The notes beneath the pieces are model-generated. The model worked only from the letters and a program-made list of their open reading frames with translations, did not search any database and was not told the DNA's origin. The position numbers were made by a program, and so were the translations under genes. Below, in pieces: positions 1 through 45,571 of a DNA stretch of 45,571 nt (within the stretch, counting starts at the first letter, position 1; the number at the start of each line of letters is the position of its first letter). The DNA is taken from assembly GCA_025360225.1 (NCBI GenBank), contig JANYCN010000016.1, positions 1 through 45,571 of the forward strand, written 5' to 3'. This DNA is from Actinomycetes bacterium. GTDB taxonomy: Bacteria; Actinomycetota; Thermoleophilia; Gaiellales; F1-60-MAGs149.

Positions 1-384
1 GCCGATCCGCAAAAGCGTGCACGCCGCCGTCTTCGACGTCTGCGTCGCAAGCCACGCCGCGGTATCGTCGAACGCGCGGGTATGCCCCGCGCCGTGCCGC
101 GCCCAACCGACCTGAGCGGTCGTCACGCCATGCTCGCGGCAACGCACCCGCACCACATCAGCCTCGATGAAGCACTGCGTCGTGCCGAGATCAAGCGAAC
201 GCCAACGCCGCCGACCAGCCCCACGATCATACCCCGGCGAGCGCCTGCCACAAACACCGCAGCGCGACCGGCGCCTGGCGCATGGCCGGGCGTGCAGGAC
301 AACGACGCCATCCTCGACGGAGACGCCCTCCACGACCCCTCCCTCGACACCACCGATCTGACCGAATACGCTGCCAAAGCGCAC
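1..384 (-). CDS. ISL3-family transposase, N-terminal part, cut by window edge
   Basis: Reading the minus strand from a GTG at 384 gives 128 codons open to base 1. The protein has a zinc-finger-like Cys pair (CGVCGRRSPGYDRG) followed by RRRWRSLDLGTTQCFIEAD, VRVRCREHGV and WARHGAGHTRAFDD. This is the N-terminal zinc-binding and HTH region of ISL3-type transposases as I recall the family. The catalytic DDE part would lie left of the window, so intactness cannot be judged. The start is the best-fitting GTG, with an AGG-rich stretch just upstream; other starts are possible. A plus-strand reading frame over the same DNA (82-582) is a shadow. Confidence 0.75.
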   Translation of the reverse strand, partial: MRFGSVFGQIGGVEGGVVEGVSVEDGVVVLHARPCARRRSRCGVCGRRSPGYDRGAGRRRWRSLDLGTTQCFIEADVVRVRCREHGVTTAQVGWARHGAGHTRAFDDTAAWLATQTSKTAACTLLRIG

Positions 385-510
385 GCCGCACCTGCCTTCC
401 TAGAGAACCAGCTCCGACAAGCCGGAACACTAGGCCCAGAGCGGCGTGCGCACGACTACCGACCCACGGAAACGACAGGACCGCCTGAAATGAACGGGGG
501 TGTTGACGCG

Positions 511-522
511 GGTCACGTGACC
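511..522. repeat. 12-bp perfect palindrome GGTCACGTGACC
   Basis: A perfect inverted repeat lies between the transposase start and the small membrane ORF. It could be an operator or part of an insertion-sequence end. No second copy was noticed. The rest of 385-581 shows nothing recognisable. Confidence 0.4.
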
Positions 523-581
523 TGGGAACTCCGACTGTCGCAGGGCGGACTACTTCGCGACGTGGGGTGGACGGCCGACTG

Positions 582-1040
582 ATGCGCAGAAGGGATAGGT
601 CGAGTCGACGTCACGACTCAGTTGCCTCGTTGAGTCAGCTAACGTTCTTGCTGCGCGCGATCGTGGTCGTTGGGTCTTGTGCGTATGTTGCGGTCACGGT
701 GTTCGGTCAGATCGCTCTGTTCGGGTCTTGCCCACCGCGGTCATGCATACCGTTTGTGGAACCTGGATTCGGACATCTCGCGTTGCGCGTTGTGCTGAGC
801 GTGCCGGTGCTACTCGGACTCGCCGCGGTGGCGGTTCGCTTCGTCTCGTTGAACCATCGTTTTGCTAGTTGGCGCCACGTCGTGAGGTGGGCAGGCGCGC
901 TCGTGGGACTCGTCGACTGCAGCGTACTGGTGGGCTCATTCGCCCCTGTCGCCTCGGTGCCGCTCGTTTGTTTGGCCAGCATCGCGTGGTGTTGGGCGGT
1001 ACGCTCGCGCGCGAGACTACCGCGCCGAATCGGGTGTTGA
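582..1040 (+). CDS. possible small membrane protein, unknown function
   Basis: This 152-residue frame begins MRRRDRSSRRHD and has a basic N-terminus. It carries about four hydrophobic stretches, roughly residues 20-40, 62-85, 98-118 and 120-137. Start 582 is preferred over an in-frame ATG at 567; no strong ribosome site is visible for either. I do not recognise a family. Codon bias is weaker than in neighbouring genes, so this may be a recently acquired or non-coding frame next to the transposase. Confidence 0.4.
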   Translation: MRRRDRSSRRHDSVASLSQLTFLLRAIVVVGSCAYVAVTVFGQIALFGSCPPRSCIPFVEPGFGHLALRVVLSVPVLLGLAAVAVRFVSLNHRFASWRHVVRWAGALVGLVDCSVLVGSFAPVASVPLVCLASIAWCWAVRSRARLPRRIGC

Positions 1041-1152
1041 TCACGCCGCTCGGTCTGGCCTGGTGCTGATGGATCCGCGCCCGCCGGCCGGAAGGGGCCA
1101 GAGCGCACGGAGCGTCAGTGCGGTGGTTGCGCCACCGACGCGCCCGGCCCGC

Positions 1153-1683
1153 CTAGTGCACGCGCCGCGCGCGTACCGAGACCGGCACGGGTACGGGCTT
1201 CCAGGTCAGGTGCGCTGCATGGTGATGGCGTCGTCGGGGCGGTGCGGGGCGCACGGCACCCATCAGCCCGAGCCGCTTCCCCGCGGTACGCAGCAGTTCG
1301 ATGCGCACGCCCTTACCGGCGCCGATCGCGTGGATGAACCGCCCGGCGCCCAGGTACATGCCGACGTGGTCGGAGATGCCGCGGTGGCCGAACGCGATGA
1401 TGTCGCCGGGTCGCAGGTCGCGCAGGCGCACCCGCTTGAGGTCGCGCCAGAGCTCCTCGGACTGGTGCGGCAGGGTCACGCCGAGCTTGCGGTAGACGGC
1501 GACGACGAGGCCCGAGCAGTCCACGCCAGAGCGGGACTCGCCACCCCAGTGGTACGGCACGTGAAGCCAGCTGCGGGCGGCGCGGGCGGCGCGAACGCCG
1601 AGCGGTTGAGCGGAGGCGTGCGGTGGAACGTGGTTCTTGCCGACGACCTGAACAGCGGCCGACGACACAGGCGCTTCGAGCAT
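1153..1683 (-). CDS. NlpC/P60-family cell-wall peptidase
   Basis: A 176-residue protein of the NlpC/P60 cysteine peptidase fold, which cleaves peptide crosslinks or stem peptides in peptidoglycan. The catalytic Cys is in VDCSGLVVAVYRKLG, the catalytic His in SDHVGMYLGAGRFIHA, and PGDIIAFG precedes it, all as expected. The PYHWGGESRSGVDCSG lead-in is typical. There is no clear signal peptide or SH3 domain, and the C-terminus is an Arg/His/Pro-rich tail. It is a minimal catalytic-domain protein that may need another route for export, or the true start may be misjudged. It is divergent from the M24 peptidase gene. Confidence 0.85.
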   Translation of the reverse strand: MLEAPVSSAAVQVVGKNHVPPHASAQPLGVRAARAARSWLHVPYHWGGESRSGVDCSGLVVAVYRKLGVTLPHQSEELWRDLKRVRLRDLRPGDIIAFGHRGISDHVGMYLGAGRFIHAIGAGKGVRIELLRTAGKRLGLMGAVRPAPPRRRHHHAAHLTWKPVPVPVSVRARRVH

Positions 1684-1822
1684 CCTGTGTAGTCTCCCTT
1701 CAGCGGTGTCGGCGGCAGCGAGCCGGCCGACACCTGGCGGGCCGGGAGGAAGCCGATCGAGCTGTCGCCCCCCAGTCCTACGTTGTCAGAATTCATGCAG
1801 AGCATACTCGATACCCCCTCGT

Positions 1823-1835
1823 TACCAAACTGGTA
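1823..1835. promoter_or_regulatory. inverted repeat TACCA-AAC-TGGTA before the M24 gene
   Basis: A perfect 5-bp inverted repeat with a 3-base spacer lies 11 bases upstream of the ATG at 1847. Its position would allow a repressor to block initiation, or translation of a short-leader transcript. No regulator can be assigned. Confidence 0.35.
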
Positions 1836-1846
1836 CGGTCCGCGTC

Positions 1847-3016
1847 ATGGCTGATGCTCCGGTCCCGTTCCCGCTTCTGCTCGTCGCCGAGACGCTTGCG
1901 AACGCCGACATGTTCGCGGCGACGCGGTTTCCGACGTCGGACCCGATCATCTCGATCGAGCGGGGTGAGCGTCACCTGCTGTTTGTCACCGGCTTCGACG
2001 TTGCGCTCGCGCGGCGCAGCAGCCCGGCCACCGAGGTGCTTGCTGCGGATGAGCTGGTGCGCGCTGAGAGGGAGGCCGGTGCGTCGATCGCGGAGCTCCA
2101 TCGCGCGTGCGTGCTCAACGCCGTCCGCGCCTTCGGTGCGACTGCGGTGCGCGTGCCGCCGTGGTTTCCTCTCGAGCACGCCGAGCACCTGCGGGCGAAC
2201 GGCATCTCGCTGACGATCGATGCAGACACGATGGCGGCGCGGCGTCGACGGAAGGCGCCGGACGAGGTCGCCGGTTTGCGCGCCGTGCAGGGGCTCACCG
2301 AGCAGGCGATGGGCCTGATCCGCGACACGATCGGCTCGGCGTCGCCGGATGCCGACGGGGTGCTGCTTCTTGACGGCGCGCCGCTCACGTCCGAGCAGCT
2401 GCGCGGCATCGTGCAGACGTTCTGGGTCACGAACGGGCTTGAGCCGGTGCTCCCGATCATCGCGGGCGGAGCGCAGGGCGCCGACCCGCATGAGCACGGC
2501 TCCGGCGCGCTCCGCGTCGGCGAGCCGGTCGTCTGCGACCTCTTCCCGCGCCACGAGAGGCTGCGTCTGTACGGCGACATGACCCGCACGTTCTGCTTCG
2601 GGCAGCCGACGCCGGAGATCGCTGCCGTACACCGGACCTGCGTCGAGGCGCTCCTGCGGTCGATCGAGATGACGCGGCCCGGCGTCCGCGGCACCGATCT
2701 CCAGCGGATGGTCTCCGAGCTGTTCCGCGACGCCGGGTACCCCTCCCACACGTTCCTCGCCGAGTCGATCGCCGACGCCAGCGCGTTCTCCTACCCGCAC
2801 GGCCTCGGCCACGGAGTCGGCTACGCCATCCACGAGCCACCATCGGCCGGGCTGGCCGGCCACGAGCCGTTGGAGGAGGGTGATAGCCTCACGCTCGAGC
2901 CAGGCCTCTACGCGCCGGGCATCGGCGGCTGCCGTGTCGAGGACCTCGTCGTCCTCACGGCGACCGGCAACGAGAACCTGAACCGGATGAGCTACGAGAT
3001 GGTCGTCTCGGCGTAG
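1847..3016 (+). CDS. M24-family metallopeptidase (Xaa-Pro aminopeptidase/dipeptidase-like)
   Basis: A 389-residue pita-bread-fold metallopeptidase. Residues 1-150 form a divergent N-terminal domain, and the C-terminal catalytic domain carries all five usual metal ligands. The first Asp is in VVCDLFPRHERL, the second in GDMTRTF, the His in HGLGHGVGYAIHEP, and the two Glu are in LTLEPGLYAPG and CRVEDLVVL. The related enzyme creatinase has lost these ligands, so a peptidase or other metal-dependent hydrolase fits better. ATG 1847 is chosen because the family-like sequence begins there; longer frames upstream are not family-like. Its stop overlaps the convergent aminotransferase gene by 25 bases. 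Confidence 0.88.
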   Translation: MADAPVPFPLLLVAETLANADMFAATRFPTSDPIISIERGERHLLFVTGFDVALARRSSPATEVLAADELVRAEREAGASIAELHRACVLNAVRAFGATAVRVPPWFPLEHAEHLRANGISLTIDADTMAARRRRKAPDEVAGLRAVQGLTEQAMGLIRDTIGSASPDADGVLLLDGAPLTSEQLRGIVQTFWVTNGLEPVLPIIAGGAQGADPHEHGSGALRVGEPVVCDLFPRHERLRLYGDMTRTFCFGQPTPEIAAVHRTCVEALLRSIEMTRPGVRGTDLQRMVSELFRDAGYPSHTFLAESIADASAFSYPHGLGHGVGYAIHEPPSAGLAGHEPLEEGDSLTLEPGLYAPGIGGCRVEDLVVLTATGNENLNRMSYEMVVSA

Positions 3017-4167
3017 CGAGCGATCCGCCGGCACGCCTCCGACAGCGTCGCCGTGTCGGCGGCGAGCCCGATCCGCACGTGACCTTCACCGCTCGTGCCG
3101 AAGCTGCCGGTTGGCAGCACCCCGACCCCTTCCGCCGCGAGCAGGCCAAGCGCCCACTCGAGGTCGTCGAGGCCGCTCTCGCGGACGTCCGCGAGCACGA
3201 ACATGCCGCCCTCTGGCATCCGCACGGTGATCCCCCGGGCGTCGCGCAACGCGTCGACGACGACGCGCGCGCGCTGCTCATAGGCGTCACGCATGTGCGT
3301 CGTGACGTCGTCGGCGTGCCTGAGCGCGGCGACGCCGGCGTCCTGGATGAAGGCCGGCGAGCCGAAGAGCATCGAGGACAGCAGGTTGTCGAGGTGCTGG
3401 ATCAGCTCCGTCGGGCCGACCGCCCAGCCGTGCCTGAAGCCGGTCATCGCGTGTGACTTGGACAGGCTCGAGATCGCGCAGACGCGGCCCTCGGCTCCGC
3501 TGATCGCCAGCGCGCTCGCGTGCGCCTTGCCGAACACGAGCTCCGCGTACACCTCGTCAGAGACGAGCCAGAGGTCGTGCTCGGCGCACAGCTCTCCGAG
3601 CGCGGCGAGGGTCGCAGCGCCGAACGCTGCGCCCGTCGGGTTCTGGGGCGTGTTGATCACGACCGCGCGCGTGCGCACGGTGATCGCCCTGCGCACGTCG
3701 TCGACGTCGAGATGAAAGCCGCGCTCCGGTCGAAGCGGCACACGGACCTCCGTCGCCCCCGTCGCGCCGAAGACGCCCTCGTAGGTGGCGTACGCCGGCT
3801 CGGGGACGATCACCTCGTCGCCCGCCTCGAGCAGCACCGTGCAGACCGCGTACAGCGCCGCCTGCGCGCCTGGGAAGAACGCCACCTCGTCGCTCGCGAT
3901 CGCCCGACCGGCGTAGGGGGAGACCCGCGCCGCGATCGCCTCGCGCAGCTCGGGGTAGCCGGTGCTCGGCGAGTAGTGGGTGCGGCCCGCCCGGGCAGAG
4001 GCGACCATCGCTTCGATGATCGCCGACGGCGTCTCAAAGTCGGGGTCGCCGATCGTCAACGCGATCACGTCCTCGCCGGCCTCCCGACGCGCGGCTGCGA
4101 GATCGTGGACGTGCCAGGCGCGCGAGCCCTTTCCCGACAGCCGGTTCGTGATCGAGGCGTAGCGCAC
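2992..4167 (-). CDS. PLP-dependent class I/II aminotransferase
   Basis: About 391 residues, the usual size for fold-type I AspC-like aminotransferases. Visible landmarks are IALTIGDPDFETP near the N-terminus, YSPSTGYPELREAI, INTPQNPTGAA, LVSDEVYAELVF, the PLP-lysine segment ISSLSKSHAMTGFRHGW, and VRIGLA near the end. It moves an amino group between an amino acid or amine-like donor and a 2-oxo acid; the substrate cannot be read from sequence. The GTG at 4167 gives the family-like start VRYASITNRLSGKG. A TTG at 4194 is an alternative. It is divergent from the APC permease and convergent with, and overlapping, the M24 gene. Confidence 0.9.
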   Translation of the reverse strand: MRYASITNRLSGKGSRAWHVHDLAAARREAGEDVIALTIGDPDFETPSAIIEAMVASARAGRTHYSPSTGYPELREAIAARVSPYAGRAIASDEVAFFPGAQAALYAVCTVLLEAGDEVIVPEPAYATYEGVFGATGATEVRVPLRPERGFHLDVDDVRRAITVRTRAVVINTPQNPTGAAFGAATLAALGELCAEHDLWLVSDEVYAELVFGKAHASALAISGAEGRVCAISSLSKSHAMTGFRHGWAVGPTELIQHLDNLLSSMLFGSPAFIQDAGVAALRHADDVTTHMRDAYEQRARVVVDALRDARGITVRMPEGGMFVLADVRESGLDDLEWALGLLAAEGVGVLPTGSFGTSGEGHVRIGLAADTATLSEACRRIARYAETTIS

Positions 4168-4208
4168 GGGTGCAGTTTCCAGCAGCTCTCGCAATTGAAC
4201 GCCGATTC

Positions 4209-4218
4209 CTGTATACAG
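4209..4218. promoter_or_regulatory. palindrome CTGTATACAG in divergent aminotransferase/permease promoter
   Basis: A perfect 10-bp palindrome between the divergent starts at 4167 and 4281. TGTATACA-type sites are typical of GntR/FCD or related dimeric repressors. The core TGTATAC recurs at 17425-17431, just before the GntR gene of the microcompartment locus. A common regulator is possible but the match is short. Confidence 0.4.
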
Positions 4219-4280
4219 TTGCCAACCAGCCTCCGGGAGGGATGGCTGACGAGTGCCGGCAGCGCCGGCGGGAGGTGTGC

Positions 4281-5807
4281 ATGGCAACGAACGAAGAGGG
4301 AGGGCTGCGGGGCGGCTCGCTCGGGCTCTGGGCCGTCGCGTTCCAGTCGATCCTGTTCATGGCGCCGGGTGCGGCGCTCGCGTTCTCCTTTGGCGGTGGC
4401 ATCGGCTTTGCCGGCAACGCGCTGCCGCTGACGGCGTTGCTCGCTGGCGGCTCGTGCGCGCTGGTCGCGATCGCGATCGGCCAGCTGGCAAAGCTGATGC
4501 CCTCGGCGGGTGGGCTCTACACCTACCTCTCGCGCGGCATCCACCCGATCATGGGCTTCATCATGGGTTGGTGGTACTTCCTGCTCTCGCTGATCCTCGG
4601 GCCGGCGATCCTGCTGCTCGGCGGCTTCGTGATCCAGGACCTGTTCGCCACGGAGAAGGTCGGCGGCGACTCGTTCTACACCAAGTGGTGGTTCTGGATG
4701 ATGGTCCTGCTCGTGATCGTCTGCGCGCTGTGCATCTTCGACGTGCAGCTCTCGACGAAGGTTGGCATGGCGCTCGGCGTGGTCGAGATCGTCATCTTCC
4801 TCGCCCTCGCGCTGACGCTCTACGCCACGCACAGCGGTGACATCAGTGCCTCGGCGTTCAGCCCGAGCTCGGTAGCGCCGGGTGTCTCGGCATCCAACGG
4901 CGTGTTCCGCGGCATCATCTTCGCCGTGCTCGCGTTCGTCGGTTTCGAGGCAGCCTCGGCGCTGGGCGAGGAGTCGAAGGACCCGAAGCGGATCGTTCCA
5001 CGCGGCGTCGTGCTCGCCGCCATCGTCGTCGGCCTCTTCTACGTGTTCTGCACCTGGGCCTGGGTGACCGGCTCCGGTAACGACCTGATCGGGCACAACA
5101 AGGCTACGGGGGGGAACGACTGGATCGCGTTCGGCAAGGAGCACTGGGGCGCCGTCTGGTGGCTCGTCGCGTTCGCGCTGATCAACTCCGCCGTCGCCTG
5201 CGCCAAGGCGTCGATCGACACGGCCGCGCGCGTTACCTTCTCGATGGCGCGTAACGGGGCCCTGCCGGGCTTCCTCGGCAAGCTGCACCCATCGACGCAG
5301 ACGCCCTACGTGGCCGTCCTGGTCGGTGGCGCCGTGGGCGTGTTCTCGATCCCGATGGCGAAGTGGGCCGGCGACCAGGCCGGGGTGCCGGACGCTGTCG
5401 CGCCGCTCTACGGGTTCTTCGTCGCCGGGACGTTCCTGACGCTCGTGATGCTCGTCGCCTACATCCTCTCGCCGATCGCGGCGATCCGCCTGATGCAGCG
5501 CGACCCTTCGAGCGGGTTCAACCCGCTCCTGCACGGGGTGCTGCCGATGATCGGCGCGGCGGTGTTCACGGTCGCGATGTACTTCCAGTTCTTCGGTGAC
5601 TGGCCGTGGGCGGCGAACCCGGGCTGGTGGTCGCTGACCCACCCGTTCGACTACGTCGTCTGGGCGTTCGTCATCTCCGGCGTTGCAGGGCTCGCGATCG
5701 CCGTCGTCCTCAAGGGGTCTGGTTCAGGTGCGCTCGACCGCGCCCTCGACCTCGTCACGGCCGAGCACACGCTCGACGCCGCGCCCGGCACCGAGCTGCC
5801 GCACTGA
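4281..5807 (+). CDS. APC-superfamily amino acid/amine permease
   Basis: A 508-residue integral membrane protein with about 12 hydrophobic segments. It begins GGSLGLWAVAFQSILFMAPG, the conserved first-helix region of APC transporters. FVGFEAASALGEESKDPKR is the typical central motif, and ARVTFSMARNGALPGFLGK matches the usual helix 8 loop. It probably imports an amino acid, amine or amide by H+ or Na+ symport. ATG 4281 has a good GGGAGG ribosome site; frames starting further upstream run through the operator region. Its divergent aminotransferase partner suggests uptake and deamination of a common nitrogen compound. Confidence 0.9.
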   Translation: MATNEEGGLRGGSLGLWAVAFQSILFMAPGAALAFSFGGGIGFAGNALPLTALLAGGSCALVAIAIGQLAKLMPSAGGLYTYLSRGIHPIMGFIMGWWYFLLSLILGPAILLLGGFVIQDLFATEKVGGDSFYTKWWFWMMVLLVIVCALCIFDVQLSTKVGMALGVVEIVIFLALALTLYATHSGDISASAFSPSSVAPGVSASNGVFRGIIFAVLAFVGFEAASALGEESKDPKRIVPRGVVLAAIVVGLFYVFCTWAWVTGSGNDLIGHNKATGGNDWIAFGKEHWGAVWWLVAFALINSAVACAKASIDTAARVTFSMARNGALPGFLGKLHPSTQTPYVAVLVGGAVGVFSIPMAKWAGDQAGVPDAVAPLYGFFVAGTFLTLVMLVAYILSPIAAIRLMQRDPSSGFNPLLHGVLPMIGAAVFTVAMYFQFFGDWPWAANPGWWSLTHPFDYVVWAFVISGVAGLAIAVVLKGSGSGALDRALDLVTAEHTLDAAPGTELPH

Positions 5808-5858
5808 TCATCCCGTGCTACTGGCGTCCGTCGTGATCATGCGGCGGGCGCCAGAGCG

Positions 5859-5900
5859 CGCCGAACGGCACCGCACGCGGGCGATCGCCGAACGGCACCG
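5859..5900. repeat. two direct copies of CGCCGAACGGCACCG
   Basis: Identical 15-mers lie at 5859-5873 and 5886-5900, with a 27-base period, in the gap between the convergent permease and nitrilase genes. The function is unknown; it could be a small local duplication. Confidence 0.4.
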
Positions 5901-5930
5901 GGTCCAGCCGACGTGTCGCGACCGTTCCGC

Positions 5931-7118
5931 CTACCGCGGGGTGTCGGTGCTCCACATCGCCCGCGCGCCCTCCCAGGCGGCGGCCGGGTCCTCGTCGGAG
6001 GGTGGGAGGTAGCGCGCGCCGGGGTGAGGGTTGGCGGGCGGCGTCCAGCTACCGCGTTCCTGCAGCCGCCGGATGTTTGCGCGGTACACGTCGTCGACCT
6101 CCGCGTGCCCGGTCGGGTCTTCGGTGAGCCAGAGGTTCGCCGGGTGGATCGGTTCGTCGTACATGCTGCGGAACAGCTCCGTCCGGAGGTCCTTCAGCCA
6201 GTTCGAGTTCAGGTTCATCGCGCGGAACTGTCGCAACGCCTCGACGTCGATGATGCCCGCGCAGAACGTGTTGCTGCCGCTGCGGCTCATTCCGAGCACG
6301 TGCCCCTGGTAGTCAACGACGTGGCCGCCGCCGCCGCCGATGTCGTACGGGTGCTCCATCTGCGGGTGCACGTAGACGGGGCCGACGTTCGGACACACCA
6401 TGTAGACGTTGTTGAAGTGCGCGTGAGCACGGTTCTGCAGGAGCCAGGTGCCGCCGGCGTCCGGGCCGGCCTGTGTCATCGGCACCGCTTCCGAGGGCCG
6501 GTAGACGACCTCGGCGCCGTTGAACGCGAGCGCTCGGACTGCCTCGGGATACTCGCCGTCCGAGCAACAGATCGTGCCGAGGTTGCCGATGTCCGGCGTC
6601 CGCAGCACCGGGTAGAAGGCCTCGATCCCGTCGCCGAACAGCTCGACCCATCGCTCGTAGATGTCATGGGGCGTGCAGCTGCGCTCGCGACACCACAGGT
6701 GGTTCTTCGCCGCCCGGTGCACGACCTCGCCGGTCGGCGCGATGACGAAGAGCATGTTGAAGAAGCGGTTCGCCATCACCTCCGGCCAACGCGCCTTGCA
6801 CTGCACGACGATGTACGTGTCGTACTGGCGGGCGAGCGCACCGAGCCGCTCGGTCTCCGGGCCGGGGATGTCGATGAACAGGTCGCGGGCGGCGACAACG
6901 TGGGGAACGTCGAAGATCTCGTCCGTGAAGCCGGTGAGCGCCCCCTCGGCGAGCGCGATCAGGCGGACGGGCATGTTGATGCCGACGATCGACACCGCCG
7001 CGTGGATCGCCTCCTCGATGATGTTCAGGTTGCGCCCGATGTCCTTCCGCGAGCCGATCCCGTGCACCACCGTCGAGAGCCCGACCGCCATGTACGGGGC
7101 GACGGGCGTTGCGCTCAC
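5931..7118 (-). CDS. nitrilase-superfamily amidohydrolase (aliphatic amidase/formamidase-like)
   Basis: A 395-residue carbon-nitrogen hydrolase. The catalytic triad is present: Glu58 in IALAEGALTGF, Lys138 in RAAKNHLW, and Cys185 in GTICCSDGEYPEAVRAL. Expected chemistry is hydrolysis of an amide (or N-carbamoyl or nitrile) C-N bond, giving ammonia or an amine plus an acid. It has a longer C-terminal tail than minimal family members, with segments such as ELFRSMYDEPIHPANLW. The ATG overlaps the end of the RAM-domain gene (ATGA), so the two are translationally coupled. They follow the acyl-CoA ligase on the same strand. Confidence 0.88.
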   Translation of the reverse strand: MSATPVAPYMAVGLSTVVHGIGSRKDIGRNLNIIEEAIHAAVSIVGINMPVRLIALAEGALTGFTDEIFDVPHVVAARDLFIDIPGPETERLGALARQYDTYIVVQCKARWPEVMANRFFNMLFVIAPTGEVVHRAAKNHLWCRERSCTPHDIYERWVELFGDGIEAFYPVLRTPDIGNLGTICCSDGEYPEAVRALAFNGAEVVYRPSEAVPMTQAGPDAGGTWLLQNRAHAHFNNVYMVCPNVGPVYVHPQMEHPYDIGGGGGHVVDYQGHVLGMSRSGSNTFCAGIIDVEALRQFRAMNLNSNWLKDLRTELFRSMYDEPIHPANLWLTEDPTGHAEVDDVYRANIRRLQERGSWTPPANPHPGARYLPPSDEDPAAAWEGARAMWSTDTPR

Positions 7119-7384
7119 AGCCCGAACATCCGCTCGAGATCGAGGCGGCTGAACGCCTTGAATGCCGTCAGCGTCTCGGTGTGAGCGACCCCTTCAACGC
7201 GAAGCAGGTGCGCGGTGACGAGCTCCGCCATCTGGTCGTTGTCGGTGACGCGCAGGATCGCGACGAGGTCGTAGCGGCCGGCGACGGAGAACACCTCCGA
7301 GACACCGTCGATCTCGATGAGCTGCTGCGCGACGTCAACGACCCGGCCACGCTCGGTGTTGACGAGAACGATCGCTGTGACCAT
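7115..7384 (-). CDS. stand-alone Lrp/AsnC ligand-binding (RAM) domain protein
   Basis: 89 residues covering only the alpha-beta RAM domain that senses amino acids or other small ligands in Lrp/AsnC regulators. The sequence MVTAIVLVNTERGR, VSEVFSVAGRYDLVAILRV and LRVEGVAHTETLTAF fits well. There is no helix-turn-helix, so it cannot bind DNA in the usual way. Such stand-alone domains may modulate enzymes or full-length regulators. It sits between the CoA ligase (9-base gap, AGGA ribosome site) and the nitrilase (ATGA overlap), so a role as ligand sensor for the operon's enzymes is plausible but inferred. Confidence 0.9.
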   Translation of the reverse strand: MVTAIVLVNTERGRVVDVAQQLIEIDGVSEVFSVAGRYDLVAILRVTDNDQMAELVTAHLLRVEGVAHTETLTAFKAFSRLDLERMFGL

Positions 7385-7393
7385 GACGAGATC

Positions 7394-8947
7394 CTACCCG
7401 GCCCGGCTCGGAGGTGCCGATGATCGATCCGTTCCGGTCAATCGTTGAGCGTGCGCGCGTTCGCGTTCGACGAGCGTCCGCCGCAGGAGCTTGCCGGACG
7501 GCGACTTCGGGATCGCGTCGATCTCCTCGACGAGGCGGATTCGCTTGTGCGGTGCGAGCCGCGCCGAGGCGACCGCTGCGATCTCCGCCACGGTCGCCGT
7601 CGCGCTCGCGGTTCGCACGATGAACGCCTTCGGCAGCTCACCTGCCTCCTCGTCGGGCACGCCGATGACACACGCGTCGGCGCAGTCTGGGTGGGCGAGC
7701 AACGCCCCCTCGAGCTCGGCCGGCGGCACCTGGTAGCCCTTGTACTTGATCAGCTCCTTCAGGCGATCGACGATCCGGAACACGCCGTGCTCGTCGATCG
7801 TCGCGATGTCGCCGGTGTGCAGGAACCCGTCGGCGTCGATCATCGCTGCAGTCGCCGCCGGGTTGTTCAGGTAGCCGGCCATGACGTGCGGGCCGCGCAC
7901 GCACAGCTCGCCGTCGATCAGGATCGCCTCGGACGACGGCAACAGCGTTCCGATCGACCCTGCCGGTGCTCTCGCGTCGCCGAGCGCGACGTGCGTCACG
8001 GGGCTCGTCTCGGTCAACCCGTACCCCTGGACCACGGGGCAGCCAAGGCGCGCCGCGGCGGCGGTCTGCAGCTGCGCGTCGAGCGGAGCGGCGCCGGAGA
8101 TGACGAACCGCACCGTCGACAGGTCGTAACGCTCCACCGCCGGGTGCTTCGCGAGCGCGAGCACGACGGGCGGCGCGACGTACAGCGCCGTGGCACGGTG
8201 CTCCTGGCAGAGCGCGAGGTAGGCGTCGAGCTCGAACCGTGGCAGCGTCACGACGGTCGCCCCTCGCCGCAGCGCGTGGTTGAGCACGACCGTCTGTCCG
8301 TAGATGTGGAAGAACGGCAGGATCGCCGGAACGCAGTCCTGCTCGTCGATCGCGACGCGCGCGTCGAACTGGACGATGTTCGCGACGAGGTTGCGGTGCG
8401 TCAGCATCACGCCCTTCGGCAGGCCGGTCGTGCCGGAGGAGTACGGGAGGCTGACGAGGTCGACCGCCGGATCGATCGTCACCGGGGCGTAGGAGGCGTC
8501 GCCGCCGAGAAGGTCGTCGAGCAGCAGCACCTCCTCGACGGCCGTTCCCGTGGCCGCCTCCCGTGCGCGCTCGAGGAAGGGCTCGATCGTCACCAGCAGC
8601 CGCGCCCTGGCGTCGATCAGCTGGAACCGGAGCTCCTCCGGCGTGTACAGGGCGTTCGCCGTGGTGTTCGTCGCGCCGGCAAGCGAGACGCCGTGAAACA
8701 CCATCGCGTACGCTGGCACGTTCGGGCTCCAGAGCGCCACGACGTCGCCCTTGCGGATCCCGCGCAGCTGCAACGCCCTGGCGACCTGACGCACGCCGTT
8801 CGCGAACGCGGCGTAGCTCGTGACCTGCCCGCTCAGACCGTCGATCAAGGCCGGCGCGTCGCCCCGGGCATCGGCGTGCTCGAGGAGGAGGTCGGCGAGC
8901 GAGACGTCCGGGATCGCGACGGGGGGCCACGGGCTGACGTGGATCAT
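7394..8947 (-). CDS. AMP-forming acyl-CoA synthetase/ligase (4-coumarate-CoA ligase-like)
   Basis: A 517-residue ANL-superfamily ligase. It activates a carboxylic acid with ATP to an acyl-AMP and then forms the CoA thioester. The P-loop-like motif is YSSGTTGLPKGVMLTH. GYGLTETSPVTH, FLHTGDIATID, KELIKYKGYQVPPAELE and the terminal lysine motif SPSGKLLRR are all present. The organisation resembles plant-type 4CL and medium-chain ligases; the substrate is unknown. ATG 8947 is chosen because everything upstream in the frame is antisense to the ketosynthase gene. It is divergent from the ketosynthase with 69 bases between starts. Confidence 0.92.
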   Translation of the reverse strand: MIHVSPWPPVAIPDVSLADLLLEHADARGDAPALIDGLSGQVTSYAAFANGVRQVARALQLRGIRKGDVVALWSPNVPAYAMVFHGVSLAGATNTTANALYTPEELRFQLIDARARLLVTIEPFLERAREAATGTAVEEVLLLDDLLGGDASYAPVTIDPAVDLVSLPYSSGTTGLPKGVMLTHRNLVANIVQFDARVAIDEQDCVPAILPFFHIYGQTVVLNHALRRGATVVTLPRFELDAYLALCQEHRATALYVAPPVVLALAKHPAVERYDLSTVRFVISGAAPLDAQLQTAAAARLGCPVVQGYGLTETSPVTHVALGDARAPAGSIGTLLPSSEAILIDGELCVRGPHVMAGYLNNPAATAAMIDADGFLHTGDIATIDEHGVFRIVDRLKELIKYKGYQVPPAELEGALLAHPDCADACVIGVPDEEAGELPKAFIVRTASATATVAEIAAVASARLAPHKRIRLVEEIDAIPKSPSGKLLRRTLVERERAHAQRLTGTDRSSAPPSRAG

Positions 8948-9016
8948 GTCGGGTAGGGTAGACCGCGGCTGGCGTCGCCGCTCGTTTTCTGCTGACGGTC
9001 GGGCACACTCTGGCCT

Positions 9017-10225
9017 GTGCGCAGGGTGGTGATCACCGGCGCCGGCGTCGTCTCCTCGATCGGCACCGGACTGGACTCGTTCTGGGACGCCCTCGCGGCG
9101 GGCTCGAGCGGCGCTCGTCTCGTCGACGTCCCCGAGGTTGGTGCCGTCACGGCCTGTCCCGTCAACGGCGATGACGCGGTGGAGCGCTTCGGAAGGCGTG
9201 CTGCCCACCGCATGGATCGCGTCGGCCGGCTCGCGGCGATCGCGGCCGCCGAGGCGATCGAGCGCGCTGGCGAGCACGGCGTCGAGTCCGAGCGCATTGG
9301 CGCGGTCGTCGCGAACATCCATGGCGGCGCCGACACGATGTACGCGGCGTCGGTCGCCCTCCTGCAGCGTGGGCTCGACCGCGTCAGCCCGCTCGTCGTG
9401 CCGCTCGGCCTGCCGAACTCGGCCGTTGCTGCGGTGACCCGTGTGCACGGGCTGCGGGGGCCCTCCTCCGTCGTCACGACCGCGTGCGCGGCAGGGTCGG
9501 ACGCGATCGGACTTGCCGTGTTGCTGATCCGCGCTGGACGTGCTGACGCGATGCTTGCAGGTGGTGCTGAGGCCGCCGTCTCGTCGTTCGTCGTCGCCGG
9601 CTACCGTCGGCTCGGTGCGCTCTCGACGTCGGGACGGCCGGCGAGCGAGGCGTCCCGGCCATTTGACCGCGCGCGGGACGGGTTCGTGATGGGCGAGGGC
9701 GCCGGCATCCTGTTCCTCGAGGAGCGTGATCGGGCGATCGCTCGTGGTGCAAGGATCCTTGCCGAGGTTCTCGGTTACGGCAGCTCCTGCGACGCCGGGC
9801 ACCTCACTGACCCCGACCCGACGGGCGCTGGTCCGGCCCGGGCGATCCGGATCGCGCTGGACGACGCGCGGCTCGATCCGCGCCTTGTGGGACACGTCAA
9901 CGCCCACGCGACCTCGACGCCAGCAGGAGACGCCGCAGAGGCGCGCGCGATCGATGCCGCTGGCCTGGCGGGTGCTGCGGTGAGCGCGACCAAGTCGCTG
10001 CACGGCCACACGCTCGGCGCTGCGGGAGGGATCGAGGCGATCGCCGCGATCATGCCGTTCGTGCGCGGCGTGATCCCGGCGACCGCCAACCTCGTCGACC
10101 CCGTCGCCGATCCGGCGCTCGACCACGTCCGGTCGACCCGTCGCGCGACGGTCGACGTCGTCCTGTCGAACTCGTTCGGGTTCGGGGGTCACAACGCAGC
10201 GCTCCTCTTCGGTCGCGGCGGCTGA
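9017..10225 (+). CDS. beta-ketoacyl-ACP synthase II-like (FabF family)
   Basis: A 402-residue thiolase-fold condensing enzyme from a GTG start. The Cys-His-His set is intact: Cys157 in VVTTACAAGSDAIG, His297 in GHVNAHATSTPAGD, and His331 in TKSLHGHTLGAAGG. RDGFVMGEGAGILFLEERD and NSFGFGGHNAALLF are standard FabF signatures. It would extend an acyl-ACP with malonyl-ACP. No ACP, reductase or dehydratase gene is beside it; the only lipid-related neighbour is the divergent acyl-CoA ligase. It is therefore a solitary ketosynthase, either an extra FabF or part of a small specialised acyl pathway. Confidence 0.92.
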   Translation: MRRVVITGAGVVSSIGTGLDSFWDALAAGSSGARLVDVPEVGAVTACPVNGDDAVERFGRRAAHRMDRVGRLAAIAAAEAIERAGEHGVESERIGAVVANIHGGADTMYAASVALLQRGLDRVSPLVVPLGLPNSAVAAVTRVHGLRGPSSVVTTACAAGSDAIGLAVLLIRAGRADAMLAGGAEAAVSSFVVAGYRRLGALSTSGRPASEASRPFDRARDGFVMGEGAGILFLEERDRAIARGARILAEVLGYGSSCDAGHLTDPDPTGAGPARAIRIALDDARLDPRLVGHVNAHATSTPAGDAAEARAIDAAGLAGAAVSATKSLHGHTLGAAGGIEAIAAIMPFVRGVIPATANLVDPVADPALDHVRSTRRATVDVVLSNSFGFGGHNAALLFGRGG

Positions 10226-10229
10226 GCGC

Positions 10230-11162
10230 CTACTGCCCGCGCTGAACGCAGCTGCGAGCGGCGTTCGACCACTCCATCTGCAGCATGTAGCCGTGGCCGT
10301 TGATCAGGTTCGTGTAGCGGCCCGTGCGCGTCGAGCCGATCGCGCGACCGAAGCTCCAGGCGCACTTGTCCGAGCTCTCGGCGCCGTTGCGGTCGGTCCA
10401 GGCGTCGCCGAACGGGTCGCCGATCGACTCGCGGTGCTCGTGGCTCAACGTGTTGATCGTTGCATCTGCCTCGGCGCCGACCGGGTGCTCGGGGATCCCG
10501 CAGCCGTCGGGGGCTGTCTCGCCGTACGGCACGAAGGTGTACAGCGTCGCCTTCGTGCCAGTGCCGACGTTCGAGTGGTAGGCGCACCACGAGGTGAACG
10601 CGCACGACATCAACGACGCGCGTTCACAGCCACCGACGCCCTTCGGCGTGAGCAGGATGAACAGCGTCTCGGCGTTCGGCTTCCAGCCGCGGTCTGCGAT
10701 CACCGAGGCGACCTCGGCCTGCACCTGGGCGTCGGTGATGCAGGACTTGACGCCCGGGTACGGCTTGCAGACCGCGACGGGGAACGGGCGTGTGTCAATG
10801 GTTGTCCCGCCGAACGTCGACTCGTTGAGCACCGGGCCGCCGTGGTCGGTGTACTGCGTCAGGGTGCCGTAGACGTTGTTCGTCGTGCCGTGCGCCGCCG
10901 CAACGTCGGTGAGGTAACGGGTGACCGCGCGCTGGTAGGTGGGGGCGATCTTCTCGCCCGGCGGCACCCAGTAGATCGTGTACGTCGTGTTGTGGTGCAT
11001 CACGGCACCGCCGTGGTACAGGAGGTTGAGCGCCGCGCGCGCCGGCGGGTGGGCGCGGATCGGCTCCTTGCCGCGCGGGTGCGTGGCGTGCATCGCGCTT
11101 GCGAGCACGGGCGCTGCGCAGGCCAGCGCTGCGAGCAGGGTGGCGGTCGTCGACCGTCTCAT
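10230..11162 (-). CDS. secreted protein with HEHRE motif, putative metallopeptidase
   Basis: 310 residues beginning MRRSTTATLLAALACAAPVLASA, a good Sec signal peptide. ATG 11162 follows a clear AAGGAGG site. The mature part contains TTYTIYWVPPG, a Cys-rich middle (at least six Cys), and INTLSHEHRESIGDPFGDAW. This HEHRE resembles the zinc-binding helix of metallopeptidases without being the canonical HExxH in register with a known clan. EXORDIUM-like and other secreted families show a similar HE(x)nEA-TDP segment. Function is inferred as exported, possibly hydrolytic. Its stop lies 4 bases from the convergent ketosynthase stop. Confidence 0.72.
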   Translation of the reverse strand: MRRSTTATLLAALACAAPVLASAMHATHPRGKEPIRAHPPARAALNLLYHGGAVMHHNTTYTIYWVPPGEKIAPTYQRAVTRYLTDVAAAHGTTNNVYGTLTQYTDHGGPVLNESTFGGTTIDTRPFPVAVCKPYPGVKSCITDAQVQAEVASVIADRGWKPNAETLFILLTPKGVGGCERASLMSCAFTSWCAYHSNVGTGTKATLYTFVPYGETAPDGCGIPEHPVGAEADATINTLSHEHRESIGDPFGDAWTDRNGAESSDKCAWSFGRAIGSTRTGRYTNLINGHGYMLQMEWSNAARSCVQRGQ

Positions 11163-11255
11163 GTCGTCCTCCTTGGTGGGTGGTGAGCCCACCGTCGCAG
11201 GCGACGGCGAACGCGCGGCGCGCGCTCCGTCACGCGACCGTGTCGGACGGTCAAC

Positions 11256-12353
11256 TCACGCGCGCGACCGGTAACGCGGCCAGCCTGGAGCCTCGTGAAG
11301 GTCCCACGCTTTCTTCGGCCCGCAGCGCTTCGAGCGGTACTCGGGGGGCTGCGTGATCGTCGCGTGCGTGTAGGGCCCAAGCAACCGCGCGGAGGCCGGC
11401 GCGATCCCGAACTCCGGCCCGATCCGGAACGCGAGCTGGAAGGCCTGGCACTCGGCGTGCGCCTCGTTCAGGATCCCGTCGACGTGCTGCTGCTCGTGCG
11501 CGATCGTGATGAGGGCGTTCGCGGCGTCTGCCTCGGCCCCGGGGCACGCTCCGGTGGAGAGCGGCCGCTGGCGCACGCAGTCGACCGAGACGGCACGCGT
11601 CCGGATCTGGTCAAGCGCGAAGCACTCGACGGGTGAGAGGTGGATCACGTTCGAACCTGCCCACACGAACCCGTAGAGGTCCCACGTCCTTCCGTGGTTG
11701 CGGACGGAGGTCTGTGCGTACCTCGGCGGCTCGCAGGTCACGATCGGGTCACGGCGTCCGACGCTGCGCGCTGCCTGCTCGGCAGCGAGCTCCGTGGCGC
11801 GTGCCGCCTCGCTCCAGGCGGCGGTGGGGATCCGCTTCAGGCAGCCTGAGAGGAACTTGTGCCGCTGGGTCTCGAGACGGCTCAGTCGTCGGCTCGCCCT
11901 TGCCGCGCTCGCCGCCAGGCGGTTGAGGTGTCTGACGCGGGCGTTGAACGCATCGACGTGGGCGTTGAACGTCGCGACCTGGTCGTTGTTCGTGATCGCG
12001 CCCCTGTCCCCCTCAAGCCCGCTCCGCAGAGCCTGCACGCGCGCCCTGGTGGTGACCAGCTGACCCTCGGTCGCGAGCAGGAGCACGAGGGACGCGTGGT
12101 CGGCGGTATCGCGCGAGACGAGCCCCTCACGGCACGGCGGATCGAGGCTCGTGAGGATCGTCGGCGGCTCCGCCGGCGTCGGCGGTACCGCCGGCTCTGG
12201 CGGAACGGTCGTGATCGGTGTCGGGGGCGTCGTCGTCGTGGCCTTGGTCGCGATCGTCGTCGCGACCGGCGTCGTCTGCGTCGAACCGCCGCCAGCGCAG
12301 CCAACCGCACCGAGGACCAGCGCGAGTGCGGCGAGAGCTGTTCGGGCGATCAC
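11256..12353 (-). CDS. lipoprotein with HEQQH zinc-binding-like motif
   Basis: A 365-residue lipoprotein. The GTG at 12353 has an AGGA site, and the signal ends in a lipobox-like LGAVGCAGG. A low-complexity Thr/Pro linker (residues about 25-70) follows, suited to crossing the cell wall. Next is a probable helical or coiled-coil region rich in Ala/Arg/Leu (about 90-180), then TIAHEQQHVDGILNEAHAEC. That is an HExxH motif followed 9-12 residues later by Glu, as in gluzincin-like metallopeptidases. I do not recognise the family. It lies in tandem with the HEHRE protein on the same strand, 93 bases apart. Confidence 0.72.
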   Translation of the reverse strand: MIARTALAALALVLGAVGCAGGGSTQTTPVATTIATKATTTTPPTPITTVPPEPAVPPTPAEPPTILTSLDPPCREGLVSRDTADHASLVLLLATEGQLVTTRARVQALRSGLEGDRGAITNNDQVATFNAHVDAFNARVRHLNRLAASAARASRRLSRLETQRHKFLSGCLKRIPTAAWSEAARATELAAEQAARSVGRRDPIVTCEPPRYAQTSVRNHGRTWDLYGFVWAGSNVIHLSPVECFALDQIRTRAVSVDCVRQRPLSTGACPGAEADAANALITIAHEQQHVDGILNEAHAECQAFQLAFRIGPEFGIAPASARLLGPYTHATITQPPEYRSKRCGPKKAWDLHEAPGWPRYRSRA

Positions 12354-12363
12354 AGGCGTGTCC

Positions 12364-13785
12364 TTAGTCGAGCGGCGGACGACGGTGGGCCCACGGCGCA
12401 AGGGACTCGAGCGTCGCGCCGATCCGGAGCGCAGCGTCGTCGCGGTAGCGCCTCGCGACGATCTGGAGGCCGATCGGCAACCCGTCCCCGGTCAGGCCCG
12501 CCGGTACGGAGAGGGCCGGGCACTGGCTCGTGAAGTTGAACCAGGCGGTCATGTCGAGGCCGTGGTAGCGCCCGTCAGCCTGGTCGCGGTAGTGGTAGAA
12601 GTCGTCCTGATCGACCGGCGGCGCGGGCCGGGACATCGTCGGGCACAGGAGCGCGTCGTAGCGCTCCATCACCGGGGCAAGCTTCTGCCACTGCTCCGTG
12701 CGCAGGAACTCGAGGCGCTTGAAGTCGACGGCGCCCATCGCGAGTCCGTCATCCATCAGCGCGACCACGCGCGGATCCATCCGCTCGCGGAACTCGGGCA
12801 GCACGTGACCGAAGATCGCCGCGAGGTAGACGCCCCAGTGAGCGAGCCAGGCGTCGGCGTAGCGGCGGTCCCAGCCGATCTCTACCTCCTCGACGATCGC
12901 GCCAGCGGCCTCCAGGGTCGCCGCTGAGGCGCGTACCGCCGCCTCGACCTCTGGGTCGACAGCGTGGCAGCCGAGGTCGATTGAGAGGGCGAGGCGCATC
13001 CCTTCGACGCCGGTCGGCTGCGGTCCGGACAGGTCGAGGAGCTGCTGGCTCGTGATGTCGCGCTCGGACGGGCCGCCGCCGACGTGCACGAACAGGCGCG
13101 CATCTGCGACGGTGCGCGCGAGCGGGCCGAAGTGGTGGATCGAGTCGAACTGTGTCGGCAGGAAGTCGATCGGGATCCGCCCGAAGCTCGGCTTGAGCCC
13201 GACGATGCCGCTCCACGATGCCGGGATCCGCACCGACCCGCCCATGTCGGTGCCCTCGGCGAGGGGGACGCAGCCTGATGCGACGGCGGCTCCCGAGCCG
13301 CCCGATGAGCCGCCGGGCGTGCGTCCGAGGTTCCACGGGTTCCGCGTGATGCCCCACAACGGGCTCTCGGTGAAGCTCGAGTAGGCGAACTCCGGGGTGG
13401 TCGTCTTACCGACCATGATCGCGCCGGCGCCGAGGAGGCGCTCGACGAGCAGTGCGCTTCGCTCGGGCACGTGGTGCTCGAAGGCGAACGAGCCCATCGT
13501 CGTGCGCTTCCCCGCCGTCGGTGTCAGGTCCTTGATCGCGATCGGCACGCCGTGCAGCGGCCCGAGCGGCTCCCCCGCCATCACCGCGCGCTCCGCCTCG
13601 CGTGCGAGCGTGAGCGCCTCCTCGGCGTAGATGAAGCAGAAGCAGTTCAGCATCGGGTTGACGTCACCAATGCGAGACAGGCTGTTCGCGACGATCTCGA
13701 CGGGCGAGAGCTCGCGCTCCCGCACACGGCGTGCGAGCTCGGTTGCGGGGGTGTAGGAGAGGTCGAGGTCGGCCATACCAGGCAT
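12364..13785 (-). CDS. amidase-signature family amidohydrolase
   Basis: A 473-residue AS-family enzyme with the Ser-cisSer-Lys triad. Lys85 is in PIAIKDLTPT, the cis-Ser in RTPGGSSGGSGAAVASG, and the nucleophile Ser184 in GTDMGGSVRIPASW. GLKPSFGRIP follows as in GatA-like and aliphatic amidases. It hydrolyses a carboxamide to acid plus ammonia or amine; the substrate is unknown. A second in-frame ATG at 13776 (MADLDLSYTP) may be the true start, as neither has a convincing ribosome site. With the nitrilase it is the second amide-cleaving enzyme in the region. It is divergent from the acyltransferase, 10 bases apart. Confidence 0.92.
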   Translation of the reverse strand: MPGMADLDLSYTPATELARRVRERELSPVEIVANSLSRIGDVNPMLNCFCFIYAEEALTLAREAERAVMAGEPLGPLHGVPIAIKDLTPTAGKRTTMGSFAFEHHVPERSALLVERLLGAGAIMVGKTTTPEFAYSSFTESPLWGITRNPWNLGRTPGGSSGGSGAAVASGCVPLAEGTDMGGSVRIPASWSGIVGLKPSFGRIPIDFLPTQFDSIHHFGPLARTVADARLFVHVGGGPSERDITSQQLLDLSGPQPTGVEGMRLALSIDLGCHAVDPEVEAAVRASAATLEAAGAIVEEVEIGWDRRYADAWLAHWGVYLAAIFGHVLPEFRERMDPRVVALMDDGLAMGAVDFKRLEFLRTEQWQKLAPVMERYDALLCPTMSRPAPPVDQDDFYHYRDQADGRYHGLDMTAWFNFTSQCPALSVPAGLTGDGLPIGLQIVARRYRDDAALRIGATLESLAPWAHRRPPLD

Positions 13786-13795
13786 CGTACGGGAC

Positions 13796-15913
13796 GTGAC
13801 GACGCGCGCATCGACCCTTCGTTCCCCGACCTCCGCGCCGGTCAGCCCGCGGTTTCGCGGGGACGTAGAGGGGCTTCGCGCGCTCGCCGTCGGCGCGGTC
13901 GTCGTCGCGCACGCTGACCAGCGGCTCGCGCCCGGTGGCTACGTCGGAGTCGACGTCTTCTTCGTCATCTCCGGGTTCCTGATCACGCTTCTGCTCCTGC
14001 GCGAGCACGCAGAGACCGGCCGGATCAGCCTCACCCGCTTCTGGGCTCGGCGCGTGAGGCGGCTGCTTCCGATGAGCGCCCTCACCCTCCTCACGTCGCT
14101 CATCGTCGCGTGGCTTCTGTTCCCTCCCGTGGACGTTCCCGACGTTGCGTCCTCCGTTCGCGCGGCGTCGCTCCTCCAGGAGAACTGGCACCTGATTGCC
14201 GGCGCGACGGACTACTTCAGTCGCGACCTCACCCACGACCCGTTGCTGCACTTCTGGTCTCTCAGCGTCGAGGAGCAGTTCTACGCGCTCTGGCCAGTGC
14301 TGCTGGTGCTTTCCTTGCTGGTGGCGCGCCGGTGTACGCCACGGCGAGCGTCGTCCACGGTCGTGGCGGCGGTGCTCGCGTCGGTGCTCGCGGTGTCGTT
14401 CGTGGCGTCGGCTACCCTCACCGCGTCCGTCCCCGTTGCCGCCTACTACAGCCTTCGGACAAGGGCGTGGGAGCTTGCCGTTGGCGCGATCGTTGCAGCT
14501 TGGGCCGGCCGCCTGGCAGCGAGGCTCACTTCGCGAGGGCGATCGGTCCTCGCACTCGGCGGTCTCGGCGCGATCATCTCGGCAATCGGCCTCTTCGACC
14601 CACAGACGCCGTTCCCTGGCGTCGCTGCGGCGCTGCCCGTGCTCGGTGCGGCCGCGGTGATCGCCGCAGGTCACGGCGCGTCGCCGACGCTCGTCGCCCG
14701 ACTTCTCAGCAGCGCAACCCCACGGTTCGTCGGTCGCGTCTCCTATAGCTGGTACCTGTGGCACTGGCCCGCGCTCGTCACGTGTCAGGTCGTGTTTCTC
14801 GCGAGGGCGGAAGCCAACCATCCGTCCGAGGTGCGACGCTCCGTGGTCGCCGCCGCCGCCGTCGCCGGTTCCTTCCTGCTCGCGGTGGTGTCGCAGCGGC
14901 TGGTGGAGGTGCCGATCCGTCGTTCGAGCTGGCTGCGAGCTTCGCGGCTTGCGACGTTCGCTCTTGGCGGGTTGCTGGTTGGAGGCGTCGTCGCCGCCTC
15001 CGCGTGGCTCGACCGTCGCCCGACAGGTCTGACTCCTGTTGCCCCTGCCGCGAGGTTCGCGATTGCCTCCCCGGCACGCGGGGCCCGTCTCGTCGCCGAC
15101 CTCAGCGTCGCCCGAGCTGACTGGCTCGGACCACTCAAGGGGTGCGTCAACCGCGCCCAGTCTGACGCTCGCGCCGCCTGCGTCCTCGGCGACCGCGCCG
15201 CCGGGCCACGGGTCGTGATCGTTGGCGACTCGCACGCGGCCGCCCTTGTCCCGGCGCTCGATGCACTGGCTCGCGTCCGGCACTGGCGCCTTGAGGTCGC
15301 GACCCACAACGGTTGCCCGTTCGTCGACGGACGCGTTGCGGCGACGACCGGCGCAGAGAGCGAGTACTGCGAGCGGTGGCACGCCAAGGTCGTCCGGCGC
15401 CTCCTCGCAGGCGGCCCGATCGCGGTTCTGATCGTGGCGAACGCAGCCGGGGAGGCACCTCGACTGCTCGGTGACGACGGCCGCGGGTTGAACGCGGCCG
15501 AGGTTCCGACGGTGTGGGGGCGCGCGCTCGCCCGTACCGTGGCGCTCTTTCGAGGCGTCGCGGGACGGGTGATCGTGGTTCAGGAGCCGGCATTGCCGAA
15601 GTCTGATCCGATCGAATGCCTGACGCTGAACGCCGAGGACGTGTCGCTCTGCTCGTTCGATCGGCGCACGCTCGCCCATCCGGATCGGGACCTGCTCGCC
15701 GGTGCAGCGGCCGCCCTGCGAGGCGCCGGCGTCCGGTACGCCGACCTGACGCCGCTCCTGTGTCCGCACCCCCGGTGCCCGGTCGTGACGGCGGGGGGCA
15801 TCGTCATGTTCAAGGACACCGGCCACCTCGCACGGGCGTTCAGTGCGTCGATCGGCGCGCTCGTCGGGCTTGCCCTGGACAACGCAACCCCGTTGCCGTC
15901 CGTACGCTCGTAG
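13796..15913 (+). CDS. OafA/YrhL-type O-acyltransferase with C-terminal SGNH domain
   Basis: 705 residues from a GTG start. Residues about 20-400 form the acyltransferase-3 membrane domain with roughly ten helices, starting FRGDVEGLRALAVGAVVVAH and containing GGYVGVDVFFVISGFLIT and RFWARRVRRLLP. The extracytoplasmic SGNH domain follows, with RVVIVGDSHAAALVPAL near residue 475 and the Asp-x-x-His pair in KDTGHLARAFS near the C-terminus. Such proteins transfer acetyl or other acyl groups to surface glycans or peptidoglycan. It probably decorates a cell-envelope polysaccharide, though it is about 14 kb from the glycan cluster. Confidence 0.92.
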   Translation: MTTRASTLRSPTSAPVSPRFRGDVEGLRALAVGAVVVAHADQRLAPGGYVGVDVFFVISGFLITLLLLREHAETGRISLTRFWARRVRRLLPMSALTLLTSLIVAWLLFPPVDVPDVASSVRAASLLQENWHLIAGATDYFSRDLTHDPLLHFWSLSVEEQFYALWPVLLVLSLLVARRCTPRRASSTVVAAVLASVLAVSFVASATLTASVPVAAYYSLRTRAWELAVGAIVAAWAGRLAARLTSRGRSVLALGGLGAIISAIGLFDPQTPFPGVAAALPVLGAAAVIAAGHGASPTLVARLLSSATPRFVGRVSYSWYLWHWPALVTCQVVFLARAEANHPSEVRRSVVAAAAVAGSFLLAVVSQRLVEVPIRRSSWLRASRLATFALGGLLVGGVVAASAWLDRRPTGLTPVAPAARFAIASPARGARLVADLSVARADWLGPLKGCVNRAQSDARAACVLGDRAAGPRVVIVGDSHAAALVPALDALARVRHWRLEVATHNGCPFVDGRVAATTGAESEYCERWHAKVVRRLLAGGPIAVLIVANAAGEAPRLLGDDGRGLNAAEVPTVWGRALARTVALFRGVAGRVIVVQEPALPKSDPIECLTLNAEDVSLCSFDRRTLAHPDRDLLAGAAAALRGAGVRYADLTPLLCPHPRCPVVTAGGIVMFKDTGHLARAFSASIGALVGLALDNATPLPSVRS

Positions 15914-15936
15914 AGCGGAGACCCACCGATGAGCCG

Positions 15937-16209
15937 CTACGCCGCGCCGAAGCGGCGTGTCGCTCGGGCTCGCGCCCGTTCCGCCTCTGCCTCGCGCGTC
16001 CGGGCTGGCGCGGAGGTCACAAGCTCGGCGAGCAGGCGCGTCGTCGCCTCCGTCACGGCAGCGACGGCCCGCGTGAAGGCCTCCTCGTTCGCCTTCGACG
16101 GCCGCACGGCGCCGCCGACCTTCCGCACGTACTGCAGCGCAGCCGCCTCGACCTCGTCAGGCGTCGCCGGGGGCGTGAAGTTGTGCAGCGGACGGATGTT
16201 GCGACACAT
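15937..16209 (-). CDS. DUF2277 family protein
   Basis: 90 residues starting MCRNIRPLHNFTPPATPDEV and containing ALQYVRKVGG and RPSKANEEAFTRAV. These match the DUF2277 family closely as I recall it. Members are small, soluble and of unknown function, common in Actinomycetota and Proteobacteria. The N-terminal Met-Cys-Arg-Asn-Ile-Arg is the most conserved part. It lies just downstream of the flavoprotein gene on the same strand (9 bases apart), so the two may share a transcript. Confidence 0.92.
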   Translation of the reverse strand: MCRNIRPLHNFTPPATPDEVEAAALQYVRKVGGAVRPSKANEEAFTRAVAAVTEATTRLLAELVTSAPARTREAEAERARARATRRFGAA

Positions 16210-16218
16210 CGACGGGCC

Positions 16219-17361
16219 TCAGCTCGAGCTGACGGGGACCTTGGCGTGACGGGAGAGGGTGCCGGCGAGACCGGGTCGACCGAGGCGGAAGCGATCCATC
16301 TCACCCGGAAGCGTGCGATCCTCGGCGAGGTCGGCGAGGTAGGAGCCGAGCGCTGGCGCGAACTTGAAGGCATGGCCCATGCAGCCGGCGCCGACGACGA
16401 TCGGCCCCTTGCGGTCGATGATGAAGTGGTCGTCGGGCGTCAACGTGATCACGCCGCACTCGGTCTGAAACGGCCCTGTGTGGAAGCCGGGAAAGTCCTC
16501 GCGCACCCGCTCGGCAAGCCGTTGTTCCTGCGGCGGGTCGAGCGGGCGAGCGGTGAGGTCTTGGAAGAACTTCGTGCGGTCGATCACGGCGAAACCCATC
16601 TTGTACCCCTGCCCCGGCCCGATCAGGCCATACATCGCCTCCTCAGCGCCGCGTGTGCGCTCCATCAGGCTCGGCCTCGTCGTGTCGTCGCCGAACGCGC
16701 CGCGGAAGTAGGAGACCTGCACGATGCCGGGCTGGAGCGGCAGCGCCATCCCGATCGGTGTCAGCAGCTCGTTCGCCCACGGGCCAGCGGTGACGACCGC
16801 GACGTCCGCGTCGATCCTGCGACGATCGGTGAAGACGCGGACACCGTTGGCGTGCGGTGCGAGGGTTACCGCGCGCTCCTTCGGTGAAACCTGGGCGCCG
16901 CGCGCGACTGCGAGCTTGACGCATGCCTTGAGGAAGGGGACGCAGAAGTTCACGCCGCCGTCGGGCTGGAACATCGCTGCCTCGCCGTAGCGAGGTCGCA
17001 GCTCGGGGAAGATCGTCGCGACGTCGGCGGCGCCGAGGTGGCGGTGGGGGATCCCTTCTGCAACGAACGCAGCCGTCATCGGGTCGACGACCGCGCCGAG
17101 ATGGAGGATGCCAAGGCGGCGGTACACCTCGATCCCGGTGCGCCGCTGCAGGTCGAGGTACAGCTCGAGCGAGCGCAGCGCGAGGCGGACGTCCTCGCGG
17201 GCGTGGTGCGACAGGCGGAAGCTCCGCAGCCCGAACCCGGAGCCGCCCTTCAGGTTCGGGATGCCAAAGCGGTCGAGCACCGTCACGTCGTGACCGCGCT
17301 CGGCCAGCGTCTGCGCCGTTGGCGCTCCCATCGCCCCGCATCCGATGACCACAACACGCAT
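16219..17361 (-). CDS. FAD-dependent secondary-amine oxidase, monomeric sarcosine oxidase-like
   Basis: A 380-residue member of the DAO/MSOX family. The dinucleotide-binding start is MRVVVIGCGAMGAPTAQTLA. SGFGLRSFRLSHH corresponds to the conserved Arg region of sarcosine oxidase, and Lys in GQGYKMGF to its O2-activating lysine. Cys302 in ECGVITLTPDDHFIID sits where MSOX attaches FAD covalently. GAGCMGHAFKFAPALG is the C-terminal FAD motif. The family oxidises an N-alkyl amino acid to amino acid plus aldehyde, with H2O2 from O2. ATG 17361 is chosen because the Rossmann motif begins at once. It is divergent from the GntR gene across a 32-bp palindrome, suggesting co-regulation with the microcompartment operon. 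No encapsulation peptide is obvious. Confidence 0.9.
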   Translation of the reverse strand: MRVVVIGCGAMGAPTAQTLAERGHDVTVLDRFGIPNLKGGSGFGLRSFRLSHHAREDVRLALRSLELYLDLQRRTGIEVYRRLGILHLGAVVDPMTAAFVAEGIPHRHLGAADVATIFPELRPRYGEAAMFQPDGGVNFCVPFLKACVKLAVARGAQVSPKERAVTLAPHANGVRVFTDRRRIDADVAVVTAGPWANELLTPIGMALPLQPGIVQVSYFRGAFGDDTTRPSLMERTRGAEEAMYGLIGPGQGYKMGFAVIDRTKFFQDLTARPLDPPQEQRLAERVREDFPGFHTGPFQTECGVITLTPDDHFIIDRKGPIVVGAGCMGHAFKFAPALGSYLADLAEDRTLPGEMDRFRLGRPGLAGTLSRHAKVPVSSS

Positions 17362-17371
17362 CTCGACGCCA

Positions 17372-17403
17372 ATCTTGACAAGTTGGATCCAACAAGTCAA
17401 GAT
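17372..17403. promoter_or_regulatory. 32-bp near-perfect palindrome, probable GntR operator
   Basis: The arms are ATCTTGAC and GTCAAGAT, surrounding a perfect GTTGGATCCAAC core; only the AA pairs between arm and core break the symmetry. It lies in the 73-base gap between the divergent starts at 17361 and 17435. This is the expected place for an autoregulating FCD/GntR repressor controlling both the flavoprotein and the microcompartment operon. Confidence 0.75.
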
Positions 17404-17434
17404 CCGCCTCAGACGTGCAACGCATGTATACGAC

Positions 17435-18127
17435 ATGGTCGATCTGAACACCGGTGGCAACGGCGACGACCTCGCCGGAACGGTGCACTCCGCGCTGCGC
17501 GACGCGATCGTTGGCGGACGCCTCTCGTCCGGCGCGCACATCAACCAGGAGACGATCGCCCGCGAGCTCGGCGTCTCGCGCACCCCGGTCCGCGAGGCGC
17601 TGCGCCTCCTCGAGCGCGACGGCCTCGTCCGCCTCGAGCCGAACCGTGGCGCGTTCGTCGCCGAGTTTGACGATCGCGACCTGTTCGAGATCTACGAGCT
17701 GCGCGAGCTGCTCGAGCCGTACGCCGCGGGAATCGCCTGCGCCGTCGCGACACGCGCAGACACCTCCGCCCTCCGTGACCTCGCCGAGCGGATCGAGGCG
17801 ACCTGGCAGGCCGAGCCCGAGGCGTCGTTCCTCGCGAACCGCGCCTTCCACGAGCGCCTCTGCGCTCCGTGCCAGAACGACCTGCTGATGCACCTGCTCG
17901 GACAGGTGTGGTCGCAGCAGGCGGCGCTCAGGATCTTCACGCACTACGCCGCGGGTGGCGCTGCCTTCGCCGCACGTACCAACAGCCAGCACCGCGAGAT
18001 CATCGAGGCATACGCGTCGCGCGAAGCCGCCACCGTCCGGGAGCTGGTGCGCTCCCACATCGCCGAGGCCCACGAGGCCACGGTCAAGCTCGTCGCCGAC
18101 ATCGCTCGCCCAGAGGAGGTCGCCTGA
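17435..18127 (+). CDS. GntR-family transcriptional regulator, FCD subfamily
   Basis: 230 residues. The N-terminal winged HTH contains LRDAIVGGRLSSGAHINQET, LGVSRTPVREALRLLERDG and VRLEPNRGAFVAEF. The C-terminal all-helical FCD ligand domain has DLFEIYELRELLEPYAA, NRAFHERLC and the His residues expected to coordinate a metal (SQHREIIEAY). FCD regulators sense organic acids, amino acids or related metabolites. ATG 17435 is used; the longer upstream frame runs back through the palindrome. It is the first gene of the operon and overlaps nothing; the next ATG is one base after its stop. It probably represses its own operon until an amine-pathway metabolite is present. Confidence 0.92.
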   Translation: MVDLNTGGNGDDLAGTVHSALRDAIVGGRLSSGAHINQETIARELGVSRTPVREALRLLERDGLVRLEPNRGAFVAEFDDRDLFEIYELRELLEPYAAGIACAVATRADTSALRDLAERIEATWQAEPEASFLANRAFHERLCAPCQNDLLMHLLGQVWSQQAALRIFTHYAAGGAAFAARTNSQHREIIEAYASREAATVRELVRSHIAEAHEATVKLVADIARPEEVA

Positions 18128-18128
18128 C

Positions 18129-19082
18129 ATGTGCGGCATCGCAGGAATCCAGCTCCGCCACGGCGGGCCAATCGGCAGCCATCTCGTGAAGATGTGCCAG
18201 GCGATGCGCCACCGCGGGTTCGACTCGACCGGGTTCGCCCTCTACGGCGACCCCGACCCGACGCGCCTGATCCTCCGGCTGCGCTTCCCCGATGTGTCGA
18301 CCTGGGTTGCGGGCACCGATGCGATCATCGCCGGCGTCCGCGAGCTCGGCGGCGACCAGCACTCCGAGCACGGCGTCGACGACGCGGTCGGCGCTCCGGA
18401 TCGCTTCGTGCGCCTGCAGGTGCGCTACACGGGCGACATCCGACGGCTCGCGGTGATGGTCGACGAGGTCGCGCCGGGCGTCGAGCTGCAGTCGATCGGG
18501 CACTCGCTCGAGATCATCAAGGACGCCGGCGACGCCGAGATGGTCGACGCGCGCCACCACGTGAGCGCGTTCCAGGGCAGCCACGGCCTCGGTCACGTAC
18601 GGCTCGCGACGGAGTCGATCGTCAGCGTCGCGTACGGCCACCCGTTCTGGGCCGAGCCCTTCCCGGACGTGTCGATCGTTCACAACGGCCAGCTGACGAA
18701 CTACTTCACGCTGCGCCGCCTGCTTGAGCAGGACGGGTTCCGTTTCCAGACCGGCAACGACTCTGAGCTGATCGCGGTCTACCTGGCGGACAAGATGTCG
18801 CGCGGACAGACGTTCTACGAGGCGCTGAAGGACTCCGTCTACGAGCTCGACGGCTGCTTCGCGTACCTGCTCTCGATGCCCGACCGCATCGGCTCCGCGA
18901 AGGACATGTTCGCGATCAAGTCGATCGTCGTCGCGAACATCGGCGGCGATGTTGCGATGGCGACCGAGGAGCAGGCGATCCGCGCCGTGTACACCGAGGA
19001 GCTCGATGACACCCAGCACCCCGACCCGCGGTCGGTGTTCGTCTGGGAGCGCGACGGGCGCGTCCTGCAGGAGATCGTATGA
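18129..19082 (+). CDS. class II glutamine amidotransferase-like subunit (MgsA/GlxB-type)
   Basis: A 317-residue Ntn-type amidotransferase. Processing of Met would expose Cys2 (MCGIAGIQLRHGG). RHRGFDSTGFALYGD, GHVRLATESIVSVAYGHPFW and SIVHNGQLTNYFTLRR are the family motifs. In N-methylglutamate synthase (MgsABC) the homologous subunit is the amido-donor-hydrolysing part; in bacterial GltB it is domain 1. It overlaps the next gene by ATGA, so 1:1 synthesis with the GXGXG subunit is likely. The adjacent glutamyl-amide synthetase suggests the substrate is a gamma-glutamyl amide rather than glutamine itself (inference). Confidence 0.9.
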   Translation: MCGIAGIQLRHGGPIGSHLVKMCQAMRHRGFDSTGFALYGDPDPTRLILRLRFPDVSTWVAGTDAIIAGVRELGGDQHSEHGVDDAVGAPDRFVRLQVRYTGDIRRLAVMVDEVAPGVELQSIGHSLEIIKDAGDAEMVDARHHVSAFQGSHGLGHVRLATESIVSVAYGHPFWAEPFPDVSIVHNGQLTNYFTLRRLLEQDGFRFQTGNDSELIAVYLADKMSRGQTFYEALKDSVYELDGCFAYLLSMPDRIGSAKDMFAIKSIVVANIGGDVAMATEEQAIRAVYTEELDDTQHPDPRSVFVWERDGRVLQEIV

Positions 19083-19780
19083 GCCAGAGCGCGACGGCCG
19101 AGCTCGTCCTCGACGCCGACGACGGGCATCGTCTGAACCGGCGCATGCGTGACGCGATCGACGCGGGAACGCGTGAGATCCGCGTCGTCAACCCGCGCAG
19201 CCGCCACAACCTCGGTGTCGGCCAGCACGGCCCAGGCACGATCCGCTTCGACGGCTCGGTTGGCTACTACTGTGGCGGGCTGAACAACGGCGCGGAGATC
19301 ATCGTCTCGCGCAGCGCGGGCTGGGGAACCGGCGAGGCGATGTCGTCTGGCCGGATCGAGATCGGCGGCACCTGTGCTCTCGGCACCGGCGCCTCGATGC
19401 GTGGCGGCACGATCGTCGTGCGTGGCAACTGCGGTCCCCGGACGGCAGCAAACATGAAGGGCGGCACGCTGATCGTCGAGGGCGCCGTTGGCTACCTCGC
19501 CGGCTTCATGACGCACGCCGGCGACCTGATCGTCTGTGGCGACGCCGGTGAGGCGCTCGGCGACTCGCTCTGGGCGGGGAACATCTGGGTTGCGGGGAAG
19601 ATCGCAGGCCTCGGTGCTGATGCTGTCGTCGTCGAGCCGACCGACGAGGAGTCTGCTCGCATCCATGGACTGCTCGCCGCCGAGGGGATCGACGGCACGT
19701 TCACGTTCAAGAAGGTCGTCGCAGAGCGCAAGCTCTGGTACTTCGACGCCCGCGACCCGGAGGCCTGGCTGAAGGTATGA
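19079..19780 (+). CDS. GXGXG-domain subunit (MgsB/GlxC, GltB domain-3-like)
   Basis: 233 residues forming the right-handed beta-helix seen at the C-terminus of glutamate synthase alpha subunits. Repeated Gly-rich turns are visible: GSVGYYCGGLNNG, GTCALGTGASMRGG, GNCGPRTAANMKGG and GAVGYLAGFMTHAG. It has no catalytic residues of its own and is expected to hold the amidotransferase and FMN subunits together and help form the ammonia or amine tunnel. It overlaps both neighbours by four bases. The C-terminal 45 residues (FTFKKVVAERKLWYFDARD) are typical of the stand-alone version. Confidence 0.92.
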   Translation: MSQSATAELVLDADDGHRLNRRMRDAIDAGTREIRVVNPRSRHNLGVGQHGPGTIRFDGSVGYYCGGLNNGAEIIVSRSAGWGTGEAMSSGRIEIGGTCALGTGASMRGGTIVVRGNCGPRTAANMKGGTLIVEGAVGYLAGFMTHAGDLIVCGDAGEALGDSLWAGNIWVAGKIAGLGADAVVVEPTDEESARIHGLLAAEGIDGTFTFKKVVAERKLWYFDARDPEAWLKV

Positions 19781-21117
19781 CCGACCACGGCTACACCCAG
19801 GGACGGTCCCACATCTGGACGTCCGACACGATCCGCGACATCCACGCGAAGGCCGAGCTCGGCCGCTACCAGATCCGTGGCTTCTCGACGTTTCGCCAGT
19901 TCCCGAGCTGGGACGACCTCGTCTTCCTGCCTGCCGTGATGACGCGGCTGCCGCTCGAGGGCTACCGCGAGCACTGCGAGACGAGGACGATCATCGGCGG
20001 CGGTAAGCCCGACCTCGTTGCCCGTCCGCTCGAGCTCGACATCCCGATCTACCTGACCTCGATGAGCTTCGGCGCGCTCGGCACGAACGCCAAGATAGCG
20101 CTCGGTAAAGGCTTCTCGGCAGCGGGCTCGGCGAGCTCGACCGGCGAGGGTGGGATGCTCGAGGAGGAGCGGGCCGCCTCGACGAAGCTGATCTATCAGA
20201 TGACGCCGAGCCGCTACGGGCTCGACCTCGAGCACCTGCGCAAGGCGGACGCGATCGAGATCGCCCTCGGCCAGGGCGCGAAACCGGGCACGGGTGGTCT
20301 CCTGCTCGGCATGAAGGTGTCGGAGAAGGTGGCGAAGATGCGCACCCTGCCGATGGGTGTCGATCAGCGCTCGTGCGTGCGCCACCCTGACTTCCTCGGC
20401 GCGGATGACCTGCAGGTGAAGATCATCGAGCTGCGTGAGGCAACCGATTACCAGGTGCCGATCTTCCTGAAGCTCGCGGCCTGCCGCGTCGAGTACGACG
20501 TGAAGGTTGCGTGCAAGACGGGCTGCGACGCGATCCTGCTCGACGGCACGGAGGGAGCCACCGCCGCAGCGCCGGAGTACCAGCTGGACAACTGTGGGAT
20601 CCCGCTGATCGCGGCGGTGCGCACCGCCCGCCGGGCGATCGAGGACCTCGGGATGAGCGGCAAGATCCAGCTCGTCGTCTCGGGCGGCATCCGCAATGGC
20701 GTCGACGTCGCGAAGTGCCTCGCGCTCGGTGCTGACGCGGTCGCGATCGGCACGTCAGCGCTGATCGCGCTTGGCTGCAACTCGCCGCAGTACCTGGACG
20801 ACTATGCCGCCCTCGGCACCGCGCCTGGCGCATGCCATCACTGCCATACCGGGCGCTGCCCGGTCGGCATCACGACGCAGGATCCCGAGCTGGAGAAGCG
20901 CATCGACCCGGAGGTCGGTGGCGAGCGCGTGGCGAAGTTCCTGCGCGCGACGATGATGGAGTGCACCGGCGTCGCGAAGTCCGTCGGCAAGCGCAACGTG
21001 CACAACCTCGAGCCCGAGGACCTGCGAGCGACGTCGCTCGAGGCCTCGGCCTTCACCGGCGTTCCGCTCGCCGGCGTCGAGTGGACGGTTGGCCCACAGT
21101 ACCTCGGCGGCCGCTGA
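19777..21117 (+). CDS. glutamate synthase-like FMN/Fe-S subunit (MgsC/GlxD-type)
   Basis: 446 residues of the GltS FMN-dependent TIM barrel. SMSFGALGTNAKIALGKG, STGEGGMLEEE, QGAKPGTGGLL and VSGGIRNGVDVAKCLALGAD are the FMN and 2-oxoglutarate site motifs. Cys residues in CHHCHTGRCPVGITTQDP (about residues 352-360) would bind the 3Fe-4S cluster. It catalyses the reductive or transfer step that loads nitrogen onto a glutamate skeleton. With its two upstream partners it makes the three-subunit N-methylglutamate synthase architecture. No GltD-type small subunit is nearby, which argues against ordinary NADPH glutamate synthase. Confidence 0.92.
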   Translation: MTDHGYTQGRSHIWTSDTIRDIHAKAELGRYQIRGFSTFRQFPSWDDLVFLPAVMTRLPLEGYREHCETRTIIGGGKPDLVARPLELDIPIYLTSMSFGALGTNAKIALGKGFSAAGSASSTGEGGMLEEERAASTKLIYQMTPSRYGLDLEHLRKADAIEIALGQGAKPGTGGLLLGMKVSEKVAKMRTLPMGVDQRSCVRHPDFLGADDLQVKIIELREATDYQVPIFLKLAACRVEYDVKVACKTGCDAILLDGTEGATAAAPEYQLDNCGIPLIAAVRTARRAIEDLGMSGKIQLVVSGGIRNGVDVAKCLALGADAVAIGTSALIALGCNSPQYLDDYAALGTAPGACHHCHTGRCPVGITTQDPELEKRIDPEVGGERVAKFLRATMMECTGVAKSVGKRNVHNLEPEDLRATSLEASAFTGVPLAGVEWTVGPQYLGGR

Positions 21118-21118
21118 G

Positions 21119-22435
21119 ATGCACCTCGACCAGGACGCCGCCCGTCGCGCAGCCGAGCTCGTCTCCCTGCACGGCGTGCACACGGTCGAGTGCGCGTTCC
21201 CGGACACCTGGGGCGCCCTCCGCGGCAAGCGCATCCCGGCGAGCCAGTTCGCGAACGTTGCTGCTGGAGGGTTCGCGATCGCCAACGCGGCGTTCGTCTG
21301 GGACCCGCTCTGCGGCATCTTCGAGACCGCCTACACGAACCCGGACACGGGCTTCCCCGACATGATCGCCGTGCCGGATCTCGACACCTTCCGTCCGCTC
21401 ACCTGGCGCGATGGCGCTGCGGTCGTGATGTGCAACGAGCGCGAGGTGCACGGCTCGACGCCGATCGAGCTCGACCCGCGGCACGTGCTGCGGACGGCCG
21501 AGGGGATGCTTGCCCGCCACGGCTACACCGCGACGATCGCGACCGAGCTCGAGTTCTACCTCACCGATGCGCAGTGGAACCCGCTCTACCCCGACGTCCA
21601 GTGCTACTCGATCACCAAAGGGGCCGAGCTCGAGCACATCATGTCCGACATCCGCCGCGAGGTGGAGGCGTTCGGGATCGTCGTCGAGGCCTGCAACACC
21701 GAGTATGGGCCGGCCCAGATCGAGGTCAACCTGCGCTACGGCTCGCCGATGGAGGTCGCCGACAACACGGTGCTGTTCAAGTACGCCGTCAAGGAGATCG
21801 CCCGGCGCCACGGCACGCGGGCGACCTTCATGGCGAAGCCGTTCATGGGGCAGTCCGGTAACGGCACGCACCTGCACGTCTCGTTGCGCGACGCTGCGGG
21901 GCACAACGTCTTCGACGGCGACGAGCCGCTGATGATGCGCTGCGTTGCTGGCCTGCTCGCCCACCAGGTCGAGCTCGCCGGTGTCGGCAGTCCGAGCATC
22001 AACGCGTACCGGAGGTTCGAGGACTACTCCTTCGCGCCGACGTACGTCAACTGGGGCGGCGACAACCGCCAGGTAGCGATCCGAACCGTCACCGATCACG
22101 GTCCGGCGACGCGCATCGAGATCCGCACCGCGGCGGCGGACGCGAACCCGTACCTGCTTGCTGCTACCCAGCTCGCCGCGGTCGCCGACGCGCTCGACAC
22201 CGAGCATGCCCTGCCGCCGGCCTGTCGCGGCAACGGCTACGCGCCCCAGGACCGTCCGTTGCTGCCGCGGTCGCTGCAGGACGCGGTGCGGGCGATCGAG
22301 GCCGGCTCGCTGCTTCGTCGATCGTTCGGCGACGCGTTCGTTACGAACCTCACGCAGCTCCTGCAGCACGAGGTTGACGAGTTCTCCCGTCAGGTCACCG
22401 AGTGGGAGAAGACCCGCTACATGGAGGTCTCGTAA
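21119..22435 (+). CDS. glutamine synthetase-like gamma-glutamylamide synthetase
   Basis: A 438-residue GS-fold ATP-dependent ligase related to GMAS, PuuA and IpuC. It has an N-terminal beta-grasp domain. The catalytic barrel contains TELEFYLTDAQWNP, EYGPAQIEVNLRYG, KPFMGQSGNGTHLHVSL and VNWGGDNRQVAIR, and LRRSFGDAFV lies near the end. The non-ammonia GS relatives join an amine to the gamma-carboxyl of glutamate. ATG 21119 starts two bases after the upstream stop. The stop overlaps the BMC-P start (TAATG), coupling this enzyme directly to the shell genes. The amine substrate is not determinable by eye; methylamine, another alkylamine or an amino alcohol are candidates. Confidence 0.88.
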   Translation: MHLDQDAARRAAELVSLHGVHTVECAFPDTWGALRGKRIPASQFANVAAGGFAIANAAFVWDPLCGIFETAYTNPDTGFPDMIAVPDLDTFRPLTWRDGAAVVMCNEREVHGSTPIELDPRHVLRTAEGMLARHGYTATIATELEFYLTDAQWNPLYPDVQCYSITKGAELEHIMSDIRREVEAFGIVVEACNTEYGPAQIEVNLRYGSPMEVADNTVLFKYAVKEIARRHGTRATFMAKPFMGQSGNGTHLHVSLRDAAGHNVFDGDEPLMMRCVAGLLAHQVELAGVGSPSINAYRRFEDYSFAPTYVNWGGDNRQVAIRTVTDHGPATRIEIRTAAADANPYLLAATQLAAVADALDTEHALPPACRGNGYAPQDRPLLPRSLQDAVRAIEAGSLLRRSFGDAFVTNLTQLLQHEVDEFSRQVTEWEKTRYMEVS

Positions 22436-22734
22436 TGGATCTCTGCCGCGTTGTCGGCCAGGTGGTCGCGACGGTGAAGGACCCGGCGATGCGTGCGACC
22501 AAGCTGCTGCTGGTCGTGCCGTGTGACCCGGCCGGGAACGAGATCGGCCCGATGTTCGCCGCGACCGACACCGTCGGTGCGGGCGAGCACGAGCTGGTGC
22601 TCGTCGCACGTGGCTCGGCGGCGCGCGCCACGCAGCGCACCGCGGACAGCCCGATCGATGCCGCGATCGTCGGCATCGTCGACTCGCTCAGCGTGGACGG
22701 CCAGACGCCGTACTTCAAAGACCAGACCTCGTAA
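22435..22734 (+). CDS. BMC-P shell pentamer (EutN/CcmL family)
   Basis: 99 residues, the usual size for a microcompartment vertex protein. The pattern VVGQVVATVKDPAMRATKLLLV and the later DAAIVGIVDSLSV match EutN/CcmL pentamers. Five copies cap the vertices of the polyhedral shell. ATG 22435 overlaps the stop of the synthetase gene by one base. It is the only pentamer gene in the window. Confidence 0.95.
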   Translation: MDLCRVVGQVVATVKDPAMRATKLLLVVPCDPAGNEIGPMFAATDTVGAGEHELVLVARGSAARATQRTADSPIDAAIVGIVDSLSVDGQTPYFKDQTS

Positions 22735-22749
22735 CAAGGAGGAGCGGAA

Positions 22750-23070
22750 ATGGCACGACAACGGTTCGAGACGAACGGCATGCAGGCGCTCGGCATGGTC
22801 GAGACGCGCGGGCTCGTGGGCGCGATCGAGGCCGCCGACGCGATGGTGAAGGCCGCGAACGTGCGCCTCGTCGCGAAGGAGCAGATCGGTGGCGGGCTCG
22901 TCACGGTGATCGTGCGCGGCGACGTCGGTGCCGTGCGCGCCGCGACCGATGCGGGCGCCGAGGCGGCCGCGAAGGTCGGCGAGCTGCTCTCCGCGCACGT
23001 CATCCCGCGCCCGCACGAGGACGTCGAGGCGATCCTCCCGGGCTTCGTCGCTGAGGCCGCTACGGCCTGA
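22750..23070 (+). CDS. BMC-H shell hexamer
   Basis: 106 residues forming a single BMC domain (Pfam PF00936). [54 protein letters not shown] and [14 protein letters not shown] are the standard landmarks. The central pore loop is expected at the IGGG segment. A strong AAGGAGGAG ribosome site precedes it, fitting the need for far more hexamers than other parts. It is the only hexamer gene here. A non-canonical N-terminal [11 protein letters not shown] precedes the domain. Confidence 0.97.
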
Positions 23071-23072
23071 CG

Positions 23073-24377
23073 GTGAGCGACGACCTCGCACAGGCGATCG
23101 CCGGGGAGCTCGGCGGCTCGAGCGTGGCGCAGGCCGCGTCGCTGCCGGCCGTCCCGACCTCGGCGGTCGCCGTGCTGGGTGAGCTCGTCGGGTCAGCCGC
23201 CGCGACCGCAAGCCCGGTGGCGCTGCCGCCGGTCGGTCGGCTCTCGGCGTCCCGGCCCGGGGCGGGACGCACGACGGTCGCGGTGCTCGGTGACGAGGGC
23301 GTCGCTGCGGCGACGGCGGGGCACCTTGCGCTGCTCGGCTTCGACGTGCGCTGGTCCTCGCCGCGCGCCGCCGCGCTCGCGCCCTACGCGGCGGGCGTCG
23401 AGCTGGTCGGGCTCGGGACGGGGCACCCCGCGATCGTCGGGAGCATCGACGCCTGCGTCGCCGGGCGCGACCTCGTGCTGGTGTGCGCGCACGCGACCGA
23501 GCACGCCGCCTACGGCGCCTTCCTCTCGCCAGTGCTGGCCGACGGGCAGGTCGTCGTGCTGATGCCGGGCCGCACGGGGGGCGCGCTCGAGCTGCGCGAG
23601 GTGCTCCGCGCGCACTGCTGCCGCGCGCGGGTCGTCGTCGCGGAGACCGAGACGGCGGTCTACACGCCGGCCGGTCGTGGCCCGGGCCGGGTGGAGATCC
23701 TCGTCGAGAAGGAGTCCTTCCGCGCTGCCGCGTTGCCGGCCGCCGACAACGCGACCCTGCAGGCCGTCCTCGCCGGTCTCTACCCGCAGGTGACGATCGC
23801 CGAGAACGTGCTCGACACCTCGCTGAACAACGTCGGCGGCGTCGTACACCCGGCTGCGATGCTGCTGAGCTCGAGGGTGACGGAGGAGAGCGCTGCCGGC
23901 CAGCCACGCGTGTACTACGTCGACCAGGTGAACCGAACGGTCGCCGACCTCGTGATGGAGCCGCTCGATGCCGAGCGCGTTGCCGTCGGTCGTGCGCTCG
24001 GGCTGCGCACGGTGCTGACGTTCCGCGAGTGGAGCCTCGCCTGCTTCCACCACGCACGCGGCTCGATCCGCGAGACGGTGGCGTCGAACCCGTCCTACCT
24101 CGGGTTCGCGGCGCCGAAGGACCTGTTGGCGCTCGGCTTCGTCGACGACGAGGTGCCGAACTCGCTCGTCCCGCTCGCCGAGCTCGGACGCCTCGTCGGC
24201 GTCGCGACGCCGATGACGGACGCGCTGATCGATCTCGCGAGCGCGATGCTCGGCGTCGACTTCCGCCGAACCGGGCGCACGCTCGAGCGCCTCGGCCTCG
24301 GTGGCCTGGCGCCGGCGGCGCTCCTCGACCACGTCAACCTGGCGCGCCCTCGCGCGCCCGTCCCGGTGGCGCCATGA
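23073..24377 (+). CDS. opine (octopine/nopaline) dehydrogenase-like enzyme with N-terminal extension
   Basis: 434 residues from a GTG start. The C-terminal part matches the octopine/nopaline dehydrogenase helical domain. It has the catalytic-type His in NNVGGVVHPAAMLLSS, VYYVDQVNRTVADL, and an HARGSIRETVASNPSYLGF segment. The Rossmann start at about residue 65 is VAVLGDEGVAAATAGHLALL; its GxxGxA pattern lacks the second Gly of a normal GxGxxG. Family chemistry is NAD(P)-linked interconversion of an N-substituted amino acid with an amino acid plus carbonyl. Residues 1-16 (MSDDLAQAIAGELGGSS) form a short amphipathic helix and residues 17-65 an Ala/Pro-rich linker, resembling a cargo-encapsulation peptide. 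It is coupled to the aldehyde dehydrogenase by ATGA. Confidence 0.82.
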   Translation: MSDDLAQAIAGELGGSSVAQAASLPAVPTSAVAVLGELVGSAAATASPVALPPVGRLSASRPGAGRTTVAVLGDEGVAAATAGHLALLGFDVRWSSPRAAALAPYAAGVELVGLGTGHPAIVGSIDACVAGRDLVLVCAHATEHAAYGAFLSPVLADGQVVVLMPGRTGGALELREVLRAHCCRARVVVAETETAVYTPAGRGPGRVEILVEKESFRAAALPAADNATLQAVLAGLYPQVTIAENVLDTSLNNVGGVVHPAAMLLSSRVTEESAAGQPRVYYVDQVNRTVADLVMEPLDAERVAVGRALGLRTVLTFREWSLACFHHARGSIRETVASNPSYLGFAAPKDLLALGFVDDEVPNSLVPLAELGRLVGVATPMTDALIDLASAMLGVDFRRTGRTLERLGLGGLAPAALLDHVNLARPRAPVPVAP

Positions 24378-25969
24378 CCGAACCAGCACCCGTCCGCCAG
24401 GCGGCTGAGCTCGCCCTTGCCGCACACGAGGCCGCGATCCGCTGGGCCGACGCGACCCAGGAGGACGTCGATCGCGTCACCCAGGCGATGGCGCAGGCGG
24501 GACACGACAACGCCGCGCGCCTCGCCCAGATGGCATGGGAGGAGACCGGCTACGGCCGGGCCGACCACAAGACGTTCAAGAACATCTTCACGACGCTGCG
24601 CTACCTCGACGGCATCCGTCACATCCCGACGGTCGGCGTGATCGCGAGCGATCCTGCGCGCGGGATCGTCGAGATCGCCGAGCCGGTTGGCGTGATCGCG
24701 GGCCTCGTCCCCGTCACGAACCCGACCGCGACGACGCTCTTCTACGGGATCGCCGCGGTGCGCGCGCGCAACGCGATCGTGAACGCGCCGCACCCGCGCG
24801 CGGTGCGCACGATCGCGGAGACCGCGCGCGTCCTGGACGCCGCTGCGACCGCGGCGGGAGCTCCACCGAACCTCGTGACGGCGATGACGGAGGTGTCGAT
24901 CGAGGGCACGCAGGCGCTGATGGCGCACTACCGCACCGACCTCGTGCTCGCGACCGGGTCGCGGATCATGGTGCTCGCCGCGTACTCCTCCGGCAAGCCG
25001 ACGTACGCCGTCGGCCCGGGCAACTCGCCCTCCTACGTGCACCGCTCCGCGAAGGACCTCGGCGAGGCGGCGGCCGGGATCCTCGCGTCGAAGACGTTCG
25101 ACAACGGCACCGCCTGCGCGTCCGAGCAGGCCGTGATCGTCTGCCAGGAGGCGGCGGGCAGGCTGCGCGTCGAGCTCGAGCAGCGCGGCGCCTACTTCGC
25201 GAACGCCGAGGAGCAGGAGAAGCTCTCGAAGCTGCTGTTCCCGAAGGGCCCGGGGACCGCCTTCAACGTCGAGACGGTCGGCCAGTTCGCGACCCGGATC
25301 GCCGAGATGGCGGGGATCTCGGTGCCCGTCGGCACGCGCGCGCTCGTGGTCGCGCCGGCCGGCGTCGGGCGCGACCACACGCTCTCGCACGAGCTGCTCT
25401 GCCCGGTCCTGAAGTGGTACACCGTGCCAACGCTTGAGGAGGGCGTCGCGACCGCGACCGCGCTCCTGAAGTACGGTGGCGACGGGCACACGGCGGCGAT
25501 CTGGGCCGAGGACCAGACGGCGATCGCGCGCTACGCGCGGGTTCCGGCGTACCGCATCTGCGTGAACAGCCCGACGCTGTTCGGTGCGATGGGGTTCACG
25601 ACCGGTTTCGTGCCGTCGTTCACGCTCGGCACCGGCACGATCGGTGGCACGATCTCGTCCGACAACATCGGCCCGCAGCACCTGATCAACCGTAAACGCG
25701 TTGGCGTCGCGATCCGTGACTGGCGCGAGGCGGGCATCTCCCAGGATGCCGTGACCGCGCCGCAGGCCGCTCCCGGCTCCTCGACGGCGCACCTGCAGCT
25801 TCCGCCGCTTCCCCCCGAGCAGGCCGCCCTGATGGGCGAGACCGGCCTTACGGTCGCGGCGCTCACCCCGCCGTCGTCCGCCCATCCCCCGCGGGCCGCA
25901 GCGCCGTCTGCCCCGCTTGACGTCAAGGCGATCGTCCGCGCGGCGATCGAGGAGGTCATCTCGCGATGA
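24374..25969 (+). CDS. CoA-acylating aldehyde dehydrogenase (PduP/EutE-like) with C-terminal encapsulation peptide
   Basis: A 531-residue aldehyde dehydrogenase. The nucleophile Cys248 lies in [15 protein letters not shown], the form seen in CoA-acylating EutE/PduP/AdhE enzymes. [17 protein letters not shown] and [11 protein letters not shown] are also typical. It should turn an aldehyde plus CoA and NAD+ into acyl-CoA and NADH. After the catalytic domain, a linker rich in Pro, Ala and Ser (about residues 465-512) leads to a terminal helix, [18 protein letters not shown]. This is the classic layout of a BMC-targeting peptide. ATG 24374 overlaps the upstream stop and the stop overlaps the BMC-T start. 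It is the core lumenal enzyme of this metabolosome. Confidence 0.93.
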
Positions 25970-26589
25970 GCAGTTCGGACTTCTCGATGCGGGCGTTCGT
26001 CTTCATCGACTCGATGCAGCCCGAGTTCGCGGCCTACGTTGGCGCCACGGTGCAGGGCTCGCCACCCGTTGCCGGGATGGCTGAGCTGTGGATCGAGGTC
26101 GCGCCCGCAAACGAGGCGTTTCGGCTGATGGACGTCGCGTTGAAGGCCGCGAACGTCAGCCCGGCGACGCAGTTCATCGAGCGCGAGTTTGGCCTGCTCG
26201 AGCTGCACTCGTTCAGTCAGTCGGAGGTACGCGCGGCGGCGGACGCGATCTTCCAGGAGACGGGGCTCTCCGAGGACGATCGCGTGCGTCCAACGATCGC
26301 CTCGACGCAGGTGATCACGAACGTCGACCCGTTCCAGGCGCAGCTGATCAACAAGATGCGCCGTGGCTCGCTCCTCGTGCCGGGCCAGACGCTGCTGATC
26401 ATGGAGGTCGAGCCCGCCGCGTACATCTCCCTCGCCGCGAACGAGGCGGAGAAGGCGGCGAACATCTCCCAGATCTACATCACCAACGTCGGCCGGTTCG
26501 GACGTTACTACGCGGCTGGCACGGAGTCGGAGATCGAGGCGGCACGCGCCTCGGCGGTGGCCGCGATCGAGGCCTCTGCGGCGCGCTGA
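25966..26589 (+). CDS. BMC-T tandem-domain shell trimer
   Basis: 207 residues made of two BMC domains (about 1-100 and 105-207), forming pseudohexameric trimers. In domain 1, WIEVAPANEAFRLMDVALKAANV is visible. In domain 2, LLIMEVEPAAYISLAANEAEKAANI is the repeat counterpart. There is no cysteine anywhere, so it cannot carry the Fe-S cluster of PduT-type trimers; it more likely forms a gated or open pore for larger metabolites. It is translationally coupled to the aldehyde dehydrogenase (ATGA) and to the small ORF that follows. Confidence 0.93.
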   Translation: MSSSDFSMRAFVFIDSMQPEFAAYVGATVQGSPPVAGMAELWIEVAPANEAFRLMDVALKAANVSPATQFIEREFGLLELHSFSQSEVRAAADAIFQETGLSEDDRVRPTIASTQVITNVDPFQAQLINKMRRGSLLVPGQTLLIMEVEPAAYISLAANEAEKAANISQIYITNVGRFGRYYAAGTESEIEAARASAVAAIEASAAR

Positions 26590-26771
26590 TGGCAAACAGC
26601 GTGATCGATTCGGACCGCGCCGCTCGCCTCGTCGAGCAGTCCCGCGTGCGCGTGATCGTGCGGCGCACGCTGTGGGAGGAGTACCCAGGCCACGCCTCGG
26701 CGCGCACCGTCGAGCAGGTCTGCGTGCTCGTCTTCGCCCGCCTCGGGATCGAGCTCGACCGGCGACGGTAG
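26589..26771 (+). CDS. 60-residue protein of unknown function ending the BMC operon
   Basis: The ATG shares its A with the BMC-T stop (TGATG), strongly suggesting translation. Residues 8-26 (SDRAARLVEQSRVRVIVRR) look like a basic amphipathic helix. They are followed by LWEEYPGHASARTVEQVCV and a short LVFARLGIELDRRR tail. I do not recognise a family. Size, coupling and helix suggest a cargo adaptor or small accessory factor of the shell, but this is only inference. Confidence 0.65.
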   Translation: MANSVIDSDRAARLVEQSRVRVIVRRTLWEEYPGHASARTVEQVCVLVFARLGIELDRRR

Positions 26772-26773
26772 CC

Positions 26774-26831
26774 GGGACGAAAATCGAAGTTCGACTGGGA
26801 CGATCGTGTAACTAGCGCTGGGACGATCGTG
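26774..26831. repeat. three direct repeats with a 23-bp period before the DUF4143 gene
   Basis: GGGACGA occurs at 26774, 26797 and 26820, exactly 23 bases apart. The last two copies extend to CTGGGACGATCGTG (26795-26808 and 26818-26831). The block fills most of the gap between the BMC operon and the ATPase. Two-turn spacing suggests a protein-binding array on one face of the helix, or a small satellite carried with the ATPase gene. Confidence 0.65.
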
Positions 26832-26835
26832 GTGT

Positions 26836-28122
26836 TTGCGCTACCGTTCGAACGTGTTCACCCCGATTGGCGATGTCCCGAGGTTCGCCGAGCCGTTCCT
26901 CAACACGCTGCTCGAAGTCGAGCCTGCGGTCATTCTGGAAGGTCCGAGGGGATCTGGTAAATCGACCTTGCTTCGTGCGCTTGCGTCGGGCCGTGGCGGC
27001 AGGATCGTCGACCTCGACGACGAGGCCGTCTTGCGTCTCGTGCGCGAGGACGTCTCGCTCGCGCTGGCGTCCGATGGTCTCGTCGCGATCGACGAGTTCC
27101 ACCGCGCGCCAGAGGTGCTGTCGTTCGTGAAGCGCGTCGTCGACCGCGAGGGGGGCGCTGGGCGCTTTCTCCTTGCGGGGTCCGTGAGCTCGTTCCTCCT
27201 ACCATCAGGGACGGAGACCCTTACCGGGCGTGCCCACCGCGTTGCACTGCTCCCTCTTGCTGCCGCAGAGGTTGCCGGCGGGTACGGACGCTGGTTGGCC
27301 GACCTTCTTGCGATGCGCGAGCCCGTGAACGTCCAGACGGAGACCGAGCGCTCGGAGGTCTTCGATGTCGTCGTTGCCGGTGGCTATCCGGCCGCGCTTC
27401 GGCGTGCGACGGGCCAGCGTTCGAGGTGGTTCACGAGCTACCTGAGCACCGTGGTTGATCGCGACGTCCCCGACCTCGTCAGGGTTCGTCGAGACGGGGT
27501 GCTGGCGTCCCTCTACCGTCTGATCGCCCACCACACGGGGTCGGTGGTGCACAACGTCGAGCTCGCCCGGAGGCTTGATGTCTCACAGCCATCGCTGGCG
27601 TCGCATCGGCGCCTCCTTGAGCAGCTCTACCTGACGCACGAGCTCCCTGCGTGGTCGGTTGGGATCTCCGCGAAGCCTGCGCACAGGGCAAAGGTGCACG
27701 TCGTTGACACGGGTCTTGCCGCGGCCGTGGTAGGCCTGTCTGCCCCGCGTCTCGCGATGGAGGCGGTCGGTGGTGCGTTCCTCGAGTCGTTCGTCGTGAA
27801 CGAGCTGAAACGCCAGGCGTCGGCGATCGATGAGACGCTTGCCTTCGCGCACTTCCGCGATCGATCTGGCGTCGAGGTCGACCTGGTGATCGAGCGGCCC
27901 GACGGATCGGCGATCGCGATCGAGGTGAAGTCCGCGCGGGCCGCTAGCCAGGGCGATGCCAACGGGCTGCGCTTTGTCCGTGACCGGCTGGGCGACCGCC
28001 TGATCGCCGCTGTGGTCTTTCACACGGGCCCCCTGACGGCGCGCCTCGGCGATCGGATCTGGGCGGTTCCCGTTGCTGCCTTGTGGGAGACGCCTCCCGC
28101 GACGCGGCTCAGACCGTCGTGA
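26836..28122 (+). CDS. AAA-type ATPase with DUF4143 C-terminal domain
   Basis: 428 residues. The Walker A motif is ILEGPRGSGKSTLLRAL; the Walker B-like segment is GLVAIDEFHRAPEVLSFVK, followed by RFLLAGSV. The DUF4143 part includes GGYPAALRR, YLSTVVDRDVPDL, SQPSLASHRRLLEQLY and a PD-(D/E)xK-like VDLVIERPDGSAIAIEVK. Such proteins are abundant and often horizontally mobile; proposed roles include defence or toxin-antitoxin-like functions, unproven. TTG 26836 is the earliest start; a GTG at 26854 (VFTPIGDVPRF) is equally plausible. No functional link to the BMC operon is apparent. Confidence 0.88.
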   Translation: MRYRSNVFTPIGDVPRFAEPFLNTLLEVEPAVILEGPRGSGKSTLLRALASGRGGRIVDLDDEAVLRLVREDVSLALASDGLVAIDEFHRAPEVLSFVKRVVDREGGAGRFLLAGSVSSFLLPSGTETLTGRAHRVALLPLAAAEVAGGYGRWLADLLAMREPVNVQTETERSEVFDVVVAGGYPAALRRATGQRSRWFTSYLSTVVDRDVPDLVRVRRDGVLASLYRLIAHHTGSVVHNVELARRLDVSQPSLASHRRLLEQLYLTHELPAWSVGISAKPAHRAKVHVVDTGLAAAVVGLSAPRLAMEAVGGAFLESFVVNELKRQASAIDETLAFAHFRDRSGVEVDLVIERPDGSAIAIEVKSARAASQGDANGLRFVRDRLGDRLIAAVVFHTGPLTARLGDRIWAVPVAALWETPPATRLRPS

Positions 28123-28155
28123 TGGTGATCACGACGCGCCAGTTCTTCGCCCTCC

Positions 28156-28439
28156 CGGCCGCGGTCGCGTTCGAGGCGACCGGCTCGGTCGCGCGCACCG
28201 TGTCGCGCTGCTGCGCTTTCGCAGGGAGACACGCCAGAGGCCTCCGGTTCGTCCGAGACAGGCTCGGCGAACGGCTGAGCGCCGGGGTGCTGTTCGACAC
28301 CGATCCGCTGACCGCACTTCTCCTTGAGCGAGTCTGGGTCGTGCCCGTGGCGGCACTCTCGTTCGGGACATCCTTCCAGCCGGAGTCGCCTCTGCACGTG
28401 TGGAAGCCGTCCCGGATCCCGGACATACGCACCCCCTGA
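28156..28439 (+). pseudogene. decayed duplicate of a DUF4143 ATPase C-terminus
   Basis: The frame reads GLRFVRDRLGERLSAGVLF, then TDPLTALLLERVWVVPVAAL. This mirrors GLRFVRDRLGDRLIAAVVF and TGPLTARLGDRIWAVPVAAL at the end of the intact ATPase just upstream. Similarity extends back to about 28156, with divergence around the nuclease-like motif. Walker motifs and the rest of the protein are missing. It is a leftover of a tandem copy or of an older related gene. Bases 28123-28155 hold nothing else recognisable. Confidence 0.75.
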
Positions 28440-28496
28440 GCCCGGATCCCCCGTCGCGGGGAGGCGACGCTGCCGCTCGTGCACGAGGCTTGGAGG

Positions 28497-28832
28497 ATGA
28501 CCGAGGCCTTCGCGTTCCCGCAGTGCCCGTTCCGCGACGCCACGCACTGCGTGGTCGACCGCAGCTCGCTCGCGCGCGCCGTCGCGGGCACCGTGTGGCC
28601 GTCGGCGCGGCGCGCCGAGCGCGTGGAGCTGACGGACGAAGGCATCGAGGCCTGGACGCTCGTCGGCCGCACACGTCTCCGCTGGGAGGAGCTCACCGGC
28701 GTCCGTGAGGTCGGCGGCGTGCTCCGGCGGCGCGCGCTCCTCGCCGAGGGGCCGGCAGGGAGGATCGAGATCGCGCCGATCCTGCCGGGGTTCGCGACGA
28801 TCGAGGCGCGCCTGCGCTCCGCCTGCGCCTGA
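28497..28832 (+). CDS. small hypothetical protein, possibly bacterial PH-like domain
   Basis: 111 residues from ATG 28497; a GTG at 28479 is an alternative with a GGGGAGG stretch upstream. The alternation of short strands, VELTDEGIEAWTLVGRTRLR, WEELTGVREVGGV and AEGPAGRIEIAP, followed by a terminal helix, is typical of bacterial PH-like domains. The family is not recognised with certainty. It contains two Cys near the N-terminus (QCPFRDATHC). Confidence 0.55.
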   Translation: MTEAFAFPQCPFRDATHCVVDRSSLARAVAGTVWPSARRAERVELTDEGIEAWTLVGRTRLRWEELTGVREVGGVLRRRALLAEGPAGRIEIAPILPGFATIEARLRSACA

Positions 28833-28899
28833 TCGTGGCGCCAGCCGCCTTCGGTCCTGCGTGACACGCTTGGTGAACTGAACGGTTGGTCGCGGGGGT

Positions 28900-29424
28900 G
28901 TTGCTCCATGCCGGTCGCCGCGCGCAGCACCCGGCTCTCGCGCGCGAGCAGACGGGTACCGTCGAGCGCGAGACCGGCATCGGTCGGGTAGCGCACATCG
29001 GCTTCCACGACGGTCGAGTCGATCCGCACCGTACGACCCTGAAAACGCGTCTCGCGTGTCGCCTTGACGATCACGACGCGGCTGATCTCGCTGATCGGCT
29101 CCGCACCAAGACGACGGACGAGCTTGCGGATCGTCGACTCGTCCGGCACCGCCCGGTCAACGCCGATCCGACAGAACCGCCGCAGCGAGAACGAGTCCGG
29201 ACGAACACCTCGATCGGGATCGTCGGCCGACCATGCATGAGCGCCGTCGGCCAGCGCGCCAGCCACAACGCCCGGAACGGCGCAAGGATCGCCGGATCGT
29301 CCAAAAGCGCGTCCAACGCCGCCATCTCCACCGGCACCCGCAGCACCCCCTCCGGCAGCAGCGCGTCCCACAGCGTCTCCGTTTGCTCGCCCCGCAACCG
29401 CAGCATCACACGCTTCCCGATCAT
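28900..29424 (-). pseudogene. broken IS5/ISNCY-like DDE transposase
   Basis: On the minus strand, MIGKRVMLRLRGEQTETLW through RPTIPIEVFV matches the start of a DDE transposase. The continuation lies in another frame: DSFSLRRFCRIGVDRAVPDE, TIRKLVRRLG, and TVRIDSTVVEADVRYPTD. About 25 residues expected between the two parts are missing, so there is an internal deletion plus frameshift near 29200. The frame loses similarity after about 28900, before the rest of the catalytic domain. It is a non-functional remnant. Confidence 0.8.
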
Positions 29425-29513
29425 CACGAATCCCAGAATTTCCAGGGAAATCATAGAAAACCGGTCGGACGGGCAACCATCACGAACCCCGACTATTTCC
29501 GGGGGAAGTAGTC
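29423..29513. repeat. two imperfect direct repeats, each with an internal dyad, beside the transposase remnant
   Basis: The two copies begin ATCACGAA at 29423 and 29479. The first contains ATTTCC-AG-GGAAAT (29438-29451). The second forms a hairpin at 29491-29513 with a 10-bp stem (one G-T pair) around GGG. They may be the end of the insertion element or a terminator-like structure formed from it. Confidence 0.5.
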
Positions 29514-29580
29514 TAGGACTGTACGGCACGTTCGATCCGTCGGTGGTGCGGAACCGCGCTCGGCGGGGTAACATCGCGGC

Positions 29581-30348
29581 ATGCGAACGACGGACGGGTT
29601 GGAGCGGTGCACACGGCGGTTCCGCTGGCCGGTCGTCGTCGCGGCGCTGCTCGTGATCCCCGCCGTCGCCCTCGACGCAACGGCCGGGCCGCGCGGCCCG
29701 ATCGCTGCCTGGGCCGATGCGTTGAACTGGGCGATCTGGCTCACGTTTGCCGCCGAGTACGTCGTGTCGCTCGCGGTCGCTCCAGATCGCTGGCACTGGT
29801 TTCGATCGCACCCGTTCGACCTCGTGATCGTCGTTGTGACCCCGCCGTTCGCACCGGCGCTGGTCCAGGGCCTGCGGGTGGGGCGACTCCTACGAGCGCT
29901 CCGGCTCCTACGCCTCGCCCGGACGGCCCGAGTTGGGCATGAGCTGTTCAGCGGCCAGGGGTTGCAATGGGCGGCGACCGTATCGGCGTTGACCGTGGTC
30001 GGTGGTGGTGTCGCGTTCACGGAGGTCGAGTCGGGGCAGCATCCGAGCGCCCTCGACGGTCTCTGGTGGGCGGTCACGACGATGACGACGATCGGGTACG
30101 GCGATGTCACACCGCGCACAACCGTCGGGCGGATCCTCGCCGTGTTCGTGATGATCGTCGGGATCGGCTCCGTCGCTCTGTTGACCGGCGCGATCGCCGA
30201 ACGCTTCGTGCGAGCAGCGTCCCCGCCCTCCGCGAACGATCCGCCCACGCTGACCCAGCTCGCACTGATCCACGCGCAGCTCGTGATGATCGCCGAGCGT
30301 CTCAGCGCGATCGAGGCGGGGCGGCCCGAGCGACCGACGCCCGGCTGA
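29581..30348 (+). CDS. voltage-gated-type potassium channel
   Basis: A 255-residue six-helix K+ channel. Helices are at about 17-35, 48-68, 78-95, an Arg-rich S4-like segment (GLRVGRLLRALRLLRLARTA), S5 near 130-145 and S6 near 185-208. The selectivity filter is TMTTIGYGDVTP. The C-terminal tail is short and likely helical (LTQLALIHAQLVMIAERLSA), with no RCK/TrkA domain. The size and arrangement match prokaryotic KvAP-like channels. It stands alone between the transposase remnant and the polysaccharide cluster. Confidence 0.93.
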   Translation: MRTTDGLERCTRRFRWPVVVAALLVIPAVALDATAGPRGPIAAWADALNWAIWLTFAAEYVVSLAVAPDRWHWFRSHPFDLVIVVVTPPFAPALVQGLRVGRLLRALRLLRLARTARVGHELFSGQGLQWAATVSALTVVGGGVAFTEVESGQHPSALDGLWWAVTTMTTIGYGDVTPRTTVGRILAVFVMIVGIGSVALLTGAIAERFVRAASPPSANDPPTLTQLALIHAQLVMIAERLSAIEAGRPERPTPG

Positions 30349-30386
30349 CGCGAGACGCTGCTCCGAGCGCCGCTACCCTGTCGTCC

Positions 30387-31460
30387 GTGGGCGCGCAGAT
30401 CAAGGGCCTCGTGTTGTCGGGAGGCGCGGGCACCCGCCTGCGGCCGATCACGTACACGCGCGCGAAGCAGCTCGTCCCGATCGCTGGTCGGCCGGTGCTC
30501 TTCTACTGCCTCGACGCGCTCGCTGCGGCTGGCATCACCGAGGTCGGGATCGTCGTCGGCGACACCGAGGCTGAGATCCGCGCGGCGGTTGGCGACGGCG
30601 GCGCTTTCGGGCTGACGGTGACGTTCATCCGCCAGCACGCCCCCCTCGGTCTCGCGCACGCCGTCGTCGTGGCGCGCGAGTTCCTTGGAGACGACCCGTT
30701 CTGCATGTTCCTCGGCGACAACCTGCTCGTCGATGGCGTCACCGCGTTCGTCGACGGCTTCCGCGCTGGCTCGAGCGATGCGACGATCCTCCTGCAGCGC
30801 GTCGCCGACCCGTCCTCCTACGGCGTCGCCGTGCTCGAGGACGGACGGGTGACTCGGCTCGTTGAGAAGCCAGCCGACCCGCCGTCCGACCTCGCGCTGG
30901 TCGGCGTGTACCTGTTCCGCTCGTCGATCCACGAGGTGATCGCCGGGCTCGCGCCGTCGGCGCGGGGTGAGCTCGAGATCACCGACGCCATCCAGGGTCT
31001 CGTCGACCGCGGGCTGCGCGTCGAGCCGCGCCTCGTCACGGGCTGGTGGAAGGACACCGGCCAGCTACACGACGTGCTGGAGGCGAACCGGCTCGTGCTC
31101 GACACGATCGAGACGCGCATCGACGGCGAGCTGATCGATGCCCGTGTCGAGGGCCGAGTGATCGTCGAGGCGGGCGCCGTGCTCGAGCGCTGTCACGTCC
31201 GCGGCCCCGTCTTCATCGGCGCTGGCGCGCGCATCAGCGACGCGTTCGTCGGCCCGTACACCGCGATCTCGCGCGACGTGGTGATCCGCCGAGCGGAGAT
31301 CGAGCACTCGATCGTGCTCGAGCGCGCCCGGATCCTCGACCTCGACTCACGGCTCGAGGCTTCGCTGATCGGTCGTGACGTCGAGATCGTTCGCGCCGAG
31401 GGGCGTCCCGCCGCACACCGCATGCTCGTCGGCGACAACAGCCGGATCGAGATCCTGTGA
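30387..31460 (+). CDS. rmlA: glucose-1-phosphate thymidylyltransferase, long form
   Basis: 357 residues from GTG 30387. The nucleotidyltransferase signature is LSGGAGTRLRPITYTRAKQL, followed by FLGDNLLVDG and LVEKPADPPSDLALVGVYLF. Residues about 245-357 form a left-handed beta-helix extension (GPVFIGAGARISDAFVGPY), as in actinobacterial and archaeal long-form enzymes. It makes dTDP-glucose from dTTP and glucose-1-phosphate, the first step to dTDP-rhamnose. The order rmlA-rmlC-rmlD-rmlB follows with overlapping starts, so one operon is clear. Confidence 0.93.
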   Translation: MGAQIKGLVLSGGAGTRLRPITYTRAKQLVPIAGRPVLFYCLDALAAAGITEVGIVVGDTEAEIRAAVGDGGAFGLTVTFIRQHAPLGLAHAVVVAREFLGDDPFCMFLGDNLLVDGVTAFVDGFRAGSSDATILLQRVADPSSYGVAVLEDGRVTRLVEKPADPPSDLALVGVYLFRSSIHEVIAGLAPSARGELEITDAIQGLVDRGLRVEPRLVTGWWKDTGQLHDVLEANRLVLDTIETRIDGELIDARVEGRVIVEAGAVLERCHVRGPVFIGAGARISDAFVGPYTAISRDVVIRRAEIEHSIVLERARILDLDSRLEASLIGRDVEIVRAEGRPAAHRMLVGDNSRIEIL

Positions 31461-31939
31461 TCGAGGGCGTGCGCGTGTTCCCCCTGGCGCGCCACCACGA
31501 TGAGCGTGGCTGGTTCTCGGAGATCCGTCGCGAGTCGTGGTTCCGCGACGCCGGGCTCTCGCCGAGCGTGCAGACGAACGTCGTCTGGTCGCGGCGCGGC
31601 GTCGTTCGTGGCCTGCACTACCACCTCGCCGGACAGGACGACGTCTTCTCCTGCATCACCGGCACGGCGCGGGTCGTGCTGCTCGACCGCCGCGCTGGTT
31701 CCTCGACCGAGGGCACCGCCTGGAGCTGCGACATCGGCGACGACAACCCTGTCGCCGTCGCGATCCCCGGCACCGTCGCCCACGGCTACGAGGCGATCAC
31801 CGACTGCCTGTTTTGCTACCAGGTGACGCGCGAGTACGACCGTGTCGCACCGGACGAGCACGATCTGCGCTGGGACGACCCCCGCGTCCGCCACCTTTGG
31901 GCGACCGCGACGCCGATCCTCTCCGAACGCGACGCCTGA
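31457..31939 (+). CDS. rmlC: dTDP-4-dehydrorhamnose 3,5-epimerase
   Basis: A 160-residue cupin. HHDERGWFSEIRRESW, NVVWSRRGVVRGLHYH (catalytic His) and VAIPGTVAHGYEAI fit RmlC, which is usually 180-200 residues, so it is a little short at the C-terminus. It epimerises C3 and C5 of dTDP-4-keto-6-deoxyglucose. GTG 31457 overlaps the rmlA stop (GTGA), and rmlD begins at its stop. A Tyr in CYQVTREYDRVAPDE is where the family's second catalytic residue usually lies. Confidence 0.92.
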   Translation: MIEGVRVFPLARHHDERGWFSEIRRESWFRDAGLSPSVQTNVVWSRRGVVRGLHYHLAGQDDVFSCITGTARVVLLDRRAGSSTEGTAWSCDIGDDNPVAVAIPGTVAHGYEAITDCLFCYQVTREYDRVAPDEHDLRWDDPRVRHLWATATPILSERDA

Positions 31940-32787
31940 TGCGCGTCCTCGTGCTCGGCGCCGGCGGGCAGCTCGGCGCGCTGATCGCCGGTGCAGCCCG
32001 CGAGGCTGGCGATGAGGTCGTCGCGTACACCCGCGCCGAGGCTGACCTCGCCGTTGACGACGTCTTCGACACGATCTGCGACGCCCGCGCCGACGTGATC
32101 TACAACGCCGCGGCGTTCACCGACGTTGACCGGGCGGAGGCCGACCCGGCCGGCGCGTTCGCCGTTAACGACCTCGGTGTCCGGCGTGTCGCTCGAGCCG
32201 CACGGGCGAGCGACGCCCGGCTCGTGACGTTCTCCACCGACTACGTCTTCGACGGACGAGCAGGGCGCCCCTACGACGAGGGCGACCTCGCGATCCCGAT
32301 GCAGGCCTACGGGCGCTCGAAACGGGCCGGCGAGATCGCGGCACTCGAGGAGCACCCGGAGGCGACGTGGGTCGTCCGAACGTGCTGGGTCTTCAGCGCA
32401 GGAGGCCGGACGTTTCTGCCATCGATCCTGCGCCTCGCGCGGGAACGGGACGAGCTGAGCGTCGTCGCCGACCAGGTCGGGTCGCCGACCTACGCGCCTG
32501 ATCTCGCCCTTGCAGCGCTCTCCGTGACCGCCGCCGCGCCGGGCGTCGTGCACCTCGTCAGCGCCGGGCCGCCCACCTCACGGCTCGAGCTCGCCAGAGA
32601 GGCGATCACCGCCGCGGGCCTCGCCGTGACCCTGCACCCGACGACGGCAGCAGCGTTCGCGGCGGCTGCGCCGCGCCCGGCAAACAGCTCGTTGACCTCC
32701 CGCGTGTCGAGTGTCCCGGTCCTGCCGGACTGGCGGGACGGCGTCGCGCGGATGCTCTCTCAGCAGGTACCCTGTCCGCGTGGGTGA
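31939..32787 (+). CDS. rmlD: dTDP-4-dehydrorhamnose reductase
   Basis: A 282-residue extended SDR. The cofactor motif is VLVLGAGGQLGALIAGAA. VIYNAAAFTDVDRAEAD, FSTDYVFDG, the catalytic YGRSKRAGE and VVRTCWVFSAGG are all typical of RmlD. It reduces dTDP-4-keto-L-rhamnose with NAD(P)H to dTDP-L-rhamnose. It overlaps rmlC by one base, and its last eight bases are shared with rmlB. Confidence 0.93.
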   Translation: MRVLVLGAGGQLGALIAGAAREAGDEVVAYTRAEADLAVDDVFDTICDARADVIYNAAAFTDVDRAEADPAGAFAVNDLGVRRVARAARASDARLVTFSTDYVFDGRAGRPYDEGDLAIPMQAYGRSKRAGEIAALEEHPEATWVVRTCWVFSAGGRTFLPSILRLARERDELSVVADQVGSPTYAPDLALAALSVTAAAPGVVHLVSAGPPTSRLELAREAITAAGLAVTLHPTTAAAFAAAAPRPANSSLTSRVSSVPVLPDWRDGVARMLSQQVPCPRG

Positions 32788-33820
32788 TGAGACGAACGGG
32801 CCAGGATCGAGCCTCCGGCGGATCCTCGTCACCGGCGGTGCCGGGTTCATCGGCAGCCACCTCGTACGCCGGCTCCTGCGCCTGCACCCGAGGGTCGAGG
32901 TGATCGTCCTCGACGCGCTGACCTACGCCGGGCGGCGCGAGAACCTCGCCGACGTGTTGCCCGACCCGCGTCTGACCTTCATCGAGGGATCGATCACCCT
33001 CGAGGCCGACGTTTCGCGGTCGGCTGCCGGCGTCGACGCGATCGTCAACGTCGCGGCGGAGACGCACGTCGACCGGTCGATCTTCGGCGGTGACGAGTTC
33101 CTCCTGACCAACGTGCTCGGCACGAAGCGGCTGCTCGACCACGTCCGCGCGACCCCGTCGATCCGCTACGTGCAGGTGTCGACGGACGAGGTGTACGGCG
33201 ACGTCGAGGCGCCGACGCGGTCGCTTGAGGGCGATCCGCTCGCCGGCTCGAGTCCCTACGCAGCGTCGAAGTCGGCTGGTGATCTGCTCGTGCTCGCCTA
33301 CGCCCGCACGTTCGGCATTGACGCCTCGATCACCCGCGGCTCGAACACCTACGGGCCGTTCCAGTTTCCGGAGAAGCTCGTGCCGCTCTTCATCACCAAC
33401 GCCCTCGATGGCCTGCCGATGCCGATCTATGGCGACGGTAGACAGGTGCGGGAGATGCTGTACGTCGAGGACCACTGCGCGGCCATCGACCTCGTGCTTC
33501 ACGCCGGCGAGCGGGGCACGGTGTACAACGTTGGGGCGGGTGTCGAGCAGGAAAACCTCGAGACGGCGCATGCGATCCTCCACGTCACCGGAGCGCCGGC
33601 GAGCCTGCTCGCCCACGTCGAGGATCGTCTCGGTCACGACCGTCGCTACGCGCTCGACTGCTCGCGCCTTGCGGCGCTCGGCTGGTCGCCTACCATCGCC
33701 TTCGACGACGGGCTCCGGCGCACCGCCGACTGGTTCGCGGCGAACCGCGCGTGGTGGGAGCCGATCAAGTCGGGCGCGGCGTACGAGGCGTACACCTCGC
33801 GCGCCTACGGTGAACGATGA
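32780..33820 (+). CDS. rmlB: dTDP-glucose 4,6-dehydratase
   Basis: A 346-residue extended SDR. ILVTGGAGFIGSHLVRRLL binds NAD. AAETHVDRSIFGGDEFLLTN, VSTDEVYGDVE (with the catalytic Asp-Glu), SPYAASKSAGD and RGSNTYGPFQFPEKLVPLF are diagnostic. It converts dTDP-glucose to dTDP-4-keto-6-deoxyglucose. GTG 32780 gives a short leader before the Rossmann start and an eight-base overlap with rmlD. It ends in ATGA overlap with the glycosyltransferase. Confidence 0.95.
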   Translation: MGDETNGPGSSLRRILVTGGAGFIGSHLVRRLLRLHPRVEVIVLDALTYAGRRENLADVLPDPRLTFIEGSITLEADVSRSAAGVDAIVNVAAETHVDRSIFGGDEFLLTNVLGTKRLLDHVRATPSIRYVQVSTDEVYGDVEAPTRSLEGDPLAGSSPYAASKSAGDLLVLAYARTFGIDASITRGSNTYGPFQFPEKLVPLFITNALDGLPMPIYGDGRQVREMLYVEDHCAAIDLVLHAGERGTVYNVGAGVEQENLETAHAILHVTGAPASLLAHVEDRLGHDRRYALDCSRLAALGWSPTIAFDDGLRRTADWFAANRAWWEPIKSGAAYEAYTSRAYGER

Positions 33821-34854
33821 CGCGGGCTGACGTCCTGCACGTTGTTCCGTTCGGCAGCCCGACGGGCGGGACGGAGCGCTCCGTCGCCGACCTCGTTGCG
33901 AGTCCGGTGCTCGCCGGGCTCGTCCAACGCGTCGTGTTCCTGCGCGACTCGCTCGACGGCCCGTTCGCGGCTGGCGACATCGTGCGGCCCGCCGCCACCA
34001 ACCCGGCGCGTCGGGTGCTTGCCGCGACGCGCACCACGCGCCCACAGCTCGTTCACTCCTGGCTCTTCCCGTCGAACCTTGTTGCCGCCGTCACCCGCCC
34101 GGCGTATCGCGCGCCGCTGGTCACCGCGGAGCGCAACCTCGGCGTTGAGCTCTCCGGGCGTCGGCGCCAGCTCGAGCGCGTCGTCGCCTTCGCGGAGTGC
34201 GTGTCGGTGGCGAACTCGAACGCCGTGCGCCTAGCGGCGGTCGACCGTCTCTCGGGGCGCGCCGCACGGCTGCGCGTGATCCTGCCGGGGATCGAGGACG
34301 TCGTCGCGCCGGTCGTCACGGAGACGTGGGACTGCGTGATGGTCGGTCGGCTGACCGCAGTCAAGGACCACGGAACCGCGCTGGCGGCGTTCGCGTCGCT
34401 TGCCAGGGACGGCGCGATCCGACGCGTCGCCATCCTCGGTGACGGCCCCGAGCGCGCGGCGATCGCCGCCCGCATCGACGCCCTCGACCTGCGCGGCATC
34501 GTCACGCTCGTCGGCGACTCCGACCCGGTTCCCTACCTCGCCGGAGCCCGCAGCTACCTGTCGAGCTCGATCGGCGAGGGCTGGTCGCGGGCCATGCTCG
34601 AGGCGTTGCGCGCCGGCGTGCCCGTCGTCTCGACCGCCGTCGGTGGTGCCCTCGACCTCGAGCCGCCGGTCGCAATGCTGGCACCGGTTGGCGATGGCGC
34701 CGCGCTTGCCACCGGGCTTCGTGCGCTGCTTCGCGACGAGCCGGCCCGTGCCGCCGCGAGCGCCGCCGCCCGGCTCGCGTTCGTCGCGCGCTTCCGCGCG
34801 GAGGCCTGCCATGCGGCATACCTCGACCTGTACCGCGAGCTCGGGGTCGCCTGA
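33817..34854 (+). CDS. GT4-type glycosyltransferase
   Basis: A 345-residue GT-B fold enzyme. The N-terminal LHVVPFGSPTGGTERSVADL resembles the acceptor-side loop of GT4 proteins. DCVMVGRLTAVKDHGTALAA, AILGDGPERAAI and the donor motif SSSIGEGWSRAMLEALRAG followed by PVVSTAVGG are in the C-terminal half. It adds a sugar from a nucleotide donor (possibly dTDP-rhamnose from the upstream genes) to a lipid-linked glycan. It overlaps both neighbours by 4 and 1 bases. Confidence 0.9.
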   Translation: MTRADVLHVVPFGSPTGGTERSVADLVASPVLAGLVQRVVFLRDSLDGPFAAGDIVRPAATNPARRVLAATRTTRPQLVHSWLFPSNLVAAVTRPAYRAPLVTAERNLGVELSGRRRQLERVVAFAECVSVANSNAVRLAAVDRLSGRAARLRVILPGIEDVVAPVVTETWDCVMVGRLTAVKDHGTALAAFASLARDGAIRRVAILGDGPERAAIAARIDALDLRGIVTLVGDSDPVPYLAGARSYLSSSIGEGWSRAMLEALRAGVPVVSTAVGGALDLEPPVAMLAPVGDGAALATGLRALLRDEPARAAASAAARLAFVARFRAEACHAAYLDLYRELGVA

Positions 34855-36668
34855 TGTGTGGGATCACCGGGCTGCTTGCAGATGACCGGCCGCGCGACGA
34901 GCTAGCGGCGCTCGTCGGACGGATGAACGACGCGATCGCTCACCGCGGCCCTGATGACGCCGGGGTCGAGGCGGGCGACGGCTGGGCGCTCGGCATGCGC
35001 CGTCTCGCGATCATCGACCTCTCCGCGAACGGGCACCAGCCGATGCGTCGTGGCCACCACACGCTCGTCTTCAACGGCGAGGTGTACAACTACCGCGAGC
35101 TGCGCGCCGAGCTGGAGGGCGAGGGCGTTTCCTTCGTCGGCTCGTCCGACACCGAGGTCGTGCTCGAGCTTCTCCGCCGGCACGGTCCGAAGGTGCTCGC
35201 CCGGCTGAACGGCATGTTCGCTCTCGTCCTGGTCGACGCGGAGCGGCGCACCGCGCTCGTCGCCCGCGACCGGTGGGGGAAGAAGCCGCTGTTCCTCGCC
35301 CGCCTCCGTGATGGCCTGGCGTTTGCGAGCGAGCTGAAAGCGATCACTGCGATCGCCCGCGAGCAGTTGCGTCTCGACCGCCGCTCGCTCGCCGGCTACT
35401 TCCGCTACCAGTACGTTCCGGACGACCGCTCGATCTGGCGCGAGGTCGAGAAGGTGCCGCCAGCCTCCTACCTCGAGGTCGACCTCGCTACGAGAGCCGT
35501 TAGCGCGCCGACGCGGTACTGGCGGCTGCCGGTCCCGCCGCCTCGCTCTGTCAGTCCCGGCGAGGTCGTCGATGCGATCACGGCGGCCGTCGCCCGCCGC
35601 CTCGTCAGCGATCGACCGCTCGGCGCCTTCCTCTCCGGCGGCGTCGACTCGAGCCTCGTCGTCGCCGCCATGACGCGCTCCGCCGCCGACGTCCGCACGT
35701 TCTCGATTGGCTTCGCTGACCCGCGCTACGACGAGTCCGGCTACGCGGAGGCGGTGGCGCGCCACCTTGGCACGACGCACACGTCGCTGACGCTGACCGA
35801 GCCGGAGGCGCTCGCTCTGGTCCCGCTTCTGCCGTTCGCCTACGACGAGCCGTTCGCCGACAGCTCGGCGATCCCGACCCTCGCCGTCTCCCGCCTCGCA
35901 CGCGAGCACGTCGTCGTCGCGCTGTCCGGCGACGGGGGCGACGAGCTTTTCGGCGGCTACACGCGGTACACGGCGGCGCGGCTCGTCGAGCACGCCGCTC
36001 GTATCCCGCGCGCGGTTGCCGGGCCTGCGATGCTCGCGGCGCGCCACCCGAGGCTAGGTGGGCGCGCTCGGGCCGTCGCGTCGCTCGCTCGCGCCGCGTC
36101 TCCCGGCGTCGCCTACCGCGAGCTGGTCTCCTACTGGGGGGACCACGAGCTCGCGCGTCTCATGCCGGGAGTCGACTCGTCGGACCGCTTCGCGCTGGCG
36201 TTTGACGCCCTTCCTGGCTCAGCGCTGGAGCGAATGATGCGCACCGACGCCGCGACGTATCTCCCTGAGGCGATCATGCAGAAGGTCGATCGGGCGAGCA
36301 TGGCGTTCGGCCTCGAGGCGCGCAACCCGCTGCTCGACCCAGCCGTCGTCGAGCTAGCGCTCGCGGCGGTGGCGCAGGCAGAGGCAGCCCCGGGTCGTAA
36401 GCCTCTCCTGCGCGCCGCCGTGGCGACGGTGCTGCCGGAGGCGTTGATGGAGCGACCAAAACGCGGGTTCGCGATCCCCGTCGGCGACTGGTTGCGCGGT
36501 GCGTTGCGCGAGCCAGTTGAGGACCTGATCCTTGGCCGTCACGCCGACGAGTACGACTGGCGCGTCGCGCACGCGGCCTGCCGCGAGCACCTCGCGGGCA
36601 CGAACCGGAGCGCGCTCGTCTGGCCGCTTTTAGCATACGAGCTGTGGCGGCAACGTTGGAGCGCGTAG
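34854..36668 (+). CDS. asnB: asparagine synthase-like, glutamine-hydrolysing amidotransferase
   Basis: 604 residues. The N-terminal Ntn glutaminase starts with Cys2 (MCGITGLLAD) and has IAHRGPDDAGVEAGDGWALG and LVFNGEVYNYRELR. The synthase half carries the PP-loop GAFLSGGVDSSLVVAAM, AYDEPFADSSAIPT and ALSGDGGDELFGGYTRY. Glycan clusters often contain such AsnB homologues, where they may amidate a uronic acid or other sugar carboxylate rather than aspartate. Both half-enzymes look intact. It shares an A with the upstream stop and lies one base from the next GT. Confidence 0.93.
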   Translation: MCGITGLLADDRPRDELAALVGRMNDAIAHRGPDDAGVEAGDGWALGMRRLAIIDLSANGHQPMRRGHHTLVFNGEVYNYRELRAELEGEGVSFVGSSDTEVVLELLRRHGPKVLARLNGMFALVLVDAERRTALVARDRWGKKPLFLARLRDGLAFASELKAITAIAREQLRLDRRSLAGYFRYQYVPDDRSIWREVEKVPPASYLEVDLATRAVSAPTRYWRLPVPPPRSVSPGEVVDAITAAVARRLVSDRPLGAFLSGGVDSSLVVAAMTRSAADVRTFSIGFADPRYDESGYAEAVARHLGTTHTSLTLTEPEALALVPLLPFAYDEPFADSSAIPTLAVSRLAREHVVVALSGDGGDELFGGYTRYTAARLVEHAARIPRAVAGPAMLAARHPRLGGRARAVASLARAASPGVAYRELVSYWGDHELARLMPGVDSSDRFALAFDALPGSALERMMRTDAATYLPEAIMQKVDRASMAFGLEARNPLLDPAVVELALAAVAQAEAAPGRKPLLRAAVATVLPEALMERPKRGFAIPVGDWLRGALREPVEDLILGRHADEYDWRVAHAACREHLAGTNRSALVWPLLAYELWRQRWSA

Positions 36669-36669
36669 C

Positions 36670-37734
36670 GTGAGGGTGCTGTTCGTCGTCGGCTCCCTGC
36701 GCGCGGGGGGACACGAGCGTCAGGTGACATCCGTCGCGCGCGAGCTGCATCGTCGGGGGATCGAGTGCCGGGTGCTGTGCCTGACGGAGCTCGGCGTGCT
36801 CGCCGCGTCACTGGTGGCCGACGGCGTTCCCGTTGAGCTGTTCGGCCGTCGCTCGCTCGCGGGGGTGCGTCGCCTCCGGCCTGACGTGGTCTACGCGTAC
36901 GGCTTCGTTGCCTACGTGCTCGCCCTGCCGGTCGCCGCCGTGCTCGTGCCGCGCGCGTTGCGGGCGAGCGCGCGCAGCCACGAGGCTGCTCTTGACATCT
37001 ACGCGCGGTTCCCCCGTCTCTCGTGGCTTGCGCGGCGGCTGACGAATCCGACCACCCACGTCGTCGTCGGCAACGACCGCACGGTTGTCGACACGCATGT
37101 CGCCGAGGACGAGGCGATCCGCAACCGCTCCTACGCCATCCACAACGGCGTTGCGATCCCACCCCTGCCAGCCTCGCCTGACCGCTCTACGCGCCTGCTG
37201 TGTATCGCGAACTTTCGTCCTGAGAAGGCACACGAGGTGCTGTTCGATGCGATCCGTCGGCTCCCGCTCGACCGCGAGTGGACGCTTGACCTGCTCGGCG
37301 ACGGGCCGCGGCGCACCGAGGTCGAGGCGCTCGTCGCAGGCCTCCCCGAACCGTCCCGCGTGGTCGTCCACGGAACCCGTGAGGACGTCGGCGCCGTCCT
37401 CGCTGCGAGCGCGCTGCTGGTGCTCTCCTCTCGCACCGAGGGGAGCCCGAACGTGGTCTTTGAGGCGATGGCTGCTGGCCTGCCGATCGTCTCCACGCGC
37501 GTTGGCTCGGTGCCGACCCTGCTCGCCGACGGTGGGGGAGTCGTCGTCGAGGTTGGCGACGACGTGGCGCTTGCCGGCGCGCTCCTTCGTTACATCGACG
37601 ATCCAGGGCTGCGCCTGCGCGACGGCGCCACCGCCCGGAGGTTGGCGGCCCGCTACGGCATCGAGATAACAGTCGACCGTCATCTCGCGGTGTTCGACGA
37701 GCACCTGGCGACGCTCGGTAGGGCCGCACGGTGA
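36670..37734 (+). CDS. GT4-type glycosyltransferase
   Basis: 354 residues from a GTG. VLFVVGSLRAGGHERQVTSV is the N-terminal motif. CIANFRPEKAHEVLFDAI, LLGDGPRRTEVEAL and LSSRTEGSPNVVFEAMAAG followed by PIVSTRVGSVPTLL are the standard C-terminal donor-site features. It adds a hexose or related sugar during repeat-unit assembly. It is tightly packed between asnB and the ligase/polymerase gene. Confidence 0.92.
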   Translation: MRVLFVVGSLRAGGHERQVTSVARELHRRGIECRVLCLTELGVLAASLVADGVPVELFGRRSLAGVRRLRPDVVYAYGFVAYVLALPVAAVLVPRALRASARSHEAALDIYARFPRLSWLARRLTNPTTHVVVGNDRTVVDTHVAEDEAIRNRSYAIHNGVAIPPLPASPDRSTRLLCIANFRPEKAHEVLFDAIRRLPLDREWTLDLLGDGPRRTEVEALVAGLPEPSRVVVHGTREDVGAVLAASALLVLSSRTEGSPNVVFEAMAAGLPIVSTRVGSVPTLLADGGGVVVEVGDDVALAGALLRYIDDPGLRLRDGATARRLAARYGIEITVDRHLAVFDEHLATLGRAAR

Positions 37735-39017
37735 TCCGCTCGCGCCCCGTCGTGCCGCTCGCAGCGACGCTCGCGGTTCTCCTCAGCCTTGTCGCGGGCG
37801 TCGTCGGTCACCCGCGGCCCGCCGGCTCGCTGTTGCTCGTCGCCCTCGCCGCGCTCGTCGCCTGGTGGCGGCTCAGGTTCGCCGTGCTCCTGGCGATCCC
37901 GGCGTTCCTCTGGGTCCATCCGCTCCCATCGACGCTGCCGTCCGCCGGCGCGATCACCGTCGGGCTCGTGCTTGGCGCTCTCGCGAGAGGCCACCTTCCT
38001 GCCGTGCTCCGCCGCTGGCGGGTGCTTGCATCGGCGGCGGCGTTCGCGGGCTGGATGGTGTTCTGCGAGCGCTTCCCGGCGACGTCGGGTGCGGCCGACG
38101 TGACGACGACGAAGGGGACGATCTCGATCGTCGCAGGCGTCGTGTTGCTGGCGCTTGCCGCCGCCGACCCGCCGTCGCGCCGTGCGGTCGAGCGCGCAGC
38201 GATCGTCTTCGGCTCCGCGTCGGGCATCGCTGCGTTCCTGTGGGGCACCGCGTATGACCTTGATAACCGCGTGATCGTGTTCGGCCAGAACCCCGACTAT
38301 CTCGTGCTGCCGTTCGTGCTCGGCCTCGTCGCGTGCGGCGTGGCGCTCCGCCGCGGGCAGGTGCTCCTCGTGGCTCTCTCGCTGCCGGGCCTCGTCACCG
38401 GACTGGTGTTGACACAGTCACGCGGGGGACTTCTCGCGTTCGGTGCCGGACTGGTCGCGGTCGTCATCGGCTGGTTCATCCTGCGCCGGCCGCACCGCTT
38501 CTCGCCGCGGATCGATGTCGCGGTGATGTGCGCGTTCCTCGTCATCGGCGTCGGCGCGGTCGTCGTGCCGACGCTCGGCCTCGGCGGTGGCGGCTTCGGG
38601 CGTTCGGGCGCGCAGCTCGAGAAGAACAACACGACGAGGATGGGTGCGGCCGGGCTCGCGTATCACCTCGCGAAGGCGCATCCGATCCGCGGTGTCGGCG
38701 TTGGCCGGTTCGCGGTCATCGCCGCTGCTGACCCTGACCTGCACATCTACATCTCGACGCACAACGACTACCTGCGCTTCGCTGCCGAGGCGGGGTTCGT
38801 CGGGCTCGGCCTGTTCACGATCGCAATCGCCGTCGTCGTGTTGCGTCCAGGGCTCGAGGATCTCGACGAGGCGGCGATCCCGTTTGCCTTCCTCGTCGGG
38901 ATGCTGTTCGTCAACGTGCTCGCGCCGCTGCCGATCTCCGGCGCGCTCTGGGTGTACCTCGGTGCCAGGCTCGGACGCAGCACCGGCGCGCCGAAGTGGC
39001 GCGTCGAGCGCTCCTGA
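37731..39017 (+). CDS. O-antigen ligase/polymerase-like membrane protein (Wzy/WaaL family)
   Basis: 428 residues with about ten to twelve hydrophobic helices and a large periplasmic loop. The loop has the family signature KAHPIRGVGVGRFAVI followed by HIYISTHNDYLRFAAEAGFV. SRGGLLAFGAGLVAVVIGW precedes it. Such proteins polymerise or ligate lipid-linked repeat units outside the membrane. GTG 37731 overlaps the GT stop (GTGA). It is the last gene of the first forward run of the cluster; the next two genes face the other way. Confidence 0.9.
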   Translation: MIRSRPVVPLAATLAVLLSLVAGVVGHPRPAGSLLLVALAALVAWWRLRFAVLLAIPAFLWVHPLPSTLPSAGAITVGLVLGALARGHLPAVLRRWRVLASAAAFAGWMVFCERFPATSGAADVTTTKGTISIVAGVVLLALAAADPPSRRAVERAAIVFGSASGIAAFLWGTAYDLDNRVIVFGQNPDYLVLPFVLGLVACGVALRRGQVLLVALSLPGLVTGLVLTQSRGGLLAFGAGLVAVVIGWFILRRPHRFSPRIDVAVMCAFLVIGVGAVVVPTLGLGGGGFGRSGAQLEKNNTTRMGAAGLAYHLAKAHPIRGVGVGRFAVIAAADPDLHIYISTHNDYLRFAAEAGFVGLGLFTIAIAVVVLRPGLEDLDEAAIPFAFLVGMLFVNVLAPLPISGALWVYLGARLGRSTGAPKWRVERS

Positions 39018-39019
39018 GC

Positions 39020-39847
39020 CTATCGACTACCGGCGCGCCGGAACAGGAACTGGTTGCAGCCCTGGCGGCCGGCACAGGTCTTCAGGTGCTCGAGCGTGAA
39101 GCCGCGCTCGCGGACGAAGGCGAACACCTCCTCGGGGCGGGCGACCTCGAACGGGTAGCCCCCGACCCAGTCGACGAGGTCGTGCCACCGGCTCATCCCG
39201 CGATCGCGGCTACGCCAACGGCGGACGTACGCTCCCGGGTGGCCGCTGCCAGCGTGCAGCGCGAGCGCCGCTGCCTCCTGTGGTGCCATCATCGCTGCGA
39301 CGTACAGCGGTCGAAGGCGTCCGGGCACGTGCTGGTAGCCGCGTTTCACGCCGGTCCAGACCTTTGACGCGACGCCCTGGTCGTTGTAGATCGCGATCGC
39401 GAGGTCCCCACCAGGCGCGACACGCTCGATCGCGCCCTCGACCGCGCTCCACATGCTGCCGGTATGGTGGAGGACGCCCCACGAGTAGACCACGTCCCAC
39501 GTGCCGAGTGCAGCCATCGTGTCGGCGTCGAGGACGTCGCCGCGCTCGATCGTCCAGCGATCGCCGGCGTCCGGCGCGAAGCGTCGAGCCATCTCGCGCG
39601 TCGTCTGAACCGAGTCGGTGTCGTAGTCGAGCGAGTGGATCCGGGCCGCGCCGAGCCGGTGCGCCGCGAGCGAGAACAGGCCGCTGCCACAGCCGATGTC
39701 GAGAAAGGAGAGCCCCTCGAGCGTCGAACGGCCGACCAGCGCCTTGACGCTGTCGATCGCCGTTGCGATGCGCTGCTCGTCCACGGTGTCGAGGTACGCG
39801 GCCCAGTTCGCACCGAAGCCGAAACGGCTGTCCGTCGCTTCTGCCAT
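39020..39847 (-). CDS. SAM-dependent methyltransferase
   Basis: A 275-residue class I methyltransferase. Motif I is LSFLDIGCGSGLFSLAAHRL, motif II is ARIHSLDYDTDSV, and WDVVYSWGVLHHTGSMWSAV is the post-motif region. GGDLAIAIYNDQGVASKVW follows. It probably O-methylates a sugar or lipid-linked intermediate, judging by its position. ATG 39847 is preferred; longer frames upstream are antisense to the flippase C-terminus region. It is convergent with the polymerase gene, with two bases between stops. Confidence 0.9.
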   Translation of the reverse strand: MAEATDSRFGFGANWAAYLDTVDEQRIATAIDSVKALVGRSTLEGLSFLDIGCGSGLFSLAAHRLGAARIHSLDYDTDSVQTTREMARRFAPDAGDRWTIERGDVLDADTMAALGTWDVVYSWGVLHHTGSMWSAVEGAIERVAPGGDLAIAIYNDQGVASKVWTGVKRGYQHVPGRLRPLYVAAMMAPQEAAALALHAGSGHPGAYVRRWRSRDRGMSRWHDLVDWVGGYPFEVARPEEVFAFVRERGFTLEHLKTCAGRQGCNQFLFRRAGSR

Positions 39848-39858
39848 CGGCGGGCAGT

Positions 39859-41133
39859 CTACCGGCGTCGGCGCAGCACGTCTCCGACGAGGATCGGTAC
39901 TCCCATCTGCCGCCTTGCGATCAGGGCCGTCGTGCCGGCGAGGATGGCAGCGGCGACGCTCGAGCCGATCCCGGCGCCAACTGCACCGACCAGCGGGACG
40001 AGCGTGAACGCCAGCGCGATGTTCACCGCTGCCGCGACGGCGGTGATGATCGACAGCGTCCGGCGACGGTCCTCGCGCACGAAGACGGCGGCGAACGGCC
40101 GTCCGTAGCCGGTCGCGAGCGCGCCAAACCCAAGGGCCAGGGCGAGCGGGTAGGCATCGCTCCACGCGGATCCGAACACCAGGGCGATCGCGAACGGCCC
40201 GACGACTGCGAGGCCCGCGAGCTCGACGACCCCGATCGACGCGCAGAGCGTGGCGACGCGTCCCGTGCGGCGGGCGGCGTCCTGTCGATCACCGGCCGCC
40301 TGCCCCCGTAAGGCCGCCAGCGCGAGCGAGTCGGTGGTCAGCAGCATCGCCTCGGCCAGCGTCGTCCCAAGCGAGTACAGCCCGAGCTCGCGACGGGACA
40401 CGAGCGCGCTCACGATCAGCAGGTCAGCGCGTTGCGTCAGCCAGGCGGCAAACCGTCCCGGCTGCAGCTCCAGACCAACGCGGATGATCGACCACCCGGA
40501 GACGTCAACCTGCGGGCCGGTCGGCGCGCGTAGGGCAGCGAAGGTGAGCGGGGCAAGGGCGAACACCTGGGCGCCGGCGGTGATCGCGAGCACCGAGAGC
40601 GGCGTGAGCCCCCAGACACGCGTCACAACGAGGACCGCAGCGAGCTGCGCGACGGCTGCGCAGAGCAGCGCGAGCGTTGGCGTCCGCACGTCGCCGAGGG
40701 TGTACAGGAGGCCCGTGAAGGCGGCCGCGAACATCAGCGGTGGCACGCTTGCTGCAGCGGTCAGGCTGAGGGAGAGGCCGTCGGCGCGAAGCAACACCAC
40801 CGCCCCGAGCGCGAACGCCGCCAGTCCGGCGAGGTTCGCGACGAGCAGCGGCAGACGCAGGGCGCGCAGCACCGAGCGTGCGCCTGCCCGGCGCTCGGCG
40901 ATCGCCCAGAAGATCCCGTTCTCCATGTTCAGGTTCGCCAACGAGAAGGCGCCTAGCGCGACCGTCGCCGCGAGCGCGTAGACGGCGCGCCCCTCAGGCC
41001 CGAGAGCACGAGCGATCGCCGCACCGATCGCGAGAGCGAGCACCGCGTTCGCGATCCGACCAGCCATCACCTCGAGCGTGCGTCGGCGCGTCGACTGGGG
41101 CGGGGCGCCGTTGTGGGGAGCTGCCTCGGTCAT
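39859..41133 (-). CDS. polysaccharide flippase (Wzx/MOP superfamily)
   Basis: 424 residues with about twelve to fourteen hydrophobic helices. It starts RRRTLEVMAGRIANAVLALA, then AIARALGPEGRAVYALAATV, which resembles the first two helices of MOP-family oligosaccharide flippases. YSLGTTLAEAMLLTTDSLAL and AVNIALAFTLVPLVGAVGAG are later landmarks. It would turn lipid-linked repeat units to the outer face for polymerisation. It is on the same strand as the methyltransferase, 11 bases apart. Confidence 0.9.
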   Translation of the reverse strand: MTEAAPHNGAPPQSTRRRTLEVMAGRIANAVLALAIGAAIARALGPEGRAVYALAATVALGAFSLANLNMENGIFWAIAERRAGARSVLRALRLPLLVANLAGLAAFALGAVVLLRADGLSLSLTAAASVPPLMFAAAFTGLLYTLGDVRTPTLALLCAAVAQLAAVLVVTRVWGLTPLSVLAITAGAQVFALAPLTFAALRAPTGPQVDVSGWSIIRVGLELQPGRFAAWLTQRADLLIVSALVSRRELGLYSLGTTLAEAMLLTTDSLALAALRGQAAGDRQDAARRTGRVATLCASIGVVELAGLAVVGPFAIALVFGSAWSDAYPLALALGFGALATGYGRPFAAVFVREDRRRTLSIITAVAAAVNIALAFTLVPLVGAVGAGIGSSVAAAILAGTTALIARRQMGVPILVGDVLRRRR

Positions 41134-41235
41134 CGTCCCTGTCTGATGATCGCAGGAGGAGGCGGTCGAGCCGGCAGGATGGCGACCGGCGGCCGGTACG
41201 ATTCGGCCTGTCGGACGGCTCCCGAGAGGTCTCAC

Positions 41236-42165
41236 ATGCGCGCGCTCGTCACCGGAGGTGCAGGGTTCATCGGCCATCACCTGGTCCGTCGGCTGCTGGC
41301 CGACGGCCACGAGGTGCGGGTGCTCGACAACTTCGCCACCGGCAACCGCGGTCGGCTCGAAGGGCTCGACGTGCAGCTCGTCGAGGGCGACCTCCGCTCC
41401 TACGAGCGCGTTCACACCGCAGTTCGGGGCTGTGATGCCGTCTTTCACCTTGGCGCGCTGCCTTCCGTCCCGCGCTCCGTACAGGACCCGCTGACGACGA
41501 ACGCGGTCTGCGTCGACGGCACGCTGAACGTGCTGCTCGCGGCACGCGACGAGGGGGCATCGCGCGTCGTGTTCGCATCGTCCTCGTCGGTCTACGGCGC
41601 AAACCCGGCGATCCCGAAGTCCGAGGCCGACCAGCCGCTGCCGCTCTCCCCGTACGCCGTTGCGAAGCTCGCCGGCGAGCAGTACTGCCGCGCGTTTCAC
41701 GCCGTCTACGGCCTCGAGGCGGTTGCCTTGCGCCTCTTCAACGTGTTCGGCCCGGGGCAGGACCCGCACTCGCAGTACGCCGCCGTCGTGCCGCGCTTCA
41801 TCACGGCGATGCAGCGCGGGCAGCAGCCGACGATCTTCGGTGACGGCGAGCAGACACGCGACTTCACGTTCGTCGCCGACGTCGTTGACGCGTTCGTGCT
41901 TGCAGGCACGGTTGACGGTGTCGGCGGTGCGGTGATGAACCTCGCGCACGGGCGGGAGACGTCGGTGATCGAGCTCGCGCGGCTGGTCGCCGGGCTCCTT
42001 GACGTGTCGTTCGAGCCCGACATGCAGCCGGGCCGTGCCGGCGAGGTGCGCCGCAGTGCCGGCGCGTCGACGCTCGCGCGCACGCTGCTTGGCTGGAACC
42101 CCGTCTGGACGGTTGAGGCCGCGCTCGCCGAGTGCGTCGCCGCCTCCAGCGCCGTCCCCGTCTGA
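41236..42165 (+). CDS. NAD-dependent nucleotide-sugar epimerase (GalE/WbpP-like)
   Basis: A 309-residue extended SDR. MRALVTGGAGFIGHHLVRRL binds NAD. DAVFHLGALPSVPRSVQDP, FASSSSVYG, the catalytic SPYAVAKLAGEQY and RLFNVFGPGQDPHSQYAAVV are UDP-hexose 4-epimerase-type motifs. The substrate is probably a UDP-GlcNAc or UDP-glucose derivative. A good GAGAGGT ribosome site precedes ATG 41236. The 102 bases upstream separate it from the divergent flippase. Confidence 0.92.
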   Translation: MRALVTGGAGFIGHHLVRRLLADGHEVRVLDNFATGNRGRLEGLDVQLVEGDLRSYERVHTAVRGCDAVFHLGALPSVPRSVQDPLTTNAVCVDGTLNVLLAARDEGASRVVFASSSSVYGANPAIPKSEADQPLPLSPYAVAKLAGEQYCRAFHAVYGLEAVALRLFNVFGPGQDPHSQYAAVVPRFITAMQRGQQPTIFGDGEQTRDFTFVADVVDAFVLAGTVDGVGGAVMNLAHGRETSVIELARLVAGLLDVSFEPDMQPGRAGEVRRSAGASTLARTLLGWNPVWTVEAALAECVAASSAVPV

Positions 42166-42174
42166 GGCCGCGCG

Positions 42175-43326
42175 GTGCGCGTCGTTCGGCTGATCGCGCG
42201 TCTGAACGTCGGTGGCCCGGCGATCCAGGCGATCACGCTCAGCGCCCGGCTCCGTGAGCGGGGGTACGAGACAACCCTCGTGCGTGGTGTCGAGAGCGTC
42301 GGCGAGGGAACGATGGACGCCCTCGCGGTGCGGGAAGGCGTCGCGCCGGTGCTCGTGTCGTCGCTGCATCGCGCGCTCGGGCCGCGAGACCTGCGCGCGC
42401 TCGTCGCCGTCGTTCGCATCCTTCGCCGGGAGCGGCCAGACGTGCTGCACACCCACACGGCGAAGGCGGGAACCGTCGGCAGGGTCGCGGCGCTCGTGCC
42501 GGGTCGCGGCCGGCCGAAGGTGATCGTGCACACGTTCCACGGGCACGTCTTCGCCGGCTACTTCTCGCCGCGGGCGACCCGCGTCTTCCTCGCCATCGAA
42601 CGGTTCCTCGCCCGTCGCTCGACCTGTCTGATCGCGGTGTCCGACGAGGTTCGCGACGACCTGCTGGCGCTCGGTGTCGCCTCGGCCGACAAGGTGATCG
42701 TCGTGCCGCTCGGCTTCGAGCTCGAGCGCTTCGCCGCGCCTGCCGTTACCCGTACGGCGATGCGCGCCGAGCTCGGCCTGCCCGATGACGCCCCCGTGGT
42801 TCTCCTCGTGGCGCGGCTCGTGCCGATCAAGCGCGTTGACCGCTTCCTCGAGATCGCCGCCGCGGTGACGACGCCGGGTGTGCGCTTCCTCGTCGCCGGC
42901 GACGGCGAGCTCCGCGACGCCATTCACGCGTCGCCCGCCGCTGCCCTCGTGGCCGACCGGGTGACCTGGCTCGGGATGCGCAGCGACGTCGAGCGGTTGC
43001 TGGCTGCGGCCGACCTTAGCGTCCTCTGCTCCGACAACGAGGGGACGCCGGTAAGCCTGATCGAGTCGCAGGCCGCCGGTGTGCCGGTCGTCTCGACGGC
43101 TGTCGGCGGCGTGTCGACCGTCGTCGTGGACGGCGAGACGGGGCTGCTCGTCACAGCGGACGACGTCGTGGCGTTTGCCGCCGCGATCGACGCGTTGCTT
43201 GGCGACCCCGAGCGCCGCGCCGCGATGGCCGCGGCGGGCCGGGCGCACGTGGGTTCCCGGTTCACCCTGGATCGCCTCGTCGACGACATCGACGCCCTGT
43301 ACCGGCGCCTGCTCGTCACGACCTGA
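42175..43326 (+). CDS. GT4-type glycosyltransferase
   Basis: 383 residues from a GTG. RVVRLIARLNVGGPAIQAIT is the typical N-terminus of a GT4 branch that includes proteins of capsule and O-antigen clusters. VLHTHTAKAGTVGRVAAL, HTFHGHVFAGYFSP, LVARLVPIKRVDRFLEIA, and the donor motif CSDNEGTPVSLIESQAAG are present. It likely adds the second or first sugar to the undecaprenyl-linked primer, near the WecA-like gene at the end of the operon. Confidence 0.93.
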   Translation: MRVVRLIARLNVGGPAIQAITLSARLRERGYETTLVRGVESVGEGTMDALAVREGVAPVLVSSLHRALGPRDLRALVAVVRILRRERPDVLHTHTAKAGTVGRVAALVPGRGRPKVIVHTFHGHVFAGYFSPRATRVFLAIERFLARRSTCLIAVSDEVRDDLLALGVASADKVIVVPLGFELERFAAPAVTRTAMRAELGLPDDAPVVLLVARLVPIKRVDRFLEIAAAVTTPGVRFLVAGDGELRDAIHASPAAALVADRVTWLGMRSDVERLLAAADLSVLCSDNEGTPVSLIESQAAGVPVVSTAVGGVSTVVVDGETGLLVTADDVVAFAAAIDALLGDPERRAAMAAAGRAHVGSRFTLDRLVDDIDALYRRLLVTT

Positions 43327-43363
43327 CCGAGAGCGGCGTCCGCCGCGCGGCTGATCGGCGACA

Positions 43364-44362
43364 ATGCCCGCCGTGCGTCGAACGCTCATCACCGGTGGGG
43401 CTGGGTTCATCGGCTCGCACCTCGCAGAGGCACTGCTTGGTGCCGGTCACGAGGTGTGGATCCTCGACGACCTCTCGACCGGACGGATCGCGAACCTCGC
43501 TGCTGTTCGCGACAACCCGCACCTGCACGTCGTGATCGACTCCGTGCTGCACGAGGCCGTCGTGAACGAGCTGATCTACAAGGTCGACGAGGTCTACCAC
43601 CTCGCTGCGGCAGTCGGCGTGCAGCTGATCGTCGACCGGCCGGTGCACACCATCACGACGAACATCAACGGCACCGAGGTCGTGCTCGACCTCTGCATGC
43701 GGTTCAAGAAGCGCCTGCTCGTCGCCTCGACCTCCGAGGTGTACGGCGATCGGCGCGAGCGGGTGGCGCTGAGCGAGGACGACCGCAGGATCTACGGCTC
43801 GACGACGATCTCACGCTGGGCGTACGCCGCCTCGAAGGAGATCGACGAGTTCCTGTCGCTTGCCCATCACCGGGAGAACGGGCTCGACGTCGTCATCGCG
43901 CGCCTCTTCAACACCGTCGGACCGCGTCAGAGCGGTGAGTACGGCATGGTCGTGCCGCGCTTCGTCGCTCGCGCGCTGCGCGGCGCACCGCTCGAGGTGT
44001 ACGGCTCAGGTGAGCAGTCGCGCTGTTTCTGCGACGTTGCCGACTGCATCCGAGCGCTCCAGCTGTTGATCGAGACGCCTTCGACGACCGGAACGATCTA
44101 CAACGTCGGCTCCGATCGCTCCGTCACGATGAACGAGCTCGCGCAGCTCGTGCTTGACCGCACCGGCTCGAGCTCGGAGATCGTCTACGTGCCGTATGAC
44201 GAGGCGTACGGTCCGGGCTTTGAGGACATGTTGCACCGCCAGCCGAGCACGGCGCGCATCCACGCCGCCGTCGGCTGGTCTCCGTCCCTGACGCTGGAGG
44301 AGACGATCGATCGGGTTGCCGCGGGCATCCGCGCCGACCCGGCCCTGGCGAGCGTCTCGTGA
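43364..44362 (+). CDS. NAD-dependent epimerase/dehydratase (UDP-glucuronate decarboxylase-like)
   Basis: A 332-residue extended SDR. TLITGGAGFIGSHLAEALL binds NAD. VDEVYHLAAAVGVQLIVDRP, VASTSEVYGDRRE, the catalytic WAYAASKEIDEF and RLFNTVGPRQSGEYGMVVPR are visible. The TSEVYGD and RQSGEYGMVVPRF segments are closest to UDP-glucuronate decarboxylase/epimerase-type proteins, so a UDP-xylose or UDP-galacturonate route is possible. The start used is the first in-frame one at 43364 (leader MPAVRR), and no ribosome site is convincing. It overlaps the phosphoglycosyltransferase by GTGA. Confidence 0.9.
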   Translation: MPAVRRTLITGGAGFIGSHLAEALLGAGHEVWILDDLSTGRIANLAAVRDNPHLHVVIDSVLHEAVVNELIYKVDEVYHLAAAVGVQLIVDRPVHTITTNINGTEVVLDLCMRFKKRLLVASTSEVYGDRRERVALSEDDRRIYGSTTISRWAYAASKEIDEFLSLAHHRENGLDVVIARLFNTVGPRQSGEYGMVVPRFVARALRGAPLEVYGSGEQSRCFCDVADCIRALQLLIETPSTTGTIYNVGSDRSVTMNELAQLVLDRTGSSSEIVYVPYDEAYGPGFEDMLHRQPSTARIHAAVGWSPSLTLEETIDRVAAGIRADPALASVS

Positions 44363-45432
44363 CCGCCGTCGGGACTGCGATCCTCGCAGCCGTCTGTGCC
44401 CTCGTGCTGACGATGATCCTCTCCCGGCGAACGACCCTCACGGCGAAGCCGATGCCAGACCGCTGGCACGTGCGGGCAACGCCGATCAGCGGTGGCGTGG
44501 CGATCTTCGCCGGGTTCCTCGTCGCGATGCAGCCCGCGATCTTCTCCCGCGCGATCGACTCGCGCTACCTGCCGGTGGTGCTCGGCATCGCCGGAGCGTT
44601 CGCCGTCGGGCTCGTCGACGACGTCCGCACGCTGCGCCCACGCGTCAAGCTCGCTGGCCAGCTTGGTGTCGCGATCGTCGCCGTCGCGCTCGGTCTCGTG
44701 CCCGACTGGCTTCCCGTCTGGATCGGCGCTCCGGTTGCCGTCGTCGTCCTCGTCGCCGGCATGAACAGCGTCAACCTGCTCGACCACATCGACGGCCTCG
44801 CGGCGGGGACGGCGATGATCGCGGCGAGCTGCCTCGCGCTCATTGCCGGTGGCGTCGGTGGCTTCGGCTCGTCCGTCGTGCCCGCCGCGATCGCCGGTGC
44901 CTGCGCCGGCTACCTGCCTCTGAACTTCCGTCCACGCCGGTCGGCCCTGATCTTCATGGGTGACTCCGGATCGCACGTGCTCGGCTTCGGGCTTGGTGGC
45001 GTCGCGTTGCTGTCGAACGGCGGCGGCGTCGGGAGCGTCGTCTCGGCCGTCGCCGTTCCGGCGCTGGTCCTCGCGGTGCCGATGCTCGACACGCTGCTCG
45101 TCACCGTCGTGCGCTGGGTCGAGGGCCGCCCGATCTCGCAGGGCGGCCGCGATCACTCGTCGCATCGGCTCGTCTATGGCGGCCTCGGCCCCCAGGCCGC
45201 CGTTCTCGTGCTGCTCGCGATCTCCGCCCTCGGCGGCGGCACGGGCGTGTTGCTCGCGACCGTCCGCGACCCGCTGCTCGTGTCCGTCGCAGCAGGTGCC
45301 GCGCTCGCCGCTCTGGTGGCGTTCGGCTCTCGGCTCGCGACCCTCCGCGAGGGCGGTTCCGCCCGCGTCGTTCGGCTACGTCGCTCGGGCTCCGAGCCCG
45401 AACGACAGGACCGTGATGCTTCGGCGGGCTAG
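44359..45432 (+). CDS. polyprenyl-phosphate sugar-1-phosphate transferase (WecA/MraY family)
   Basis: 357 residues with about ten helices from a GTG. PDRWHVRATPISGGVAIF, GLVDDVRTLRPRVKLAGQ (Asp-Asp metal site), NLLDHIDGLAAG, FMGDSGSHVLGFGLG and the carbohydrate-recognition His motif GGRDHSSHRLVYGG are all present. It starts glycan assembly by moving a sugar-1-phosphate (typically GlcNAc-1-P) from a UDP-sugar to undecaprenyl phosphate at the membrane. The C-terminus is an Arg-rich cytoplasmic tail. It is the last gene of the visible operon. Confidence 0.93.
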   Translation: MTAVGTAILAAVCALVLTMILSRRTTLTAKPMPDRWHVRATPISGGVAIFAGFLVAMQPAIFSRAIDSRYLPVVLGIAGAFAVGLVDDVRTLRPRVKLAGQLGVAIVAVALGLVPDWLPVWIGAPVAVVVLVAGMNSVNLLDHIDGLAAGTAMIAASCLALIAGGVGGFGSSVVPAAIAGACAGYLPLNFRPRRSALIFMGDSGSHVLGFGLGGVALLSNGGGVGSVVSAVAVPALVLAVPMLDTLLVTVVRWVEGRPISQGGRDHSSHRLVYGGLGPQAAVLVLLAISALGGGTGVLLATVRDPLLVSVAAGAALAALVAFGSRLATLREGGSARVVRLRRSGSEPERQDRDASAG

Positions 45433-45495
45433 TGGTCTGATTGTGAAATGGCGTGGTCATCCGACTGCCTGGATCGTCCTGCGCTTGTCGGCTCT

Positions 45496-45512
45496 GCCAC
45501 CCGTCGGGTGGC
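45496..45512. terminator. hairpin GCCACCC-GTC-GGGTGGC after the polysaccharide operon
   Basis: A perfect 7-bp GC stem with a three-base loop, 64 bases after the WecA-like stop. There is no T-run, so it is a possible terminator or attenuator stem only. The remaining bases 45433-45571 show no gene I can support. Confidence 0.4.
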
Positions 45513-45571
45513 TACGCCGCTCAGCTCCGGCGACCGCGTCCCGGCCCGCTCTGCGTGCCGGATCGTGGGCT

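Follow-up and report, generated by a model that had tools for sequence, protein, structure and literature searches.

What does an enzyme of opine-dehydrogenase type do in an operon that encodes the shell of a microcompartment (BMC)? The question is raised by a 434-residue protein with a GTG start (hereafter ODH), encoded on contig JANYCN010000016.1 of an Actinomycetes bacterium; the window analysed here is a stretch of 45,571 nucleotides from this contig. The initial annotation placed the gene between those for a BMC-H shell protein and an aldehyde dehydrogenase (ALDH), and the reading frames bear this out: both flank it directly, the BMC-H gene ending 3 bases before it and the start of the ALDH gene overlapping the ODH stop (Table 1). 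Our reading, to which we give a probability of roughly 60%, is that ODH is packed in a primary-amine metabolosome and oxidises an N-alkylglutamate to glutamate and an aldehyde, the window copy being cofactor-altered or inactive.

Table 1. Features of the ODH locus in the window, with the tailed malate dehydrogenases of related loci
Feature	Coordinates	Strand	Remarks
Monomeric-sarcosine-oxidase-like FAD enzyme	16219..17361	-	divergent from GntR; 9U3E/1EL5 E~1e-34, full length
GntR-type regulator	17345..18127	+	likely start ~17435; named from sequence; same-place homologue in G003 and G059
mgsA-like class II glutamine amidotransferase subunit	18129..19082	+	PF13522/PF13537; starts MCGIAG
mgsB-like GXGXG subunit	19079..19780	+	PF01493 3e-9
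mgsC-like glutamate-synthase FMN domain subunit	19777..21117	+	PF01645 6e-90
gmaS-like gamma-glutamylamide synthetase, GS fold	21119..22435	+	PF00120 5e-84; longest ORF from 21089
BMC-P (EutN/CcmL) vertex protein	22435..22734	+	PF03319 5e-28
BMC-H shell protein	22750..23070	+	PF00936 4e-30
ODH, opine-dehydrogenase-fold protein	23073..24377	+	Rossmann domain ~66-240, Octopine_DH helical domain 243-393, His259
ODH N-terminal extension	23073..23270	+	EP-like helix 3-14, possible second helix 29-38, disordered Ala/Pro linker (AlphaFold)
Rebuilt dinucleotide loop of ODH	23289..23312	+	residues 73-80 GDEGVAAA replacing G(A/G)G(H/N)GGxA
CoA-acylating ALDH, C-terminal EP-like helix (18 residues)	24374..25969	+	PF00171; 5J78 6e-115
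BMC-T, CcmP-like	25966..26589	+	NF053796 CcmP 1.4e-72, below equivalog cut-off
Small conserved operon protein, 61 aa	26586..26771	+	same place in G003 (71% identical) and G059 (48%)
Tailed malate dehydrogenases	L044 13641-14753; L009 5474-6583; L008 13045-13965 and beyond

The octopine/nopaline-dehydrogenase-type C-terminal domain that had been read from the ODH sequence is confirmed by profile, sequence and structure comparisons. Residues 243-393 match PF02317 (Octopine_DH) with an E-value of 2e-29 and a score of 102.9 bits (cut-off 30), and a phmmer search aligns residues 68-417 with N-(1-D-carboxylethyl)-L-norvaline dehydrogenase (CENDH; PDB ID: 1BG6; E=1.4e-58). The AlphaFold model of ODH has a mean pLDDT of 88, with residues 68-423 above 90 nearly throughout, and its closest solved structure in Foldseek is again 1BG6 (E 3e-31; TM 0.89 by target length). 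Together with a match to 3C7D (E 1e-17), this identifies the two-domain fold of CENDH and OcDH. His259, in the motif GGVVHPAAMLL to which attention had been drawn at the outset, aligns with CENDH His202 and OcDH His212 and is a histidine of the catalytic type. The N-terminal helix and the Ala/Pro linker both lie outside the modelled core and, as had been proposed, are not needed for the fold.

The operon (17345-26771, forward strand) has the order GntR-mgsABC-gmaS-EutN-BMC-H-ODH-ALDH-BMC-T and closes with a 61-residue protein. Its BMC-H, BMC-T and BMC-P proteins, acylating ALDH and EP-like peptides resemble those of metabolosome BMCs, and some related loci share PduL, an RnfC/PduS-like protein and EutJ with them as well. 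The ALDH is of the acylating type, with best matches to 5J78 and to TIGR02518 (447 bits, below the cut-off of that model). BMC-T falls just under the Pfam BMC cut-off and is recognised by the CcmP model, itself below cut-off; likewise, the gmaS-like protein matches TIGR03105 and GGputSyn below their cut-offs. No PTAC, alcohol dehydrogenase or other NADH sink is encoded among the operon ORFs. The mgsABC and gmaS homologues, in one operon and in the order mgsABC-gmaS, recall the N-methylglutamate pathway of Methylobacterium extorquens, where these enzymes convert methylamine to N-methylglutamate, whose oxidation then yields glutamate and formaldehyde (PMC6237917). The window locus differs from that pathway in adding shell proteins and an acylating ALDH. 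The operon ORFs include no mgdABCD, the heterotetramer of sarcosine-oxidase type; the one homologue seen, beside GntR, is of the monomeric type. The dehydrogenase step of the N-methylglutamate route appears to be taken by an unrelated enzyme of opine-dehydrogenase type.

A scan of genome contigs with a single ODH found no relatives; a scan with an alignment of five ODHs recovered them, giving 80 loci from 84,980 genomes. Ten genomes, spread over Actinomycetota, Bacillota, Desulfobacterota and Myxococcota, combine ODH with mgsABC, gmaS and shell genes: the window genome, G003 and G059 (all Thermoleophilia), a Desulfovibrio MAG, a Myxococcota MAG, two Acidimicrobiia and three Bacillota. One of the Bacillota genomes is a MAG of Thermincola ferriacetica, which places an ODH-BMC locus in a named species. 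The operon order of the window is the same in G003 (ODH 72% identical) and G059 (44%), and is rearranged in the Acidimicrobiia, Desulfovibrio, the Bacillota including Thermincola, and the Myxococcota MAG. Recurrence on this scale, in ten genomes and four phyla, is not due to chance. In the tree the ten BMC-linked ODHs and three relatives form a 13-member clade (support 100/100), indicating a single origin. The three relatives, which have no shell genes on their contigs, are G144/L053, whose ODH adjoins gmaS and mgsAB, and L049 and L050, short contigs on which no gmaS is visible. Homologues outside the clade, as listed in the scan, have lower identity and none of the BMC, mgs or gmaS context, and plasmid searches returned distant relatives only. 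Gene content and evolution together give good support to a real and conserved microcompartment whose candidate signature enzyme is of a new class; the chemistry of this enzyme we infer below.

Two of the more distant contexts are recorded here. The ODH of L049 (595-6283; Deltaproteobacteria/Myxococcota MAG) lies beside a pyrrolysine cluster comprising the C-terminal domain of pylS, pylB, pylC and pylD, each over its NCBIfam cut-off, a further pointer to amine metabolism. In family f16 of the actinobacterial phylum (L039-L042), the gene after an unrelated ODH homologue always encodes a conserved protein of ~540 residues (MKKILGASIGSCVHVAGV), cobalamin-binding in appearance.

In the pathway that we propose, gmaS would ligate the amine to glutamate using ATP and mgsABC would transfer the alkylamine to 2-oxoglutarate, these GS/GOGAT-like enzymes thereby building N-alkylglutamate outside or at the shell. 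ODH, packed into the metabolosome via its N-terminal peptide, would convert this to glutamate and an aldehyde, probably a short one such as acetaldehyde, which the acylating ALDH would turn into an acyl-CoA. The net effect would be a PLP-free transamination of the amine, similar to saccharopine metabolism, with the aldehyde confined. Of the two directions put forward in the initial annotation, the oxidative one is well supported at the level of the family, because mgsABC-gmaS makes N-methylglutamate and the aldehyde-consuming partners vary; for the window copy itself it is doubtful. Among these partners, the ALDH of L052 exceeds the cut-off of TIGR02518 (EutH_ACDH), an acetaldehyde-dehydrogenase model, and stands in a locus that also encodes PduL (PTAC) and an RnfC/PduS-like protein; L048 has an EutE/PduP-type ALDH over its cut-off; and the non-BMC locus of G144 (L014) carries a tungsten aldehyde:ferredoxin oxidoreductase on the same strand, kilobases from ODH. 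The ALDH matches favour acetaldehyde and hence ethylamine as the substrate, with ethanolamine and others as further candidates. It counts against this pathway that known opine dehydrogenases act at a carbon adjoining a carboxylate, and that we know of no documented case in which this family releases a plain aldehyde.

Two further proteins were seen in these loci. L048 encodes an amidotransferase of class I, by eye similar to gamma-glutamyl hydrolases, beside the BMC genes and upstream of mgsABC (17880-18617), and L052 (8753-9553) and L051 (13660-14562) share a BMC-locus protein of ~266 residues that has an N-terminus like an EP and matches no Pfam family.

Comparison of active-site residues sets the clade apart. 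At the position of CENDH 292 and OcDH Arg324, all 72 distinct non-clade homologues have arginine and none of the 13 clade members does; the window ODH has glycine. In OcDH this NADH-sensing arginine binds the pyrophosphate of NADH, on which ground we dropped a reading of its absence as a lost keto-acid carboxylate site (PMC2924402). Most of the clade, the window ODH included, has glutamate at the position of CENDH Asp297; L044 and L045 have aspartate. Because the arginine is lost clade-wide, Asp297 is mostly replaced by glutamate and the catalytic histidine is invariant, the BMC ODH clade forms, judged by these residues, a subfamily of its own in which domain closure or cofactor contacts are altered.

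The window ODH and that of G003 depart further. Their glycine loop reads GDEGVA, against GAGHGG or GGGNGG in other clade members; the loop of L048 (GAGNSG) has one glycine changed to serine, and those of the remaining members are essentially intact. The PA loop of both has become HA, with the proline of (V/A)PA lost. The glycine-loop changes (Gly to Glu, Val and Ala) and the lost proline fall at positions that 26 or more of 27 homologues keep unchanged. Of 70 columns on which 90% or more of 27 other homologues agree, eight are changed in both window and G003, four of them in the glycine and PA loops, compared with 0-2 in four control pairs. The branch leading to the pair (1.33) is far longer than its neighbours. 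Nonetheless, dN/dS between the two is ~0.23 for the Rossmann domain and ~0.29 for the C domain; as both domains are constrained, the window ODH has been kept for some role, and pseudogene decay was rejected on these ratios. A sequencing error behind the odd loop was rejected as well, the loop being identical in G003. In this lineage, the NAD-binding loop has evidently been rebuilt under purifying selection. The glycine loop for NAD(P) of the PF02317 family is absent from the window ODH, and since the PA-loop proline has also changed, NAD use should not be assumed for it. The initial annotation did not note this change, with which the window copy may have lost normal NAD(P) use. There is real doubt about its catalytic state: this lineage would have either changed its cofactor mode or given up the oxidation, possibly to its sarcosine-oxidase-like neighbour.

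The second of these options leads to a tentative but serious alternative, which we rate a little short of even: that the window and G003 ODHs are no longer dehydrogenases but cargo scaffolds or metabolite binders, and that cytosolic oxidation of N-alkylglutamate, or of an N-methyl amino acid, falls to the flavoenzyme. The loss of both loops and the long stem branch speak for it, and the N-terminal extension of each has two helices. At E<=1e-5, neither genome encodes a second ODH homologue. Among the loci compared, the sarcosine-oxidase-like gene, divergent from GntR, is confined to the same two, although their sister relationship means that its correlation with the loop counts only once. The monomeric-sarcosine-oxidase family oxidises N-methyl amino acids, and the flavoenzyme could therefore have taken over the oxidation; the protein itself falls below the cut-offs of the soxA_mon and N-methyltryptophan oxidase models. 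As loop change and flavoenzyme make up one evolutionary event, the case for such a takeover is no more than suggestive. Against it, both ODHs keep the catalytic histidine and the PGRTGGALE motif, loops of the form GxxGxxA are able to bind nucleotides in some other Rossmann enzymes, and a cytosolic flavoenzyme would set aldehyde and H2O2 free outside the shell.

The other direction put forward for ODH, in which it would replace an alcohol dehydrogenase and recycle the NADH of ALDH reductively inside the shell by forming an opine-like product, is improbable. It is the direction best known for opine dehydrogenases, and it would suit an operon that encodes neither PTAC nor alcohol or malate dehydrogenase, in a genome (97% complete) in which the malate dehydrogenase of related loci was not found. 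However, those loci have other candidates for handling NADH, either malate dehydrogenase (L044, G003 and G059) or RnfC/PduS-like proteins, a reductive ODH would leave no aldehyde-making enzyme, and the ATP-driven gmaS and mgsABC steps provide N-alkylglutamate. Because of these NADH-handling candidates and this ATP-driven route, oxidation is the better reading, and the reductive proposal is weak. The malate dehydrogenases carried by actinobacterial relatives, of which the L044 copy exceeds the TIGR01763 cut-off, lie downstream of BMC-T and, in L044, G003 and G059, bear a C-terminal, helical-looking tail; they could possibly form a malate-based NADH sink in the microcompartment.

The pathway proposed above places ODH in the shell as cargo. 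Residues 1-66 of the AlphaFold model lie outside the fold and comprise a helix at 3-14, followed by a second helix (29-38) and linkers modelled with low confidence. A targeting-type N-terminal helix is found in 10 of 10 BMC-linked ODHs and in none of the three non-BMC clade members; the extensions open with a short helix-type sequence, for example FDAIVRAVVRELGG, MDFNALVDRIVEELEAR or EIASIVGSVINELQK, and several ALDHs, that of the window included, have a similar stretch at the C-terminus. These termini fit the published description of encapsulation peptides as terminal amphipathic helices of ~18 residues on a disordered linker (PMC12339742). Hydrophobic-moment tests of the N-terminal helices were mostly non-significant for peptides taken singly, and the case for targeting therefore rests on the phylogenetic pattern, which supports ODH as a consistent BMC cargo candidate across the family and indirectly suggests its encapsulation in the shell. 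That ODH is instead a bystander of shared regulation, the aldehyde coming from another enzyme, is unlikely: its operon position does vary (in G451 it follows MDH and precedes a permease) and G059 has a second BMC locus with mgsABC and no ODH, but the helix is present in all BMC-linked ODHs and in none of the three non-BMC relatives, ODH is retained with mgsABC-gmaS in four phyla, and no other aldehyde-forming candidate was seen to be constant to these BMC loci.

This second locus of G059 (L017 7610-14600; C20, ~25.8-32.8 kb) lies ~10 kb from the first and encodes mgsABC, a betaine-aldehyde-dehydrogenase-type ALDH, BMC-H, two small proteins, EutN and BMC-T; it lacks an acylating ALDH as well as ODH. 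Its ALDH has a long N-terminal extension with repeats like GLPAPAIAGLSRG.

Set against known systems, ODH shares with CENDH (PF02317) the whole fold, the Octopine_DH domain and the catalytic histidine; it differs in the targeting-type extension and Arg292 and Asp297 replacements of the BMC clade, and in the glycine loop lost in the window and G003. The closest actinobacterial parallel is the RMM microcompartment of Mycobacterium and Rhodococcus, which also has a GntR regulator and handles an amino-alcohol and an amine-derived aldehyde; however, the short-chain dehydrogenase, phosphotransferase and aminotransferase described for RMM loci (PMC4207490) are absent among the window operon ORFs. In comparison with published metabolosomes, the signature enzyme of opine-dehydrogenase type and the GS/GOGAT-like activation of the amine stand out. 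A BMC catalogue describes, in the parts available, many metabolosomes (MIC2-7, MUF2-3 and others) with an ALDH and no obvious signature enzyme, and its main text mentions neither opine dehydrogenase nor glutamine synthetase, though its supplementary tables may list such loci under a type name (PMC8217296). Literature text searches gave no report of an opine dehydrogenase or a gamma-glutamylmethylamide route in a microcompartment. For ALDH metabolosomes of this kind, ODH offers a concrete aldehyde-making candidate with a testable substrate class and a defined subfamily. If the reading is right, this would be the first BMC enzyme of opine-dehydrogenase type that could be found, and the logic of the N-methylglutamate pathway would reach beyond methylamine. 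We put at even odds the wider proposition of a widespread class of PLP- and B12-free amine metabolosomes in four phyla, in which GS/GOGAT-like enzymes make N-alkylglutamate, an encapsulated ODH releases a confined aldehyde, and the NAD site of the window copy, rebuilt or lost under selection, reflects either a new mode of cofactor use or a signature enzyme that has become a pseudoenzyme. The window and G003, set beside the other ODHs, offer a natural before-and-after comparison of cofactor-site loss in one type of organelle.

Just downstream of the BMC operon, the window carries overlapping multi-frame fragments of an apparent decayed transposase (28020-29811). The dTDP-sugar, glycosyltransferase, asparagine-synthase-like and polymer-export genes beyond it (30348-45432) probably belong to a polysaccharide cluster and have no link with the BMC.
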